Shown here one piece after another: positions 1 to 47,662 of a DNA stretch of 47,662 bases (within the stretch, counting starts at the first letter, position 1; every line of letters begins with the position of its first letter). The notes below the pieces were generated by a model. That model was not told the DNA's origin, made no database searches, and was given only the letters and a program-made list of their open reading frames with translations. The position numbers were made by a program, and so were the translations under genes. This stretch comes from a virus. The stretch is taken from positions 1 through 47,662 of IMG/VR virus record IMGVR_UViG_3300040751_005239. One strand, written 5' to 3'.

Positions 1-1731
1 TACGCCTAATTCAATTTCATACAGGTGATTATTTGCAACGTTTCTTACAATCTTATTATTGACAGATAAATCTATTATTGATTTTTTTAAACAGTACTTC
101 TCAATAAAAGAATTTGAGCTAATTATTTGATTTCCAAATTTATCTTGAACTTCTATTTTATATTCATAAACGTCTTTATCTTCAACATCACTATCAATAA
201 TAGATGTATTGGTATTACTATTTAATATTGTATATTTGTTTTGCCCGTTTGTTGCGATATTTTTGTATTCACGTTCTTTCTTGGTAAGATTTCTTTTTAA
301 AACAGCCAATCTTGAGTATTCTGAATTTATATTAATTACATTTATTAAGATTCCTTCATTAATATTTTCACAATAGAAATCTATTTTGTTTGTTTTGACT
401 AATTGATTGTTTCCTCTATAATGTGAAAATCTAGAATTAGAATATTCTTTTTGATCATATATACAATTTGCAATAAATGAATAGTTTTTGTTTTTACTTC
501 TTTTAAATTTTATATTTTTTGATTCTTTAGGCTTAACATCAACTGTTCCAATTTGAATATATCTGCTTTTTTTGTAATTATTGTTTTCTTTGATTCCAAT
601 TGTGTATCTTCTAGTTATTTTTTCGTTATTCGTAATTCTTGCAATAAAATTATTTTTTTGCTCATTAATTACATCAAAATCAAAATCAAATTCTGGAAAA
701 CCAAACTGATATGCCAATGAACCAATATTAAATCTTCCAAATTCTACTTCTTTTTTAATTCTTTTTTTATCATAAGTGATTGCCATTAGCGTGTATGTAT
801 CACTACTCGTTATGTAATCTTCACTTACTGTTATTATTCTTTTAACGTTTTCAATTCTATTTGAAAATGTTTGCAACTTTAAAGATGATTTACTATTAGT
901 ATCAAAATAACCTTTAATTGTTTCATTATGAATAGACTTTACATAATCAATTATTCTTTTTATATCTTGTGGTGCATATTGAAAACTAGTAATTCTTTTA
1001 TGTGAACCATTGATTCTATCTTTAAAACTTAAATTTCCCCTTTCTTTAGAAATGAATTTCTTAAGACCGGATGTTTTGTCAGAAATTATATTGAGCCCTA
1101 AGCCACTATATTTTTTAATTTTGGTCGATAATTGATTTATATTAATGTTTTCAGAGGTTCTTTGCCTATTATATTTTAAATAGTTTGTATTTTTTTTAGT
1201 TCTTTTTTCTGGAGACAACTCTATATTTGCATTAGGATCATTTTTAATTAAAACATACTTCTCAACTGTACCGAATGCATCATTATCTGTTATTGTGTTG
1301 TTTTTAACCTTGCTAACTACGGTTGTATCAATTTTTGCTAATATATCAATACTATCTAATGGGATTACTCCCAATTCAATAAATTGATTTCTTAATGCAT
1401 TTAGCATATTTTCGTTGGCATTTTGCAAATTTGTATTAACATAGTTTGGCTGCCCTGCTCTTTGTTCAACAGTCAATGCATTAACATTAAAAAACACGTC
1501 AGGAATTGCTTGATACCTTTTTATTATTTCTTCAGGAGGGGCTTTCGTAATAAACAAGTCAACACGAGAAATATCTCTTAAAATTGCATTTTTTTTATCA
1601 ATTGCAACATTTAATTCAAATGATACTTGATCTACGCCATTAGACCTTTTATATTCTATGATGCGACTAGGTTCAATATTTTTAATAATTTTTAAATTTC
1701 TTAATGAATCTGGTGTTATTAAATATGCCAT
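1..1731 (-). CDS. Large putative virion structural protein, C-terminus cut by window edge
   Basis: An open frame of 577 codons runs from an ATG at 1731 to the window edge without a stop, so the C-terminus is missing. The start lies 3 bases after the stop of the upstream gene. I do not recognise a family with certainty. The protein is rich in Asn, Lys and Ile. It has many short alternating beta-type stretches, and near the visible end a segment (YEYKIEVQDKFGN) resembles a fibronectin-III strand pair. Its place at the end of a run of baseplate and LamG genes suggests a tail or baseplate accessory protein; this is inference from context. Confidence 0.6.
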   Translation of the reverse strand, partial: MAYLITPDSLRNLKIIKNIEPSRIIEYKRSNGVDQVSFELNVAIDKKNAILRDISRVDLFITKAPPEEIIKRYQAIPDVFFNVNALTVEQRAGQPNYVNTNLQNANENMLNALRNQFIELGVIPLDSIDILAKIDTTVVSKVKNNTITDNDAFGTVEKYVLIKNDPNANIELSPEKRTKKNTNYLKYNRQRTSENININQLSTKIKKYSGLGLNIISDKTSGLKKFISKERGNLSFKDRINGSHKRITSFQYAPQDIKRIIDYVKSIHNETIKGYFDTNSKSSLKLQTFSNRIENVKRIITVSEDYITSSDTYTLMAITYDKKRIKKEVEFGRFNIGSLAYQFGFPEFDFDFDVINEQKNNFIARITNNEKITRRYTIGIKENNNYKKSRYIQIGTVDVKPKESKNIKFKRSKNKNYSFIANCIYDQKEYSNSRFSHYRGNNQLVKTNKIDFYCENINEGILINVININSEYSRLAVLKRNLTKKEREYKNIATNGQNKYTILNSNTNTSIIDSDVEDKDVYEYKIEVQDKFGNQIISSNSFIEKYCLKKSIIDLSVNNKIVRNVANNHLYEIELGV

Positions 1732-1734
1732 GGT

Positions 1735-2790
1735 CTACTCAAATATTAAGGTGAATAAATTAACAAAAGTAGGTGTATTAAAGTCATCAAAATATATTTT
1801 TCCTACATAGAAAACTCGTTTTTCTACATTTCTATTTTGATCATCTTTGACAAAGAAAGACCCACCATCGATTACATCTAATTTTTTAAATTTATCAAGA
1901 TGATTTTCATATATCTGAATTAGTATGTTATTCGATTGAGAAGTTTTTGAAAACTCAAAAATTTTATATTCTTTTTTAAGCGTTACATTATTTTCTTGAT
2001 AATCATAATCACCAATTAGATTTTGCAAAATTTGTTTTCTAGACTCAAAGTCTGCACCTTTTAAGGACCCGGGTGCTAATCTGTCAATAAAAGCTTTATT
2101 TCCTAATTCCTCAACAATATTTTCCCAACTTCCATTTTGCGTACTTCTATAATCTTCATATTCCCCAAATGAGGTACCGTCCTCATTAATTGGTGGTAAA
2201 AATGCAAAATTTGGAAGATGAGACAATTTTTTATCTAAAAAGAAAGGTTCAGCATCATTAACATTAATAATTTGATTTTTTGCGCCGTTTTCAAAAGGAA
2301 TACTGTTTCTAATAAAAAAGTTTGCACTAGTATTTGATAATTCAAATTCATTTTCAACATTAATTGATTCTTGTGTTGCAATAAAATGATTTTTTCTGAA
2401 ATTTTTAATAAAGATATTTGGCAAATCGTTTGCTAAACTAGCAAATTGAGACCCTGTTGATATTTTTAATTGATGTATATTTTCAGGTATTTGATCTTCT
2501 TTATTGAATATCTTGTCTCCTATAATGCTACCTGTAGGGGACATATCAAATTGTATTAATTTTCCTGAATCATCTGTTTCTAAGACAATTGAATTTTCTG
2601 GCCGTTCCATTGCTTCAAAATAAATGTTATTTGTAGCATCATCATAATTTTCTGATTTGTCATAATATGCATGCATATCGGTTGCAGAAGCATATTCGAC
2701 TCTTAATTTTCCGCTAGCAATTTGTCGCTTGCCTTCTTGCGTTACAACTAAGTCGATAAATCTTGTTTTCTTGTCTAATATTCCAGCCAT
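1735..2790 (-). CDS. Putative T4-like virion structural protein (351 aa)
   Basis: A complete 351-residue frame. The N-terminus (MAGILDKKTRFIDLVVTQEG followed by KRQIASGKLRVEYAS) has the form of a protein I recall from marine T4-like phages, where it is usually listed only as a structural protein. I cannot verify that here. No catalytic motif, signal peptide or membrane segment is visible. The upstream AAGGAA lies about 12 bases before the ATG, rather far for a ribosome site, and the 40-base gap before it is one of the larger ones in this block. Position between a LamG protein and another large structural frame supports a tail-associated role. Confidence 0.6.
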   Translation of the reverse strand: MAGILDKKTRFIDLVVTQEGKRQIASGKLRVEYASATDMHAYYDKSENYDDATNNIYFEAMERPENSIVLETDDSGKLIQFDMSPTGSIIGDKIFNKEDQIPENIHQLKISTGSQFASLANDLPNIFIKNFRKNHFIATQESINVENEFELSNTSANFFIRNSIPFENGAKNQIINVNDAEPFFLDKKLSHLPNFAFLPPINEDGTSFGEYEDYRSTQNGSWENIVEELGNKAFIDRLAPGSLKGADFESRKQILQNLIGDYDYQENNVTLKKEYKIFEFSKTSQSNNILIQIYENHLDKFKKLDVIDGGSFFVKDDQNRNVEKRVFYVGKIYFDDFNTPTFVNLFTLIFE

Positions 2791-2830
2791 ATTTTATATT
2801 TATTCCTTATAAAATTTTTACGATGATAAA

Positions 2831-5800
2831 CTAGCTACCCAATGTTGTTGTTTCAGCGTTAAATGCAATAAATTCTCTTGTAATGTATGTTCTATTTCTA
2901 GGTGTATCATCATCAATAAAAGGTATTGAACTGGTCATAAATTGATTTAAATTTGAGCTTTGGAAATAGAAAAAATCTAAAAAGAACTCTGTTTGTTTTT
3001 TCGTGTATGTTTTAACCCCTAATGCTGTAAAACTGCCGCTAACAAATAAACCCTGCGTCAATGCGACAGGAGGATCAAAATTAGCTTCAACACCATCATT
3101 GACCGGACCTGATGATATTACCTTGCTATCTTTTCCTTGCTGAAACATGTCTGCAAATTGACCAAAATGTTTATAATTGAATCTATACTTTGGTCTAAGA
3201 TCTTTAAATATATTTTGAGATGTATCGGCTAAATCATGGGTACGAATTAATGTCCCGTAAGAAGAATCATCATAATAATTGCCAACCAATATTCTAGAAT
3301 CTTCATATATTCTATCTTGATCACGGAACCTTAAATGTTTTTCTGACGATTTTGCAAAACTATAATAAATTTTAGCATTAGCAGTAGATATGCCAGGAAT
3401 ATCATCAAAAGATTGCAATCCTTTACTTGGGGTAAAAGTAAATAGACCTATCCTGGGAACAGGCCCTCCTTTTCTTAAGTCGTCTAAATCATTAACTCTA
3501 TATGCTGTACTTTCATTATTGACAAAATCAGATAAATTATTTGTTACAAAATCAGGACTATATGCATACGTGTACGTTGTTGAAAGAGGTACGTGTATTG
3601 ACATTCCTGGTACTCCAAAATTTGTTTGACCAATGATACTTCCTGTTAGCTCACCTCGATACGCAACTTGCCATTGGTCAACAACCTTTTCATCACCAAT
3701 TACATGTTCATAAACAGCACATGATGTTAAGTTTTGATTTACAGTTTCATGATATTCTTTATTTTCGACAACTTCAGATCCATAAAGTTGAAGTTTAGAT
3801 TTACCAAAAAGCGTCATTGAATTAAATGCCACTGAATCTGTTCCTGGGTCTGCACCCTTTCCAAAATCAGCAATTTGATTTGGAAACGGATATTGCCACC
3901 CTAAAATTAAATCATCATTAGGTAAAATCAAATAAGGGGAATTTAAAACCAGAGTTTCTGAATCTGTGCCTGTTTTTGTTTGCTTTGGTACAGTTCCTTT
4001 TTCTCCCGGGATGATAATATTTTCACCCGGTTTAATACTAGAAAAACCATTTACAATTGCACGTCCAGATTTAATACCACCATCAGAGCGAGAAGTACTA
4101 TCTTTACCATAAATCAATTGAAATATTTCCCCACCAGGCCTATAATATCTTGTAGAATATGACAAAGGATATTTTGAAACTAACTTTGAGTCTGATTTAA
4201 TTGAAAAACTCTGAGTCAAACTTAAATCATCGCGCATGTCTGAAATATTTACAACAGATAAGTTATCATAAGGTAATCCAGAAGAAACAAATTCTCCTGG
4301 TTCTTTTGAAATTATAGTTGTACTAATTCCATTGCTGGACCCAGCGGATGCAGTTATAAAAAATGCATTTTGACCAAAAGTTATTATTTCTCTATTTTCT
4401 TCTACATAAAAAGTTGAATTATCACCTTCGTTCAAGTAAGACGCTGTGGGTAAAGAAATATTATATTTGTATTGTTCATTTGAACCTGATTGAATATAAA
4501 CTTCTTTCTCATAATTATCTTTAAATTGCCTCATAATAAAAAATGTAGGCGTAACAATTTTAATTCTTGAGAATTGAGCCGTCAGGGATTTTGTACTATC
4601 ACCTCTAAGAAAGTTAGGATGTGTATACGCAAAACTCAATGAATGATTTGTCGATCCGGGTACTTCTATTTTTGTTTCAGAATCTAATACAATTTTCTCT
4701 AACAAAAAAGGCTTTGTGATTCCTAAGTCAGAAGCTTTAATTGTTTGACTACTTGTTGCATAATATTGAGCGCCAAAAGGGAAATTAAATTGATCAATCA
4801 TTTGATTGCTTAAAGCAAGTTGATCTTTTGACAAAAAAGAAAAATCATCACCCGTTGAATTAGATGCTGTTCCTAAAAGAGTAACGCCACTAAATCCTAC
4901 ACATGCACCGGTTAATATTGTTGCATAATTTGCAAATGAAGTATCATTACTATTAAAACCCCTGACAGGTTGGCCTCGTTTTTCCCATTTTTTTAGTATA
5001 TTATTCCAGTACACCATCAATTGAGATCCCTTTTCAGAAGTATCTGTTGATGCTAATGCTTCTGTTGTATCCAGTGGATTTGTCATACCAAAGGTTGTTT
5101 CTTCACTTGGGCTTAAATCAATTGTAAATTTTGTTTTACTTTTAGTTGGCGATGAAAAACCCGGATAAACAGATGGATTAACACCTTGGGATCTAAAAAA
5201 TTGATCTGTTATATCTTGTGTCAGCGTTTCATCAAATGCTGTGATTGTTTCACTAAAATCTTGAAATGGATTTGCAATGTCAGATATACCCTTAACTGCG
5301 CGACCTACTCCAGACAAATCAGAATCTGTATGTGGCGTAGATATAGACGCTGAAACAAATCTATTATGACCTGTTGCATGATTTAACAAAAGAGGATATC
5401 GTATATTTTGATTTGCATAATATATTTCAATTACCGGAATAGCCCATACTTTTTTAGAATTACTATCAAATGTTTCTTGAACAAATCTCAAATAATAAGC
5501 TTGCCCTGGGTCTGGAAAATCTTCTGCGTGTAATGTTATTCTTTTCCTGGGTGGTGTATTGACATCATAATCTTGACCATAGAATTCTCCAAATGCAGCA
5601 TCAGGAGTATATGTTGCTATTGTTGTTGGAGATGTAAATGAACTATCAGTACTAATTTGCAATTTTAATGTTTCAGTGCTATTTCCTTTTCTTAAATCCA
5701 ATAAGATAGCACCTTGATTATAAGGTCCTTGAATTAACTCAAAATACATTCTTGTAATATTTCTAATTGCTTTACTTGTCCTTAAGAATCTTTTACCTCC

Positions 5801-7021
5801 CGTTCCAGCCCCAGAAAATGTTGCACTTCGATCAATAATTTCTACACCTTCAGCACCTATCTGTGCCTCTCTACGAATTGTCATTCCTGTAGAAACTGCC
5901 CATTTATTACCATCAAATCCAGATTCATAAGTTATCAAGTCTGCAGTAGGCACTTTGGTAAAATCATCTTTAATTGAATCACCAAATTGAATTGGAAGAT
6001 CTTCATAAAATATATTATTTTTCCCAGAACGATCCTTGTCTCCCATTCGATGTTTTGTGGGATAACAACCAGGACGATTATCCATGCCTCTTATTTTAAT
6101 CCTGGGAGAAAGATCTGTATATCCAGAATTGTATGTAATTGTTTCGCTTATTAAATCATATTGTGCATAATAAATTGCTTTCACATGATCACTGGTTAAC
6201 TCTGTCCCCCATATAGCAAATTCTGCCATATCACCGTCGATTTCTGTATCTCCAGACCTAGATGCTCCAATGTGAAATTCTTCTGATATCGGTTCCATTG
6301 CGACATATCCAGACGAGTTATTTGTAACGACTGCTGTGGTGGTTAATTCATCTCCATCCAAGTAAAATCTAAATTCCGTCGCAGGATCTGCTCCTCCGCC
6401 ACCATCATAGGTCATAATAATATGATGCCAATCACCGTCTTCTAAATTAGCATTACTAACTCTTCTTTTAATAATATAAGAATTACTATCATCTCTTAAT
6501 TCTAGCGTTAAACTATTAGGATGAACTCCGGCTGAAGATGGTCTATAATAAGCATAATATTCAGAGTCAGTTGCATCGCTTGTTCTGCCCTTACCAAAAA
6601 GATATCTGTCTCCCGTTACTGTATACGGATTTGATAGTTTTACCCAAGTAGAAACTGAAAAAGCAGAATCTGAAGACCCGTTACCAAAAGTTATAATATT
6701 GTCTTCTGGAGTTGTTCCTGAAAAAGTTAAATTTACTTCTGTATTATTACTATCACTTGCAAGAAATGAAGTAATCGATCTTCCGCCAATTGAATTTGTA
6801 CTCCAAGTATCTACTTGCTCGTTTTCAGTAGAAACTGTCAATGTATGTGAAGAGGGATATGATGCAACGTTGTTGGCATTAGATACAGGAAATCTAATTA
6901 AAACTCTTAAGTTATTGCTTTGATTATACGAATAATCAGAACCACCTCCTGTTGCAGTAAAATCAGTTGTTAAATTAACCGGTCCTGTTTCTGTTGTTTG
7001 TACTGTTAATTTTCTTGGCAT
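2831..7021 (-). CDS. Large LamG-domain virion protein (1396 aa)
   Basis: A 1396-residue protein with a LamG/concanavalin-A-like domain at about residues 115-290. Visible hallmarks are the strand-rich FSVSTWVKL, then DGDWHHIIMTYDGG (196-209), FRFYLDGDEL (217-226), and a closing segment with DGDMAEFAIWGTEL. Such domains bind glycans or act as jelly-roll modules in phage adhesins. The remaining thousand residues are Ser/Thr/Asn-rich and beta-like, with no enzyme motif. It follows the 341-residue gene by 7 bases in the same transcription unit as gp6 and gp25, so a distal tail or receptor-binding role is likely. The exact role is inference. Confidence 0.7.
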   Translation of the reverse strand: MPRKLTVQTTETGPVNLTTDFTATGGGSDYSYNQSNNLRVLIRFPVSNANNVASYPSSHTLTVSTENEQVDTWSTNSIGGRSITSFLASDSNNTEVNLTFSGTTPEDNIITFGNGSSDSAFSVSTWVKLSNPYTVTGDRYLFGKGRTSDATDSEYYAYYRPSSAGVHPNSLTLELRDDSNSYIIKRRVSNANLEDGDWHHIIMTYDGGGGADPATEFRFYLDGDELTTTAVVTNNSSGYVAMEPISEEFHIGASRSGDTEIDGDMAEFAIWGTELTSDHVKAIYYAQYDLISETITYNSGYTDLSPRIKIRGMDNRPGCYPTKHRMGDKDRSGKNNIFYEDLPIQFGDSIKDDFTKVPTADLITYESGFDGNKWAVSTGMTIRREAQIGAEGVEIIDRSATFSGAGTGGKRFLRTSKAIRNITRMYFELIQGPYNQGAILLDLRKGNSTETLKLQISTDSSFTSPTTIATYTPDAAFGEFYGQDYDVNTPPRKRITLHAEDFPDPGQAYYLRFVQETFDSNSKKVWAIPVIEIYYANQNIRYPLLLNHATGHNRFVSASISTPHTDSDLSGVGRAVKGISDIANPFQDFSETITAFDETLTQDITDQFFRSQGVNPSVYPGFSSPTKSKTKFTIDLSPSEETTFGMTNPLDTTEALASTDTSEKGSQLMVYWNNILKKWEKRGQPVRGFNSNDTSFANYATILTGACVGFSGVTLLGTASNSTGDDFSFLSKDQLALSNQMIDQFNFPFGAQYYATSSQTIKASDLGITKPFLLEKIVLDSETKIEVPGSTNHSLSFAYTHPNFLRGDSTKSLTAQFSRIKIVTPTFFIMRQFKDNYEKEVYIQSGSNEQYKYNISLPTASYLNEGDNSTFYVEENREIITFGQNAFFITASAGSSNGISTTIISKEPGEFVSSGLPYDNLSVVNISDMRDDLSLTQSFSIKSDSKLVSKYPLSYSTRYYRPGGEIFQLIYGKDSTSRSDGGIKSGRAIVNGFSSIKPGENIIIPGEKGTVPKQTKTGTDSETLVLNSPYLILPNDDLILGWQYPFPNQIADFGKGADPGTDSVAFNSMTLFGKSKLQLYGSEVVENKEYHETVNQNLTSCAVYEHVIGDEKVVDQWQVAYRGELTGSIIGQTNFGVPGMSIHVPLSTTYTYAYSPDFVTNNLSDFVNNESTAYRVNDLDDLRKGGPVPRIGLFTFTPSKGLQSFDDIPGISTANAKIYYSFAKSSEKHLRFRDQDRIYEDSRILVGNYYDDSSYGTLIRTHDLADTSQNIFKDLRPKYRFNYKHFGQFADMFQQGKDSKVISSGPVNDGVEANFDPPVALTQGLFVSGSFTALGVKTYTKKQTEFFLDFFYFQSSNLNQFMTSSIPFIDDDTPRNRTYITREFIAFNAETTTLGS

Positions 7022-7028
7022 AATTACC

Positions 7029-8054
7029 TTACCTCTTTAATAAACCACTAAAAGATATTGAGTCAACCCCAAAAGATCTTTGCTCGTTTATTTGATAAAA
7101 CGGTGTAATCATAAAGCCGTTTTGTTTACTTTTAAAGCGTGTTCCTATTTCTGAATCATTTCTACTTGAAGAAACAAGTAATGTAGTTCTTTGACTAATT
7201 GTTAAATGATCATAATGGTTTGTAAACTCATCATCTTCGATAAAAGGAGAATTTTTATAAACTCCCTCAGACACATACCCACCAACAGGTTTAGTCAATA
7301 CTGTACTTTGACTGTCTTCATAGAAATCATGTTGTGTTTCATCAATTGAATATATATTATCCAAAAATGATGATCCTTTTTTACCATAAGTTGTATTTTG
7401 TGTTAATATCCAATTTCCTGCACCAAAAAGGCCTTTGGCACCTCTTATGTACATATCATTAATGCCGGAACTGATATGTGAAGATCTTACATGGAAAACA
7501 TCAATTGCGCCATCAATTGAAGCAACTTCCGGATTCATATACTGGCCAAAGCTTTTAAGTGTTTGATAAACATAAGGATAACCAGAAATTCTGCCTTGCG
7601 CTTTGTTTAAAAAACTAGCAGGTTCAGGTTTTCCTTCAAAATCATCAAAAGGAATTAATACATTTGTAGAATCTGTTGATGTTTTAAAACTTTTATTTTG
7701 TCCAAAATTATAAGACTCTATTGTATTATCAAAAAGATTATCTCCATCTGCAATTCTTTCTCTACCTAACGTTATATTAGGAGATAAAAGACTATTTCTA
7801 GCAAAATGTTGAATTGTTTTAATATCTTTTCCCATTCGAAAAAGATCAAAGTTATCACCATAGGTCGTTACAGCTTTTTCTTTTGTTCCTTCAACAGTTG
7901 TATCTTCAAATGTTTGTGTTAAAACTGCATTTACACGATCTAGCTGTTTTCCTATCAAAGCAGAAGGTGAAGTAGGTCCAGCACTTATTTCGTTAAACCT
8001 AACCTTGTCTATCTCTTGTGGTACTTTTATATCTTTATACTCTATTGTTGACAT
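7029..8054 (-). CDS. Putative tail structural protein, family not recognised
   Basis: A 341-residue protein without a recognised domain. It is polar and beta/loop-rich, with no membrane segment, cysteine cluster or nucleotide-binding motif. A strong AGGAGG ribosome site at 8059-8064 precedes the ATG at 8054. The gene sits between two large LamG-type proteins in the baseplate/tail operon, so I infer it is a virion component or assembly factor. Sequence alone does not allow a closer assignment. Confidence 0.6.
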   Translation of the reverse strand: MSTIEYKDIKVPQEIDKVRFNEISAGPTSPSALIGKQLDRVNAVLTQTFEDTTVEGTKEKAVTTYGDNFDLFRMGKDIKTIQHFARNSLLSPNITLGRERIADGDNLFDNTIESYNFGQNKSFKTSTDSTNVLIPFDDFEGKPEPASFLNKAQGRISGYPYVYQTLKSFGQYMNPEVASIDGAIDVFHVRSSHISSGINDMYIRGAKGLFGAGNWILTQNTTYGKKGSSFLDNIYSIDETQHDFYEDSQSTVLTKPVGGYVSEGVYKNSPFIEDDEFTNHYDHLTISQRTTLLVSSSRNDSEIGTRFKSKQNGFMITPFYQINEQRSFGVDSISFSGLLKR

Positions 8055-8058
8055 TTTT

Positions 8059-8064
8059 CCTCCT
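8059..8064 (-). promoter_or_regulatory. Strong Shine-Dalgarno site AGGAGG
   Basis: The minus strand reads AGGAGGAAAAATG, a full six-base match to the anti-Shine-Dalgarno sequence with 4 bases to the start at 8054. A TATAAT-like hexamer lies just upstream (8073-8078), but the best -35 candidate (TTGTTA) is only 14 bases away, so I do not call a promoter. Confidence 0.75.
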
Positions 8065-8080
8065 AAAGATAATTATACCT

Positions 8081-11000
8081 TTAACTTTTTTTAACAATTG
8101 CAGCATATTGACTTAAAAATAAATTACCTCTTGAGGGATCTCTAGGATGTGCCTTTAAGTAAATTTCATCATATAAATAACTTAATTTATGACGTTCTAA
8201 TACATGAGATTCATAAACTAAATTAATACCTAAAAAGTTTGTGTTTCTCGGTATTCTTTGATAAACTATTTCTGTGAATGTTGTATCTAGCCATCTAAAT
8301 ATTTCTCGATATCTATTTAAATCAATATCACTAATAAGATTTTCAAAGTATATTTTTCTTAATTCAATCAAATCAGGATAAGCAGAAGCAAAAACAAGAT
8401 TAGGTTTTCCTAATGCATTATCAAAAGCAGTAAAGTCTGAAAAAGCCCCTAAAATATTCTGATTTAATCCTTTCATTGCAGACATGTCCATTGAAAATCT
8501 TACATCGTCAAATACTTCTTCACTAGGACGTACTTCATTGATTGGTCCTATTTGAGCGTATTTATGATCGGGTAAAAGTGCAGTATCTTGCAAGCTTCGA
8601 ATTCTAACTTTAGTTTTTGCTGTATTTAAATCAAAATTAGGGGATAGCTCCTCATAAATTACGTACTCTGGATAAAATATATTTTTACTTGCTTCAAAAG
8701 CATATCCGGAAATATGTTTATTATTTTGAGAAAAATCAAATATTCTTATCTCGCCAGAAGAATCTGATGCTGATGTTGCTTGATCATGAGACGTTTGCAC
8801 TCTTAACCTTTGAAAGCTTCCTGTCTTAATTGTATTAAAATTATAATTTTGAATTGGATTTTTAACGCCCACAGAATTATGATTTTTTGCAAAAGATCTA
8901 AACTCGTCTAATGTAATCCCATAAGACCAAAAATTAATATTACTAACTTTGCCTGAGAAATATGTTTCTTTTTTATCACTTGTTTCAGAATTTAAAAATA
9001 AGCTTGTGTCATTAAAACTTTGTGATCCGATCATGACAAATGACCCAGACGAGTTATGTGTTGTTGAAACATTACTAAACAAACTATCACTGGCTTCTGA
9101 GAAGTAAGAAGATGTATAATAATTTTCTATCATTTCACCTGCATTATATTTTGCTGCTCTCAAGAAAATAGAACCGGTCAAGTTTGTATTTAAAACTTCA
9201 GAACATTCCCTACCAAAGCTAACTGCCCATGCATCATTGTCGTATAGATTTACTCCTGTTAATATCAATTGTGTTGTTGTGTTTAAGGAAGGACTATCAT
9301 TAATGCTCAAGATAAGATAATTAGAAGATTTATCTGTATGTAAATTTAAAATACAACCTTCAGCTGCGACGCTAGCGTGTGTTCCGGTTGTATGTAATCT
9401 TGCCAAACTTAAATCTTTTGTAATTCCGGAATCTATTACATAATTTGCCTGGTAAGTAAAAGATCCGCTTGTAAAAAGCCCGTCTGAGGTGTTATTGCTT
9501 ATTCCATGCGGTGAAAATAGTGCTTTGTTGACAAAAGTACCTCGAGGTTTTGGCGTTCCTATTTCTATTCTTGAACTAGACAAATAAGATGACATAATAT
9601 GCGGAGCAGTACTACTTTTACCTTGAGCATCTACAGACTCATTTTGATGATCAATTGATCCTGAGAAATTAATAAGATTTAAAATATCTTTTCTAATAGA
9701 CGTTGATTCTTCTAATGATTTTGTTTTTGCTCCTCCATATTCTCGTACATCAAATAAATTATCAGGCTCAACGCCAGCATTTCTAAAAACTGATTTTATG
9801 CTTTCAATTGTCCCTTTTTTCTTTTTTAAGAACGGAACATCTGACAATATTCTTCTCCAAATATTGTTTTGAATTGCATTTAAACTTTGAATTGCTTTTT
9901 CTGGGTTGTTAGATAAGTCAAAACCATCTAAAAATTGATCAAGTGTAGCAGATTCGAATATAAAAGGAAGAGTAATACCTAAATGCTTCGCAGATTTCTG
10001 AAGCAGAACATCCGGAACCGTATTTTTATCTTCATATGAAATTGAATTGATCAAAGAAAAACTATCAACAAATAATTTTAATTCATCAAAATATTTTGAC
10101 CACGTGTAAAGAAACTTAAGTAAGTTTTGAACACTTAAATTTGTTTGACTTTTTCGATCACTAATTGTCTTAATATTATCAAAAGTTTCATTAACCTTAC
10201 TTAAATTAGATTCAAAATTTTCAAAAACATTTCCGACGTCTAAATAATGTGGAGGAATTAATTTTGTTATAATATTAGGATTGCAATCATCATATTCAGA
10301 ACCGGTGGTAATTAAGCTATTGTAATAAGTTTCAACCGGTTCATAGTCAGGAAAAATAACAGGACACCTAGATAGGTTTTCAGAAATAACAGGTGTAAAA
10401 GATCCTGTTGCTCTATTTATTGTATAGTCAAAATTATATATTTTTGTTGTTAAACTATTTTGACTGCTGTCTAATGCAATGTCATTACCTGTATAATCGC
10501 CATAAGGTTCATTGAATCTAAAATGCAGTTTAAGATTATCTGTCGCATATAAAGTTTTGTCTTTTTCTTCCTGAATCGATTCTAATGTTTTTTCTTCATG
10601 AAAATACCTCAATTCGTCTAATGATCCGGAAAAACTTTGTTGGGGTGTAAATATTGTACTACTTGACAATCTTGCATTTTCACCTCTACCTATTGTCAAA
10701 TCAGCGGCTGAATAATTTAAAGAATTAAAAACGATACGATTACTAGAAGATACGACAGTACTCACCAAACTTGAAGTGTTATAGGTAATAAGTTTTGCTT
10801 CACCAAGTACATTGTCGTATACTGCAGAAACATGTTTGAATACACCTTTTTCAATGGAGGAGGTAACGTTCATATAGAAAGTTCCTGACGTGATTGCAAA
10901 TCCTATATCACATGTTGAAGTGCTATTTGAACTTGAAAGATATATTGTGGTATGATTCGCCAAACTGCTTCTTTTTTGGAAAATAATTTGATTATCATTT

Positions 11001-11530
11001 ATTTGATCTGGTACGTTAATGAAAAATTGAGTTGTAAATGAATTTGCGAGTGGATCTAAAACTTTTTTACCCGCATTTAAAAAATCAGTTGCAATTGTAG
11101 GATATTCAGTCGCAATTCTATCTTTAACTGCTAAATAAGTTCCGTTTGTTTGTGCTTCTCCAGTTTGTGTACCAGAAAAAATTAGAAATCCTTTATTTTT
11201 TGGCAATTCGTTTAAAATGTGTTTTTCAAAACCTGTTAATTTAGACTCAAATCCTTCTACTTCTTTTATTGTTCCATTGTAAGGATATGAATTAGTTATT
11301 TTTTCAAAGGCTTCGTTTGTTTTAACAACTGCTGAGTGGAAAAATGTATGATTTTCAAAAAAATTATAATCAATGTTTAATTGTTGTGTAGATGTTAACG
11401 CATGATTTGTTTGAGATAAAAAAGTCCCAGATATGTTTAAATTGCTAATCGCTTTTTTAACTTGACTTTTTTTATTTAAAAAACTACCCGCTTGATTAAT
11501 AAACTTAGGTGAAAATAATTTTTTTGCCAT
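8081..11530 (-). CDS. Large tail protein with two LamG-like domains (1149 aa)
   Basis: A 1149-residue protein with two regions of concanavalin/LamG character. The first spans about 165-345, with VFKHVSAVYDNVLGEAKLI and FSGSLDELRYFHEEKTLESI near its end. The second spans about 680-905 and ends in YFSGKVSNINFWSYGITLDE. Between them is an alpha-rich stretch (about 420-600). The C-terminus is also alpha-rich, with several Arg/Tyr pairs (NRYREIFRWLDTTFTEIVY). Length and place two genes after gp6 resemble T4 gp7 (about 1030 residues), but I see no residue-level proof of that. A baseplate or tail-fibre attachment role fits the context. Confidence 0.65.
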   Translation of the reverse strand: MAKKLFSPKFINQAGSFLNKKSQVKKAISNLNISGTFLSQTNHALTSTQQLNIDYNFFENHTFFHSAVVKTNEAFEKITNSYPYNGTIKEVEGFESKLTGFEKHILNELPKNKGFLIFSGTQTGEAQTNGTYLAVKDRIATEYPTIATDFLNAGKKVLDPLANSFTTQFFINVPDQINDNQIIFQKRSSLANHTTIYLSSSNSTSTCDIGFAITSGTFYMNVTSSIEKGVFKHVSAVYDNVLGEAKLITYNTSSLVSTVVSSSNRIVFNSLNYSAADLTIGRGENARLSSSTIFTPQQSFSGSLDELRYFHEEKTLESIQEEKDKTLYATDNLKLHFRFNEPYGDYTGNDIALDSSQNSLTTKIYNFDYTINRATGSFTPVISENLSRCPVIFPDYEPVETYYNSLITTGSEYDDCNPNIITKLIPPHYLDVGNVFENFESNLSKVNETFDNIKTISDRKSQTNLSVQNLLKFLYTWSKYFDELKLFVDSFSLINSISYEDKNTVPDVLLQKSAKHLGITLPFIFESATLDQFLDGFDLSNNPEKAIQSLNAIQNNIWRRILSDVPFLKKKKGTIESIKSVFRNAGVEPDNLFDVREYGGAKTKSLEESTSIRKDILNLINFSGSIDHQNESVDAQGKSSTAPHIMSSYLSSSRIEIGTPKPRGTFVNKALFSPHGISNNTSDGLFTSGSFTYQANYVIDSGITKDLSLARLHTTGTHASVAAEGCILNLHTDKSSNYLILSINDSPSLNTTTQLILTGVNLYDNDAWAVSFGRECSEVLNTNLTGSIFLRAAKYNAGEMIENYYTSSYFSEASDSLFSNVSTTHNSSGSFVMIGSQSFNDTSLFLNSETSDKKETYFSGKVSNINFWSYGITLDEFRSFAKNHNSVGVKNPIQNYNFNTIKTGSFQRLRVQTSHDQATSASDSSGEIRIFDFSQNNKHISGYAFEASKNIFYPEYVIYEELSPNFDLNTAKTKVRIRSLQDTALLPDHKYAQIGPINEVRPSEEVFDDVRFSMDMSAMKGLNQNILGAFSDFTAFDNALGKPNLVFASAYPDLIELRKIYFENLISDIDLNRYREIFRWLDTTFTEIVYQRIPRNTNFLGINLVYESHVLERHKLSYLYDEIYLKAHPRDPSRGNLFLSQYAAIVKKS

Positions 11531-11533
11531 AAT

Positions 11534-13057
11534 TTACTCCACAATAAATTTAGAGGCTGCATCTTTTATCACCGTATCAAATCCATTTTGTCTGATTAAA
11601 AAATCAAATATATATGCTCTTCCTCGAGGTAAACTACTCATATAAAAATCGTAATACATTCCTGTAGAATCTGCAGATAATTTTGTTGAATTATCTCCTG
11701 TATCTGTATCGAAAGGAATAATTACATCTCCTGAGAGAAAATCCCTTACGCGATAAAACATGTTTGGAAATATTTCACTAGGTAATTCAAAAGGTGTTTT
11801 GCGAAAAACAACACTACGATCTGCATTTTGTGCATAAACTCTTAACTTTACAATTTCATCTTGTTTATATCTAGTTCTTAAGTTTAACATAGAAACCTGT
11901 AATCTGTTTTCTCTAAAATTTAGTGCATACCTATTGTTTTTATTGATAGTCAATGATGAAGATAAATACGTAACAGTTTCATTTTCGTTTGACCAAATTT
12001 CATTAAACGTAATACTTCCTGATGCCAATGCATGATTATATAGCTCTGATTCAAAACTACTAATTGCAAAAGAAGCTGAGTATATTCCTGTTAATCTAGA
12101 ATCACCTCTCACAGCTTGAGATACATTAAACTGTTTTGAAAAACTTCCAGACTGTATTTTCAATATCATACAATCCGCTCCTGATAGTTCTGTTGCTGCA
12201 GATCCAGATACTATATTGGTTAAAACACCCTTACTAAAATTATTTAAATAAAGACTTCCGGAATAATCAAATTCAAAATTTTCATGATCATCAATAATCG
12301 AATCATTAAACTTAATTATTAGTTTAGGATGGTATGCTGTATTTGAAGTGTTTCTAGATGCAAATCTTTTAACAAAATATGTTTTTTGATCTTTTTCATA
12401 TGAACCGGAATAAGCAATACAAAATCCATGATTATCAATCAAACCTTTTGCAGATGCAGATACAAAATTTGTAACGTTAATATAAAGATCTTCATCCCCA
12501 GCCAAAAAAGTTTGTTCTCCAAACAAAGCTATAGGTGAACCTTGCCCTTGAACTGTTCCATTGACAATTACATCTATATTTTCATCGCCTAAAGATCCGG
12601 AGCTTCTTGCTCCAGTTGTGTTCCATTCTGAAACTGTACCATTGGATACAGATGCTGTTATCCAGTTTGTTGCATCAATATCTTTAAATTCAACAATATC
12701 TTGTCCTATTCCTTCATCAAAACTTTGTGATAAAGGAAAACAGATCAATTTAAAATTTGAAGGTGTAGTTTGTCCGCCATATATATCATGCAGCTTAAGA
12801 TATGCCTTGAAAGAGCTATCACCTACATTTATAACATTATTGTTATGCATGGTTGCAACTTCTGATATATCAAATTTAAGTAATAACCGACTTAATTCAG
12901 TCGGAGATGTATCTGATCCTGAAGTTGATTCTGCATAAAGTTTAAAAAGATCTAAGGTGCCAGCCTGCCCTGTATTTGCATCTGTTGCTCTAAATCTATT
13001 ATTAATAATTTTATTAGTAATGTATGTATCTTTACTTGCAGATAATATTCTGTGCAT
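11534..13057 (-). CDS. DNRLRE-like beta-sandwich virion protein (507 aa)
   Basis: The N-terminal half resembles DNRLRE/disaggregatase-type carbohydrate-associated modules: an opening SASKDTYITNKI, then LSRLLLKFDIS (about 57-67), then a long run of strand-rich sequence with SQSFDEGIGQDIVEF. The second half (about 260-507) is also beta-rich and ends in a segment typical of a packed sandwich domain. It starts one base after the stop of gp6. Such modules occur in secreted adhesins; here the likely role is a baseplate-attached or glycan-facing structural part. The domain match is from motif memory and moderate. Confidence 0.55.
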   Translation of the reverse strand: MHRILSASKDTYITNKIINNRFRATDANTGQAGTLDLFKLYAESTSGSDTSPTELSRLLLKFDISEVATMHNNNVINVGDSSFKAYLKLHDIYGGQTTPSNFKLICFPLSQSFDEGIGQDIVEFKDIDATNWITASVSNGTVSEWNTTGARSSGSLGDENIDVIVNGTVQGQGSPIALFGEQTFLAGDEDLYINVTNFVSASAKGLIDNHGFCIAYSGSYEKDQKTYFVKRFASRNTSNTAYHPKLIIKFNDSIIDDHENFEFDYSGSLYLNNFSKGVLTNIVSGSAATELSGADCMILKIQSGSFSKQFNVSQAVRGDSRLTGIYSASFAISSFESELYNHALASGSITFNEIWSNENETVTYLSSSLTINKNNRYALNFRENRLQVSMLNLRTRYKQDEIVKLRVYAQNADRSVVFRKTPFELPSEIFPNMFYRVRDFLSGDVIIPFDTDTGDNSTKLSADSTGMYYDFYMSSLPRGRAYIFDFLIRQNGFDTVIKDAASKFIVE

Positions 13058-13058
13058 T

Positions 13059-14906
13059 TTATCCTACCGATCCTTTGATATCATCATTTGGAAATTTAAT
13101 TTCAAATATTCCGCCACGAGGAGGGAAAATCATGCCACGATCAATATTTCGCTGAATTGCATATTTGTAAGTTGAATATAAATTACCATTAACAACACCA
13201 TTCAAATTTTTAAATTTAAGAGACAATATTGATTGCACTCCCAATACGTTTAAAATAATATTTTCAACTTCACTAATAATAATAGGTTGATCTAATTGAA
13301 TATTTTCTATTTTTAAAAACTCTTTAATTTCAGAGTTAACAGCTTGTACAACTTGATCATTTCTATACCCTGCTTTAACTGTTATAACATATTCTATACC
13401 ATAATTGACTATTGGTGCATCAACAATATCAATTGCATCAGATATCAACCTATAGGCGCTTAAATATAAAGAAAGATTCTCCTTTAAAGTGTCAGGAGAT
13501 AATATCAATTGACTATCAACATCTCTAGAAATTATAAAAAGTTGTGCTGCCAACGGGTTGTTCGGATTGTCTCTAACAGAAGCACGATAAACTCTTCCTA
13601 AATTTGCTGGCATTGTGTACGTTCTAGATATCAAGTCTTCACGTGTTACGATTCTACCTTGACTATTTTTACCTAAAACAGCAGCAAGTTTTAATTCTTG
13701 CAATGTAGGTTCGTCTTCGCCACCAACGGAACTTCTATTATTAACAACTGCTACACTATCTCTAATATTTCCTGCTATATTAAAAGGAACACTAGATCCG
13801 AATGTAGTTCTTAAAACTTTAACGTTTGATATTTCTCCAGCCGGGACATTATCTGATAGACTACCACCATATCTATAGTTTATGGTAATTGTAGTATCAC
13901 GAGGAGACATTCCCAATGTTCCTGTCTTAAGAAAGTTATTAGGATCAATTGTTATTGTAGAAAAAGTTTTCCTATCACCATAAAGTTGAATTGCATGTAA
14001 ACTAGGATCTGGAATAATATCTTCATCAAAAACTTCTTCTCTTCCTGACCCGAATCTGACTGTTGTTTGACCGGTTTCTGAACTTCTTATTGCTACAAAC
14101 CTTCTAGGCGCAGGAATAATTTTAAGCCTATTAGGTACCAGATCAGAATCTTGCCTATTGTTGTCATAACGTTTAAAGACCGTATCTTGTGTTAATGAAT
14201 CGACTTGATAATATTCATCTCCATCAGTATTTACAACAGATATAATTTCTGTGACGTCTGGGTTGGATATTGTTATTGTCCTAAAAGGTATGAAATTGTT
14301 GTCGATGATAAATGTTTCAGTTTCGGATTTTGCCGATGAGCAAACCCCGTTTCTAGAAATAATAAAGCTATCAACCGTACCATCTGAGTTGACAAAGGAA
14401 TCTTCAATTTTATATAAATATTTACCTTCTACATCTGTTTTTGCAAAATCAACATCATCAAGCAATTCAAACTCAGTTCCGTTATTTGCAGAAAAAACTG
14501 ATGATGATTTTACAACAGGTAAATATGATGGATCAGGTATATATTCTCCATTAGATAAGGACGCAGGTATTGTCATTTCTATTTTTACTTCAACGGATGA
14601 TGGAGAAGGACCTCTAATATCAATTCCTGCTAACCTTACTAATCTTTCCACATTTTCATTTTCTATTGCTGTATCTAGAAATAATTCGTTGAATTGATGA
14701 TCTAAATAATAAGACAAAGAATCTCCAACGTGAGCTGCTATGTCTACAAAAAGTCCGGCTAAGCTGGATTCAGAAAAATCATATATTTTATCTGGGTAGT
14801 GTTGCCTCGCATATAAAACTAATTCTTCTCTAAAGGCGTCAAAATCTTTTTGAAGATATGATAAATTTCTTTGCTTTTTAATTTTCTTCTTAATGTTTTG
14901 TGCCAT
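13059..14906 (-). CDS. 6: Baseplate wedge protein, gp6 / baseplate J-like
   Basis: A 615-residue protein close in length to T4 gp6 (660). The N-terminal region 40-95 has the family pattern: DFSESSLAGLFVDIAAHVGD, then SYYLDHQFNE, then LDTAIENENVERLVRLAGI. This matches the segment that packs gp6/J-like wedge subunits. The central part is beta-rich and the end (about 480-615) carries the usual strand-helix repeats of the J family. In T4-like phages gp6 dimers form the inner baseplate ring with gp25 and gp53. The gp25 gene ends one base before it, which supports the assignment. Confidence 0.8.
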   Translation of the reverse strand: MAQNIKKKIKKQRNLSYLQKDFDAFREELVLYARQHYPDKIYDFSESSLAGLFVDIAAHVGDSLSYYLDHQFNELFLDTAIENENVERLVRLAGIDIRGPSPSSVEVKIEMTIPASLSNGEYIPDPSYLPVVKSSSVFSANNGTEFELLDDVDFAKTDVEGKYLYKIEDSFVNSDGTVDSFIISRNGVCSSAKSETETFIIDNNFIPFRTITISNPDVTEIISVVNTDGDEYYQVDSLTQDTVFKRYDNNRQDSDLVPNRLKIIPAPRRFVAIRSSETGQTTVRFGSGREEVFDEDIIPDPSLHAIQLYGDRKTFSTITIDPNNFLKTGTLGMSPRDTTITINYRYGGSLSDNVPAGEISNVKVLRTTFGSSVPFNIAGNIRDSVAVVNNRSSVGGEDEPTLQELKLAAVLGKNSQGRIVTREDLISRTYTMPANLGRVYRASVRDNPNNPLAAQLFIISRDVDSQLILSPDTLKENLSLYLSAYRLISDAIDIVDAPIVNYGIEYVITVKAGYRNDQVVQAVNSEIKEFLKIENIQLDQPIIISEVENIILNVLGVQSILSLKFKNLNGVVNGNLYSTYKYAIQRNIDRGMIFPPRGGIFEIKFPNDDIKGSVG

Positions 14907-14907
14907 A

Positions 14908-15486
14908 TTATCCGCCTACAAATAATGTAGTTTCTATTTTTTGATTTTTTAAATTTAAAGTTGGTATTGCAAATGTTAATAATATTATAACTTTTGCTAA
15001 CCCTGATGCTGTTTCTGTTCCTGCCGCAGAAGCATTTGTTATAAAATTTCTGGTATGATATGTAGTTTGCTCTAACGTAGTGTTTGTTTCAATTTTCTGA
15101 TTGTTAAATTTTAAATCGACTTCTAAATCTGTTATGACAATTCCAGAAAATGCACTAGTTAGCTTATTAGTAATTTGATTAATAATACCTTGTCTATATT
15201 CGGTTTCTGTTGAACCACTTGCATCATAAAGAAAAATTGATAAATTAGCACCGTAATCATATCTGCCTAGCCGTTCACCATGATTTGTAAGCAAAAAATT
15301 TTTAATATTGTCCTTTAACTGCTTTTCTGGGGATAAGTGCGTCTGATATAAATCTTCAGAATCTTGCAATAATTGCAATGGAGTTTTTAGTCCTATAGGC
15401 ACTAATTGAGTCATTGACTTAGTAATATTCGTATATTTCCTATTGTCAATTTTCTTTCCTGAACTTTTAAAGTTAAAACTTCCCAT
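14908..15486 (-). CDS. 25: Baseplate wedge protein gp25-like
   Basis: A 192-residue protein of the gp25 family, which joins the baseplate wedge to the first sheath layer. The diagnostic segment is at 67-82 (TNHGERLGRYDYGANL), matching the gp25 pattern of T-x-x-GER followed by a D/Y-x-G turn. It is preceded by the expected helix with KQLKDNIKNFLL. It is longer than T4 gp25 (132 residues), with extra sequence at the N-terminus and a strand-rich C-terminus. The gp6 gene follows one base later. The lysozyme name sometimes given to this family is historical; I see no reason to claim hydrolase activity. Confidence 0.8.
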   Translation of the reverse strand: MGSFNFKSSGKKIDNRKYTNITKSMTQLVPIGLKTPLQLLQDSEDLYQTHLSPEKQLKDNIKNFLLTNHGERLGRYDYGANLSIFLYDASGSTETEYRQGIINQITNKLTSAFSGIVITDLEVDLKFNNQKIETNTTLEQTTYHTRNFITNASAAGTETASGLAKVIILLTFAIPTLNLKNQKIETTLFVGG

Positions 15487-15532
15487 TAATCCTCTGCAAT
15501 TATAAATATTTTACTTCTATGATATATATCTT

Positions 15533-17299
15533 CTAATTATTTCCCTCGCCAAATATTTTAGTTGATTTTATCTTATTGTCGATTACCTTAATTGCGTCTT
15601 CAAATATATTATCTTGCGTTATATTATTTCCAGCTGCTTCTAAAGATAATGCAGTTTCAATAGGAGGAGGCTGAATCAATTCTCCTGTATTTGGATCTTC
15701 TTCTGCTTTAAACTCAATTGTAATCGGTTCTGAAAAACCTGCCTGGCTGTTTTCGCGCGCGGTTCTTAGATTTTCTAATGCAGTTAAGATTGGCTGAAGA
15801 ACTGCTCCAATTGGAGGAACTTTAGCTAATGCTTGAAGAAGTGTATCTAAAATAAAATTGGCATATGCTGCATCGCCTGCTAGCTTTTTAAGCAGTGGTG
15901 CTAATTCACTGTGCAAAATATAAGGCTCTTGCGGGGTATTATTGTCTGCCCTAACTGCTAATTCTATTTTATTCTTGGCCTGCAATCTTGTTGTTCCATT
16001 GTTAATTAATGACAAAAATTGTTGACCATCATCAATTGAAGACTTAAGAACAACATTTCCTTCATTATCCATGTTTAAAAAAGATTCTCCGGATAAACTA
16101 GCCAATCGAACAGTACTTTCACCTATTATTCTATTATGATCACTATAAACTACAACAGACTGTCCTGTATGTGAGCTTAAAACATCAAAATCAGAAGAAA
16201 AAAGTGTATCAACGTTACAATTTTTACTCATATAGATTCTACCCGCACAGTCTCTTGGGCTTTGATCAAAATAATCTTTTTCGTTTTCAATATCTTCAAA
16301 TAAGTTTGCAACTTTATTTAATTCATAGACAGGATCTAAATCCCCATCAATTAAGCTAGCAACAGCACTGATATACGATCCTTCCTTATCAGAATTGATT
16401 ACTTTTTCAATCGTCGCTGCTGTTTTTTCATTAATATTATTGATATCTTCATTTTTTCTACCGATGCATATATCAATTGCCGGCTCATTTTTTAAAACAT
16501 CAACATGGGTTTCATTTTTAAATTTTTCTGTTGTCAATTGAACAAATGCATTATTTGAACCTTGAAGCAACATATCACCAGGGTTTTTAGATATTTTAGG
16601 TACAACTTCATATGAAAATCTTTCTCTAAAGTCAGCTGTGTTTTTAACAATAAACTGATTTGTATAAGCATAGTCTGTATAATTTTCTTGATCAACTTGA
16701 CCAGGTAAATAACTATGACATTGTTCAATTTCTTTGTTTTCATCTAGTGGATTGTCAATAGCAGATTTTTTCTTTTTTCCGGCACTTTTTTCTTTTATTT
16801 TGTCTTGTATTTTTTGTTCAACAACATCAGACCGTTCTAAAAGTGTATAGTTTATATCATCAATTTGATCAATTCCATGTTTTCTAGATACCCAATAATA
16901 TCTTTCAACCCCTTCATCTGATTCTTTTAATATCCAAACAAATTCACCAGGCTTAAGCGGCATTGCTAAATGAGGTGAGAAAAAAGGTAATGCTACATGA
17001 ACTGTATCTGACGTCAGACCTTCTCCCCTGTCAATTAATTTTACAATTATTGAGTTGGGAGGAGTTTTATTTAACATGTGAAAGTTTTTAACTGTTTCAG
17101 GGAAGCTTGGTTTTTCTACTAATTTTTTCCTTAAATAAGTACTAGCATTTACAACAATGCAATCAATAACAATTCCTGTTAAATATTCATACCCTAAAGG
17201 CATGGGGTTATTTGAACCTAACCCCTCGACAGATTTAAATCCTTTATTACCATAAACAAAACTTTGAACAGTTTTTAAAAGGTTTTTTTCTGTTGGCAT
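15533..17299 (-). CDS. Baseplate hub / spike protein with gp5-like OB-fold (putative)
   Basis: A 588-residue protein. The first 160 residues look like the OB-fold of phage hub/spike proteins: LTGIVIDCIVVNA, then VHVALPFFSPHLAMPLKPGE with FVWILKE, then YYWVSRKHG. The region around 340-450 has short regularly spaced strands (GNVVLKSS, GTTRLQAKNKIELAV), as in gp5/VgrG spike beta-structures. I do not see the T4 gp5 lysozyme domain. The gene precedes gp25 and gp6 in transcription, the expected neighbourhood for the hub. Assignment rests on fold-like pattern and context, so it is moderate. Confidence 0.55.
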   Translation of the reverse strand: MPTEKNLLKTVQSFVYGNKGFKSVEGLGSNNPMPLGYEYLTGIVIDCIVVNASTYLRKKLVEKPSFPETVKNFHMLNKTPPNSIIVKLIDRGEGLTSDTVHVALPFFSPHLAMPLKPGEFVWILKESDEGVERYYWVSRKHGIDQIDDINYTLLERSDVVEQKIQDKIKEKSAGKKKKSAIDNPLDENKEIEQCHSYLPGQVDQENYTDYAYTNQFIVKNTADFRERFSYEVVPKISKNPGDMLLQGSNNAFVQLTTEKFKNETHVDVLKNEPAIDICIGRKNEDINNINEKTAATIEKVINSDKEGSYISAVASLIDGDLDPVYELNKVANLFEDIENEKDYFDQSPRDCAGRIYMSKNCNVDTLFSSDFDVLSSHTGQSVVVYSDHNRIIGESTVRLASLSGESFLNMDNEGNVVLKSSIDDGQQFLSLINNGTTRLQAKNKIELAVRADNNTPQEPYILHSELAPLLKKLAGDAAYANFILDTLLQALAKVPPIGAVLQPILTALENLRTARENSQAGFSEPITIEFKAEEDPNTGELIQPPPIETALSLEAAGNNITQDNIFEDAIKVIDNKIKSTKIFGEGNN

Positions 17300-17300
17300 A

Positions 17301-17666
17301 CTACCCCATTATTTTACTAAAAATTTCATCATCTGACACAGATTCAGCTTTTTCTTCTTCTTTGGCAATTAATTCTGCTAACTTAAGTATTTGATCGTTT
17401 GATTTTGACATACGCTCAAGATACTTGGACATAAGCGTTCCGAATTGCAGATGATTCGTAGAGTTATTTAAAGAAACTTTTAATAGGTCAACTAATAACA
17501 TATTTGCATTTTCTCTGTCATCAAGTGCGTTTTGGTATGACTCTTTCCATAATAGTTTCTTTTTTTCATTGGTAGAGGTTAAAGAATCTAATAGGTCAGC
17601 AAAACTTTTTATTTTTTCTTCTGTTTTTTCTATTTTATCCAAAGATTTTTGATTTGTTTTATTCAT
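17301..17666 (-). CDS. Small coiled-coil protein, unknown function
   Basis: A 121-residue, highly charged, almost entirely helical protein. Heptad-like spacing of Leu/Ile runs from residue 8 through about 110, and there are no cysteines or membrane segments. It lies one base before the hub gene and 3 bases after the late sigma factor gene, so it belongs to the baseplate transcription unit. A role as a tail or hub assembly chaperone is possible but is inference from size, helix content and place. Confidence 0.6.
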   Translation of the reverse strand: MNKTNQKSLDKIEKTEEKIKSFADLLDSLTSTNEKKKLLWKESYQNALDDRENANMLLVDLLKVSLNNSTNHLQFGTLMSKYLERMSKSNDQILKLAELIAKEEEKAESVSDDEIFSKIMG

Positions 17667-17669
17667 TGC

Positions 17670-18455
17670 TTAATTTCCTAATATGTCATCACTAAACAAC
17701 ATATAAATATCTTCACCTTTTTTTATCTCTTTATACTGCTTTCTTATGTTTGACATAGCAACACTCAATTGTTTTGCATTTAGTCCGGACAATTCTCTCA
17801 AATAAACAAAAATTGCTCTTTTATTTAAATAATCTAACTCATGAATATTCTTAAAAATTGTATTAATTGCATCAATACACTTTAACTCATTTGTATTTGT
17901 TAACTTGCATTTAATATCACCAATCATATCAAAAATTATCTCTTTGTCTTCATTTAATATTAGCGAAGCTTCTTGCGAAGGAACTACTTGCGAATTTTCA
18001 ATTTCAAACTTATCAGAATTTGACAATGATTCATCTTCAATTGAAATATTTCTATATTTGTTTCTTGTCTTTTTTTTATTTTGTACAATTAAAAAGTTTT
18101 TAGCGCATACGTTAAAATAAGAAAATGCCTTTGATCCTTTTGACGGGTCAAATTTTTGCAAAATTTCAAATAAAAAACTAACACAATCAGATTTTAACAC
18201 TTTAAAGTGCTCTTGGCTATGAGAAAACCCATGAATAAAGATTAAATTTTCTACTAATTTATCAAATGATGGCCTTATTTTATCTGTATAAATTTTATTT
18301 TTTTCTTTTTGCAAATCTGTGTTTTGATAATCTACAATTGCAAGATGTGCATCTTTTCCAAAATAAGGTTTTTTCTTTTTTCTTGCTTTTTTCTTTTTAG
18401 TTTTAGGGGTAATCGTCATTCCTTTAAAATTAGCTTTCTTAATCTTCAATTTCAT
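17670..18455 (-). CDS. 55: Late-transcription sigma factor, gp55-like
   Basis: A 261-residue protein with a sigma-70 region-2-like core at 88-125 (KSDCVSFLFEILQKFDPSKG, then SKAFSYFNVCAKNFLI), as in T4 gp55. In T4 this small sigma directs host RNA polymerase to late promoters together with the sliding clamp. A Lys-rich leader (residues 14-30) may bind DNA. The last residues (IYMLFSDDILGN) are hydrophobic-acidic, the kind of tail that binds a clamp in T4 gp55, although I cannot prove this. It is longer than T4 gp55 (185). Its first 17 bases overlap the membrane-protein gene. Confidence 0.75.
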   Translation of the reverse strand: MKLKIKKANFKGMTITPKTKKKKARKKKKPYFGKDAHLAIVDYQNTDLQKEKNKIYTDKIRPSFDKLVENLIFIHGFSHSQEHFKVLKSDCVSFLFEILQKFDPSKGSKAFSYFNVCAKNFLIVQNKKKTRNKYRNISIEDESLSNSDKFEIENSQVVPSQEASLILNEDKEIIFDMIGDIKCKLTNTNELKCIDAINTIFKNIHELDYLNKRAIFVYLRELSGLNAKQLSVAMSNIRKQYKEIKKGEDIYMLFSDDILGN

Positions 18456-18738
18456 TTGTTTCTTCCATTTCCTCAGTTAGTATATTTGCTACAGTTAATA
18501 TTGCCTCTTGGGAAGCTTTGATATCTGCGATAACTTGTCTAACTTCTATAGAATCAAAAAACACTTCTTTTTGTAGAATCTTTGAAACATTTGAATATCT
18601 TTCATTTAAAATATCCAAACAATCCTCAATAGAATCTTCAATTCGAAGAATTATTAATGAAAACTGATACAACTTATAAGCGAGAAAACAGATGACGAAA
18701 ACTAGAACAAAAAGGCAAATAATAAATATACTATCCAT
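18439..18738 (-). CDS. Small membrane-anchored protein, unknown function
   Basis: A 99-residue protein with one strong N-terminal hydrophobic segment (about 4-33, FIICLFVLVFVICFLAYKLY) followed by an acidic helical tail with heptad-like Leu/Ile/Val. The likely topology is a single membrane anchor with a cytoplasmic coiled coil. The end overlaps the gp55-like start by 17 bases in another frame, so translation is probably coupled. It starts one base after the glycosyltransferase stop. No family recognised. Confidence 0.6.
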   Translation of the reverse strand: MDSIFIICLFVLVFVICFLAYKLYQFSLIILRIEDSIEDCLDILNERYSNVSKILQKEVFFDSIEVRQVIADIKASQEAILTVANILTEEMEETNEIED

Positions 18739-18739
18739 A

Positions 18740-19900
18740 TCAATTCCTCAAAATATTTTCGAAAAACTCATTGTATAACCTTTTAATTGCTACACTACTA
18801 AATTTTGATCTTACATCTTTTTTGAGAGAATCTGCTTGTAATTTTTTATTTTTATAATCCTTAAAAACATTTCTTATTTTTTCTTTAAAATCATTTTCAT
18901 CAGGCTGAGCCCACCGGAATCCTTTGAAAAATATTCTTTTATCTTCTTTTTCATCTCTAATTTCTGAAAGTGTATAATTTATTTTGGTAAATTTATCGCC
19001 TAAAAAATCTAAGTGCCCGGACCAGTTCGTCGCAACCACTGGCATTCCTGAAGCAGCTGCATCCACAATCGGTAAACCATATCCTTCACCTCTCGTAGCA
19101 CTAACAAAACAATTTATTTTATCATGTGCATACAAACTAGCAACCTCTTCTTTTTCCATATTTCCATGAATCAAATAAATTCTAGGAAATTCTTTTTTCC
19201 CAAATGCTTTTACCATTTGTTTCATAATGTTTTTTGTAATTTTTTTATCTATTGTTGTTCCTTTTCCAGAATTAGTTTTTAAAAAAATACCAACAGATTG
19301 ATCACCGTTGAACTCTTCACATATCCACTTTATGGTATTAAATATATTTTTTCTATCATCTAGGGCGTTATTAGAATTTAACTGTGATATCACTAAAAAA
19401 TTAAAGTCAGTATCAATATTACCCAAATCTATTTCTTTAAAGTTTTCTGCTTCAATATTTTTATCAAACCATTCCGGTATCACAGATACAGGTGTTGTCA
19501 ATATTCCCGATCGCTTTAAAACGCTTTTTGTAAAATTAGAGGGAACAATAACATGAGACATTCGATTACATGCATCAATCCATTTAGGATTACACCTATC
19601 AGTTTCAACTACTGCTGACATTCCGATATTAATTTTTCCTAATTCCGGATTCCATTCATCAGGTAATTGCAACTGAAATGTAATATCATATGGTGGTTCG
19701 AGCTTTTTTGAACACTCCATAATTTTTTTAATTAAACCGCCTTCATAGTTGTCATTTAATATCCATGGGGTCATCCCCCAATTAAGACATTCAACGTGCA
19801 AATTAATGTTATTTAATTCACTTAACCACTCAAATATTTGTCTAGAATGTACACCATACCCGCTAGTAGTAAGCAACGGGGCTCTTAATAATACTTTCAA
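18740..19900 (-). CDS. Glycosyltransferase, GT4-type (GT-B fold)
   Basis: A 386-residue retaining-type glycosyltransferase. The N-terminal half starts with a GT-B motif (LLRAPLLTTSGYGVHSRQIF). The C-terminal half carries the donor-binding signature EGYGLPIVDAAASGMPVVAT, with the paired Glu residues of the family about seven apart. The start is a TTG at 19900, chosen because a strong TAAAGGAG sits 5 bases upstream and no ATG is near. This GT and the next are separated from the main sugar island by the ferredoxin/QueF/nuclease genes. Donor and acceptor are unknown; acting on virion or host glycans is inference. Confidence 0.8.
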   Translation of the reverse strand: MKVLLRAPLLTTSGYGVHSRQIFEWLSELNNINLHVECLNWGMTPWILNDNYEGGLIKKIMECSKKLEPPYDITFQLQLPDEWNPELGKINIGMSAVVETDRCNPKWIDACNRMSHVIVPSNFTKSVLKRSGILTTPVSVIPEWFDKNIEAENFKEIDLGNIDTDFNFLVISQLNSNNALDDRKNIFNTIKWICEEFNGDQSVGIFLKTNSGKGTTIDKKITKNIMKQMVKAFGKKEFPRIYLIHGNMEKEEVASLYAHDKINCFVSATRGEGYGLPIVDAAASGMPVVATNWSGHLDFLGDKFTKINYTLSEIRDEKEDKRIFFKGFRWAQPDENDFKEKIRNVFKDYKNKKLQADSLKKDVRSKFSSVAIKRLYNEFFENILRN

Positions 19901-19905
19901 AACTA

Positions 19906-19912
19906 CTCCTTT
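19906..19912 (-). promoter_or_regulatory. Ribosome binding site that fixes a TTG start
   Basis: The minus strand reads TAAAGGAGTAGTTTTG. The AAAGGAG lies 5 bases before TTG at 19900 and overlaps the stop codon of the upstream glycosyltransferase. This is the main reason to accept TTG as the start and suggests translational coupling. Confidence 0.75.
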
Positions 19913-21158
19913 AATATACTGTTACGTCAAAAGTTTTTCTTTTTTCTTTAAACTTCGCTAATGTTGTCAACATTGTTTCATGCCATTCGTCTATTGTCTT
20001 TTGATATCCAAATTCCGTCCTAGCATATTTTAAAACTTTTTTGCTTAATTTTTCTTTTTCTTTATTTGACTTTTTATAAAGTTTCATAATTCCTTTTGCA
20101 ACATTTTGATTTGAAACATAGTCTTCGTATATAAAAGGAACTGTTTGACTACCTACTAAAGTTTTAAAATCAATATCTAATGCAACACCATTTTCTCCGC
20201 CTTGTCTTGCATTACAAACCTGTCTTGTTAACCCGCCAGTTTTCGCTGCAATAATTGGAGTCCCTGTCATCATGGATTCTAACGTTGAAAGTCCAAAACC
20301 TTCTGCGTACGACATGTTAAGACAAAAATCTGACACATTATACAATACATTCATTTTTTCAAATTCCAATCTATCCCTTGAAAAGAAAACATTTTCATGT
20401 ATTCCTAACATTTCAGCAGTTCGAAATAAATTAGGTCCTTCATTATCAGTTGGTTCTGTGTGCATGATCAAAGTTGCTTTTTGATGACCCTTCTTTCTTT
20501 TTAATTCTTTAAGAAATAATGACCAAGATTCTAAAACATCATTAGGACGTTTTCTTTTTGCGTTTCTATTAACCCATATTCCAACAAAATGATCTTCTCT
20601 GTCGCTTCCTAATAATTGCTTTTTATAAGTTTGGATTTGTTCTTTCTTTAAAGGAAAAAACATACTCTCAGGCAATGCGTGTGGAATCCAATTTGTTTTA
20701 TCAGGAAATTTGTCTTTTATCATTTCATATGTCATGTGAGAATGACAATTCAAAAGATCTGTTGCCTCATAAAAAGATTCATTAAAATCTGGATACGGAT
20801 AATTGTCCCATACATGCCACCAAACAATTGGACAAACTTGATGTATTTCGTCTTCCATTTCAAAAAGCCATACAAAAAACCTGGGGTCTGTGAAAATAAA
20901 CAATAAGTCAGGTTTTTCAGTTGCTAATGCAACCCTTAACATTTCTGGATTACCAAAACCGTTAATAGGTTTAATGATTAAATCATCATTAACAACAACA
21001 GTTCGATAATCTGAATGTTTTAAAGCCGCACCAAATTGACGAAAAGTCCAATTACCCTTTTCAATTAAGCCAGTTAACAAATGCCTAGTTTGTGTTCCTA
21101 CACCACTTGTAGATAGTGCATGATCTGACAAAACTAAAACTTTTAATTTCTTCTGCAT
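19911..21158 (-). CDS. Glycosyltransferase, GT4-type (GT-B fold)
   Basis: A 415-residue glycosyltransferase. It opens with a Rossmann start (KVLVLSDHALSTSGVGTQTR), typical of GT4. The donor-site signature is EGFGLSTLESMMTGTPIIAA in the last third, followed by KTGGLTRQV. The middle has WWHVWDNYPYPDF, as in related phage and capsular enzymes. A GGAG site precedes the ATG at 21158, and a sigma-70-like promoter lies in the 64-base gap upstream. It could be the first gene of a unit running into the sigma factor and baseplate genes. Substrates unknown. Confidence 0.8.
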   Translation of the reverse strand: MQKKLKVLVLSDHALSTSGVGTQTRHLLTGLIEKGNWTFRQFGAALKHSDYRTVVVNDDLIIKPINGFGNPEMLRVALATEKPDLLFIFTDPRFFVWLFEMEDEIHQVCPIVWWHVWDNYPYPDFNESFYEATDLLNCHSHMTYEMIKDKFPDKTNWIPHALPESMFFPLKKEQIQTYKKQLLGSDREDHFVGIWVNRNAKRKRPNDVLESWSLFLKELKRKKGHQKATLIMHTEPTDNEGPNLFRTAEMLGIHENVFFSRDRLEFEKMNVLYNVSDFCLNMSYAEGFGLSTLESMMTGTPIIAAKTGGLTRQVCNARQGGENGVALDIDFKTLVGSQTVPFIYEDYVSNQNVAKGIMKLYKKSNKEKEKLSKKVLKYARTEFGYQKTIDEWHETMLTTLAKFKEKRKTFDVTVY

Positions 21159-21187
21159 GTGTCTCCATATATATCTATTTTCTTTTG

Positions 21188-21217
21188 ATAATACACTGCA
21201 GGTTTGTTATTTGTTAA
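21188..21217 (-). promoter_or_regulatory. Candidate sigma-70 promoter in the 64-base gap
   Basis: On the minus strand TTAACA (21212-21217, 5/6 match to TTGACA) is followed after exactly 18 bases by TATTAT (21188-21193, 5/6 match to TATAAT). A start near 21181 would leave a short leader containing the GGAG of the downstream glycosyltransferase. Because the DNA is AT-rich, such matches occur by chance; the gap location is the main support. Confidence 0.4.
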
Positions 21218-21222
21218 ACTTT

Positions 21223-21459
21223 TTATTCTTCTCCGTCATCACCTATAGCATAAACAGGACACAATTCTAAAGCTTCATAACATGCGTCTTCTTCATCTTC
21301 GTTTTCTGGCTGTTTGTATACAACGTCATGTGTTCCAGCATCGCTAATTTTAAAATTATCCGGTGCAGCATTAGCACACACATTGCAAAAAATGCATTCC
21401 CTGTCTACATAAAATTTACCACTTGCATTGTCCGGGTATTTGTCTTTCTTATCTGCCAA
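21223..21459 (-). CDS. [4Fe-4S] ferredoxin
   Basis: A 78-residue acidic ferredoxin. C22-x2-C25-x2-C28 and C67 followed by Pro give the four ligands of a single [4Fe-4S] cluster; C60 is an extra cysteine. The sequence FYVDRECIFCNVCANAAPDN is typical of the Fer4 single-cluster family. It starts immediately after the stop of the QueF-like gene. Phage ferredoxins can feed electrons to host or phage reductases. Here possible partners are the radical SAM enzyme, the Fe-S nuclease next door, or a 7-deazaguanine enzyme elsewhere; which one is not visible. Confidence 0.85.
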   Translation of the reverse strand: MADKKDKYPDNASGKFYVDRECIFCNVCANAAPDNFKISDAGTHDVVYKQPENEDEEDACYEALELCPVYAIGDDGEE

Positions 21460-21879
21460 TTACCATTCCTCTTGTTGCCCCACACAATCTTTGAATTGGT
21501 CTTTACCACCCCTAACTCCCCAATCAGAGTCAACAGTAAGCTTTGATGAAATACCACCACGAGGATTACAAACCATAACCAATCTCAACCTTGTAGGTTC
21601 ATATGCAGACATCATGTCGTCATATATAACATTAATTATGCGCTCGTATGAGTAAATTTGACTTCGAAATGCAAAAAAGTATTCTTTGAGTGATTTTAAC
21701 TCAATAACTTTATCGCCAGGATAAAATGTAATGTATAGGTATGCAAAATCAGGTTGTCCTCTACAACCTTCAAAAGTTAACTCAGGAATTTTCATTTTAA
21801 TTTCATAAGATTCTTTTGAAGGATTTGGAATTGATTTTAAAATATCTCTATTTTTAGCCCAATTTCTTTTCTTTTTCAT
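21460..21879 (-). CDS. QueF-family protein (preQ0 reductase-like), divergent
   Basis: A 139-residue T-fold protein of the QueF family. Visible family features are the cysteine segment ELTFEGCRGQPDFAYLYI (C39, D44), the NADPH-site motif E60-L-K-S-L-K65, R72, E79, and the closing NPRGGI. QueF reduces preQ0 to preQ1; QueF-like relatives use the same cysteine for other nitrile chemistry. Two oddities: the catalytic Cys and Asp are 5 apart here, against 7 in the classic B. subtilis pattern, and the His of the FHE motif is replaced (S77-Y78-E79). The function may therefore differ. It overlaps the nuclease end by 4 bases. Confidence 0.7.
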   Translation of the reverse strand: MKKKRNWAKNRDILKSIPNPSKESYEIKMKIPELTFEGCRGQPDFAYLYITFYPGDKVIELKSLKEYFFAFRSQIYSYERIINVIYDDMMSAYEPTRLRLVMVCNPRGGISSKLTVDSDWGVRGGKDQFKDCVGQQEEW

Positions 21880-22715
21880 TTACAATGCTCCGTTCCTTTG
21901 TATGGGCAATATTGACAGCTGTTTCTGTTTTTTAAAAACATACCCCTGTTTGTTGTTTTAATCATATTTCTCATTAACTTTAAACCTTTTTCGTAAGTTT
22001 TTGGACCAACTGAAACTTTTACAAGATCACAAACTTTTCCTGGTTTTGCTCCTCGCTTTAATAAAATAAAAGCACATCGTATGTCTTTTAAATCAACATT
22101 GTGTTTTTTTGCCCAAAAGTGTTTGTACAGAATTAATTGTGCAGTCATTCCCAGGTCTTGTTTCTTATCTCTTCTCCAACCCCATGCACCTGCAGTTTTC
22201 CAGTCAATAATCCAATACTCATGACCTTTTCCTCTTTTCTTCGGTACCTTAAGCACACCGTCAATAAAGCCTTTAAAAGATAGGTCAATATCTAGATCTT
22301 CTATTTTTTCATAAAGTTCTTCTTCTGCTTTAAGGCATTCCCAACCAGGAAATTCTGCATTTAGAAAACTAATTACTTCATCCCACATGTTATTTGCCCA
22401 TGTTTCCCATGTCGAAACAGGTTCATGTTTGTACCAACCAGGTTGCTTAGAATACCACTCCGGGTTTTCAAAACCAGCTTTCTGCCAACTTTCTTTCATT
22501 ACTCCTATGATATTATTACGATCAAGTTCGGAGCCCTCTATTAACCTCTCACAACCTTCGTGCACTGCCGTTCCAAAATGAAGATACGGACTGTCTTCAA
22601 ACATGTCTATTTTGTCGACATAAGTTAATTTATGCCGATAAGGACATTCTTTCCAAATTTTAATTTCTGAAAATGATATATGTGGTTTTCCTGTTGGGAA
22701 TATTTTATTTTGCAT
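21876..22715 (-). CDS. PD-(D/E)XK nuclease with Fe-S cluster (RecB/Cas4-like)
   Basis: A 279-residue nuclease of the PDDEXK_1 type. Motifs in order: C24 in WKECPYRHKL; GTAVH with H52; D152 in FKGFIDGVL; D171-W-K173 in WIIDWKT; Q193-x3-Y197; and C267-x2-C270-x7-C278 at the end. C24 plus the three C-terminal cysteines form the [4Fe-4S] arrangement of Cas4 and AddB nucleases. It probably cuts or resects single-stranded DNA ends during phage replication, recombination or host DNA breakdown. No CRISPR genes or repeats are nearby, so a Cas4 role in adaptation is not supported. Confidence 0.8.
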   Translation of the reverse strand: MQNKIFPTGKPHISFSEIKIWKECPYRHKLTYVDKIDMFEDSPYLHFGTAVHEGCERLIEGSELDRNNIIGVMKESWQKAGFENPEWYSKQPGWYKHEPVSTWETWANNMWDEVISFLNAEFPGWECLKAEEELYEKIEDLDIDLSFKGFIDGVLKVPKKRGKGHEYWIIDWKTAGAWGWRRDKKQDLGMTAQLILYKHFWAKKHNVDLKDIRCAFILLKRGAKPGKVCDLVKVSVGPKTYEKGLKLMRNMIKTTNRGMFLKNRNSCQYCPYKGTEHCK

Positions 22716-22751
22716 TGTTTTTCCTTTTTTTATATTATAACCTGCAAAATA

Positions 22752-23597
22752 TTATTTTTCATTTTTTGTAACAGCACCGGGAATATCATACCAGTTTAAA
22801 TTTTTTCTTACTTGCTTGTTCTTTTCCCAAGCACCTTTCATGACTGTTGGATCTACACCTAATTCTTCTGCTTTCTTAATCATTGCATTGATATCTTTTG
22901 GAAAACATTTTCCTCCAAAACCAAAGTCACCATCATGGCCAGGAACATCAATATGTGAATTACCTATTCTAAAATCAGACATGAAACCATTTACTGCCGT
23001 TTCCCAATCACCTTCAATTGCTTTACAAATTTGGTGCATTTCATTCATAAAAGAAACTTTTGTTGCAAAAAAACAATTAGCCATATATTTGATTAGTTGT
23101 GCTGTTCCAAAATCTGTTTTAATTATTTTAGTATATGGAAATCTAATCCTATATAATTTTTCTACTACATTGTTTGCATTTGATTTGTTACTACCCAAAA
23201 CAATTCTAGCTGTGTTTATAAAATCCAATCTTGCTTTTCTCTCTGTTAAAAATTCTGGATTAAAAACAAAGCTCATCGAAGGATATATTTTTGCCAAATA
23301 CTCAGTTGTTCCAGGTACAACTGTTGATTTAATTACAACAACTTTTTCGTTGATATTTTCATGTTGAGAAAGTTCTTCTATTACTGATTCTACAATTGAA
23401 AGATCACACTCACCTGATTCAAACATTGGTGTAGGTACACAAACAAATATTACCTTTGAATTGCAAACTAATTCTTCCATAGAATGGGTTGACCGCTTTT
23501 GATCTTTGTCATGAACATATATGTCATCTGTTTGCAATATAAAACCATGGACAATTGCTTGTCCCACAAATCCGTTACCAATTATTCCAATTTTCAT
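22752..23597 (-). CDS. UDP-glucose/GDP-mannose dehydrogenase family, lacks C-terminal domain
   Basis: A 281-residue NAD-dependent sugar-nucleotide dehydrogenase-type protein. Features: G7-N-G-F-V-G12 dinucleotide motif; VCVPTPM (52-58); STVVPGTTE (91-99); FNPEFLTER (112-120); K170 and N174 in LIKYMAN; and the catalytic C231 in GFGGKCFPKD. Family members are about 390-450 residues and end in a second Rossmann domain that binds the UDP part. That domain is absent here: the protein stops about 50 residues after the active cysteine. It may be a natural short form or have a changed substrate. It is the last gene of the sugar island in transcription order. Confidence 0.75.
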   Translation of the reverse strand: MKIGIIGNGFVGQAIVHGFILQTDDIYVHDKDQKRSTHSMEELVCNSKVIFVCVPTPMFESGECDLSIVESVIEELSQHENINEKVVVIKSTVVPGTTEYLAKIYPSMSFVFNPEFLTERKARLDFINTARIVLGSNKSNANNVVEKLYRIRFPYTKIIKTDFGTAQLIKYMANCFFATKVSFMNEMHQICKAIEGDWETAVNGFMSDFRIGNSHIDVPGHDGDFGFGGKCFPKDINAMIKKAEELGVDPTVMKGAWEKNKQVRKNLNWYDIPGAVTKNEK

Positions 23598-23599
23598 TA

Positions 23600-24646
23600 T
23601 TATTCCTTAAAACAATTTTTAATTTGAAGTGCAAATCTTTTTGCTATTTTATCTATATTATAACTTTCATAAAGTAATTTTTGAGCATTTCTCGTTTTAA
23701 TTAATGACTTATCATAATCTTTCATAATATTAAATACAATATCTATTAAGTCTTCAAAATTAGGTTGGCATTTAAAATAAAAATTATCTGAGTCATAAAG
23801 ATTACAATATGATTCTAAAAAATCTGTGTCTGGTTTTATTAATATACCACCTAAGTATATTGTTTCATAATCTCGCCAATTATAACCTCCAAAACCCCAA
23901 GGCGACAGACAAACGCTTGAAGCTAAAAGCGTTTGCCAATATTGCGGTTGTGTAAATGGCTTTCCATATTGCGCAATTACTTTCTTGTTTTTAACATTAC
24001 CATATTCTAAAACCTTGTCATATGCATTCTTTCTATGTTCATTAAGTAATCTTATGATGTCATATCTATCATCATTTTTGTTCATATTGACATAATTTTT
24101 ATTTTTAGAATAATCAACAATTCCTGCGAAATTTAAATCATATTCTCTTTGATGATCAAAAAACCTACTAAAGTTTCTTACGTTTTTAAATCTAAAATTA
24201 TAAAAAGCAGGTAATGCACATTGTATTTTTCTTAATTCTTTGTCTGAGAATATATTTTCATATTCAGACTTTTTGTATTTGGTATTAATAAAATTTAAAT
24301 GATATCTTTTGTCCCCGGAAGTTTTTTTATTGTGGTTATCTTTATCTTTGAAATTTGTAATCTTAAAAAAACCTTTTACTATATCTTTTTTAATAGCATC
24401 TCTCATTTTTTCGCTAGCAATATTAGCTGAATCTGAGCGTTGGAGAATTATTATCGGTTTTTTAGAATCGTATGCTAAGTCTAAATCCGGATCTAATATA
24501 GTTTGATGAGTCATATAAACATCACAATTTTTTACTTCGTTAACAAATGTAATATCGTGATGATTTTTTAAAATAACTTGGCTGTCTTCTATAAATTTAA
24601 TTCTGTCGTCGTATCTTTTGTCTTTTGACTCTAAGTATATTTTCAT
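23600..24646 (-). CDS. Putative glycosyltransferase, exostosin / GT-B-like
   Basis: A 348-residue protein. The C-terminal part has a donor-site-like segment, LSPWGFGGYNWRDYETIYLG followed by GILIKP, which resembles the R-x-x-E-x-x-x-x-G pattern of exostosin and Glyco_trans_1_2 families. The N-terminus is poorly conserved, and the first half has NHHDITFVNEVKNCDVYMTH. It abuts the methyltransferase upstream and the dehydrogenase downstream. I am fairly sure it is a GT-B-like enzyme, and unsure of the family and substrate. Confidence 0.6.
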   Translation of the reverse strand: MKIYLESKDKRYDDRIKFIEDSQVILKNHHDITFVNEVKNCDVYMTHQTILDPDLDLAYDSKKPIIILQRSDSANIASEKMRDAIKKDIVKGFFKITNFKDKDNHNKKTSGDKRYHLNFINTKYKKSEYENIFSDKELRKIQCALPAFYNFRFKNVRNFSRFFDHQREYDLNFAGIVDYSKNKNYVNMNKNDDRYDIIRLLNEHRKNAYDKVLEYGNVKNKKVIAQYGKPFTQPQYWQTLLASSVCLSPWGFGGYNWRDYETIYLGGILIKPDTDFLESYCNLYDSDNFYFKCQPNFEDLIDIVFNIMKDYDKSLIKTRNAQKLLYESYNIDKIAKRFALQIKNCFKE

Positions 24647-24647
24647 T

Positions 24648-25406
24648 TTATAAACTCTTTAATGTAACAAAAACTAGTTTTGTGTTTTCTTTTGAGAAAG
24701 ATTTTTCATAGTCTTTGTTTGATTGAAATTGAGATTTTTTATAACATTTTTCCATGTTTACGAAATCAAAATTTTCTGAAAATGGATAAAATAATTCTTC
24801 AAAATTTTTATAGTTTGAATTATAATCACAATTTTCTCTTTTGTTTTCTATTATTTTTTCTTTGCTAAAATTTAACGGATGTTTAATTAATACAAAACTT
24901 TCTTTGCATATACTGACGGCTTTATTAGAAAACGCTTTAATCTCATTAAAAGAAAGAAATTGAACGACGCCTAAGAACAAATATATATTTAAACAATCTT
25001 CATCATTTGTATTTTGTGCGTCTTCAATTCCTTTATAATCTTTATGACTAAATAAAAAATTTTTTTGATCTTTTTCTGTTAATTCTTTTTTAATGTTTGC
25101 ACATGATTGTGAAATATAATTTTTATTCGTATCTAACCCTAAAAAAGAATATTCTTCAAAAAGATTGAATTCTTTAATTATTTTGTAAATTGCTATTAAG
25201 TGATATCCGGTTGAACAACCTATATCAATTATTTTTAATTTTTTGTATTTTCTAACCTTAGTTTGTTCATGTATAAAATTTAAAACAAAATTAACTTCAA
25301 TATCGTCCAAAATCTTTCCGATTCTATCCCCATACCTCCAAAAATCATATTTTGCTTCATTTAAGTTTACAGATTGTTTGTCATATCTTTTGTTGAAATA
25401 ATTCAT
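24648..25406 (-). CDS. Class I SAM-dependent methyltransferase
   Basis: A 252-residue protein. Motif I of a class I methyltransferase is at 58-70 (LKIIDIGCSTGYH), followed by LGLDTNK, whose acidic residue would bind the ribose of SAM. The later segment with LFLGVVQFLSFNEIKAFSNK matches post-motif strands of the fold. No nucleic-acid-methylation motif (DPPY or PC) is visible, so a small-molecule or glycan methyltransferase is more likely. Sits between a GT-like gene and the DUF711 gene. Confidence 0.65.
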   Translation of the reverse strand: MNYFNKRYDKQSVNLNEAKYDFWRYGDRIGKILDDIEVNFVLNFIHEQTKVRKYKKLKIIDIGCSTGYHLIAIYKIIKEFNLFEEYSFLGLDTNKNYISQSCANIKKELTEKDQKNFLFSHKDYKGIEDAQNTNDEDCLNIYLFLGVVQFLSFNEIKAFSNKAVSICKESFVLIKHPLNFSKEKIIENKRENCDYNSNYKNFEELFYPFSENFDFVNMEKCYKKSQFQSNKDYEKSFSKENTKLVFVTLKSL

Positions 25407-25418
25407 ATGTTTATCGCT

Positions 25419-26648
25419 TTATTTGAAAAAATTAATTTTGCTTTTAACTTGATTTGGTAATTTTAAAAAATGAGGTCCATTTTTTTCACTCTGCAGTTTT
25501 AAATTAGAAAAGAATATATCTTCATAACTGGTTAGTTCGCTATTTGATTTTGTATTGTCAATTAACAATCTTAACCCTAAAGGTTTTTCAAGTTTGTTAG
25601 AAAGACAATAAGTATCTAAAATATAACCATAAATTTCTTCATCTTTAACATTTTTACAAAGAGGAATCATATCTAATCCGCAGCCGCATGTGGTTGACAA
25701 TAAAAATAAATTTCTAAAATCTATTTTATTTTCTGAGAAATAATTTGAAAGTAAATTATCTTCTAGTACAGAATACATCAAAGAACAAAAACCTGTTGTT
25801 TTTATATTTTCATTCATTTCAATTTTTTTAAGTATGTCTGTATAAAATGTATGTATGAATTGGGTGCCCGGATCACCAAAAACAAATTTTATTTTTGATC
25901 TAGATCTTCCTAAGTTACCTATTATCTCTATTAATTCTACAACAGAAGCTTCTCCATGAAGATAAGGGAAAGGAGAAAATGATATATCAAATCCCATAAA
26001 TTTAGTTTTAGATAACTGACAGAATTCACTAATCTTTAATTGAAGTTTTTCTAGATCATTAATTAAAGATTTTTCAATTAGCGAAGATAATTTTTCAATT
26101 GAAAGTCTATTGTTTTTACTAACTAAATCTTTAACATAGTTAACAATTTCTAAACCTATGCTAAACTTTGTAATATCTTCATATCTTTCTTTTGATGAAA
26201 ACGAATAAGGAAAATAAGGAGTGTAATCTTTAATATTAAAACCTACTCCTAACTGGAAATTTGAATATCCTTCACCTTTATTAAGATTTGAAACACTTCT
26301 AATTAAGTTAGTAATATCAAATAGGTTTTCTGGCGTTACGTCATCGTCTTTGTTGATATTGACAGAGTAAAAAATATTTTTGTTTTTTGAAATGTCTGTT
26401 AATATTTCATTTTGATAATCAGATTTTTTGATTTTGTTAATTTCTATTTGCTTTGACATTCCCCATATTTTTTTATTTTTAAGTAAATTCAATCCCGCAT
26501 TGTTTTTAATTGAGCTAACCCTAAAACACCGAGGTTGTAAAAAAGATAAATTTTTAATAGCAAAATCAATGTCGTCAGCAAAAACTTTATCATTAACATT
26601 CTCTTGATAAAAAGTTACTGCTCTTATTGGGAGAAATATTTTGTTCAT
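25419..26648 (-). CDS. UPF0210/DUF711-family protein
   Basis: About 409 residues from the ATG at 26648. A longer reading from 26744 would overlap the ParB-like gene by about 95 bases and add a hydrophobic, low-complexity start, so I prefer 26648. Family features are KFMGFDISFSPFPYLHGEAS and, near the end, TCGCGLDMIPLCKNV followed by YILDTYCLSNKLEKPLGLRL. These match the DUF711 signature CGTGLDxxPLPGD and its following helix. The biochemical role of the family is unknown. Presence in a sugar/phospho-decoration cluster of a phage is unusual. Confidence 0.65.
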   Translation of the reverse strand: MNKIFLPIRAVTFYQENVNDKVFADDIDFAIKNLSFLQPRCFRVSSIKNNAGLNLLKNKKIWGMSKQIEINKIKKSDYQNEILTDISKNKNIFYSVNINKDDDVTPENLFDITNLIRSVSNLNKGEGYSNFQLGVGFNIKDYTPYFPYSFSSKERYEDITKFSIGLEIVNYVKDLVSKNNRLSIEKLSSLIEKSLINDLEKLQLKISEFCQLSKTKFMGFDISFSPFPYLHGEASVVELIEIIGNLGRSRSKIKFVFGDPGTQFIHTFYTDILKKIEMNENIKTTGFCSLMYSVLEDNLLSNYFSENKIDFRNLFLLSTTCGCGLDMIPLCKNVKDEEIYGYILDTYCLSNKLEKPLGLRLLIDNTKSNSELTSYEDIFFSNLKLQSEKNGPHFLKLPNQVKSKINFFK

Positions 26649-26649
26649 T

Positions 26650-27054
26650 TTACACCAGTTCTTCAATATTAACGTTAATATTTTCAGGTATTTCAAAATC
26701 AAAGTAATGTTGAACAGTTTTATAAGGATAAATTTTACCATCAATAGAGTTTTGAATTACTTTTTCATGGCTAATTTCTATATTTTCTCTAAGTGATTTT
26801 ATTTTTATCATTTTATAATCTTTAACAACAATCGCAGGAATCTTTTTAAGAAACATATCTTTTGAAATTTGAAATCTATGGTGACCATCAAGTACGTGAT
26901 ATAAATTATTTTTTTTATTAAAAAATACAACTATTGGTTTTTGCCAACTTTCTTTTATAATTTTATTTTTTAAATTTTCTACTCTTGCTTTGCTATGATC
27001 TTCTATCGGAATTATTTTTTTTGTTTCTATTTTTTGATATTTATTTTTGCCCAT
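26650..27054 (-). CDS. ParB-fold protein resembling free-serine kinases (SerK/SbnI)
   Basis: A 134-residue ParB/sulfiredoxin-superfamily protein. E18 in IIPIEDHSKARVENL, the D56-G-H-H-R60 motif, and the closing K112-T-x-x-H116 (IYPYKTVQHYF) match the form of SerK and SbnI, which make O-phosphoserine from free serine with ADP or ATP. A role as a DNA-partition ParB is unlikely: there is no helix-turn-helix and no ParA partner. The start is inside the end of the nucleotidyltransferase gene (28-base overlap), so the two are probably made together. A serine or hydroxyl-acid kinase feeding that enzyme is inference. Confidence 0.6.
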   Translation of the reverse strand: MGKNKYQKIETKKIIPIEDHSKARVENLKNKIIKESWQKPIVVFFNKKNNLYHVLDGHHRFQISKDMFLKKIPAIVVKDYKMIKIKSLRENIEISHEKVIQNSIDGKIYPYKTVQHYFDFEIPENINVNIEELV

Positions 27055-27746
27055 TCATATTCCTTTTTATTATTAACTGTAAATGATCTATTAAAATATA
27101 ACTTTTTAAAGTCATTATTACAATTTAAAAAAGAATTAAAATAGTAATAATTCATACCTGATTTTTCGATGATTTTTCTCTGTTCGTTCATGAGTTTCTT
27201 TGCTGTTTTTTTACTAATTAAAAAAACTCCTGTCATTCTATCATCATTTGAACTTTCTTCTCTTAAGTAAATTTTATTATTTTGATTTACGCAACCTATT
27301 CTAGATTTGTTTTGCTGACTGTACTTTTCAACAAATACATAATCTTTGTTTTCGTTTTGTTGAAATACTTCGTAAAATACTCTTGTATCTTCTTTACTGA
27401 CAATAACGTCACCTTCAGATATTAATACGTAATCAAAATCATGATCATCGTTAAACGCTTTTTGCAAACACAAAAAACAGCTATTAATGTTTTTATCATT
27501 TTTATAATTTTCATTTTTAACTGTTATTATAAAATCTGACTTTAAATAATCATATTTTTCGCTTTGAAAACCTGTAGATATATAGACTTTTTTTGCATTT
27601 AAGATGTTTTTTTGTTGTCTTATTAATCTTTCTATTATAGTTTCTTCATTGGTTATTTTTTTTAAACACTTACTGCTATTTTCTTTCATTCTAGAAGACT
27701 GACCTGCTGCTAAAATTATAGAAATTATCTTAATATTCTCTTGCAT
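27027..27746 (-). CDS. Nucleotidyltransferase, LicC/MobA-type
   Basis: A 239-residue GT-A-fold nucleotidyltransferase. LAAGQSSRM (12-20) with K30 is the NTP-binding loop; the NINSCFLCLQ segment (86-95) and EGDV with D113 recall CTP:phosphocholine or other CTP-using enzymes (LicC type). Shared neighbourhood and overlap with the SerK-like gene suggest that its sugar-like substrate could be a phosphorylated amino acid or amino alcohol, giving a CDP-linked donor. That is inference; a plain sugar-phosphate substrate is also possible. The AGAGG ribosome site supports the ATG at 27746. Confidence 0.65.
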   Translation of the reverse strand: MQENIKIISIILAAGQSSRMKENSSKCLKKITNEETIIERLIRQQKNILNAKKVYISTGFQSEKYDYLKSDFIITVKNENYKNDKNINSCFLCLQKAFNDDHDFDYVLISEGDVIVSKEDTRVFYEVFQQNENKDYVFVEKYSQQNKSRIGCVNQNNKIYLREESSNDDRMTGVFLISKKTAKKLMNEQRKIIEKSGMNYYYFNSFLNCNNDFKKLYFNRSFTVNNKKEYEWAKINIKK

Positions 27747-27756
27747 AAAACCTCTT

Positions 27757-29154
27757 TTAAAATTTGATAATACTACTTCTACCTGTATTTTTCAATATGT
27801 CTTTGCATTTTTTTCTAAAGAAGTCTCTAATTTCTTTAATTTCTTCCCAACCAGTTCCTACACTTAAATTTTCTGTTATTAGCGTTTTTTTGTTCTTTTT
27901 TATTTTTTCTTCAAGGTTTTTAAAATAATTTTTAGGATCTAAACAATATTTTTTATCTGTATGGTATCTCATTAATACATCTTTTTTGATGCCGTATCTT
28001 TTTCTTGCATTATCTGAATATTCTTTATCAAAGTTTGCAAGATTTATTTTTTCACTTTTATCATAGTACTTATCAAAAAGCATTTCTTGAAAATCATCAG
28101 AGTTTCCGTGCATTCCCCATGGTTGATAAATATATTTGTATCTTTCTGTAACTGCAGCTATTTTTGAAAAAGAATTCTTTTCCAACTTACTTTTACTAAT
28201 CTGGCCCGGGTATAAGGTTTCTGAATATACTATTTCTTCTTTTTTAATTTTTCTTTTTGCAACTAGATCTCTTATGTTTCGCATAGAAAAAATATGATTA
28301 ACTATACTTGGATTAGAACCTGCAGGTGAATTCAGATCTCCATTTTCATCTAGGCAAAACGAAGATATTAAAGGCACGTCAATAATTTCTTGAGTCAAGT
28401 GAAATCCATAATCTTTCATTCCGTACTCACCTTGAAATGTTCCATGATCAGAAGCAAAGATTATTTCTGGTGCATCGCTATTTTTTAGGTGACCAGTTTC
28501 GTCTAATATTTCACCAATGACATCATCTACAATGCAGTTCCAAACATCATCTCTTGTTATTCTTTGCTGTCCTGCATAATCTAAATATTTTAAAAGAGGA
28601 TCGCCTACTGTGTTGTTTGTAATGTCTAGTTCTTTGTAAAAACCGTGTATTTTCATCCAGACGAAACAAGGTTTTCCTTTTTTTCTTGCTGCGTCTATAA
28701 TTTTCAAACTATGTTTTAAGTGTGTTTTTCGACTATTGTTCGGATTAATATCCCAATCATCTATTAAATGTATATTAATTCCTTTCTTTCCCCATATTCC
28801 TGCTGTTTGTTTGTATGTCTCAAAATACTTACCAGGTTTATTGACAAAAATTAAGTTTACATCATAGCCTTTTTCTAATAAGTCTGTGAACATATTACTA
28901 GAAGACTTAATTTGTGTTTCATAAAGTCTTTGTTTGAAAGGTATATTGCTTTCATCGTGTAATTCCCACGAATATAAACCTGTCCATTCACAGCTATGAC
29001 ACATGAGCGTTGAGGCAGCAGGAGCGATCGCTTGTTTGAACAAAGTACCGCTTCTTGCTATTTTTTCAATATTTGGATATATGTTATATCCTCCGTAGAG
29101 GCTCATCCTTCCTGAGTACATGCGATCTGTTGCTATATAAATAATGTCTTTCAT
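27757..29154 (-). CDS. Alkaline-phosphatase-superfamily enzyme with Thr nucleophile
   Basis: A soluble 465-residue protein starting at the ATG at 29154, after AAGGAT. A longer start at 29220 would overlap the upstream gene, so I reject it. The fold signature is clear: TDRMYSGRMSLYGGY, PNIEKIARSGTLFKQAIAP, then SDHGTFQGEYGMKDYGFH followed by IIDVPLI. At the nucleophile position sulfatases have C or S in a C-x-P-S-R motif; here it is T49 (ASTLMCHSCEWTG), and the arginine is missing. That excludes a formylglycine sulfatase and points to a phosphotransferase or phosphodiesterase. No membrane segment or signal peptide is seen, so it is probably cytoplasmic. Confidence 0.65.
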   Translation of the reverse strand: MKDIIYIATDRMYSGRMSLYGGYNIYPNIEKIARSGTLFKQAIAPAASTLMCHSCEWTGLYSWELHDESNIPFKQRLYETQIKSSSNMFTDLLEKGYDVNLIFVNKPGKYFETYKQTAGIWGKKGINIHLIDDWDINPNNSRKTHLKHSLKIIDAARKKGKPCFVWMKIHGFYKELDITNNTVGDPLLKYLDYAGQQRITRDDVWNCIVDDVIGEILDETGHLKNSDAPEIIFASDHGTFQGEYGMKDYGFHLTQEIIDVPLISSFCLDENGDLNSPAGSNPSIVNHIFSMRNIRDLVAKRKIKKEEIVYSETLYPGQISKSKLEKNSFSKIAAVTERYKYIYQPWGMHGNSDDFQEMLFDKYYDKSEKINLANFDKEYSDNARKRYGIKKDVLMRYHTDKKYCLDPKNYFKNLEEKIKKNKKTLITENLSVGTGWEEIKEIRDFFRKKCKDILKNTGRSSIIKF

Positions 29155-29165
29155 TTTAATCCTTT

Positions 29166-29858
29166 TTAAGGTTTTAATCTTAATGCTCTTATGTCTCCAT
29201 GCCATTGACTTCTTCCCCAAGGCCTGTCTAGATAGTAGCCTAAATCATCGAACATATTTAACTCTTTAAGAAACTTACATTGTATCCTATGCTGGTGACC
29301 TGCTACACCGTCGATTTGTTCAGTCCAGCAAGATAAATTATTTTCCATCTTGTCATAAACTTTGCAAAATTCACTTAGCAAAAAAGAATTTCCGATATAG
29401 AACAAATCATTTATCTTAGAATCTCTTTTAGGTCCTGGGACATACATTCGATTGTGTTCAATATCATTAAAATTAACATCCTTAAACCAAGCAATGTCAT
29501 GCCTAGTTAATAAAACATAATCATATTTAAAATTTTTACTTTTTTCTTTGAGGCACAAGAGGTTAATTGCGCTTTTCATTGAAAACATTTTACTTTTAGC
29601 ATTAAATTCCTTTTTTTCTCTGGCAGAGAATTCTTTTTGTTTTTCAACTTTAACAATGCATTCCTTGACGATCTTTACTGTTTTTTCTTTTATTTTTTTA
29701 GTTACTTCTTCTTTTTCGCTGTCGTTTTTAACCCATGTATGAAAAAACATATCAATTTCAACGTCTTTGTTGATTTTAATTGCACTCATTAAAGAATCTA
29801 TAGACTCATCAAACCAATCAGTCAAATATCCGTAAAAGCATATTCCTATTTTTTTCAT
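29166..29858 (-). CDS. Glycosyltransferase-like protein, GT-A-type (putative)
   Basis: A 230-residue protein with features I associate with a group of capsular and phage proteins of unknown donor: IGICFYGYLTDW at the start, FFHTW (39-43) and KYDYVLLTRHDIAWF (111-125). The last acts like a GT-A metal-site strand, with D121 as candidate metal ligand. The C-terminal half is loop-rich with H and W residues (PWGRSQWHGDIRALRL). Near the AP-superfamily enzyme and radical SAM gene. Moderate to low certainty. Confidence 0.5.
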   Translation of the reverse strand: MKKIGICFYGYLTDWFDESIDSLMSAIKINKDVEIDMFFHTWVKNDSEKEEVTKKIKEKTVKIVKECIVKVEKQKEFSAREKKEFNAKSKMFSMKSAINLLCLKEKSKNFKYDYVLLTRHDIAWFKDVNFNDIEHNRMYVPGPKRDSKINDLFYIGNSFLLSEFCKVYDKMENNLSCWTEQIDGVAGHQHRIQCKFLKELNMFDDLGYYLDRPWGRSQWHGDIRALRLKP

Positions 29859-29867
29859 TTTTAACCT

Positions 29868-31016
29868 CTATAACGTTTCATCTAGGTGCGACATTGAATT
29901 TACGCATTTGTTGCAAACATCGTCTTTGTAATATTCGTTTTTAGAATGTATCTCTCTATAAAATTTCATTTCGTTGCCATTCCAAATTTCTTGAATCGTA
30001 CCTGTTATTAATTTTGCTTTTTTTGATTTATCTACCAAGCCTATGTTTTCAACGCTAGAATATGTTACATCTTTGCTTGTTTTTAATATACCAACAGGTA
30101 TTTCAGCACCATAAAAAGAACAGCAAGGTAAAACAGTACCGTCATACCTTACAGACAGATGAACGAATGGTTGTGCGCACTTAAATCTTTTGTTTGTTTT
30201 TTTACTGATAGATGTTTCTTTTCCGTAATCTTCTGTTATACCTACTAAATCTTGAATTCCAATTCCATCGACTTTGTCTTTCCAGTAATTAATGAAATCT
30301 TCAAGTTCATGTTTATTTGTTTTTGTTTTGACGAAATTAACTCTCACTGTTGGTAATTCTTTTCCCATACTATTTCTTAGCTGGATAAAATTTTTAACAT
30401 TTTGTATTGTTTTGCTGAATTCGCCACCCAGTCTTATTTTATCATAAGTTTCTTTTGTGTTTGCATCTATGGATATTTGAAGCCTATCTAATCCTGAATT
30501 TATTATTTCTTTTGATATTTTTTCTGTCAAAAGTGAACCATTTGTGCTAAAATAAGTATCAATAATTCCTCTTTTCTTAGCATACTTTATAAATTTTACA
30601 ATGTCTTTCCTGATCAAAGGTTCATTAATGTAATTAAATCTTACGCACTTCAAACCTTTTTTAACACTAATGTCTATTACTTCTTTAAAAACTTCAAAAT
30701 CAAACCAAGTTGATTTTCCTTTACCTGCTGTGTTTTCAGCGCTCCATGTGCACATAGGGCACCTGAAATTGCATGAATAATTAAGTTCAAAATCAATTTG
30801 TATTGGATAATTTGTCTTTTTAAGGTTTTTAGAAATGTCAGCGTATTCTTTTCTATATTTCTTATATTTGTATCTATCGACGTAACTTAAATTTCTTAAA
30901 ATTATATTTTCAATATTTTTTTTATTAATCTGCGTTGTTATTTCATTTTCATTTTTTGTTGTCAATAAAAACATTGATAAATTTTTTTTAATACTTTGAA
31001 TTATTCTTTTAATCAT
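29868..31016 (-). CDS. Radical SAM protein with SPASM-type C-terminus
   Basis: A 382-residue radical SAM enzyme. C82-x3-C86-x2-C89 in YSCNFRCPMCTW binds the SAM-cleaving [4Fe-4S] cluster; the strand after it and the TNGSLL segment (158-163) are typical. C280, C298-C299, C368 and C371 form a SPASM-like set for auxiliary clusters. Such enzymes modify peptides or sugars by radical chemistry. The substrate is unknown here. The ferredoxin encoded at 21223-21459 could be an electron donor, though it is 8 kb away. Clustered with glycosyltransferases and methyltransferases. Confidence 0.75.
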   Translation of the reverse strand: MIKRIIQSIKKNLSMFLLTTKNENEITTQINKKNIENIILRNLSYVDRYKYKKYRKEYADISKNLKKTNYPIQIDFELNYSCNFRCPMCTWSAENTAGKGKSTWFDFEVFKEVIDISVKKGLKCVRFNYINEPLIRKDIVKFIKYAKKRGIIDTYFSTNGSLLTEKISKEIINSGLDRLQISIDANTKETYDKIRLGGEFSKTIQNVKNFIQLRNSMGKELPTVRVNFVKTKTNKHELEDFINYWKDKVDGIGIQDLVGITEDYGKETSISKKTNKRFKCAQPFVHLSVRYDGTVLPCCSFYGAEIPVGILKTSKDVTYSSVENIGLVDKSKKAKLITGTIQEIWNGNEMKFYREIHSKNEYYKDDVCNKCVNSMSHLDETL

Positions 31017-31039
31017 TTTCTGAAATTTCCTTTAAATAG

Positions 31040-31792
31040 CTATTTAGTTACTTCTAAATATAAGCTAGCGTGTGGATTTGTATCAGTCCATTTAACTTGG
31101 TTGTAAATATTGTTCATACTTTTTGAATTAACTTCAACAATACTTGAAAATCCTACATTGTTAATTAACATTTCTTCAAATTTTTCAATATTCCAAAAAT
31201 TTATATGTTGCAATGTTGTTTTTTTAGGAAAGTTTTTTTTAATTTCATAACATTTTTCATGTAATATTTTGCAAACTTCTTTGGTATTTTTCGTATATAG
31301 CATGTCTTTAATTTCTGATTCGCTCATTTTTAACTGTCTAATAGGAGGACCCTCATACCAATCTTTACTAACCCTATCAGAAAAATGATAATTACTAAAC
31401 CAGTTCAATAAAGCATTCTGTGCCGTCGGTTTTATGTTGTATTTTTCCCAACAATTATATTTTTTTCTAATGCCCCTATATTGTCTCAAGGGAGGACTTT
31501 TCCACATCGGATGCTTTTCGATAAAACACTTGTGAAGTTTTTCAAAGTCTGGTACAATTATTGTAAATACACTTCCTTTTTTAAGTACGCGATAAGTTTC
31601 TTTAAAAATATTCATAGATACTTTATCATCTATATGTTCAAAAAAATGTGAAGAATATGCAATATCAAATTGATTGTCTTCATAAGCAAACGATGAATTC
31701 TCATTCAATACATGACCTCGGACAGCATCTATTCCTACCCATCCCTTTGGACAATTCCACTCTTTGCCGCAGCCTAAATTAATCCCTAACAT
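31040..31792 (-). CDS. Class I SAM-dependent methyltransferase
   Basis: A 250-residue protein. The start is MLGINLGCGKEWNCPKGWVG, a motif I (L-x-x-G-C-G) with the following acidic residue in VGIDAVRG. The classic strand FDIAYSSHFFEHIDD (63-77 or so) and the VLKKGSVFTIIVPD segment complete the Methyltransf_11 pattern. The reading frame is also open from TTG at 31798, overlapping the transketolase stop as TTGA. I prefer the ATG at 31792, as motif I begins right after it. Probable small-molecule or glycan substrate. Confidence 0.7.
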   Translation of the reverse strand: MLGINLGCGKEWNCPKGWVGIDAVRGHVLNENSSFAYEDNQFDIAYSSHFFEHIDDKVSMNIFKETYRVLKKGSVFTIIVPDFEKLHKCFIEKHPMWKSPPLRQYRGIRKKYNCWEKYNIKPTAQNALLNWFSNYHFSDRVSKDWYEGPPIRQLKMSESEIKDMLYTKNTKEVCKILHEKCYEIKKNFPKKTTLQHINFWNIEKFEEMLINNVGFSSIVEVNSKSMNNIYNQVKWTDTNPHASLYLEVTK

Positions 31793-31794
31793 TG

Positions 31795-32724
31795 TCAAAT
31801 AACTTCTGTAATTGTTTTGAATATACCTTTAGCATTCAAATTGTATTTCTCATATAAGTCTTTAGGCGTACCGGATTCTGGGAAGACGTCGTTCAAGCCA
31901 ATTCTTTTAACTCGCTTAGGAGAATGTTCACTAAGAGTTTCAGATACTATCGATCCTAATCCACCTACAATAGTATGATCCTCAACTGTTACAACCAGTT
32001 CAGAATTTTTTGTGTATTTAATTAAACCCTCTGTATCAAACGGCTTTAAAGTGTGGGCATTAATAATGTTAACTTTTTTGCTTTTTTGTTTTTCAATCAT
32101 TTCTGCTGCTTTAATTACGTCTGTTAAAACACAACCAGAAACAATTATTGTTATGTCTGGTTCATCACATTGTTTAACAATTTGCAACTTTCCTAACTCT
32201 ATGTTTGAATTTTGCGTAAAAATCTCATCAACAGGTTGCCTTCCTAGTCTAAGGTAAGAAGGACCAGGTTGTTTTATTATTAATTTAAGCATATCTCTTG
32301 TTTGATTATATGTGGCCGGTTGATACACTTTCATGTTAGGTAATGATCTCATTAGCGATATATCTTCTAATCCCATTTGAGTAACGCCATCTTTACCTAT
32401 CGCCATACCTGAGTGAGTACCTACTAAAAGCATTGATGCATCAGAATAGCATGCAGAAACTCTTATTACATCATATTTGCCTGTCAAAAAAGAAGCAAAA
32501 GAAGAAAAAACAGGATAGAAGCCATTCTCAGAAAGACCTGACGCTATTCCGATCGCATTACATTCTGCGATTCCACATTCAAAAAATCTTTCAGGAAATT
32601 TTTCTAGAAATTTAGTAGTCCTAGTAGCTTTTGATAAGTCAGCACTCAAAACAATTAAATTTTTTTCATCTTTCCCCAAACAAACTAATTCATCTCCGAA
32701 ACCGTCTCTTGTTGCTAAACTCAT
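31795..32724 (-). CDS. Transketolase, C-terminal subunit
   Basis: A 309-residue protein with the pyrimidine-binding and C-terminal domains of transketolase. E54 in ECGIAECNAIGIASGL is the glutamate that activates thiamine diphosphate. The segment YLRLGRQPVDEIF and the C-terminal domain (TIIVSGCVLTDVIKAAEMIE) are as in split transketolases. It begins inside the stop of the N-terminal subunit gene (ATGA overlap), so the two halves are made coupled. Two-subunit transketolases are known in archaea and some bacteria, usually with carbohydrate clusters. Together they should move C2 units to make sedoheptulose 7-phosphate or a related ketose. Confidence 0.85.
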   Translation of the reverse strand: MSLATRDGFGDELVCLGKDEKNLIVLSADLSKATRTTKFLEKFPERFFECGIAECNAIGIASGLSENGFYPVFSSFASFLTGKYDVIRVSACYSDASMLLVGTHSGMAIGKDGVTQMGLEDISLMRSLPNMKVYQPATYNQTRDMLKLIIKQPGPSYLRLGRQPVDEIFTQNSNIELGKLQIVKQCDEPDITIIVSGCVLTDVIKAAEMIEKQKSKKVNIINAHTLKPFDTEGLIKYTKNSELVVTVEDHTIVGGLGSIVSETLSEHSPKRVKRIGLNDVFPESGTPKDLYEKYNLNAKGIFKTITEVI

Positions 32725-33491
32725 TTTAACTCCTTCAGTGCCAAATCGTATTCTTTTTTGTTAGGCGCTTTTGCATGCCAAGAAGGTGTCTCCATAAAAG
32801 ACACACCTTTTCCTTTGACTGTTTTTGCAATAATACATGTCGGCTTTTTACTTTTAAAACATGTTAATGTTTTTTCAACTTCTTTGTAGTCGTTTCCATC
32901 AATTTCAATCACTTCCCAACCAAAAGATAATATTTTTTCAGTTAAACTTTTACCAATATCCAAGCTTAATACATCTTTTGTATATCCATCGTTTTGAGCT
33001 CCATTTTTATCAATGATCAAACACAGATTATTTAGCTTGAATTTAGGTGCTAACATTATCGATTCCCAAATTTGACCTTCTTGCATTTCTCCATCCCCAA
33101 CAATACAAAAAACTTTATTTTTTTCTTGCTTAATTGAATGTGCTAAGGCATGGCCAATTGCGATGCTTAAACCTTGCCCTAGTGAACCGGTTGTAGCAAC
33201 AACATTTTTAAGCCTAACCTTGTCAGGATGACCCTGGAGTTTAGAATTAATTTTTCTAAAAGACAATAATTCTTTTTCACTAATTACACCTGACAAGTGT
33301 AGAGCTGCATATAAGGCAGGTGCAGCATGCCCCTTTGATAAAATTAGCTTGTCTAATTCTCCAGATTTTAAATCAAAGTTGTTGTATAGACATGCTACAA
33401 TTTCAGCTATCGAAAAAGATCCACCTACATGTCCGGACTGTGCTTCTAGCAACATTTTAAGTATTGTTTTTCTAATTTCATTTGGCGTCAT
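32721..33491 (-). CDS. Transketolase, N-terminal (TPP-binding) subunit
   Basis: A 256-residue protein equal to the first domain of transketolase. G20-H-V-G-G24 and SKGHAAPALYAAL lie in the active site; G132-D-G-E-M-Q-E-G139 to N163 is the thiamine-diphosphate/Mg motif. The next gene supplies the other half, with an ATGA overlap. Nearly all full-length features are present, so this is an active enzyme half, not a remnant. Its neighbours are the GmhA-like isomerase and the AroE-like protein, which fits a role in a heptose-type or ketose-derived sugar pathway. Confidence 0.87.
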   Translation of the reverse strand: MTPNEIRKTILKMLLEAQSGHVGGSFSIAEIVACLYNNFDLKSGELDKLILSKGHAAPALYAALHLSGVISEKELLSFRKINSKLQGHPDKVRLKNVVATTGSLGQGLSIAIGHALAHSIKQEKNKVFCIVGDGEMQEGQIWESIMLAPKFKLNNLCLIIDKNGAQNDGYTKDVLSLDIGKSLTEKILSFGWEVIEIDGNDYKEVEKTLTCFKSKKPTCIIAKTVKGKGVSFMETPSWHAKAPNKKEYDLALKELK

Positions 33492-33506
33492 TAGCGCAAT
33501 CTCCTT

Positions 33507-34136
33507 TTATAAATCCTGGACTTTCTTTTTAAAAATACCAGTTACAATATGAGTAATTTTTGATAAGCAGTCTTCAAAATGAAAATTATTGTTATTTTTA
33601 CCTGTCTGGCCTGGAAAGTTAGAATTACCAGTAATTTCAATAATCAGATCTGAATGTTGTGCGCATTTTCCTTTTTTGTTTTTTGTCAATAAAACAGTTT
33701 TCATATTTCTTGCTTTTGAAACTTTAAAGGATTCTAAAATATTTTTAGAATTTCCTGATCCTGAAAAACCTATTACTACATCATTTTCTCTTCCGTGCAC
33801 CTCTAATTGACCACTAAAAATATGATCTGGGCCTAAATCGTTCATTAATCCTGTTATTGAAGTATTTGATACGCATAGATCGATCACCCTAAGTCTTTTA
33901 TTTGATTTAAATTTTTTTGACTTATCTTCGCATACAAACGGATGAAGCGAAAGATCTGATACTAAATTACCTACAAAACCCGCATTGCCTCCATTGCCGC
34001 AAGCAAAAATACAATTGTCGTGCTGGTAAGCATCCCAGATAAAACTAATTAATTTGTCTACACTAATTTCATCAATGTTGTCAAATACGTTTTTTGATTC
34101 TTCTTTATATAATTTTATTAAGTCAATGTTTTTCAT
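33507..34136 (-). CDS. SIS-domain phosphosugar isomerase, GmhA-type
   Basis: A 209-residue protein of the sedoheptulose-7-phosphate isomerase family. G47-N-G-G50 and the S125-G-S-G-N-S130 loop bind phosphate; TSITGLMNDLGPDHIFSGQL and GRENDVVIGFSGSGNS are close to GmhA. Catalytic candidates are E188 and H196 in HFEDCLSKITHIV. One family glutamate (E65 in E. coli) aligns with D61 here, so substrate details may differ. The reaction expected is sedoheptulose 7-phosphate to D-glycero-D-manno-heptose 7-phosphate, the first step of ADP- or GDP-heptose synthesis. The adjacent transketolase supplies the substrate. Confidence 0.75.
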   Translation of the reverse strand: MKNIDLIKLYKEESKNVFDNIDEISVDKLISFIWDAYQHDNCIFACGNGGNAGFVGNLVSDLSLHPFVCEDKSKKFKSNKRLRVIDLCVSNTSITGLMNDLGPDHIFSGQLEVHGRENDVVIGFSGSGNSKNILESFKVSKARNMKTVLLTKNKKGKCAQHSDLIIEITGNSNFPGQTGKNNNNFHFEDCLSKITHIVTGIFKKKVQDL

Positions 34137-34146
34137 TTTTTTCCTT

Positions 34147-34824
34147 TTATTTTTTAATAATATTATCTAAGTTTTTTAAAATGTACATTGTAGGAAAGTC
34201 TTTTTTAGTATAAAGATTAAATTGTTTTGCAGCTTGAAGAATTGCTAATTCTTTTCCAGTGTCAGTATTTGTGTCGCAGTCAACGTATACAATTTCCTTG
34301 TTAAATTTTAAACCTTTTACTGGAGTACAATTAAAGATTAAACCGGATTTGATTTTTTTAATTTCTTCCCAGTTTTCTCTAGTATAAATTTTTATTTCTT
34401 TGAAGATTTTGTTTGCTGAGTATTGAACCGCTTTTGAAAAACCTCCATTGCCTAAAATATGAATTGTTTTAAAATTTCTGTACCTATTAATTACTTCAAA
34501 TGTTGAGTCACAGTCAGTATTGTATGCTATTAATTTCCCATTATCGTTAAGAATAGTGTTTGCTGCTCCAATGTCTTTAACTTCTTCGGATAATTCATCG
34601 ACATAATTTAAAACTTCTTCTTTGTAAGGCATTGTTATACTAACACCTCTTATATTTAAAGCTCGAGCGCCCTGAATTGCAGTTTTTAAATCTTTTGTGC
34701 TGAATGCTTTATAAAGAAAATTCATTTTTTCTTTTTCAAAAATATGATTATATATAGTTGTTCCAAAATTACCAGCTTTTTTTGCTAAAGAAATACAGAC
34801 TATTGTATCTTTATTTATTTTCAC
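34147..34824 (-). CDS. Shikimate dehydrogenase (AroE)-like oxidoreductase, divergent
   Basis: A 225-residue protein, shorter than the usual 270, starting at GTG 34824 behind AGAGG. Family features: SITMPYKEEV with catalytic K68, the GAANT turn (N89), NTDCD with D104, and the dinucleotide loop G125-N-G-G128. The S-x-S motif near the N-terminus that holds the shikimate carboxylate is lost (ISLAKKAGNFGTTIYNHIF), so the substrate is probably not shikimate. Placed between the isomerase and the nucleotidyltransferase-kinase, it may oxidise or reduce a sugar-derived intermediate. That is inference. Confidence 0.65.
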   Translation of the reverse strand: MKINKDTIVCISLAKKAGNFGTTIYNHIFEKEKMNFLYKAFSTKDLKTAIQGARALNIRGVSITMPYKEEVLNYVDELSEEVKDIGAANTILNDNGKLIAYNTDCDSTFEVINRYRNFKTIHILGNGGFSKAVQYSANKIFKEIKIYTRENWEEIKKIKSGLIFNCTPVKGLKFNKEIVYVDCDTNTDTGKELAILQAAKQFNLYTKKDFPTMYILKNLDNIIKK

Positions 34825-36364
34825 TTAAAACCTCTGCGAGTAGTAACTTGCCTAACAAAAATAAAAATCTTCCATACTCTCCCTTATGAAAATTTTCATA
34901 AAGGCATGCGATGTTAAGGTAATTCAATATGCCTACTAGTTTTACTTGTTGCCATGATAATTTATTTTCTTTACAAAACTCTTCGAGTATTTGAAGATTT
35001 TGCAATAAATTACTTCTTATGGCATATTCAATTGATGCTTCGTTTTCTGATATTTGTACAGAATACAAGCCTTTCATGATGTAACTTCCGTTAATCAAAA
35101 GAGCGTGATATATCTTTCCTAAATCGTAATATGCATCACCGATTTCTATTGAATCTCCAAAAGATTCTCGCCAATCAATCGTATAAAACTTGTTTTCATT
35201 ATTACTAAATATAATGTTTTCAGGTTGCATATCTCCGTGGAAGTGAGATTGTTTTGCATCTTCGAATAAACGATCCCAAGATATAGTTTCAATCATTGAA
35301 TTAATCGAATTAACTTTTACACCATTGATTAATGATATCTTGTCTAAATTTTCATGTTTAAACTTTTTAATTCTTTGAATCGTTTTGCTTTCGTACATCT
35401 TGTAACAATTATTAATAAATTTTTTGTCATTTTCAATATGTTTTTGTAAAAAATTAGATTTGTAAAATTCTAAGAAATTTTTAAAAACTCTGTAATCTTT
35501 AAAATTTGATAATAATTCGCCTTCGATATAATCGTAGCAATACATGTTTTCATTAATTAAATCAACCTTAGGGGTTAATTCACCTAAAATAACTGATCGT
35601 TGATACCTCATTTTTGTTTTTGCTGCATTATCAAAATATTTAATGACTTTACCATTTTCAATAAATAGAGCTTCATTCGTTTTATTTGCAACAACTTCAT
35701 TTGGGAATTTTTTCCTTGTTAGTTCATAAGATTTATTATTTCCCGTGTCGTACCAGTTAAAATATTTTAATTCTATTTCTTTTAGCTTATCAAAACCAGA
35801 AATTACCTGGATTTCATTTTTGATTAATTGTGCTGACTCTAAAGATTTCCAAAATTTTTTATAATCATATATTCCAGCAATGCCTATGAATGCTGTACTT
35901 CCTTTTCCGTAATAAAATTTTTTAAACTTGTTGTTGTCAGAATCAACAAGACAATAATTTTCATAGTTTTCATCAATTTTAGATACACCTACCCAATTAT
36001 TATTAAAATTTTCAATTACATCGTCATTACCTAGGATTGTATCTACTGATGTAAAGACAAACGGGCAGTTTAAAAACCCTTTACAGCAAAGCAAACTGTA
36101 GCCTGGGCCAGATCCTACTTGATCATAATTGTCGACTTCTACAAAATTAAATTTTCTTTTTGGGTGTATTGCTTTCAAATATGACTTTATTTGATCTGCC
36201 TTGTACCCTAATGCAATTATAATTTCTGTATCTTCGCTTACCTTTTCAATTATTTTAGAAATAACAGGTTTGTTTTCTATAGGTAGAAGCGCCTTGTGCA
36301 GACCTACTATAGAATCATTTCTTGAACCTTTTCCGGCTGCGAGGATACATAATTTATGATTCAT
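34811..36364 (-). CDS. Bifunctional nucleotidyltransferase-kinase fusion
   Basis: A 517-residue two-domain protein from ATG 36364; a GTG 12 bases upstream is less likely. Domain 1 (about 1-225) is a GT-A nucleotidyltransferase with LAAGKGSRN (8-16), K24 and a metal-site segment SVDT (106-109). Domain 2 (about 240-517) is an aminoglycoside/choline-kinase-fold kinase: HGDMQPEN (376-383) is the catalytic loop and IDWRESFGD carries the metal Asp. Kinase plus nucleotidyltransferase activity would turn a hydroxyl sugar or alcohol into an NDP-linked donor. It overlaps the cupin stop (11 bases) and the AroE-like start (14 bases). Confidence 0.75.
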   Translation of the reverse strand: MNHKLCILAAGKGSRNDSIVGLHKALLPIENKPVISKIIEKVSEDTEIIIALGYKADQIKSYLKAIHPKRKFNFVEVDNYDQVGSGPGYSLLCCKGFLNCPFVFTSVDTILGNDDVIENFNNNWVGVSKIDENYENYCLVDSDNNKFKKFYYGKGSTAFIGIAGIYDYKKFWKSLESAQLIKNEIQVISGFDKLKEIELKYFNWYDTGNNKSYELTRKKFPNEVVANKTNEALFIENGKVIKYFDNAAKTKMRYQRSVILGELTPKVDLINENMYCYDYIEGELLSNFKDYRVFKNFLEFYKSNFLQKHIENDKKFINNCYKMYESKTIQRIKKFKHENLDKISLINGVKVNSINSMIETISWDRLFEDAKQSHFHGDMQPENIIFSNNENKFYTIDWRESFGDSIEIGDAYYDLGKIYHALLINGSYIMKGLYSVQISENEASIEYAIRSNLLQNLQILEEFCKENKLSWQQVKLVGILNYLNIACLYENFHKGEYGRFLFLLGKLLLAEVLSENK

Positions 36365-36833
36365 TTTTATGTTCACTCTCTATTTTACCAGATTTACGAT
36401 TAGCGTCATCTTGAAATCTCTCTACATCGTCTAAATGAGGTGTTGAAACTTCCACTGCTGAATAATCTGTCAATGCTATTACTCGATGCTTTCTTCCAAC
36501 AGGTACTACCCAACCTGTCCCAGGACCAAAAGTAAAAGATTCTAGCTCTCCTTTGTCATTTTCTAATAAAACTTCAGCTGTTCCTTCAAAAACATAGTTT
36601 GCTTCTACTTTTTTTTCATGACGCTGGAGTGAACTTCTATTACCTGCTTTCATGTGTATTAGTTTAAATGCATAAAATTCGTTCAATTCCATCCATTTTT
36701 CAAAACCCCATGGTTTATCAACTTTGTAATTGCTAAGTGATAGTACGTTTTCTTTTTTTCTTTCAATTGGTTCTTTATAATCTTGTAATGCTTTTTTAAT
36801 CCACGGATCTTTAATTTCATTATATTTCGACAT
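36354..36833 (-). CDS. Cupin, mannose-6-phosphate isomerase type II-like
   Basis: A 159-residue single-domain cupin. PWGFEKWM (41-48) followed by SSLQRHEKKVEANYVFEG gives metal ligand candidates Q70, H72 and E77; H116 and E128 complete the site. The pattern matches the isomerase domain of ManC, but without the nucleotidyltransferase part. It could isomerise or epimerise a phosphosugar, or act as a sugar dioxygenase-like cupin. It starts 14 bases inside the HAD gene end, and its stop overlaps the fusion gene start. Confidence 0.65.
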   Translation of the reverse strand: MSKYNEIKDPWIKKALQDYKEPIERKKENVLSLSNYKVDKPWGFEKWMELNEFYAFKLIHMKAGNRSSLQRHEKKVEANYVFEGTAEVLLENDKGELESFTFGPGTGWVVPVGRKHRVIALTDYSAVEVSTPHLDDVERFQDDANRKSGKIESEHKNES

Positions 36834-37185
36834 CTTTAATTCCTTTGTTTCTTTTTAAGTTGATTGCAATTGCTGTGGGTGTATCGTTATCTGGTTTTAG
36901 ATCATTAATTATATATCTTGTTCCACCGCCAATACCCATTATTAATTTATCGTAAAATATTCCTAAGTCTGATAATTGAATTTCTGTTACTTTTCTTAAA
37001 GACTCTCTCCTCCCAGTTGTTAAGATTATGTTGAACCCTTTTCTATCCCATTCAATTAATTTTTCTATTGTACCAGATAATACTTTCGGTTCTTTTTTTA
37101 CTTGATCATGAAGATTTCCAAAGCTGTATATCAATGTCCCGTCTATGTCACAAAATATTGTCTTAGGTCTTTTGTTTAATTCCAT
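36820..37185 (-). CDS. HAD-superfamily phosphatase, capsule-type
   Basis: A 121-residue small HAD phosphatase. IFCDIDGTL provides D13 and D15; LTTGRR (55-60) is motif II; the end has YIINDLKPD with the motif IV-like Asp. Its size and uncapped form resemble HAD phosphatases in capsule clusters and heptose phosphatase GmhB (which is longer). Dephosphorylation of a heptose or sugar bisphosphate between kinase and nucleotidyl transfer steps would fit. Overlaps the GT8-like stop by 10 bases. Confidence 0.65.
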   Translation of the reverse strand: MELNKRPKTIFCDIDGTLIYSFGNLHDQVKKEPKVLSGTIEKLIEWDRKGFNIILTTGRRESLRKVTEIQLSDLGIFYDKLIMGIGGGTRYIINDLKPDNDTPTAIAINLKRNKGIKDVEI

Positions 37186-37982
37186 CTTAACTTTTTCCCG
37201 AACACTAGTTCATTTAAGTAATCACTTCTTTGCTCAAAATTACCTCCTCCCGGGCCAAACTTTTTAGAACTTCCTTTGTAATGAAGAATGGAAGTTTTTT
37301 CATTTACCCAGTCCCTTTCATAACAATTGTAATATGCGCAATGAATTTTTTGAACGTTTAACTCTTTAAACTCATCTTCAAGACATGCATGCAAAAAATA
37401 ATTTTGTTCATATTGACCACCTTTTGGGGGATTGTTGTTTTTGTATCTTTCCCATGCATCAATAAACTTTAAACAATTTTTTGGATTGTTCCAAAATATA
37501 ACACCACAATTTGGATAATCAACTTGAAATTGACCTAAAATATGATCCCATGGTGTAACCGGTCTGACTGTTAAAGAAACATCAGCATCTTTATCTAGCA
37601 TTGAAAAATCGTTTCTAATAATTGCTGTATCTGCGTCTAACTGTATTACTTTTTCAACTTCGTCATGTAAAAAAAGTGATTTAAGAAAATTAATTCTATT
37701 GTCGATAATATCTCTATACTCGTTACTTTGTGTTTTAAAACCCACATTAAAATTTTTATGTTCAAATTCTAAAAATTTAATTTTATTACCTAATATCGAT
37801 TTTAGCTGTTCTTTTTGTTCTTTTAACAAACCAATGTCAGCTACAAACATGTTTTTATATTTTATATTAAGGCTTTTAATGAGATAGACTTGCTGGAGAA
37901 GATAACTGTATACATTATTACTGGCAATAACTGCTAACGTATATTCGGATATATTTTGGTTTTCTTTAGGATAAAATATCAT
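37176..37982 (-). CDS. Glycosyltransferase, GT8-like (GT-A fold)
   Basis: A 268-residue GT-A enzyme. QLDADTAI (114-121) contains the D-x-D metal motif, followed by a NCGVIFW strand (158-164) and, near the end, HYKGSSKK (234-241), the H-x-x-G-x-x-K motif of GT8. Donor and acceptor are unknown. Its start overlaps the stop of the methyltransferase (ATGA), and the next gene overlaps its own stop. Confidence 0.7.
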   Translation of the reverse strand: MIFYPKENQNISEYTLAVIASNNVYSYLLQQVYLIKSLNIKYKNMFVADIGLLKEQKEQLKSILGNKIKFLEFEHKNFNVGFKTQSNEYRDIIDNRINFLKSLFLHDEVEKVIQLDADTAIIRNDFSMLDKDADVSLTVRPVTPWDHILGQFQVDYPNCGVIFWNNPKNCLKFIDAWERYKNNNPPKGGQYEQNYFLHACLEDEFKELNVQKIHCAYYNCYERDWVNEKTSILHYKGSSKKFGPGGGNFEQRSDYLNELVFGKKLRWN

Positions 37983-38734
37983 TTTATTCTCCTAATTTTA
38001 TGAAGACGCACGCCATCAGTTGCTTCCAATACTAAGCCGTCAATACTGGCAACGACCTTTACTAATAAATTATGATATTCATCAACATTTTTTGCTCCGT
38101 TACCGTGGATTAAAATTACTCCATTGGTTACTAATATTTTATAAAATTCTTTAAACATTAATGTTAACTTTTGATCTAAATTATCATCAATAATCCAAGA
38201 TAATTGTTGCGCGTCTTTATGTTGTTTATGAGGTACCCCTTCCAGGTGAGATCTAAATACTTGCTCTATAGATCCTCTACTATTAATTAAAGCTGTTGAA
38301 TTTTCTGGTATATTTAAATTGCCTATACTGTTATAGAAATCGCAATACTTTATATTCAAGTTTTGTCTTTTCGACATTAAATAAGAATACCTGATATATT
38401 CGTTACCCATTTCGCAATCATCAATTAAAGCATCATACCCTAGGTGGTTATATCCGTGATCTCTAGCAACTTCTAAAAGCTCCCCCGGGCCAGGACCTAT
38501 ATCTATAATAAATAAATTACTTAAGTTTCTGTTTGATTCTGAGAGAATCTCTGGTGCTAAAGAATTTATATAGTTTTTAATATCTTTAATTCTTTTTTCT
38601 CTATTAGCGCATTTACGTTGAATATAATCATTTTTTAACAATTCATTGTATTCTGCTTCATCTTCTTTTGATTTAAAATCCAAAAGATCTAAACCGTCAA
38701 GATTTTTAAAATCTATTACATTAATTTTACTCAA
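37979..38734 (-). CDS. Class I SAM-dependent methyltransferase-like protein
   Basis: A 251-residue protein with motif I at 75-88 (FIIDIGPGPGELLE) followed by HLGYDAL. The C-terminal strand VILIHGNG and the RGSIEQVF segment are compatible with the Rossmann-like methyltransferase core. The N-terminus is helical and charged. Sits in a chain of glycosyltransferases with 4- to 8-base overlaps on both sides, so a glycan O- or N-methylation role is a fair inference. Confidence 0.6.
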   Translation of the reverse strand: MSKINVIDFKNLDGLDLLDFKSKEDEAEYNELLKNDYIQRKCANREKRIKDIKNYINSLAPEILSESNRNLSNLFIIDIGPGPGELLEVARDHGYNHLGYDALIDDCEMGNEYIRYSYLMSKRQNLNIKYCDFYNSIGNLNIPENSTALINSRGSIEQVFRSHLEGVPHKQHKDAQQLSWIIDDNLDQKLTLMFKEFYKILVTNGVILIHGNGAKNVDEYHNLLVKVVASIDGLVLEATDGVRLHKIRRIK

Positions 38735-39677
38735 TTTTTAATACCTCATCAAAAAAACATTCCCATTGATCAATCGCTTTTAAAGCCCATTCCTTAGAAA
38801 TATTACCTATGTTTATTGAAATTCTATCGTACAAATCTTCATTATACATTAATTTTTCTATTTTTTCTTTTATACTTAAAGCATTTCTTTCACAAAACAA
38901 ACCGCTAGTATTATCTTCTATCATTTCTTGGATTTGACCTACTCGTGTTGTTATTATAGGAACTCCACAAAGACCTGCTTCGAGCATTGAATTTGGTGCT
39001 CCTTCATGATTTGAGGCACATACAACGACGTCCAGGCTTTTATAAAAATCAGGCATATCATTATAAGTCAGCCTGTTGTCAAATCCTGCTACTACATATT
39101 CAACTTTATCCCCTAATAGCTTGCATGCATCTCTAATAAAAAAATGACCTTTGTTTTCATTTGCAATTGCGCAGTCTCTTCCTACATAACCTACTCTAAA
39201 TTTACTTTTATCTTTTTTAAACAATCTATGACTTTTACCTAATTCAAAAGGAGAAAATAAATTATAGTCATTTACATGATATGCTAATCTAATTTTATTA
39301 GTATCATAAACTGATTCTAATTTTTTAAAATATTGTTGACTTTTAGTTACCAAAAGAGGTGCAGATTGATATTCGCGCCATCCTTTGTTGTACATTCGAA
39401 AGAATACTTCTGATGTAACTTGAGAAACAACTTTACAATTATAACCTTCAGGAAATTTTATGTATTTTGTAAATATCTCTAGGTCAGGTACCCATTGCAG
39501 AAACAACATATCATATTTTTTTACACTTAAAAATTTAATAATGTCATTTTTATTTTGATCACTTACAATATCAATATCATATTTTTCAGGGTTTAAAAAC
39601 TTTTTTAAAACTTTAGCATTTTTGTGATATGCCCAATCAGGTACATCATATGTTATTAAAATATTTTTTTTATCCAT
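38727..39677 (-). CDS. Glycosyltransferase, GT4-type (GT-B fold)
   Basis: A 316-residue GT-B enzyme, with RVGYVGRDCAIANENKGHFF in the middle. The donor-site motif EGAPNSMLEAGLCGVPIITT is in the last third, followed by RVGQIQEMIED. The N-terminal domain is short, as in several phage GT4 enzymes. It overlaps its neighbours by 8 bases on each side. Substrates unknown. Confidence 0.78.
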   Translation of the reverse strand: MDKKNILITYDVPDWAYHKNAKVLKKFLNPEKYDIDIVSDQNKNDIIKFLSVKKYDMLFLQWVPDLEIFTKYIKFPEGYNCKVVSQVTSEVFFRMYNKGWREYQSAPLLVTKSQQYFKKLESVYDTNKIRLAYHVNDYNLFSPFELGKSHRLFKKDKSKFRVGYVGRDCAIANENKGHFFIRDACKLLGDKVEYVVAGFDNRLTYNDMPDFYKSLDVVVCASNHEGAPNSMLEAGLCGVPIITTRVGQIQEMIEDNTSGLFCERNALSIKEKIEKLMYNEDLYDRISINIGNISKEWALKAIDQWECFFDEVLKIE

Positions 39678-40605
39678 TTTTTAACACCTCATAAAGATAT
39701 TCAACATAATATTCGTAAGAATGAAACTTATTAATATAGTTTGAAACTTTTTTAAAATTTTCTTTGTTTTGAAAAAAATGCTTTTTTTCTTTAAATTTTT
39801 CAATATAAAGTTCTGATATGTTGTCTTTCCAGGTTATCCAATTGTTAAAATTAGATCCGTCAACTAAAAAACTTTTATCAAAAACATGTGTTGTGTTATA
39901 AGGTGTCCCTATAATCGGCGTACCACACGATTGTATTTCAAGTTGTGCATTCGAACAATAGTCTTCAATACTAAACCAGAAACAAGCAAGATAATTACCA
40001 GCAATTTTTAACAAGTCTTCTTTTTTATATTTTCCATATTCAATTACATCATATTTTATTTTTTCTTTTTCTAAGCAATTAATAAAATTAGGAAAAAGTT
40101 TGTCAAATTGATTATCTATTCTTCTTTTTTTTGCATATACTAATACTTTTTCTCTTTTAGCGTCATTATTCTTTTGTGCGTTGTCAATGGTAATACAATT
40201 TGGTAAAACTTTATAGTTTTTTGAATTTTTAAAATATTTTTTTGCATAATTTACATAAAAGTCTGCTTTGTTGAAATAAAAATCAGAATTTACGTTATTG
40301 CAAAACCATTTTTCCCATTCATCTGACAATCCTAATTCGGGTTTTTCAAATAAAACATTTGGACCCATTATAATTTTTTTATTAGGAAAGTTTTGTTTAA
40401 TTAAAAGATAAAGTTGCGGATGAAATCTTACAGAAAACCAGAAAACATCGTAAGAATTAAGTAGATTATAGTTACTTAAATGATCGTTGGTTATTGTATC
40501 TATTTCAAAATATTTTGAATTTTTAATTGCACTCAAATGATTATAATAAGCATTTCCCGGTCCCCTATTACCACCCGGGTGTGAACACATAAGTATTTTA
40601 ATCAT
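39670..40605 (-). CDS. Putative glycosyltransferase (GT-B-like)
   Basis: A 311-residue protein. It opens with a Rossmann start (KILMCSHPGGNRGPGNAYYN), and the C-terminal third has YCSNAQLEIQSCGTPIIGTP, a donor-site motif of the E-x-x-x-x-G-x-P type found in GT4-like enzymes. The central part contains a KNYKVLPNCITID segment typical before the second domain. Eight-base overlaps with both neighbouring GT genes support one translational chain. Family and substrate not fixed. Confidence 0.7.
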   Translation of the reverse strand: MIKILMCSHPGGNRGPGNAYYNHLSAIKNSKYFEIDTITNDHLSNYNLLNSYDVFWFSVRFHPQLYLLIKQNFPNKKIIMGPNVLFEKPELGLSDEWEKWFCNNVNSDFYFNKADFYVNYAKKYFKNSKNYKVLPNCITIDNAQKNNDAKREKVLVYAKKRRIDNQFDKLFPNFINCLEKEKIKYDVIEYGKYKKEDLLKIAGNYLACFWFSIEDYCSNAQLEIQSCGTPIIGTPYNTTHVFDKSFLVDGSNFNNWITWKDNISELYIEKFKEKKHFFQNKENFKKVSNYINKFHSYEYYVEYLYEVLKNG

Positions 40606-41368
40606 TTAGGAATCCTCTTTTTCTTAAAAAAACGCTAGTTTTGTGAGCCAAATCTTTATAAAATTCTCCAAAAGAATCACTTCGCGGCCGGCCTGTATTT
40701 TCTAAAAATTGATATACGTAAAGAGGATAATTAATAAAACCGACTGCACTATAATTTTTATCTCTATCTTTGAGCATATGCAGAATTGGTAAAATATATG
40801 CTTGATCTGTCCCCATTTTAATCCATTCATTGTTCCAATCTAAAAAATTACTAATTGGAATATTTTTAAATGTTTTAACTTTAAAAGTTGCCATGGCAGA
40901 TGTTATCCACGGGTCTTTATAACCATTAAATTCATTATTTGGAATTTGCTTAGATATGCCTAATTGATTGTTGTGAGAATACATCCAGTTAGTATAAACA
41001 TATTCTAGCTTTTGGTTTTGTTCGTATGAGTTTTTAATAATTTCTATAGTTCGATCGACTGAAAACCAGTCATCTCCGTCAAGAAGCATGACTATAGCTT
41101 CTGGGTTCTCAATTGTTTGGATAGCGTCATAAATATTTTTTAATCTATGCTTTCTTTTTTTATTTGAAATTAATTCTACGTGATTATAATTTTTTGCTTC
41201 TATTATTTTTTTAGCAGCATTTGTTGTGGCACCACCATCTTCTGACATGTCATCAATATAAAAATGTTTATTAGGTAAAATAGTTTGTTGAGCTACTGAT
41301 TCTATACAGTTGACTGCGAACTTATTTGCTTTGTAAGCACAAGAAATAACGTAAATTTCATTATTCAT
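40598..41368 (-). CDS. Glycosyltransferase family 2 (GT-A fold)
   Basis: A 256-residue inverting-type enzyme. YVISCAYKANKFAVNCIESV then QQTILPNKHFYIDDMSEDGG match the GT2 nucleotide-binding strands; MLLDGDDW (94-101) carries the metal D-x-D and catalytic region. The following part has the usual acceptor-side segment with WITSAMATFK. It starts in a 4-base overlap with the cupin stop and ends inside the next GT gene. A sugar-chain building role is likely. Confidence 0.8.
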   Translation of the reverse strand: MNNEIYVISCAYKANKFAVNCIESVAQQTILPNKHFYIDDMSEDGGATTNAAKKIIEAKNYNHVELISNKKRKHRLKNIYDAIQTIENPEAIVMLLDGDDWFSVDRTIEIIKNSYEQNQKLEYVYTNWMYSHNNQLGISKQIPNNEFNGYKDPWITSAMATFKVKTFKNIPISNFLDWNNEWIKMGTDQAYILPILHMLKDRDKNYSAVGFINYPLYVYQFLENTGRPRSDSFGEFYKDLAHKTSVFLRKRGFLND

Positions 41369-41718
41369 CTATTGTAATCATCCTCTAATCTAACTACGTC
41401 ATCGGGATAATAAGTACTTACCTCAGATAATGCAACATCTCCTTTTTCTGCAGAAAATCTGTGAATTGTTTTAGGCGGGATATGGTAACATTGTCCCGGC
41501 CCTAAATCAACTTTTTTAGTATTACCTGTGTATTGATTTTTAATATATAAAACCAATACCCCTCTCATGACATATATTGTTTCTTCTTTTTTTTCATGAT
41601 ACTGGAGAGACAATCTTTCTTTCATATTAATATTAATTGTTTTCCCCAAATATTTACCAGGGACATCTGCCCAGATTTCTTCCCAGCCCCATGGTTTTTG
41701 TATTATTTTTGGATTCAT
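41365..41718 (-). CDS. Cupin, mannose-6-phosphate isomerase type II-like
   Basis: A 117-residue cupin very like the isolated C-terminal domain of ManC. KPWGWEEIW at the start, LSLQYHEKKEETIYVMRG with Q39, H41 and E46 as metal ligands, H86 in KTIHRF, and the closing RLEDDYNR (110-117), close to the ManC R-F-E-D-D-Y-G-R. It probably interconverts fructose 6-phosphate and mannose 6-phosphate or a related pair. It is a second cupin of this type in the island, at the beginning of the long GT chain. ATGA-type overlaps on both sides. Confidence 0.75.
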   Translation of the reverse strand: MNPKIIQKPWGWEEIWADVPGKYLGKTININMKERLSLQYHEKKEETIYVMRGVLVLYIKNQYTGNTKKVDLGPGQCYHIPPKTIHRFSAEKGDVALSEVSTYYPDDVVRLEDDYNR

Positions 41719-43655
41719 TCTACCTCCTCCATCATAATTCTAGGCTGCTTTTTAGAAATTTTCAAATATGGTGTAGGTTTATTAAAATCTACTTTTTGAT
41801 GAAATATCCAACCTCCCATTTTTTCTTTGAGTTTGACTGACATTTCTTTAATTTCTTTTTCAGTAACTTTAGACCAAGATTTATTAAAAAACATATTGTT
41901 TTCTGGTGTATCTTTTTGTTCAATATTGTAAAGAGATAGCCAGTGTTTTGTCCAATAATCTCGATATGTTTTAATTTTTCTTTCTAAGTTAAACCAACTG
42001 TAATGATAGACACCAGGAAGTTCATTGATAACATTTTCAAACCATTTTTCGTAATTCTTAATTAAATTTTTGTCTTTGTTTTGCAACATTTGCATTCTAA
42101 CATTATGCACTTCAGGTGTATAAAAAGTTGCGCAAGGTACTGGCTTTAGAGATGTTTTATCAATGTAATCACAACCATCAGTACCTTGAAGCGCATACAA
42201 GTTACCTTCGTCATCAAATTTTCGCAAACTTCCTGGAATTCCGTGTGTTATATAACTATGATTCTTGCTTAGTCTCCATTTCCATGGATTAACATCACAT
42301 CTAACTTTTTCGGGCCCACCCCAATATTCAACAATAGGCAAAGCTAAAAGATGTACTGACTTTGGTAATTTTTTGGCCAAAATCTTAATTTTTTTTGCAT
42401 CATCTTCATGAACAATTTCATCTGAATCTTGTTGCCAACACCAATCCATACTACAACGGCTTCTTGCGTCAGCTTTTAGTTCTCCGTCAAAAACAGCAAA
42501 TCTTTTATGATTATAATCTTTGATACGCTGATATACCTTTAGTTTTTCTTCTTTATCTGCCCACTCTGTTAATTTTTCCCATGTACCATCATCAGAGCCT
42601 CCATCAGCGACTACAACTTCATCACAAAATTGCAACATTGATTGTATACTCTGTTTCCACGGATAATCACTGTTAATTACATTTTTTGTTGTCATATAAC
42701 CACTTATTTTTATTTCTCTGTTAACATGTCGTTCAATCTCGTCCCAAAAACGTTTATGTCCATCAAGAAGGTAAGCCTCAATTTCATCAGGTTCACCTCC
42801 CCACCATTCTTCACTCATATGCTGCACATTATCGTTGATATAAAGTTGAAGTCCCAATAAACTTGCCTCAATAACGATTCTTGGACATGTATCACCACCA
42901 AGAGGCATAAAAGCAAAACCTTCATATGCTGATAAAGTTCTTAATAAATCTGAATATGCTAGACCTGAGAGGATATCGTATTCAGCTTTGCCATCTAAAA
43001 ATTCAGTTAATTTTTGTTTTGTCTCTTCGATGCCTTTAATCCAGGAATTTGAACCAATAATTGCCCATTTGCCATTTGTTCCATTTTCTTTTCTTGCCTT
43101 GCACAAAGATTCAATTTGTTCTAAATCTTTAACATCGAATACCGATGATAGCCTTATTGACTTTTCGTCTGTTAAAAATGGAAAACGTTTTTGATATCTT
43201 TGTTTTTGTTTATCAGACATCCAAAATATTTTTTCGGCACCAGCAAAGAATGATGAAATAAACTTACCATAATCTTCATTATGACAATTACAATCTTCAC
43301 CTGTTTCTTTTTTGTGTAATTCTATTGAGCGATATCGACAAAACTTATAATCGTATTCAGTAATAAAATAATAAAGATTAGCAACAATCACTGGGATTAA
43401 ATTTAAATTCATTTGCGAAAAATTAAAAAAAATCCAAGTTTTATTAACGCCTTGTTGAATCAGTTGATCTGTTAGATCACTTGATTTAAGCTTATAGGTT
43501 TTATAGGGGCTAGTTCCAAACAATGCCTCTGTCGTAAGCTCAGCACCTCCAGAGTATTCATCAGTGAATAGGTCAGCCACAAAGATAACATCTGCTTCTT
43601 GAAATTCATATGCATTTCTATTTTTCTTGGTCTCAAACACGCTTTGCGAGAACAT
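41715..43655 (-). CDS. Two-domain glycosyltransferase (GT4-like + GT2-like)
   Basis: A 646-residue protein with two enzyme parts. Residues about 20-305 resemble a GT-B/GT4 domain, with AIIGSNSWIKGIEETKQKL and a donor-site run GGDTCPRIVIEASLLGLQLY. Residues about 315-500 are a GT2 domain: VVVADGGSDDGTWEKL (347-362) is the nucleotide motif and WQQDSDEIV (407-415) the metal motif. The last 140 residues are helical. GGAGG lies 8 bases before the ATG. First gene of the sugar island in transcription order. Fusion suggests two successive sugar transfers, an inference. Confidence 0.72.
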   Translation of the reverse strand: MFSQSVFETKKNRNAYEFQEADVIFVADLFTDEYSGGAELTTEALFGTSPYKTYKLKSSDLTDQLIQQGVNKTWIFFNFSQMNLNLIPVIVANLYYFITEYDYKFCRYRSIELHKKETGEDCNCHNEDYGKFISSFFAGAEKIFWMSDKQKQRYQKRFPFLTDEKSIRLSSVFDVKDLEQIESLCKARKENGTNGKWAIIGSNSWIKGIEETKQKLTEFLDGKAEYDILSGLAYSDLLRTLSAYEGFAFMPLGGDTCPRIVIEASLLGLQLYINDNVQHMSEEWWGGEPDEIEAYLLDGHKRFWDEIERHVNREIKISGYMTTKNVINSDYPWKQSIQSMLQFCDEVVVADGGSDDGTWEKLTEWADKEEKLKVYQRIKDYNHKRFAVFDGELKADARSRCSMDWCWQQDSDEIVHEDDAKKIKILAKKLPKSVHLLALPIVEYWGGPEKVRCDVNPWKWRLSKNHSYITHGIPGSLRKFDDEGNLYALQGTDGCDYIDKTSLKPVPCATFYTPEVHNVRMQMLQNKDKNLIKNYEKWFENVINELPGVYHYSWFNLERKIKTYRDYWTKHWLSLYNIEQKDTPENNMFFNKSWSKVTEKEIKEMSVKLKEKMGGWIFHQKVDFNKPTPYLKISKKQPRIMMEEVE

Positions 43656-43731
43656 AAAAAATCCTCCAAAAATTTAATTATTCTTAGAGAATATTAACCT
43701 ATTTTTCAGAGAGTTAAAATTTTATTTATTT
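43656..43731 (-). other. 76-base intergenic region between fibre and sugar island
   Basis: The largest gap in the window. It holds a GGAGG ribosome site (43663-43667) for the glycosyltransferase, a 6-base-pair hairpin with 3-base loop (43679-43693), and a T5 run downstream. It also holds one copy of a 13-base repeat that also covers the fibre gene end. The hairpin is too AT-rich and the T-run too far to call a terminator. No clear -10/-35 pair. It is the natural border between two modules. Confidence 0.4.
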
Positions 43732-43744
43732 TTAACCTATTTTT
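43694..43744 (-). repeat. 13-base direct repeat at the fibre gene end
   Basis: The plus-strand sequence TTAACCTATTTTT occurs at 43694-43706 and again at 43732-43744, 38 bases apart. The second copy holds the last codons and stop of the fibre gene, and the first lies in the gap. It may be a leftover of a small duplication or recombination at the module border; chance is possible in AT-rich DNA. Confidence 0.45.
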
Positions 43745-46680
43745 GTTATTGATAGATTTGATCCGTCAACGTCTAAACCAGTAACTCCTCCAACTCTAGG
43801 TAGGTCGGTTTGTTGTGCGCCATTTTGTTGTAAAACGTATACGCTTAAAACTGCGTTTTTAGGCATATAGATTGTAGAGGATCCTTTAAGTGTATTAGCT
43901 GCAGTCCCAATTCCAGCTGCTGAAGTATCACCAGCTGGGAAACGTTCAGCAGGGGCGAAAGAATCTAAAAGTAATGCTCCGGGGGTGGTGTTGGTTCCCG
44001 ACAAGTAAAGTTGATATCCATCGGCAGATATATCTATCTGATGCATCATAACAGCAGTATTTACTAAATAATGACCGTCAAAAGGTGCAGTAAATGCATG
44101 GGAAGTAAATGCATTATGTGTATCTGCTGTTTCACCACCAAATTGAACCTGAACCAAACTGCCTACTGCTATATTGTTTTGGTTTGCACTTGAAAATGCA
44201 TGCACGTGCACTATACCTGGGTTGTGAAAAGTTCCACTTACGACCATATCGCCTGATGCGACGACTGTACCTTTTGTTGATGTACCTTTAGATCCGATTG
44301 TTCCGGACAATAATATATTTACATCAGTTCCTAAACTTAATGCAGATATATCTGTTACATTTGCACCAAAAGCTAATTGATCTGTTCCACCATCTGAATA
44401 TATTGCTGCTTGAAGGTTATTTGTTTCAACTCTAAAATTAATATCTGCAGAAGCTTCATTAAATATGATCTGTTCTGAAGCCCCTTCTCGTAATGTAAGC
44501 ATTCTTGCAGATCCGGCATAGAATTCTATTTCATCGTCAGTGAAATCAATATAGGTATTGGCGTCATTAACACGTGGGTCTGCAGCTGCTAATTTTCCAT
44601 ATAATCGACTAGTAGCCATTAACGGAGACTCTAAAATTAACGTACTATCTGCGTTTCCTGCTACATATACATCGCCTCTTGACTCAATTCCTAAACTAGC
44701 TGTAAGAGCTGATCCGCCTAAAGAAACAATTTCATTTCCACCAGCATCATATAATGATCCGCTAATTACAACATCGCCTCCAAAAAGCGCTGTTCCTTTT
44801 GTAGCAGTTCCTTTTGAGCCTGCCGTCCCTGACATGAATAAATTTACATCGCCTGGAATTCCCGTTGCAGCAAAATATTTTACATGGCTGTCCTGATTAC
44901 CCATTAAAACAAGTTGATCATTACCAGCATCTAAATGAATCGCTGCTTCTAAGTTATTTGAAAGCATTCTAAAATCAATATCTACACCATCCAAATTAAA
45001 AGTTGCAGAGTCTTGACCGCTAGTAGATTCTAAAAAGTCAAAAAATTCAACACCACCAGCCTCTATTTTAATCCTGTCAGTTGTAAAAGCAATTCTTGTG
45101 TCTGAATCTCCATCATGAACTAGAGCAGCACCTGCATTAACATTTCCTGTGGCAGTTACGCCAACTGCGCTAAAAGAACCTGCCTGATCAACAGTTATAT
45201 TAGAGGACACATGAACGATATCTCCTTCAGTTGCTGTTGAATTTTCTACGAAAGGTATATAATATGTCGCTATTGGGTTTGTTGCTGTGGTATCTATTTT
45301 ACCTGCAGAAGATGCACTTATTACAGTTACAACTCCTTCTCGTGTCATAGTAGCATCACCAGAAAGTATTTGCCTTTCAAATGCGCTTGCTGTACTATCA
45401 TAAACTAAAATGCTAGTATCAGATGGAGAAACTGTTAAATCTACGTCAGATAAATCGTCTAGTGAGCTCACACTAGCAGCATCAGAATCAATCGTAATTG
45501 CGCCATTCGAACCGGTTGTTATTGTAATGTCAGTTCCAGCTATTAAATATGAAGTTCCGTCTGTCAATCTAGTGAGTGAACCGCTAATAGCAGTTGGTGC
45601 ATTTAACGTTCCACCTACGTCTAAAGTGCTAGTAATACCTAACGACCCAGTTATACCTACATTTCCTGAAAATTGAGACCCTGATAGTGTGGCTACAACA
45701 GAATCATCAATGTTTAACGTAACTGTACCTGTTGATCCTCCACCAGATAGTCCTGTACCTGCTGTTACACCTTCAATATCACCAGTATTTGTTGTAAATC
45801 CAGCATCATTATTAAAAGCTGAAAGTTTTATTTCGGATGCAGCTTTTCTACTTTCTGCTGTACCGTCTTGCAATATGAATTCTGTTGTTTCTGCAATATC
45901 ACCTGTCATATCTGTTAATTCAGAAAAGTCTAAATTGAACTCTGTGGAACTTAAAGTTAAGCCTGTTCCAGCTGTATATGTTGTATTAGTATTTACTAAA
46001 TCCTGTACTTTACTCAAAGATAATTTTTTAGGTCTACCGGCATCAGAATCATCTGCTATCATTATTTCATCATTAAGTGATCCATTGTTTGAGTCTGTTG
46101 TTAAATCTGTTATATTCATCCCAATTGTAACTTGACCACTTGATCCGGTTGACAATTTAATAGATCCACTTGAAATCAAATAAGGTGATCGATCCGATAA
46201 TTCTGTCAAAGAACCTGATAGATTCGTAACTGTTAAACTATTTGTAGTGCTATTAAAAGTAAAGCTAGCATCTCCTGCGAATGATCCACCGTCGTTAAAC
46301 TGAACTTGACCACTTGATCCACCAGGGGTACCACCGCCACCAGATGAGTCTATTGTTATCTGACCACTTGAAGCCGTTGTTATTGTTATATTTGTTCCTG
46401 CGACCAAATATGAAGTTCCATCCACTAGTTTTGTCAAAGATCCGGATAAACCAGATGAAAATTCAGCTGAACCTGTAAATTGATGTAGATCATCTGATGT
46501 ATCACCGAATTTTGTGGATCCACTTTTAAAGATAATACTTGAAGATACCAAAGTTGTCTTCATTTCATATACGTTAAGAGTTCCAGATACTGTTACGTCT
46601 TGATTAAAAATAACGCTACCGGAAAAAGTTGCGTCTGACGTGAAAGAACTAGAAGCAATTCTAAATTTTGATGCTGCCAT
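43732..46680 (-). CDS. Tail fibre / adhesin with repeats and C1q-like tip (982 aa)
   Basis: A Ser/Gly/Thr-rich fibre protein. A strand-rich N-terminus (residues 1-75) may attach to the virion. Short repeat A occurs at about 79-112, 155-187 and 367-400 (SGSLTxLxDGTSYLxAGT type). Long repeat B occurs at about 526-645 and 706-818, each with a run of GSKGTxTKGT and a closing VVSG. The last 158 residues (825-982) resemble a C1q/TNF jelly roll: a long strand array with AFTAPFDGHYLVNTAVM. This is a typical receptor-binding tip. AGGAG 6 bases before the ATG supports the start. Its GC content is higher than the sugar genes'. Confidence 0.75.
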   Translation of the reverse strand: MAASKFRIASSSFTSDATFSGSVIFNQDVTVSGTLNVYEMKTTLVSSSIIFKSGSTKFGDTSDDLHQFTGSAEFSSGLSGSLTKLVDGTSYLVAGTNITITTASSGQITIDSSGGGGTPGGSSGQVQFNDGGSFAGDASFTFNSTTNSLTVTNLSGSLTELSDRSPYLISSGSIKLSTGSSGQVTIGMNITDLTTDSNNGSLNDEIMIADDSDAGRPKKLSLSKVQDLVNTNTTYTAGTGLTLSSTEFNLDFSELTDMTGDIAETTEFILQDGTAESRKAASEIKLSAFNNDAGFTTNTGDIEGVTAGTGLSGGGSTGTVTLNIDDSVVATLSGSQFSGNVGITGSLGITSTLDVGGTLNAPTAISGSLTRLTDGTSYLIAGTDITITTGSNGAITIDSDAASVSSLDDLSDVDLTVSPSDTSILVYDSTASAFERQILSGDATMTREGVVTVISASSAGKIDTTATNPIATYYIPFVENSTATEGDIVHVSSNITVDQAGSFSAVGVTATGNVNAGAALVHDGDSDTRIAFTTDRIKIEAGGVEFFDFLESTSGQDSATFNLDGVDIDFRMLSNNLEAAIHLDAGNDQLVLMGNQDSHVKYFAATGIPGDVNLFMSGTAGSKGTATKGTALFGGDVVISGSLYDAGGNEIVSLGGSALTASLGIESRGDVYVAGNADSTLILESPLMATSRLYGKLAAADPRVNDANTYIDFTDDEIEFYAGSARMLTLREGASEQIIFNEASADINFRVETNNLQAAIYSDGGTDQLAFGANVTDISALSLGTDVNILLSGTIGSKGTSTKGTVVASGDMVVSGTFHNPGIVHVHAFSSANQNNIAVGSLVQVQFGGETADTHNAFTSHAFTAPFDGHYLVNTAVMMHQIDISADGYQLYLSGTNTTPGALLLDSFAPAERFPAGDTSAAGIGTAANTLKGSSTIYMPKNAVLSVYVLQQNGAQQTDLPRVGGVTGLDVDGSNLSITKIG
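44227..45105 (-). repeat. Long repeat B in the fibre protein (2 copies)
   Basis: Two copies of a 113-120-residue unit, encoded at 44746-45105 and 44227-44565. Shared features in order are TxIxFTxDxIxxxAG, a DIxFRxxxNNLxAAI block, a DQL turn, a GSKGTxTKGT stretch, and G-D-x-V-x-S-G at the end. They are likely stacked fibre-shaft domains copied by internal duplication. Confidence 0.7.
45481..46446 (-). repeat. Short repeat A in the fibre protein (3 copies)
   Basis: Three units of about 33 residues encoded at 46345-46446, 46120-46218 and 45481-45582. Common form: SGSLT followed by L-x-D-x-(T/S)-x-YL(I/V), then a strand pair ending in G-x-(I/V)-T-I. Spacing is uneven, with unrelated shaft sequence between copies 2 and 3. 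Confidence 0.65.
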
Positions 46681-46723
46681 GCTTTTCTCCTATTTTTATA
46701 TTAGCAACTTTAACTTACTTTAC

Positions 46724-47044
46724 CTATTGAATCACAGCGATTGCTTGAAAATGAACTTTTCCTGTAAAAGCTGCAGATGTTGCAAACGTTACAGATGTTG
46801 TTGAAACAGATTTAATATAAACATTAACGTTTGCTTCATCATTTGTTTCCGAGTCATAGGCAGTAGCTGTGACGTAAGGTGCAGATGAAAATACTTTTGT
46901 AAATGTATGAGTTGCTTCATCAGTTGCAGTAAATACAACATCTCCTGATTCTATTAACACGTCGTCTGGTACTCCTTCTAAAATTGGTTTCCTTCTAATG
47001 AAATTATAAACTTTTCTATATCTATTTTTGTCTCTGTTTGCCAT
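46724..47044 (-). CDS. Small beta-rich virion protein, H-type-lectin-like (tentative)
   Basis: A 106-residue protein. A basic N-terminal stretch (MANRDKNRYRKVYNFIRRKP) is followed by six or more short strands (THTFTKVFSSAPYVTATAYD, VNVYIKSVSTTSVTFATSAA, and KVHFQAIAV at the end). The strand order and F-x-x-x-F...P-x-V pattern resemble H-type lectin sandwich domains found in phage tail proteins. Adjacent to the fibre gene, so an adaptor or small receptor-binding module is likely. Family match is tentative. Confidence 0.5.
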   Translation of the reverse strand: MANRDKNRYRKVYNFIRRKPILEGVPDDVLIESGDVVFTATDEATHTFTKVFSSAPYVTATAYDSETNDEANVNVYIKSVSTTSVTFATSAAFTGKVHFQAIAVIQ

Positions 47045-47053
47045 ATTAATTCT

Positions 47054-47662
47054 CTATAATATTTTTGCTGCTACAGCAGATAAATATGATCTTTCTCCCT
47101 TTTTTAACTGAACATGCCCGGCGATTTCCTCATCTTTGAATTTTTCTCCTACAATTGTTAACCCGTTAGATAAGGAATCAATATAAGGAGTATCAATTTG
47201 ATCGATATCCCCTAATAAAACAATTTTAGAATTTTCACCAATTCTTGTTATGACTGTTTTTAATTCATGAATTGTCGCGTTTTGTGCTTCATCAATAATA
47301 AAAAATGTATCAGCAAATGTTCTTCCTCTCATAAAAGCGAGTGGTGCAATCTCTATTTGTCCTTTATCTTTCATCGACTTGAAATAAGTCAAATCTTTAT
47401 CTTTTAATCCTTGCCTAAAATTGTCCATGATTGGTGATATCCATGGAAGCATTTTATCATTCATATCACCGGGTAAAAAACCAATATCTCGTCCTACAGG
47501 TTGAACGTTTCTTGTAATTACAATTCTTTTATATTTGCCTTCATTTAATCCAGCTATTCCTGCCATTAACGTAAGAAACGTTTTCCCGCTACCTGCTAAT
47601 CCTGTTATTGAAACCAACGGCACGTCTTCAGCAAATAAAAGATTTAATGCAAATAACTGTTC
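47054..47662 (-). CDS. phoH: PhoH-like P-loop ATPase, 5' end cut by window edge
   Basis: The frame is open to the edge at 47662, so the N-terminus is missing; the GTG at 47623 is internal. The visible part begins EQLFALNLLFAEDVPLV and continues SITGLAGSGKTFL, the Walker A of PhoH. FFIIDEAQNATIHELKTVIT is Walker B with the following helix, and VLLGDIDQIDTP is the sensor segment. PhoH-like genes are common in marine myoviruses and are often phosphate-stress linked; the biochemical role is probably RNA or nucleotide related. Confidence 0.85.
   Translation of the reverse strand, partial: EQLFALNLLFAEDVPLVSITGLAGSGKTFLTLMAGIAGLNEGKYKRIVITRNVQPVGRDIGFLPGDMNDKMLPWISPIMDNFRQGLKDKDLTYFKSMKDKGQIEIAPLAFMRGRTFADTFFIIDEAQNATIHELKTVITRIGENSKIVLLGDIDQIDTPYIDSLSNGLTIVGEKFKDEEIAGHVQLKKGERSYLSAVAAKIL

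Follow-up and report, generated by a model that had tools for sequence, protein, structure and literature searches.

The locus at positions 25419–29154 of a 47,662-nt viral record (IMG/VR IMGVR_UViG_3300040751_005239; the window, i.e. the whole stretch analysed) raises the question of whether a phage makes a CDP-activated phospho-amino acid and places it on a glycan. The initial annotation had proposed that four adjacent genes could phosphorylate a serine-like compound, activate it as a CDP derivative and move or remove the phospho-group. That reading is partly supported here by a kinase-like profile and predicted structure, and by the coupling of the two activating genes in three phages.

A five-gene cassette in three phage contigs

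The four genes, all on the minus strand, encode an alkaline phosphatase (AP)-superfamily enzyme (27757..29154; PF00884, S1-sulfatase-like, 4.5e-9, above the cut-off), a LicC/PntC-like nucleotidyltransferase (27027..27746; PF12804, NTP_transf_3, 1.7e-10), a compact ParB-fold free-serine-kinase-like protein (26650..27054; PF02195, ParB_N, 2.8e-8) and a DUF711/UPF0210 protein (25419..26648; PF05167, 1.2e-37). The mechanical ORF list starts the DUF711 gene at 26744 (TTG), but 26648 is preferred because the junction with the neighbouring gene and the alignment to relatives agree on it. The claim of a single block held for these genes and their order, which recurs elsewhere, but not for its extent, as a fifth gene on the same strand (24648..25406) had been missed. 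It encodes a class I methyltransferase-like protein, with a weak Pfam match in the window and clear matches in the two related contigs. The conserved unit is thus five genes, for the AP-superfamily enzyme, nucleotidyltransferase, ParB-fold kinase, DUF711 protein and methyltransferase.

The same five-gene order is present in two further IMG/VR phage contigs, L079 and L081, with the methyltransferase in the matching position, giving three cassettes in total, all metagenomic. The cassette proteins share 38–71% identity with those of the window in L079 and 24–41% in L081 (71% and 41%, respectively, for the AP-superfamily enzyme, which served as the IMG/VR query that led to these relatives). The nucleotidyltransferase and kinase genes overlap, as initially claimed for the window; the overlap is 28 bases there and 25 bases in L079, and in L081 they form one 365-aa ORF with both domains intact. 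As the order recurs in two contigs at 24–71% identity, once with a fusion, the cassette is more than a chance grouping. The baseplate wedge homologue encoded by L079 shares 52% identity with the one in the window. L081, a 335-kb contig, encodes sheath, portal and baseplate wedge proteins (PHROG scans) and, judged by its gene content, is a myovirus, a distant giant phage. None of the three records gave a match when searched with terminase and sheath families. A sulfotransferase-like gene adjoins the AP-superfamily enzyme gene in L081.

A gene for a UDP-glucose/GDP-mannose dehydrogenase-like protein comes after the cassette in all three contigs (22752..23597, minus strand, in the window). The glycosyltransferase-like gene that precedes it in the window (23600..24646, minus strand; weak RXYLT1_C match) is absent between the methyltransferase and dehydrogenase genes of L079 and L081. 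Upstream, glycan-type genes on the minus strand (29166..36376) encode a DUF7796-like protein, a radical SAM/SPASM protein, a methyltransferase, a split transketolase, SIS and AroE-like proteins and a nucleotidyltransferase-kinase fusion; this set has no counterpart in the L079 or L081 flanks.

Single-sequence scans of IMG/VR with the window kinase, DUF711 protein and nucleotidyltransferase found no relatives, since their exact-peptide seeds recover close relatives only. Among INPHARED phages, the window kinase, DUF711 protein and AP-superfamily enzyme had no match and the nucleotidyltransferase a single weak and partial one. The L081 proteins matched a kinase-like ORF of a Vibrio phage and a nucleotidyltransferase of a Cobetia phage, neither inside such a cassette. 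Partial matches to the L081 DUF711 protein were seen in unannotated phage records.

The ParB-fold protein and its partner nucleotidyltransferase

The motifs for which the ParB-fold protein was initially likened to free serine kinases are all present in the window protein, namely E18, DGHHR (56–60) and K112-T-V-Q-H116. The catalytic Glu, the D-G-x-H-R loop (DGQHR in L081) and the C-terminal K-T-x-x-H are kept in all three phages. E18 aligns with SerK E30, the residue mutated in 5x0e and 5x0j, and the K-T-x-x-H element is a SerK feature with no clear match in SbnI. The best NCBIfam match is SerK NF053625 (5.7e-11), at 42 bits against a cut-off of 380; the protein is therefore classed as compact serine-kinase-like, not as an equivalog of archaeal SerK. 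It is 134 aa long and has none of the residues that separate the two stretches in SerK.

A profile built from 23 compact bacterial proteins, mostly encoded near SbnA-like genes, with phage sequences excluded, gave the three phage kinases scores of 101.1, 87.1 and 82.2 bits, with almost all of the model aligned, as compared with at most 45 bits, in pieces, for other ParB-domain proteins. The AlphaFold model (pLDDT 95.2) matched nine SerK/SbnI chains with Z scores of 14.0–19.4 over 131 of 134 residues, and other ParB-fold chains with Z scores of at most 8.8 over 71–102 residues. Profile and predicted structure thus strengthen the reading of the protein as a compact free-serine-kinase-like enzyme. 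The viral ParB matches L071–L073 were dropped as candidate relatives, as they align to the ParB-domain core only; in L071 and L072 this core is embedded in proteins of 560–730 aa.

The LicC-like character claimed for the nucleotidyltransferase was borne out by a profile search of the PDB, which placed LicC (1jyk, 1.8e-10) before PntC (6pd1, 1.8e-5). Besides this sequence family, the L-A-A-G-x-x-x-R loop is invariant in the three phages and the downstream Lys is present, as in the LicC/PntC family. Candidate metal ligands D113 and E229 are also invariant in the three phages, the 1jyk alignment spanning profile positions 1–98 only. The enzyme is proposed to be a CTP:phosphoserine cytidylyltransferase. 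With the two genes kept together in three phages, and once fused, the coupling of kinase to CTP activation that we infer is well supported.

The proposed pathway and its alternatives

The AP-superfamily enzyme has Thr49 at the nucleophile position, as claimed (by a gapless count from a conserved T-G in the alignments), within a T49-L-M-C-H motif common to all three phages. Its PDB matches are all sulfatases, but the C/S-x-P-x-R formylglycine motif of S1 sulfatases is absent. A phosphotransferase or phosphodiesterase is proposed. The transfer step is assigned to it by elimination, since neither a LicD- nor a TagF-type phosphotransferase turned up in the scanned proteins. Its AlphaFold model, made from three sequences (pLDDT 37), was left out of the analysis. 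The DUF711 protein, found in all three cassettes, scores 130 bits against PF05167 (cut-off 25) and has the fold of 2ha9 (SP0239; profile match 4.6e-20), and the phage subgroup carries an additional I-G-N-x-G-R-S-R segment. A literature search yielded no function for DUF711/UPF0210.

The preferred reading, given a probability of about 0.6, is that the five genes form an operon-like cassette that would make and use a CDP-activated phospho-amino acid by a serine route, the product decorating a phage-directed glycan. The ParB-fold protein, as a minimal free serine kinase, would very probably phosphorylate L-serine, or a compound much like it, to give O-phosphoserine, from which the overlapping or fused LicC-like enzyme would probably form CDP-serine with CTP. 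The Thr-nucleophile enzyme might then cleave the pyrophosphate and move phosphoserine onto a sugar, while the methyltransferase might methylate the amino acid, as in the Clostridioides difficile Type A pathway, or the glycan, and DUF711 might carry out a further, unspecified step. The end product would be a phosphoserine-type decoration. The full form of the proposal, a transferable five-gene phage pathway in which the ParB-fold kinase (cytidylyltransferase-fused in one lineage) leads to CDP-serine and the AP-superfamily transferase and DUF711 place methylated phosphoserine on a phage-directed glycan, is put forward tentatively.

It is rather unlikely that the same logic serves another substrate, with the kinase taking threonine, N-methylserine, homoserine or serinol to give the matching CDP compound. 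The phage kinases do form a clade of their own (92/95 support), far from the siderophore-side proteins, and the C. difficile Type A pathway works with a threonine derivative (PMC10714395). Twelve positions (E18, W37, P40, D56, G57, H59, R60, P73, Y80, K112, T113 and H116) are, however, invariant across 26 kinases, including those encoded beside SbnA-like genes. The SerK of T. kodakarensis rejected threonine and homoserine (PMC5120207).

Less likely still is a small molecule or cofactor as the product (siderophore-like, amino-acid supply or an anti-host compound), as might be expected from the bacterial relatives of the kinase, most of which adjoin diaminopropionate/siderophore-type genes. An SbnA-like gene, of the O-phosphoserine-consuming kind, was present in 39 of 48 bacterial loci with a compact kinase-like protein (fetched stretch, up to 8 kb per side). 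In contrast, no SbnA-like, SbnB-like or IucA/C genes were seen among the phage proteins scanned, and the dehydrogenase-like neighbour is present in all three contigs. In both the window and L081, the cassette is embedded in a large region of glycosyltransferase and nucleotide-sugar genes, which argues for a glycan as the destination. The suggested search of bacterial loci for the same gene set found no kinase-nucleotidyltransferase cassette in the loci of the bacterial relatives or the genomes searched for DUF711. The latter domain occurred in 3 of 398 Pseudomonadota genomes (two inspected, cassette genes not adjacent), 0 of 337 Alphaproteobacteria genomes and 67 of 251 Chloroflexota genomes (few neighbourhoods viewed, uninformative).

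A phosphonate pathway to CMP-2-aminoethylphosphonate is very improbable: PntC 6pd1 is the sole PDB match of the single nucleotidyltransferase sequence, but LicC ranks above it with the profile, the proteins scanned included no PEP mutase, and the route has no place for a free-serine kinase. It is just as improbable that the two enzymes act on separate compounds, the nucleotidyltransferase taking an ordinary sugar phosphate; NTP_transf_3 substrates are varied and the window enzyme is divergent, but the gene overlap is conserved and the fused form keeps both domains intact. A DNA-binding or CTP-switch ParB with unrelated neighbours, as the Pfam label ParB_N might suggest, is scarcely credible, since ParB_N alone was found, 134 aa leave no space for the HTH and C-terminal dimer domains of canonical ParB, the SerK/SbnI match is whole-length and L081 has the nucleotidyltransferase fusion; on sequence and model, the protein is not a partition protein.

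Comparison with known systems

The phage kinase shares with SerK (TK0378) and SbnI the whole-length fold, catalytic Glu and DGHHR loop, and with SerK also K-T-x-x-H, but it is compact and coupled to a nucleotidyltransferase, whereas theirs is a setting of cysteine or siderophore genes. If the pathway is true, ParB-fold serine kinases would have a second trade besides cysteine and siderophore synthesis, and the L081 fusion would offer a ready kinase-cytidylyltransferase for assay. In the Campylobacter methyl phosphoramidate route, a glutamine kinase is followed by a CTP:phosphoglutamine cytidylyltransferase; the order of amino-acid kinase then cytidylyltransferase is that proposed for the phage, and the kinase family and later steps differ. 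The phage member of UPF0210/DUF711 differs from 2ha9 in its kinase/nucleotidyltransferase cassette setting, which would give this widespread family its first pathway and a testable context.

The Lic phosphocholine pathway (LicA/LicC/LicD) and PntC phosphonate tailoring (PMC6697681) have in common with the phage proposal a kinase, CTP activation and transfer to a glycan, LicC being the nearest solved structure to the phage nucleotidyltransferase. The phage has a ParB-fold kinase in place of LicA, and DUF711 and the AP-superfamily enzyme instead of LicD, which was not seen.

Bacteria already provide an example of a glycan decorated with a phospho-amino acid, the Type A flagellin glycan of C. difficile (PMC10714395), so the novelty initially claimed would be limited to the phage setting and the enzyme set. 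The cluster of strain 630 (CD0240–CD0244), for which CDP-threonine has been proposed (PMC10714395), resembles the phage cassette in the sugar-linked phospho-amino acid, proposed for the phage, and in a cluster methyltransferase. There a PSP/ThrH-like protein supplies the phosphate and transfer falls to a TagF-like protein, whereas among the cassette proteins scanned neither a PSP-like phosphoserine:threonine phosphotransferase nor a TagF-like transferase was present, and DUF711 belongs to the phage cassette only. With the phage genes, a virus would itself encode the means to make a CDP-amino acid and a phospho-amino-acid glycan. Its setting and enzymes would be new, while the logic has precedents in phosphocholine and in the Type A glycans of C. 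difficile.

Organisation and recurrence of the cassette

The window, a 47,662-base IMG/VR virus record, includes myovirus baseplate genes akin to those of large aquatic phages and, in its middle, a minus-strand glycan-type region (about 22.7-43.6 kb). The four genes singled out in the initial annotation are all present and tightly packed on the minus strand. They encode an AP-superfamily enzyme (29154-27757), a nucleotidyltransferase (27746-27027), a ParB-fold protein (27054-26650; 28-base overlap with the nucleotidyltransferase gene) and a DUF711 protein (26648-25419), and are followed directly by a methyltransferase-like gene (25406-24648, minus strand).

All five genes were found in the same order in L079, a 16-kb phage contig reached via the AP enzyme, where the products share 71% (AP enzyme), 54% (nucleotidyltransferase), 45% (kinase), 56% (DUF711) and 38% (methyltransferase) identity with those of the window. 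A UDP-glucose dehydrogenase-like gene comes after the cassette in both, and the phages are related (baseplate wedge 52% identical). L081, a 335-kb contig from a profile-guided scan that codes for sheath, portal and baseplate wedge, has a cassette with 24-41% identity to the window; here nucleotidyltransferase and kinase form one 365-aa ORF, and an extra sulfotransferase-like gene (9320-10096) lies between the AP enzyme and fusion genes.

Such repeated occurrence excludes chance and provides the best support for the five genes acting together. As the upstream genes are not alike in the three contigs, the cassette has the look of a mobile unit. The three cassettes known are all metagenomic, and the IMG/VR scans by short exact peptides miss distant members. 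The bacterial search proposed initially gave no equivalent in limited genome samples, which does not imply absence elsewhere.

Elsewhere in the window, a second nucleotidyltransferase-kinase fusion (34811-36376; NTP_transf_3 and weak APH) adjoins an AroE-like gene and is another possible phosphorylate-and-activate module. A split transketolase pair and a SIS (GmhA-like) gene (31795-33491, 33507-34136) appear as if producing an unusual sugar phosphate. The glycan region also includes a radical SAM/SPASM protein (29868-31016), whose nearest models are tungsten-cofactor oxidoreductase maturases (8.5e-31, below cut-off).

The ParB-fold protein and its predicted product

The ParB-fold gene encodes a compact putative enzyme that resembles serine kinases. 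Archaeal SerK ranked first already in single-sequence searches, and the residues invariant between this protein and its bacterial counterparts (130-160 aa) are E18, W37, P40, D56, G57, H59, R60, P73, Y80, K112, T113 and H116. In a non-circular test, a profile built solely from 23 bacterial proteins gave the phage kinases 101, 87 and 82 bits along almost the full model, as compared with ≤45 bits, in pieces, for other ParB-domain proteins. The AlphaFold model (pLDDT 95) aligned 131 of 134 residues with nine SerK/SbnI chains (Z 14.0-19.4), versus 71-102 residues with other ParB-fold chains (Z ≤8.8). The counterpart of E18 in SerK is E30, the residue changed in the E30A and E30Q complexes of known structure. 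The free-serine-kinase pattern noticed initially is borne out by profile, predicted fold and alignment.

The cultured Vibrio phage Va2 also encodes a ParB protein resembling serine kinases (150 aa, 70.8 bits; L083 3365-3817), and no other cassette genes were detected near it. Compact proteins of this type are common among the Thermoproteota sampled (119/200 genomes match at 1e-6; L133-L152), the best being proteins of 142-200 aa that match over the whole model.

O-Phosphoserine is made by SbnI and used by SbnA. Within up to 8 kb fetched on each side of the compact protein, SbnA-like cysteine-synthase-family genes adjoin it in 39 of 48 bacterial loci, often with SbnB-like or IucA/C genes also present. 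Some Thermoproteota ORFs (L153-L157, 440-464 aa) join a degenerate ParB-fold domain that has lost DGHHR to a cysteine-synthase-like region. These neighbours and fusions make O-phosphoserine the most likely product of the phage kinase. Since they group apart from the other kinases in a clade of their own (92/95 support), the phage enzymes could act on a serine analogue instead. One stretch of A. tumefaciens pAt2 (L006 794-8566) includes genes for PEP mutase, a phosphocholine-cytidylyltransferase-family protein, the compact kinase, ornithine cyclodeaminase and Y4yA.

Proposed activation, transfer and modification

With O-phosphoserine as the kinase product, the nucleotidyltransferase would use CTP to give CDP-serine. 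The LicC-like reading of this protein held, LicC (CTP:phosphocholine cytidylyltransferase) ranking first (1.8e-10) and PntC second (1.8e-5) in a profile search; these enzymes form CDP-choline and CMP-aminoethylphosphonate, respectively (PMC6697681). Kinship with these enzymes, the 28-base overlap and the L081 fusion suggest CDP-serine as the simplest product. In Cobetia phage Carin-5 (L084 10963-14674), genes for gpsA, a CTP cytidylyltransferase and a glycerophosphodiester phosphodiesterase lie close together, a possible phage CDP-glycerol module.

The solved-structure relatives of the AP enzyme are sulfatases. It is probably no sulfatase itself, because T49-L-M-C-H replaces the formylglycine motif in all three phages. 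T49, the Thr noted initially at the nucleophile position, fits a Thr-nucleophile phosphotransferase or phosphodiesterase, as judged by the superfamily. The proteins scanned included no LicD- or TagF-type transferase, which leaves the AP enzyme as a weak candidate for the transfer step. The DUF711 protein has the 2ha9 fold, and its family is placed in the ten-stranded barrel superfamily, of which ribonucleotide reductase and pyruvate formate-lyase are also members (PMC4390871).

Comparison with known systems

A possible role for the methyltransferase is N-methylation of the amino acid, the reaction of CD0243 in the pathway of the C. difficile Type A glycan (PMC10714395). A scheme in which a kinase makes a phospho-amine that is then activated with CTP and passed to a glycan is already known: the phosphocholine pathway follows this logic, as does Type A phospho-N-methylthreonine, and PMC10714395 mentions both CDP-serine and CDP-glutamine as existing compounds. 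The novelty first suggested for phospho-amino-acid decoration of a phage glycan therefore does not extend to this general logic and would hold for the phage setting; the ParB-fold kinase in its presumed phospho-amine role, the kinase-cytidylyltransferase fusion and the DUF711 partner are likewise new.

Follow-up and report, generated by a model that had tools for sequence, protein, structure and literature searches.

A seven-gene viral cassette with a split transketolase and a fused nucleotidyltransferase-kinase as a probable assembly line for a nucleotide-activated rare sugar

We suggest that seven adjoining genes on the virus contig IMGVR_UViG_3300040751_005239 probably allow a phage to assemble a rare sugar in nucleotide-activated form. 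The whole contig, a fragment of 47,662 bases, was analysed and is referred to as the window; a scan of its genes showed that it also codes for baseplate-wedge, exonuclease and PhoH proteins. The best reading of the cassette, well supported by comparison, is a nucleotide-sugar line that would be fed by a transketolase plus a SIS isomerase. A heptose is tentatively the favoured product, at somewhat under an even chance, with other higher or rare sugars making up the remainder.

Gene content of the cassette

The seven genes form one tight operon on the minus strand at 31795-37185, in which adjoining open reading frames overlap by 4-23 nt or are separated by gaps of 10-15 nt. The cassette and its neighbours are as follows.

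Cassette genes:
36820..37185, minus strand: small HAD phosphatase, 121 aa (PF03767, 1.6e-6; TIGR00099, 28.6 bits, below cut-off)
36354..36833, minus strand: cupin of the mannose-6-phosphate-isomerase-C-terminal type (PF01050, 2.6e-8)
34811..36376, minus strand: nucleotidyltransferase (N) fused to an APH-type kinase (C), the hub enzyme NTA (PF12804, 6e-8)
34147..34824, minus strand: AroE/HI0607 (SdhL)-like NAD(P) dehydrogenase with a short C-terminus (PF08501, 5.9e-20; NF009202, 167 bits)
33507..34136, minus strand: GmhA-like SIS sugar-phosphate isomerase (PF01380, 5e-10)
32721..33491, minus strand: transketolase N-terminal (ThDP-binding) subunit, TK-N (PF00456, 2.6e-39)
31795..32724, minus strand: transketolase C-terminal (Pyr plus C domain) subunit, TK-C (PF02779, 7e-35; PF02780, 1e-24)

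Accessory genes:
31040..31798, minus strand: SAM methyltransferase, directly downstream (PF08241, 7.6e-7)
37176..37982, minus strand: glycosyltransferase-like gene, directly upstream (PF03407, 4.3e-7)
38727..43655, minus strand: glycosyltransferase block, of which 38727-39677, 40598-41368 and 41715-43655 were tested (PF00534, PF00535, PF13704)

A sequence-only reading of this DNA had listed the split transketolase, the GmhA-like SIS isomerase, the fusion of a nucleotidyltransferase with an APH kinase and the small HAD phosphatase. All are present where it had placed them, in one operon; its list missed the AroE-like dehydrogenase and the cupin inside the same interval. The upstream glycosyltransferase-like gene shares 10 nt with the HAD gene, and both it and the glycosyltransferase block are possible users of the cassette product. 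The methyltransferase, possibly acting at a later step of the pathway, has a relative (157 bits) that adjoins the cassette in locus L014 and is not constant elsewhere.

Recurrence in viruses and cells

Searching IMG/VR by the SIS isomerase fetched 19 other viral contigs, which correspond to 16 distinct ones at 95% SIS identity. Since the full set of seven is found in 15 of the 19, the co-occurrence of these genes is beyond chance; two of the remaining contigs are cut by the contig end and two are without the HAD gene alone. Gene order is permuted among these contigs, and in one of them the transketolase lies on the other strand.

A cellular origin of the cassette was looked for by a pattern scan across 84,980 genomes and by profile searches in samples of three groups. 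The pattern scan gave four loci, of which one is phage-like; as it requires exact short peptide matches, presence in cells may be higher. The profile searches matched 1/300 genomes, the seed, in the order of G002, 4/379 in the phylum of G004 (the seed at 250 bits, three others at 111-113 bits) and 9/279 in the phylum of G003 (the seed at 348 bits, eight others at 107-123 bits). No account of such a phage cassette was found in the open-licence literature, in part judged by titles.

Transketolase and SIS isomerase

TK-N and TK-C are predicted to be the two subunits of a split transketolase that retains the ThDP and catalytic residues. In TK-N, residues H26, H66, H100, D155 and N185 are kept in 21/21 sequences and H261 in 20/21, with one gap; in TK-C, H461, D469 and R520 are kept in 23/23, and R358 and E411 in 22/23, again with one gap. 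The solved structure closest to TK-C is the split transketolase of Carboxydothermus (6yaj, 7.9e-77). Position H473 of TK-C is Gln in all 23 sequences; this replacement was considered as a sign of an unusual transketolase and dropped, as human transketolase also has Gln there. Transketolase genes in phage records are not new as such, because a tblastn search with TK-C matched 61 phage records, mostly unannotated faecal or bulk contigs, with up to about 41% identity among the matches listed. It counts against the cassette reading that a phage should carry a transketolase when hosts own one already.

The window SIS protein scores 78.5 bits against the gmhA model TIGR00441, whose cut-off is 209 bits, and 16.8 bits against the kpsF model. 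The phosphate loop of GmhA is retained in the cassette proteins. At E. coli GmhA positions H61, E65, Q172 and H180, which we take to be metal ligands, they have N, D, E and H in 16/16 sequences, three of the four being altered. GmhA-like intermediates from small archaea and CPR bacteria have H, D, E and H in 9/9, so the changes from E to D and from Q to E are common to both sets; the change from H to N at position 61 is found in 16/16 cassette proteins and 0/9 intermediates. These altered positions would count against GmhA identity, with a heptose no more than plausible.

The nucleotidyltransferase-kinase fusion

The AF2 model of the fusion has a pLDDT of 91.1 and a pTM of 0.88. A fold search with this model showed that the N domain resembles sugar-1-phosphate nucleotidyltransferases (Z up to 26.0) and is as close to the phosphocholine enzyme LicC (Z 24.6); the matches were filled by the nucleotidyltransferase domain, and the kinase half was hardly probed. 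The best PDB profile match of NTA is CTP:inositol-1-phosphate cytidylyltransferase (2xme, 5e-7). HddC (5xhw) is also among the matches, by sequence at 7e-5 and by fold at 2.5e-10, and is no closer than other nucleotidyltransferases.

The motifs HGD...EN and DW of the kinase half are invariant in 16/16 aligned relatives. The APH Pfam match to this half is below cut-off (E=0.004), and a search of PDB sequences gave no match better than E=0.27 and did not find AmgK, which has an APH fold; by sequence, the kinase half can be assigned to APH only weakly. With NCBIfam and Pfam, the window set gave this weak APH match instead of a match to a GHMP-type kinase, the type of HddA, or to a ribokinase-type kinase (HldE). 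A viral scan with a single fusion-enzyme sequence found no relatives, but scans with a two-sequence and with larger NTA alignments did yield them.

Dehydrogenase, cupin and phosphatase

The best PDB profile match of the AroE-like enzyme is HI0607 (1npy, 3.6e-49), and 5-ketofructose reductase (7cok) matches at 7.7e-19. K65, N86 and D102 of E. coli AroE are kept in 80/80 distinct AroE-like sequences, and by its catalytic Lys65 and Asp102 the enzyme is predicted to be a member of the shikimate dehydrogenase family. Ser14 and Ser16, which presumably bind the carboxylate in AroE, are found in 0/80 and 1/80 sequences, in a part where the alignment is loose, and the enzyme does not class as a true AroE. 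In a viral scan anchored on the AroE-like gene, NTA lies at most 6 kb away in 75/80 loci, and in 62/62 of those with full flanks.

The cupin is present in 19/19 SIS-scan loci and is fused to the nucleotidyltransferase-kinase in 27/27 rows of group B, described below; it is possibly a ketose/aldose isomerase or an epimerase. The HAD motifs DxDGT and TGR are found in 19/19 sequences, namely those of the HAD-bearing loci of the SIS-scan set, the window and L080. The window HAD protein, compared with NCBIfam at E up to 0.01, matched no GmhB model, and generic HAD models only below their cut-offs.

Exchangeable front ends around NTA

Other viruses pair NTA with a GatZ-like enzyme of aldolase/epimerase fold in place of transketolase and SIS. 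We placed 108 loci, including the window, in four hand-drawn groups, A-D, after removing cut-off or near-copy loci by eye; in these descriptive counts, a GatZ-like partner is found in 78/85 loci of groups B-D versus 1/23 in group A. In four loci, NTA stands with a ribulose-phosphate-3-epimerase-like (Rpe-like) and HxlB-like pair. A quick tree of NTA places 19 of the 20 rows with transketolase and SIS, and the sole row scored as having both front ends, in one clade (SH-aLRT 100); L020 is scored as having neither, since its transketolase lies just past the 8-kb limit. The AroE-like gene is absent beside the hub in 33/102 rows. Both front ends occur in two contigs: one is listed as L074 and again as L053, and the other, L130, has a hub gene split in two.

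The gene pairings support the view of NTA as a hub, whose front end tracks the NTA tree, and place the kinase-nucleotidyltransferase with enzymes that reshape ketose phosphates. We speculate, at even chances, on a general phage sugar workshop: a kinase-nucleotidyltransferase hub and a phosphatase, often with a cupin and an AroE-type sugar dehydrogenase, would be served by at least three ketose-phosphate front ends, with a different nucleotide-activated rare sugar made from each. In the window version, this sugar would be a heptose or octose, and cells would have no such route to it; the UDP-arabinose enzymes of phage RB69 would be part of the hub.

Comparison with known systems

RB69 DNA carries arabinose, and ORF053c and ORF052c were proposed by the authors for the supply of UDP-arabinose (excerpt of PMC6024577). 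Both RB69 ORF051c-ORF055c and the window group have a nucleotidyltransferase, a kinase-like protein and a SIS protein, the first two being remote homologues: with the broad NTA profile and Z set to 100,000, the NTA halves match the nucleotidyltransferase ORF053c (1.1e-6) and the kinase ORF052c (2.1e-13). A profile made from group A only matched ORF052c alone in RB69 (5.5e-10). The two enzymes are encoded by separate genes in RB69 whereas they are fused in the window, and ORF055c is annotated as an arabinose-5-phosphate isomerase whereas the window SIS is GmhA-like and not of the KdsD/GutQ type. The cassette SIS and HAD profiles gave no match to ORF055c and the small ORF051c, and the annotation of the 16-kb stretch of RB69 that was read shows neither a transketolase nor an AroE-like gene. 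The RB69 module sits between DNA polymerase and uvsX.

The GDP-heptose route leads from sedoheptulose 7-phosphate through an isomerase, a C1 kinase, a phosphatase and a nucleotidyltransferase (excerpt of PMC10680097), the same step logic as in the window. The window differs in having an APH-like kinase fused to the nucleotidyltransferase instead of a GHMP-type kinase, in adding its own transketolase, AroE-like enzyme and cupin, in a HAD protein without a GmhB model match, and in the altered metal site of the SIS protein.

In peptidoglycan recycling, the phosphatase MupP, the anomeric sugar kinase AmgK and the nucleotidyltransferase MurU act in that order (excerpt of PMC5371407). AmgK, with its APH fold, is a precedent for an aminoglycoside-kinase-type enzyme in such a role, the novelty of which is overstated in the sequence-only reading. 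This line, with a HAD-type phosphatase, an anomeric kinase and a GlmU-like nucleotidyltransferase in series, resembles the window, where a HAD protein, an APH-type kinase (by motif and weak profile match) and a nucleotidyltransferase are encoded together. It differs in its separate genes, its MurNAc substrate and its lack of a transketolase, SIS or AroE-like partner.

The lincosamide octose cluster encodes the transaldolase LmbR, the isomerase LmbN, the kinase LmbP, the phosphatase LmbK and the nucleotidyltransferase LmbO (excerpt of PMC12945683). Likened by enzyme roles, this is the series of the window, but with a transaldolase for the transketolase and in a non-viral setting. As for the dehydrogenase, 5-ketofructose reductase is an AroE-family enzyme that acts on a keto-sugar, one C. 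pasteurianum homologue being inactive on 5-ketofructose (excerpt of PMC7954740), and sdhL adjoins an L-sorbose operon in E. coli ST648 (excerpt of PMC12817954). 5-ketofructose reductase, SdhL/HI0607 and the window enzyme all belong to the AroE family, with HI0607 as the closest solved structure.

Proposed pathway and alternatives

Gene content, conservation, motifs, folds and the exchange of front ends are results of computation; the chemical steps, substrate, nucleotide and target given here are those that we infer for the cassette. In brief, the two-subunit transketolase would lengthen a ketose phosphate, in the simplest case to sedoheptulose 7-phosphate, and the SIS enzyme would convert this product to the aldose form. 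The phosphate would be shifted to C1 by the HAD phosphatase together with the APH-type kinase, with either the phosphatase first (MupP-AmgK logic) or the kinase first (HddA-GmhB logic), and the fused nucleotidyltransferase would yield the NDP-sugar. The AroE-like enzyme may carry out a redox change on a sugar or polyol, and the cupin may act as an isomerase or epimerase, the place of both in the order not being fixed. The nearby glycosyltransferases probably consume the product. The heptose-nucleotide pathway of the sequence-only reading is kept as a nucleotide-sugar line whose genes act as a set, as seen in the 15 complete contigs, with heptose as a candidate sugar in view of the differences of the SIS protein from GmhA at positions 61, 65 and 172.

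An unlikely alternative, with a small but real share of the probability, is a C5-C6 rare sugar, for which transketolase and SIS would merely rearrange common sugar phosphates, as thought for RB69 arabinose; viruses of the GatZ and Rpe/HxlB types may do so for hexoses or pentoses. To judge by their families, the other hub front ends use ketose phosphates of C5-C6, and NTA is remotely homologous to the RB69 proteins, but a transketolase alters chain length by two carbons, and the separate hub clade of the transketolase variant suggests a distinct substrate.

Unlikely too, at slightly lower probability, is an octose or other higher sugar: the transketolase would extend a hexose phosphate by C2 to octulose 8-phosphate, which SIS would turn into octose 8-phosphate, followed by kinase, phosphatase and nucleotidyltransferase. 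Octulose 8-phosphate is a known transketolase product of fructose 6-phosphate and glucose 6-phosphate (excerpt of PMC5854111), the lincosamide enzyme series offers a model (PMC12945683, same excerpt), and the active-site changes of the SIS protein relative to GmhA would fit; heptose phosphates are, however, the commoner metabolites.

We consider it distinctly unlikely that the hub activates a non-sugar alcohol or alditol, as in CDP-choline-like or CDP-alditol products; the AroE-like enzyme would then supply an alditol phosphate by reduction of a ketose phosphate. The closeness of the N domain to LicC, the match to 2xme and the presence of a reductase in the cassette agree with this, but an alditol phosphate would have no need of both phosphatase and kinase, and about a third of the hub relatives have no AroE-like gene.

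It is very improbable that split transketolase and AroE-like enzyme lead to a carbocycle by a cyclitol or aminoshikimate-like route, as in ansamycin clusters. Split transketolases occur in rif clusters and the AroE catalytic residues are kept throughout, but the scanned window genes include no dehydroquinate-synthase-like cyclase, and the two AroE serines are missing, in the loosely aligned part, from nearly all sequences. Least probable of all is an auxiliary metabolic set that boosts pentose-phosphate flux for nucleotide synthesis, since, although transketolase is a pentose-phosphate enzyme and phages carry pentose-phosphate genes, the linkage to the kinase-nucleotidyltransferase, HAD and cupin is constant and the surroundings are rich in glycosyltransferases.

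Implications

If the nucleotide-sugar reading is true, viruses own modular rare-sugar factories in which the sugar is set by swapping front-end enzymes, and the sugars of phage glycans and of hypermodified phage DNA would be predictable from genes. Higher-carbon nucleotide sugars would become accessible by a new enzymatic route. A likely role in sugar metabolism would follow for the HI0607/SdhL branch of the shikimate dehydrogenase family, and the RB69 UDP-arabinose route, left open by its discoverers, would gain candidate homologues and a logic.

The cassette in the window

The window record is viral, 47,662 bases in length. Among its PHROG matches are a baseplate wedge subunit, an exonuclease and PhoH. 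It encodes a cassette of seven genes, listed here with its two direct neighbours:

31795-37185, minus strand: in order of transcription HAD (small phosphatase), cupin, NTA (nucleotidyltransferase fused to an APH-type kinase), ARO (AroE/HI0607-like dehydrogenase), SIS (GmhA-like isomerase), TKN and TKC (N- and C-terminal subunits of a split transketolase, TK)
Directly before HAD: glycosyltransferase-like gene
Directly after TKC: methyltransferase gene

Neighbouring cassette genes overlap by 4-23 nt or are spaced by 10-15 nt, and more glycosyltransferases are encoded upstream. The parts named for this interval in the sequence-only reading are all real, but it omitted the AroE-like gene and the cupin. 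Sulfatase-family, DUF7796 and radical SAM/SPASM proteins are encoded at 27757-31016, in the stretch that separates the cassette from the tail genes, and a DUF711 protein (25419-26744, PF05167 1.5e-37) lies within the glycan region of the phage. A short protein at 21460-21879 matches a PHROG annotated as GTP cyclohydrolase (2e-21); it looks QueF-like by eye, which perhaps points to 7-deazaguanine chemistry in this phage.

Recurrence in viruses and cells

IMG/VR loci were searched with profiles of the seven proteins. The SIS alignment retrieved 19 contigs, of which 15 have all seven genes no further than 8 kb from SIS. The exceptions are L054 and L064, which end before TKC and ARO, L049, which has no HAD, and L055, where a KdsC-type HAD is found instead. 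The SIS proteins of these contigs, the window and L080 (a locus without ARO) form 18 clusters at 95% identity. Identity to the window proteins is 45-51% for SIS, 40-55% for ARO and 42-53% for NTA, with a more distant NTA (33%) in L003. The gene order is permuted: ARO can come last, precede SIS (the arrangement in the window) or, in L049, precede NTA; L049 also has its TK genes on the opposite strand.

Among 84,980 species genomes, a pattern-based scan found four loci: L029, filed as 'bacterium TMED198'; L030, a Nitrosopelagicus single cell; L031, a Pacearchaeota bin; and L032, a Zambryskibacteria bin in which the kinase half alone was found, with an SDR nearby. L029 shares its gene neighbours with the viral contig of L002, so the binned contig is probably that of a phage. 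Samples of related genomes gave nothing beyond remote GmhA-like matches.

The hub enzyme and its front ends

Wider scans used the NTA and ARO alignments, and 80 of 85 loci were kept from the ARO scan. NTA is located within 6 kb of ARO in 75 of these 80, and in 62 of 62 where the flanks are full. The ARO loci without NTA (L157, L181, L184, L185 and L192) are each truncated on one side by the end of the contig; L181, L184 and L185 have no cassette gene on the uncut side of ARO either, and their matches may be plain AroE genes.

We sorted 108 loci, including the window, by eye into group A (TK and SIS present, n=23), group B (NTA-ARO-HAD, n=29), group C (cupin-NTA-ARO, n=28) and group D (NTA without ARO, n=28). 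Clustering of neighbouring proteins revealed a family of approximately 325 aa in 29/29 B, 25/28 C and 24/28 D loci, and in a single group A locus of 23 (L074). The family is GatZ-like (PDB profile match 2fiq, 4e-8). An AlphaFold2 model (pLDDT 93.2) has GatZ-type 2fiq as its top structural match (Z 31.1, 319 residues, 2.5 A), followed by tagatose 4-epimerase (Z 26.1), UxaE (Z 25.1) and class II aldolases (about Z 22), so that the protein is by predicted fold a ketose aldolase or epimerase. In the D loci without it (L092, L096, L110 and L138, the last placed here by clustering), NTA is found beside ribulose-phosphate-3-epimerase-like proteins (PF00834, 3e-33 and 1e-45) and HxlB-like SIS proteins (TIGR03127, 117-168 bits, one of three above cut-off). 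TK/SIS and GatZ-like genes occur together on two contigs, L074/L053 and L130.

In a quick tree built from 102 NTA rows, with SH-aLRT as the only branch support, one clade (SH-aLRT 100) contains 19 of the 20 TK/SIS rows and the sole row with both front ends. Two changes are required for the TK/SIS versus GatZ label and four for ARO presence. From these sequences we infer that the hub enzyme has followed its front end, as would be expected if the front end supplies its substrate. A cupin, separate or fused, is present in 27/27 B, 24/25 C, 21/22 A and 18/28 D rows, and in all 27 group B rows it is fused to the NTA N-terminus. A family of 13 SnoaL/NTF2-like small proteins, 10 from group C, is encoded between the hub and AroE-like genes (e.g. 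L189 9678-9995) in many group C loci. In nine GatZ-type contigs (L094, L103, L104, L116, L124, L125, L136, L171 and L172), a second pair of genes, located about 6-10 kb downstream of the hub, remotely resembles a split transketolase (77-92 and 35-53 bits).

Active sites and predicted function

The NTA model (pLDDT 91.1) has an N domain that resembles sugar-1-phosphate nucleotidyltransferases (Z up to 26.0) and the phosphocholine enzyme LicC (Z 24.6) to about the same degree, and HddC is among its Foldseek matches. In the kinase half the HGD...EN and DWR motifs are invariant. Its APH match is weak in the window (0.004), while a relative in L130 reaches 9.5e-6, above cut-off; a PDB sequence search with this half gave no useful match.

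The closest solved structure to ARO is HI0607 (1npy, 3.6e-49), and 5-ketofructose reductase 7cok is also matched (7.7e-19). Compared with E. coli AroE, all 80 distinct proteins retain K65, N86 and D102 and 75 retain Q244, while Ser14 is found in none and Ser16 in one, in a loosely aligned region. These serines hold the shikimate carboxylate in AroE, and we therefore read the ARO substrate as a polyol without carboxylate, i.e. a sugar. Shikimate dehydrogenases are described as related to 5-ketofructose reductase, one homologue of which was inactive (PMC7954740), and sdhL adjoins the L-sorbose operon in E. coli ST648 (PMC12817954); we count the relationship and the operon as support for a sugar role.

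The closest solved structure to the window transketolase is the Carboxydothermus split enzyme 6yaj (8e-77). In E. coli numbering, and with the window proteins (L001) included, TKN keeps H26, H66, H100, D155 and N185 in 21/21 distinct proteins and H261 in 20 (one gap). TKC keeps H461, D469 and R520 in 23/23 and R358 and E411 in 22 (one gap), with S385 replaced by Ala in 21 and H473 by Gln in all 23. The window SIS is closest to GmhA (5i01, 1e-24). Of the E. coli GmhA residues, the cassette proteins retain N52-G54, S121, S124 and H180, and 15/16 have G51. The metal ligands of GmhA are H61, E65, Q172 and H180. At the first of these, all 16 cassette proteins have Asn, and nine of nine GmhA-like sequences of small-archaeal or CPR-bacterial origin retain His; across the full set of 25, Asp takes the place of E65 and Glu that of Q172. 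A zinc in the active site of GmhA is described in PMC11056994.

Proposed pathway and sugar

The whole scheme is probably as follows. Transketolase would form a ketose phosphate, SIS would convert it to an aldose phosphate, HAD and the kinase would place phosphate at C1, and the nucleotidyltransferase domain would then attach the nucleotide. The literature gives precedents for the order phosphatase-kinase-nucleotidyltransferase in MupP, AmgK and MurU (PMC5371407), and for kinase-phosphatase-nucleotidyltransferase in GDP-heptose synthesis (PMC10680097) and, judging from the genes present, in that of lincosamide octose (PMC12945683). Neither the enzyme families of the cassette nor the pathway logic is new; in the open-licence papers searched we found no description of the gene combination, its own transketolase, the AroE-type partner or the exchangeable front ends.

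Heptose is our first guess for the product, at slightly less than even confidence, since transketolase leads from pentose phosphate to C7 and SIS is closest to GmhA. But the SIS metal site is altered, and octulose 8-phosphate is also a transketolase product (PMC5854111). The cassette would work like a heptose pathway, but we do not file it as one, since the kinase, phosphatase and isomerase hallmarks of such pathways that were tested for were not found in it.

Possible targets of the sugar

Remote homologues of the NTA halves are encoded by phage RB69 (L223) as ORF053c (1.1e-6) and ORF052c (2.1e-13), both scored with the broad profile at Z=100,000; the group A profile found ORF052c alone. Arabinose is present on RB69 DNA, and the authors who found it there suggest, without proof, that ORF055c and ORF53_52c supply UDP-arabinose (PMC6024577). 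ORF055c and ORF051c are at most analogous to the cassette SIS and HAD, since neither is matched by those profiles and ORF051c (7709-8095) has no Pfam match. The latter is annotated 'phosphoheptose isomerase' but is not a SIS protein, and has a D-x-D-D motif by eye. The same annotation in Enterococcus phage 9183 (L004 7666-8010) belongs to a protein that is not SIS either and matches the cassette HAD profile (4e-7).

In phage 9183 this HAD relative and an NTA relative (1.5e-46) are located amid nucleotide-metabolism genes. Cytosine-C5-methylase-family proteins are encoded beside NTA in L092 (10412-11662, PF00145 3e-14) and L110 (1234-2535 and 8728-9996, assigned by clustering). Based on these surroundings, the sugar may be put on DNA in some phages. 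In the window, where glycosyltransferases and tail genes are nearby, the gene surroundings suggest a virion or surface glycan as the likelier destination of the product.
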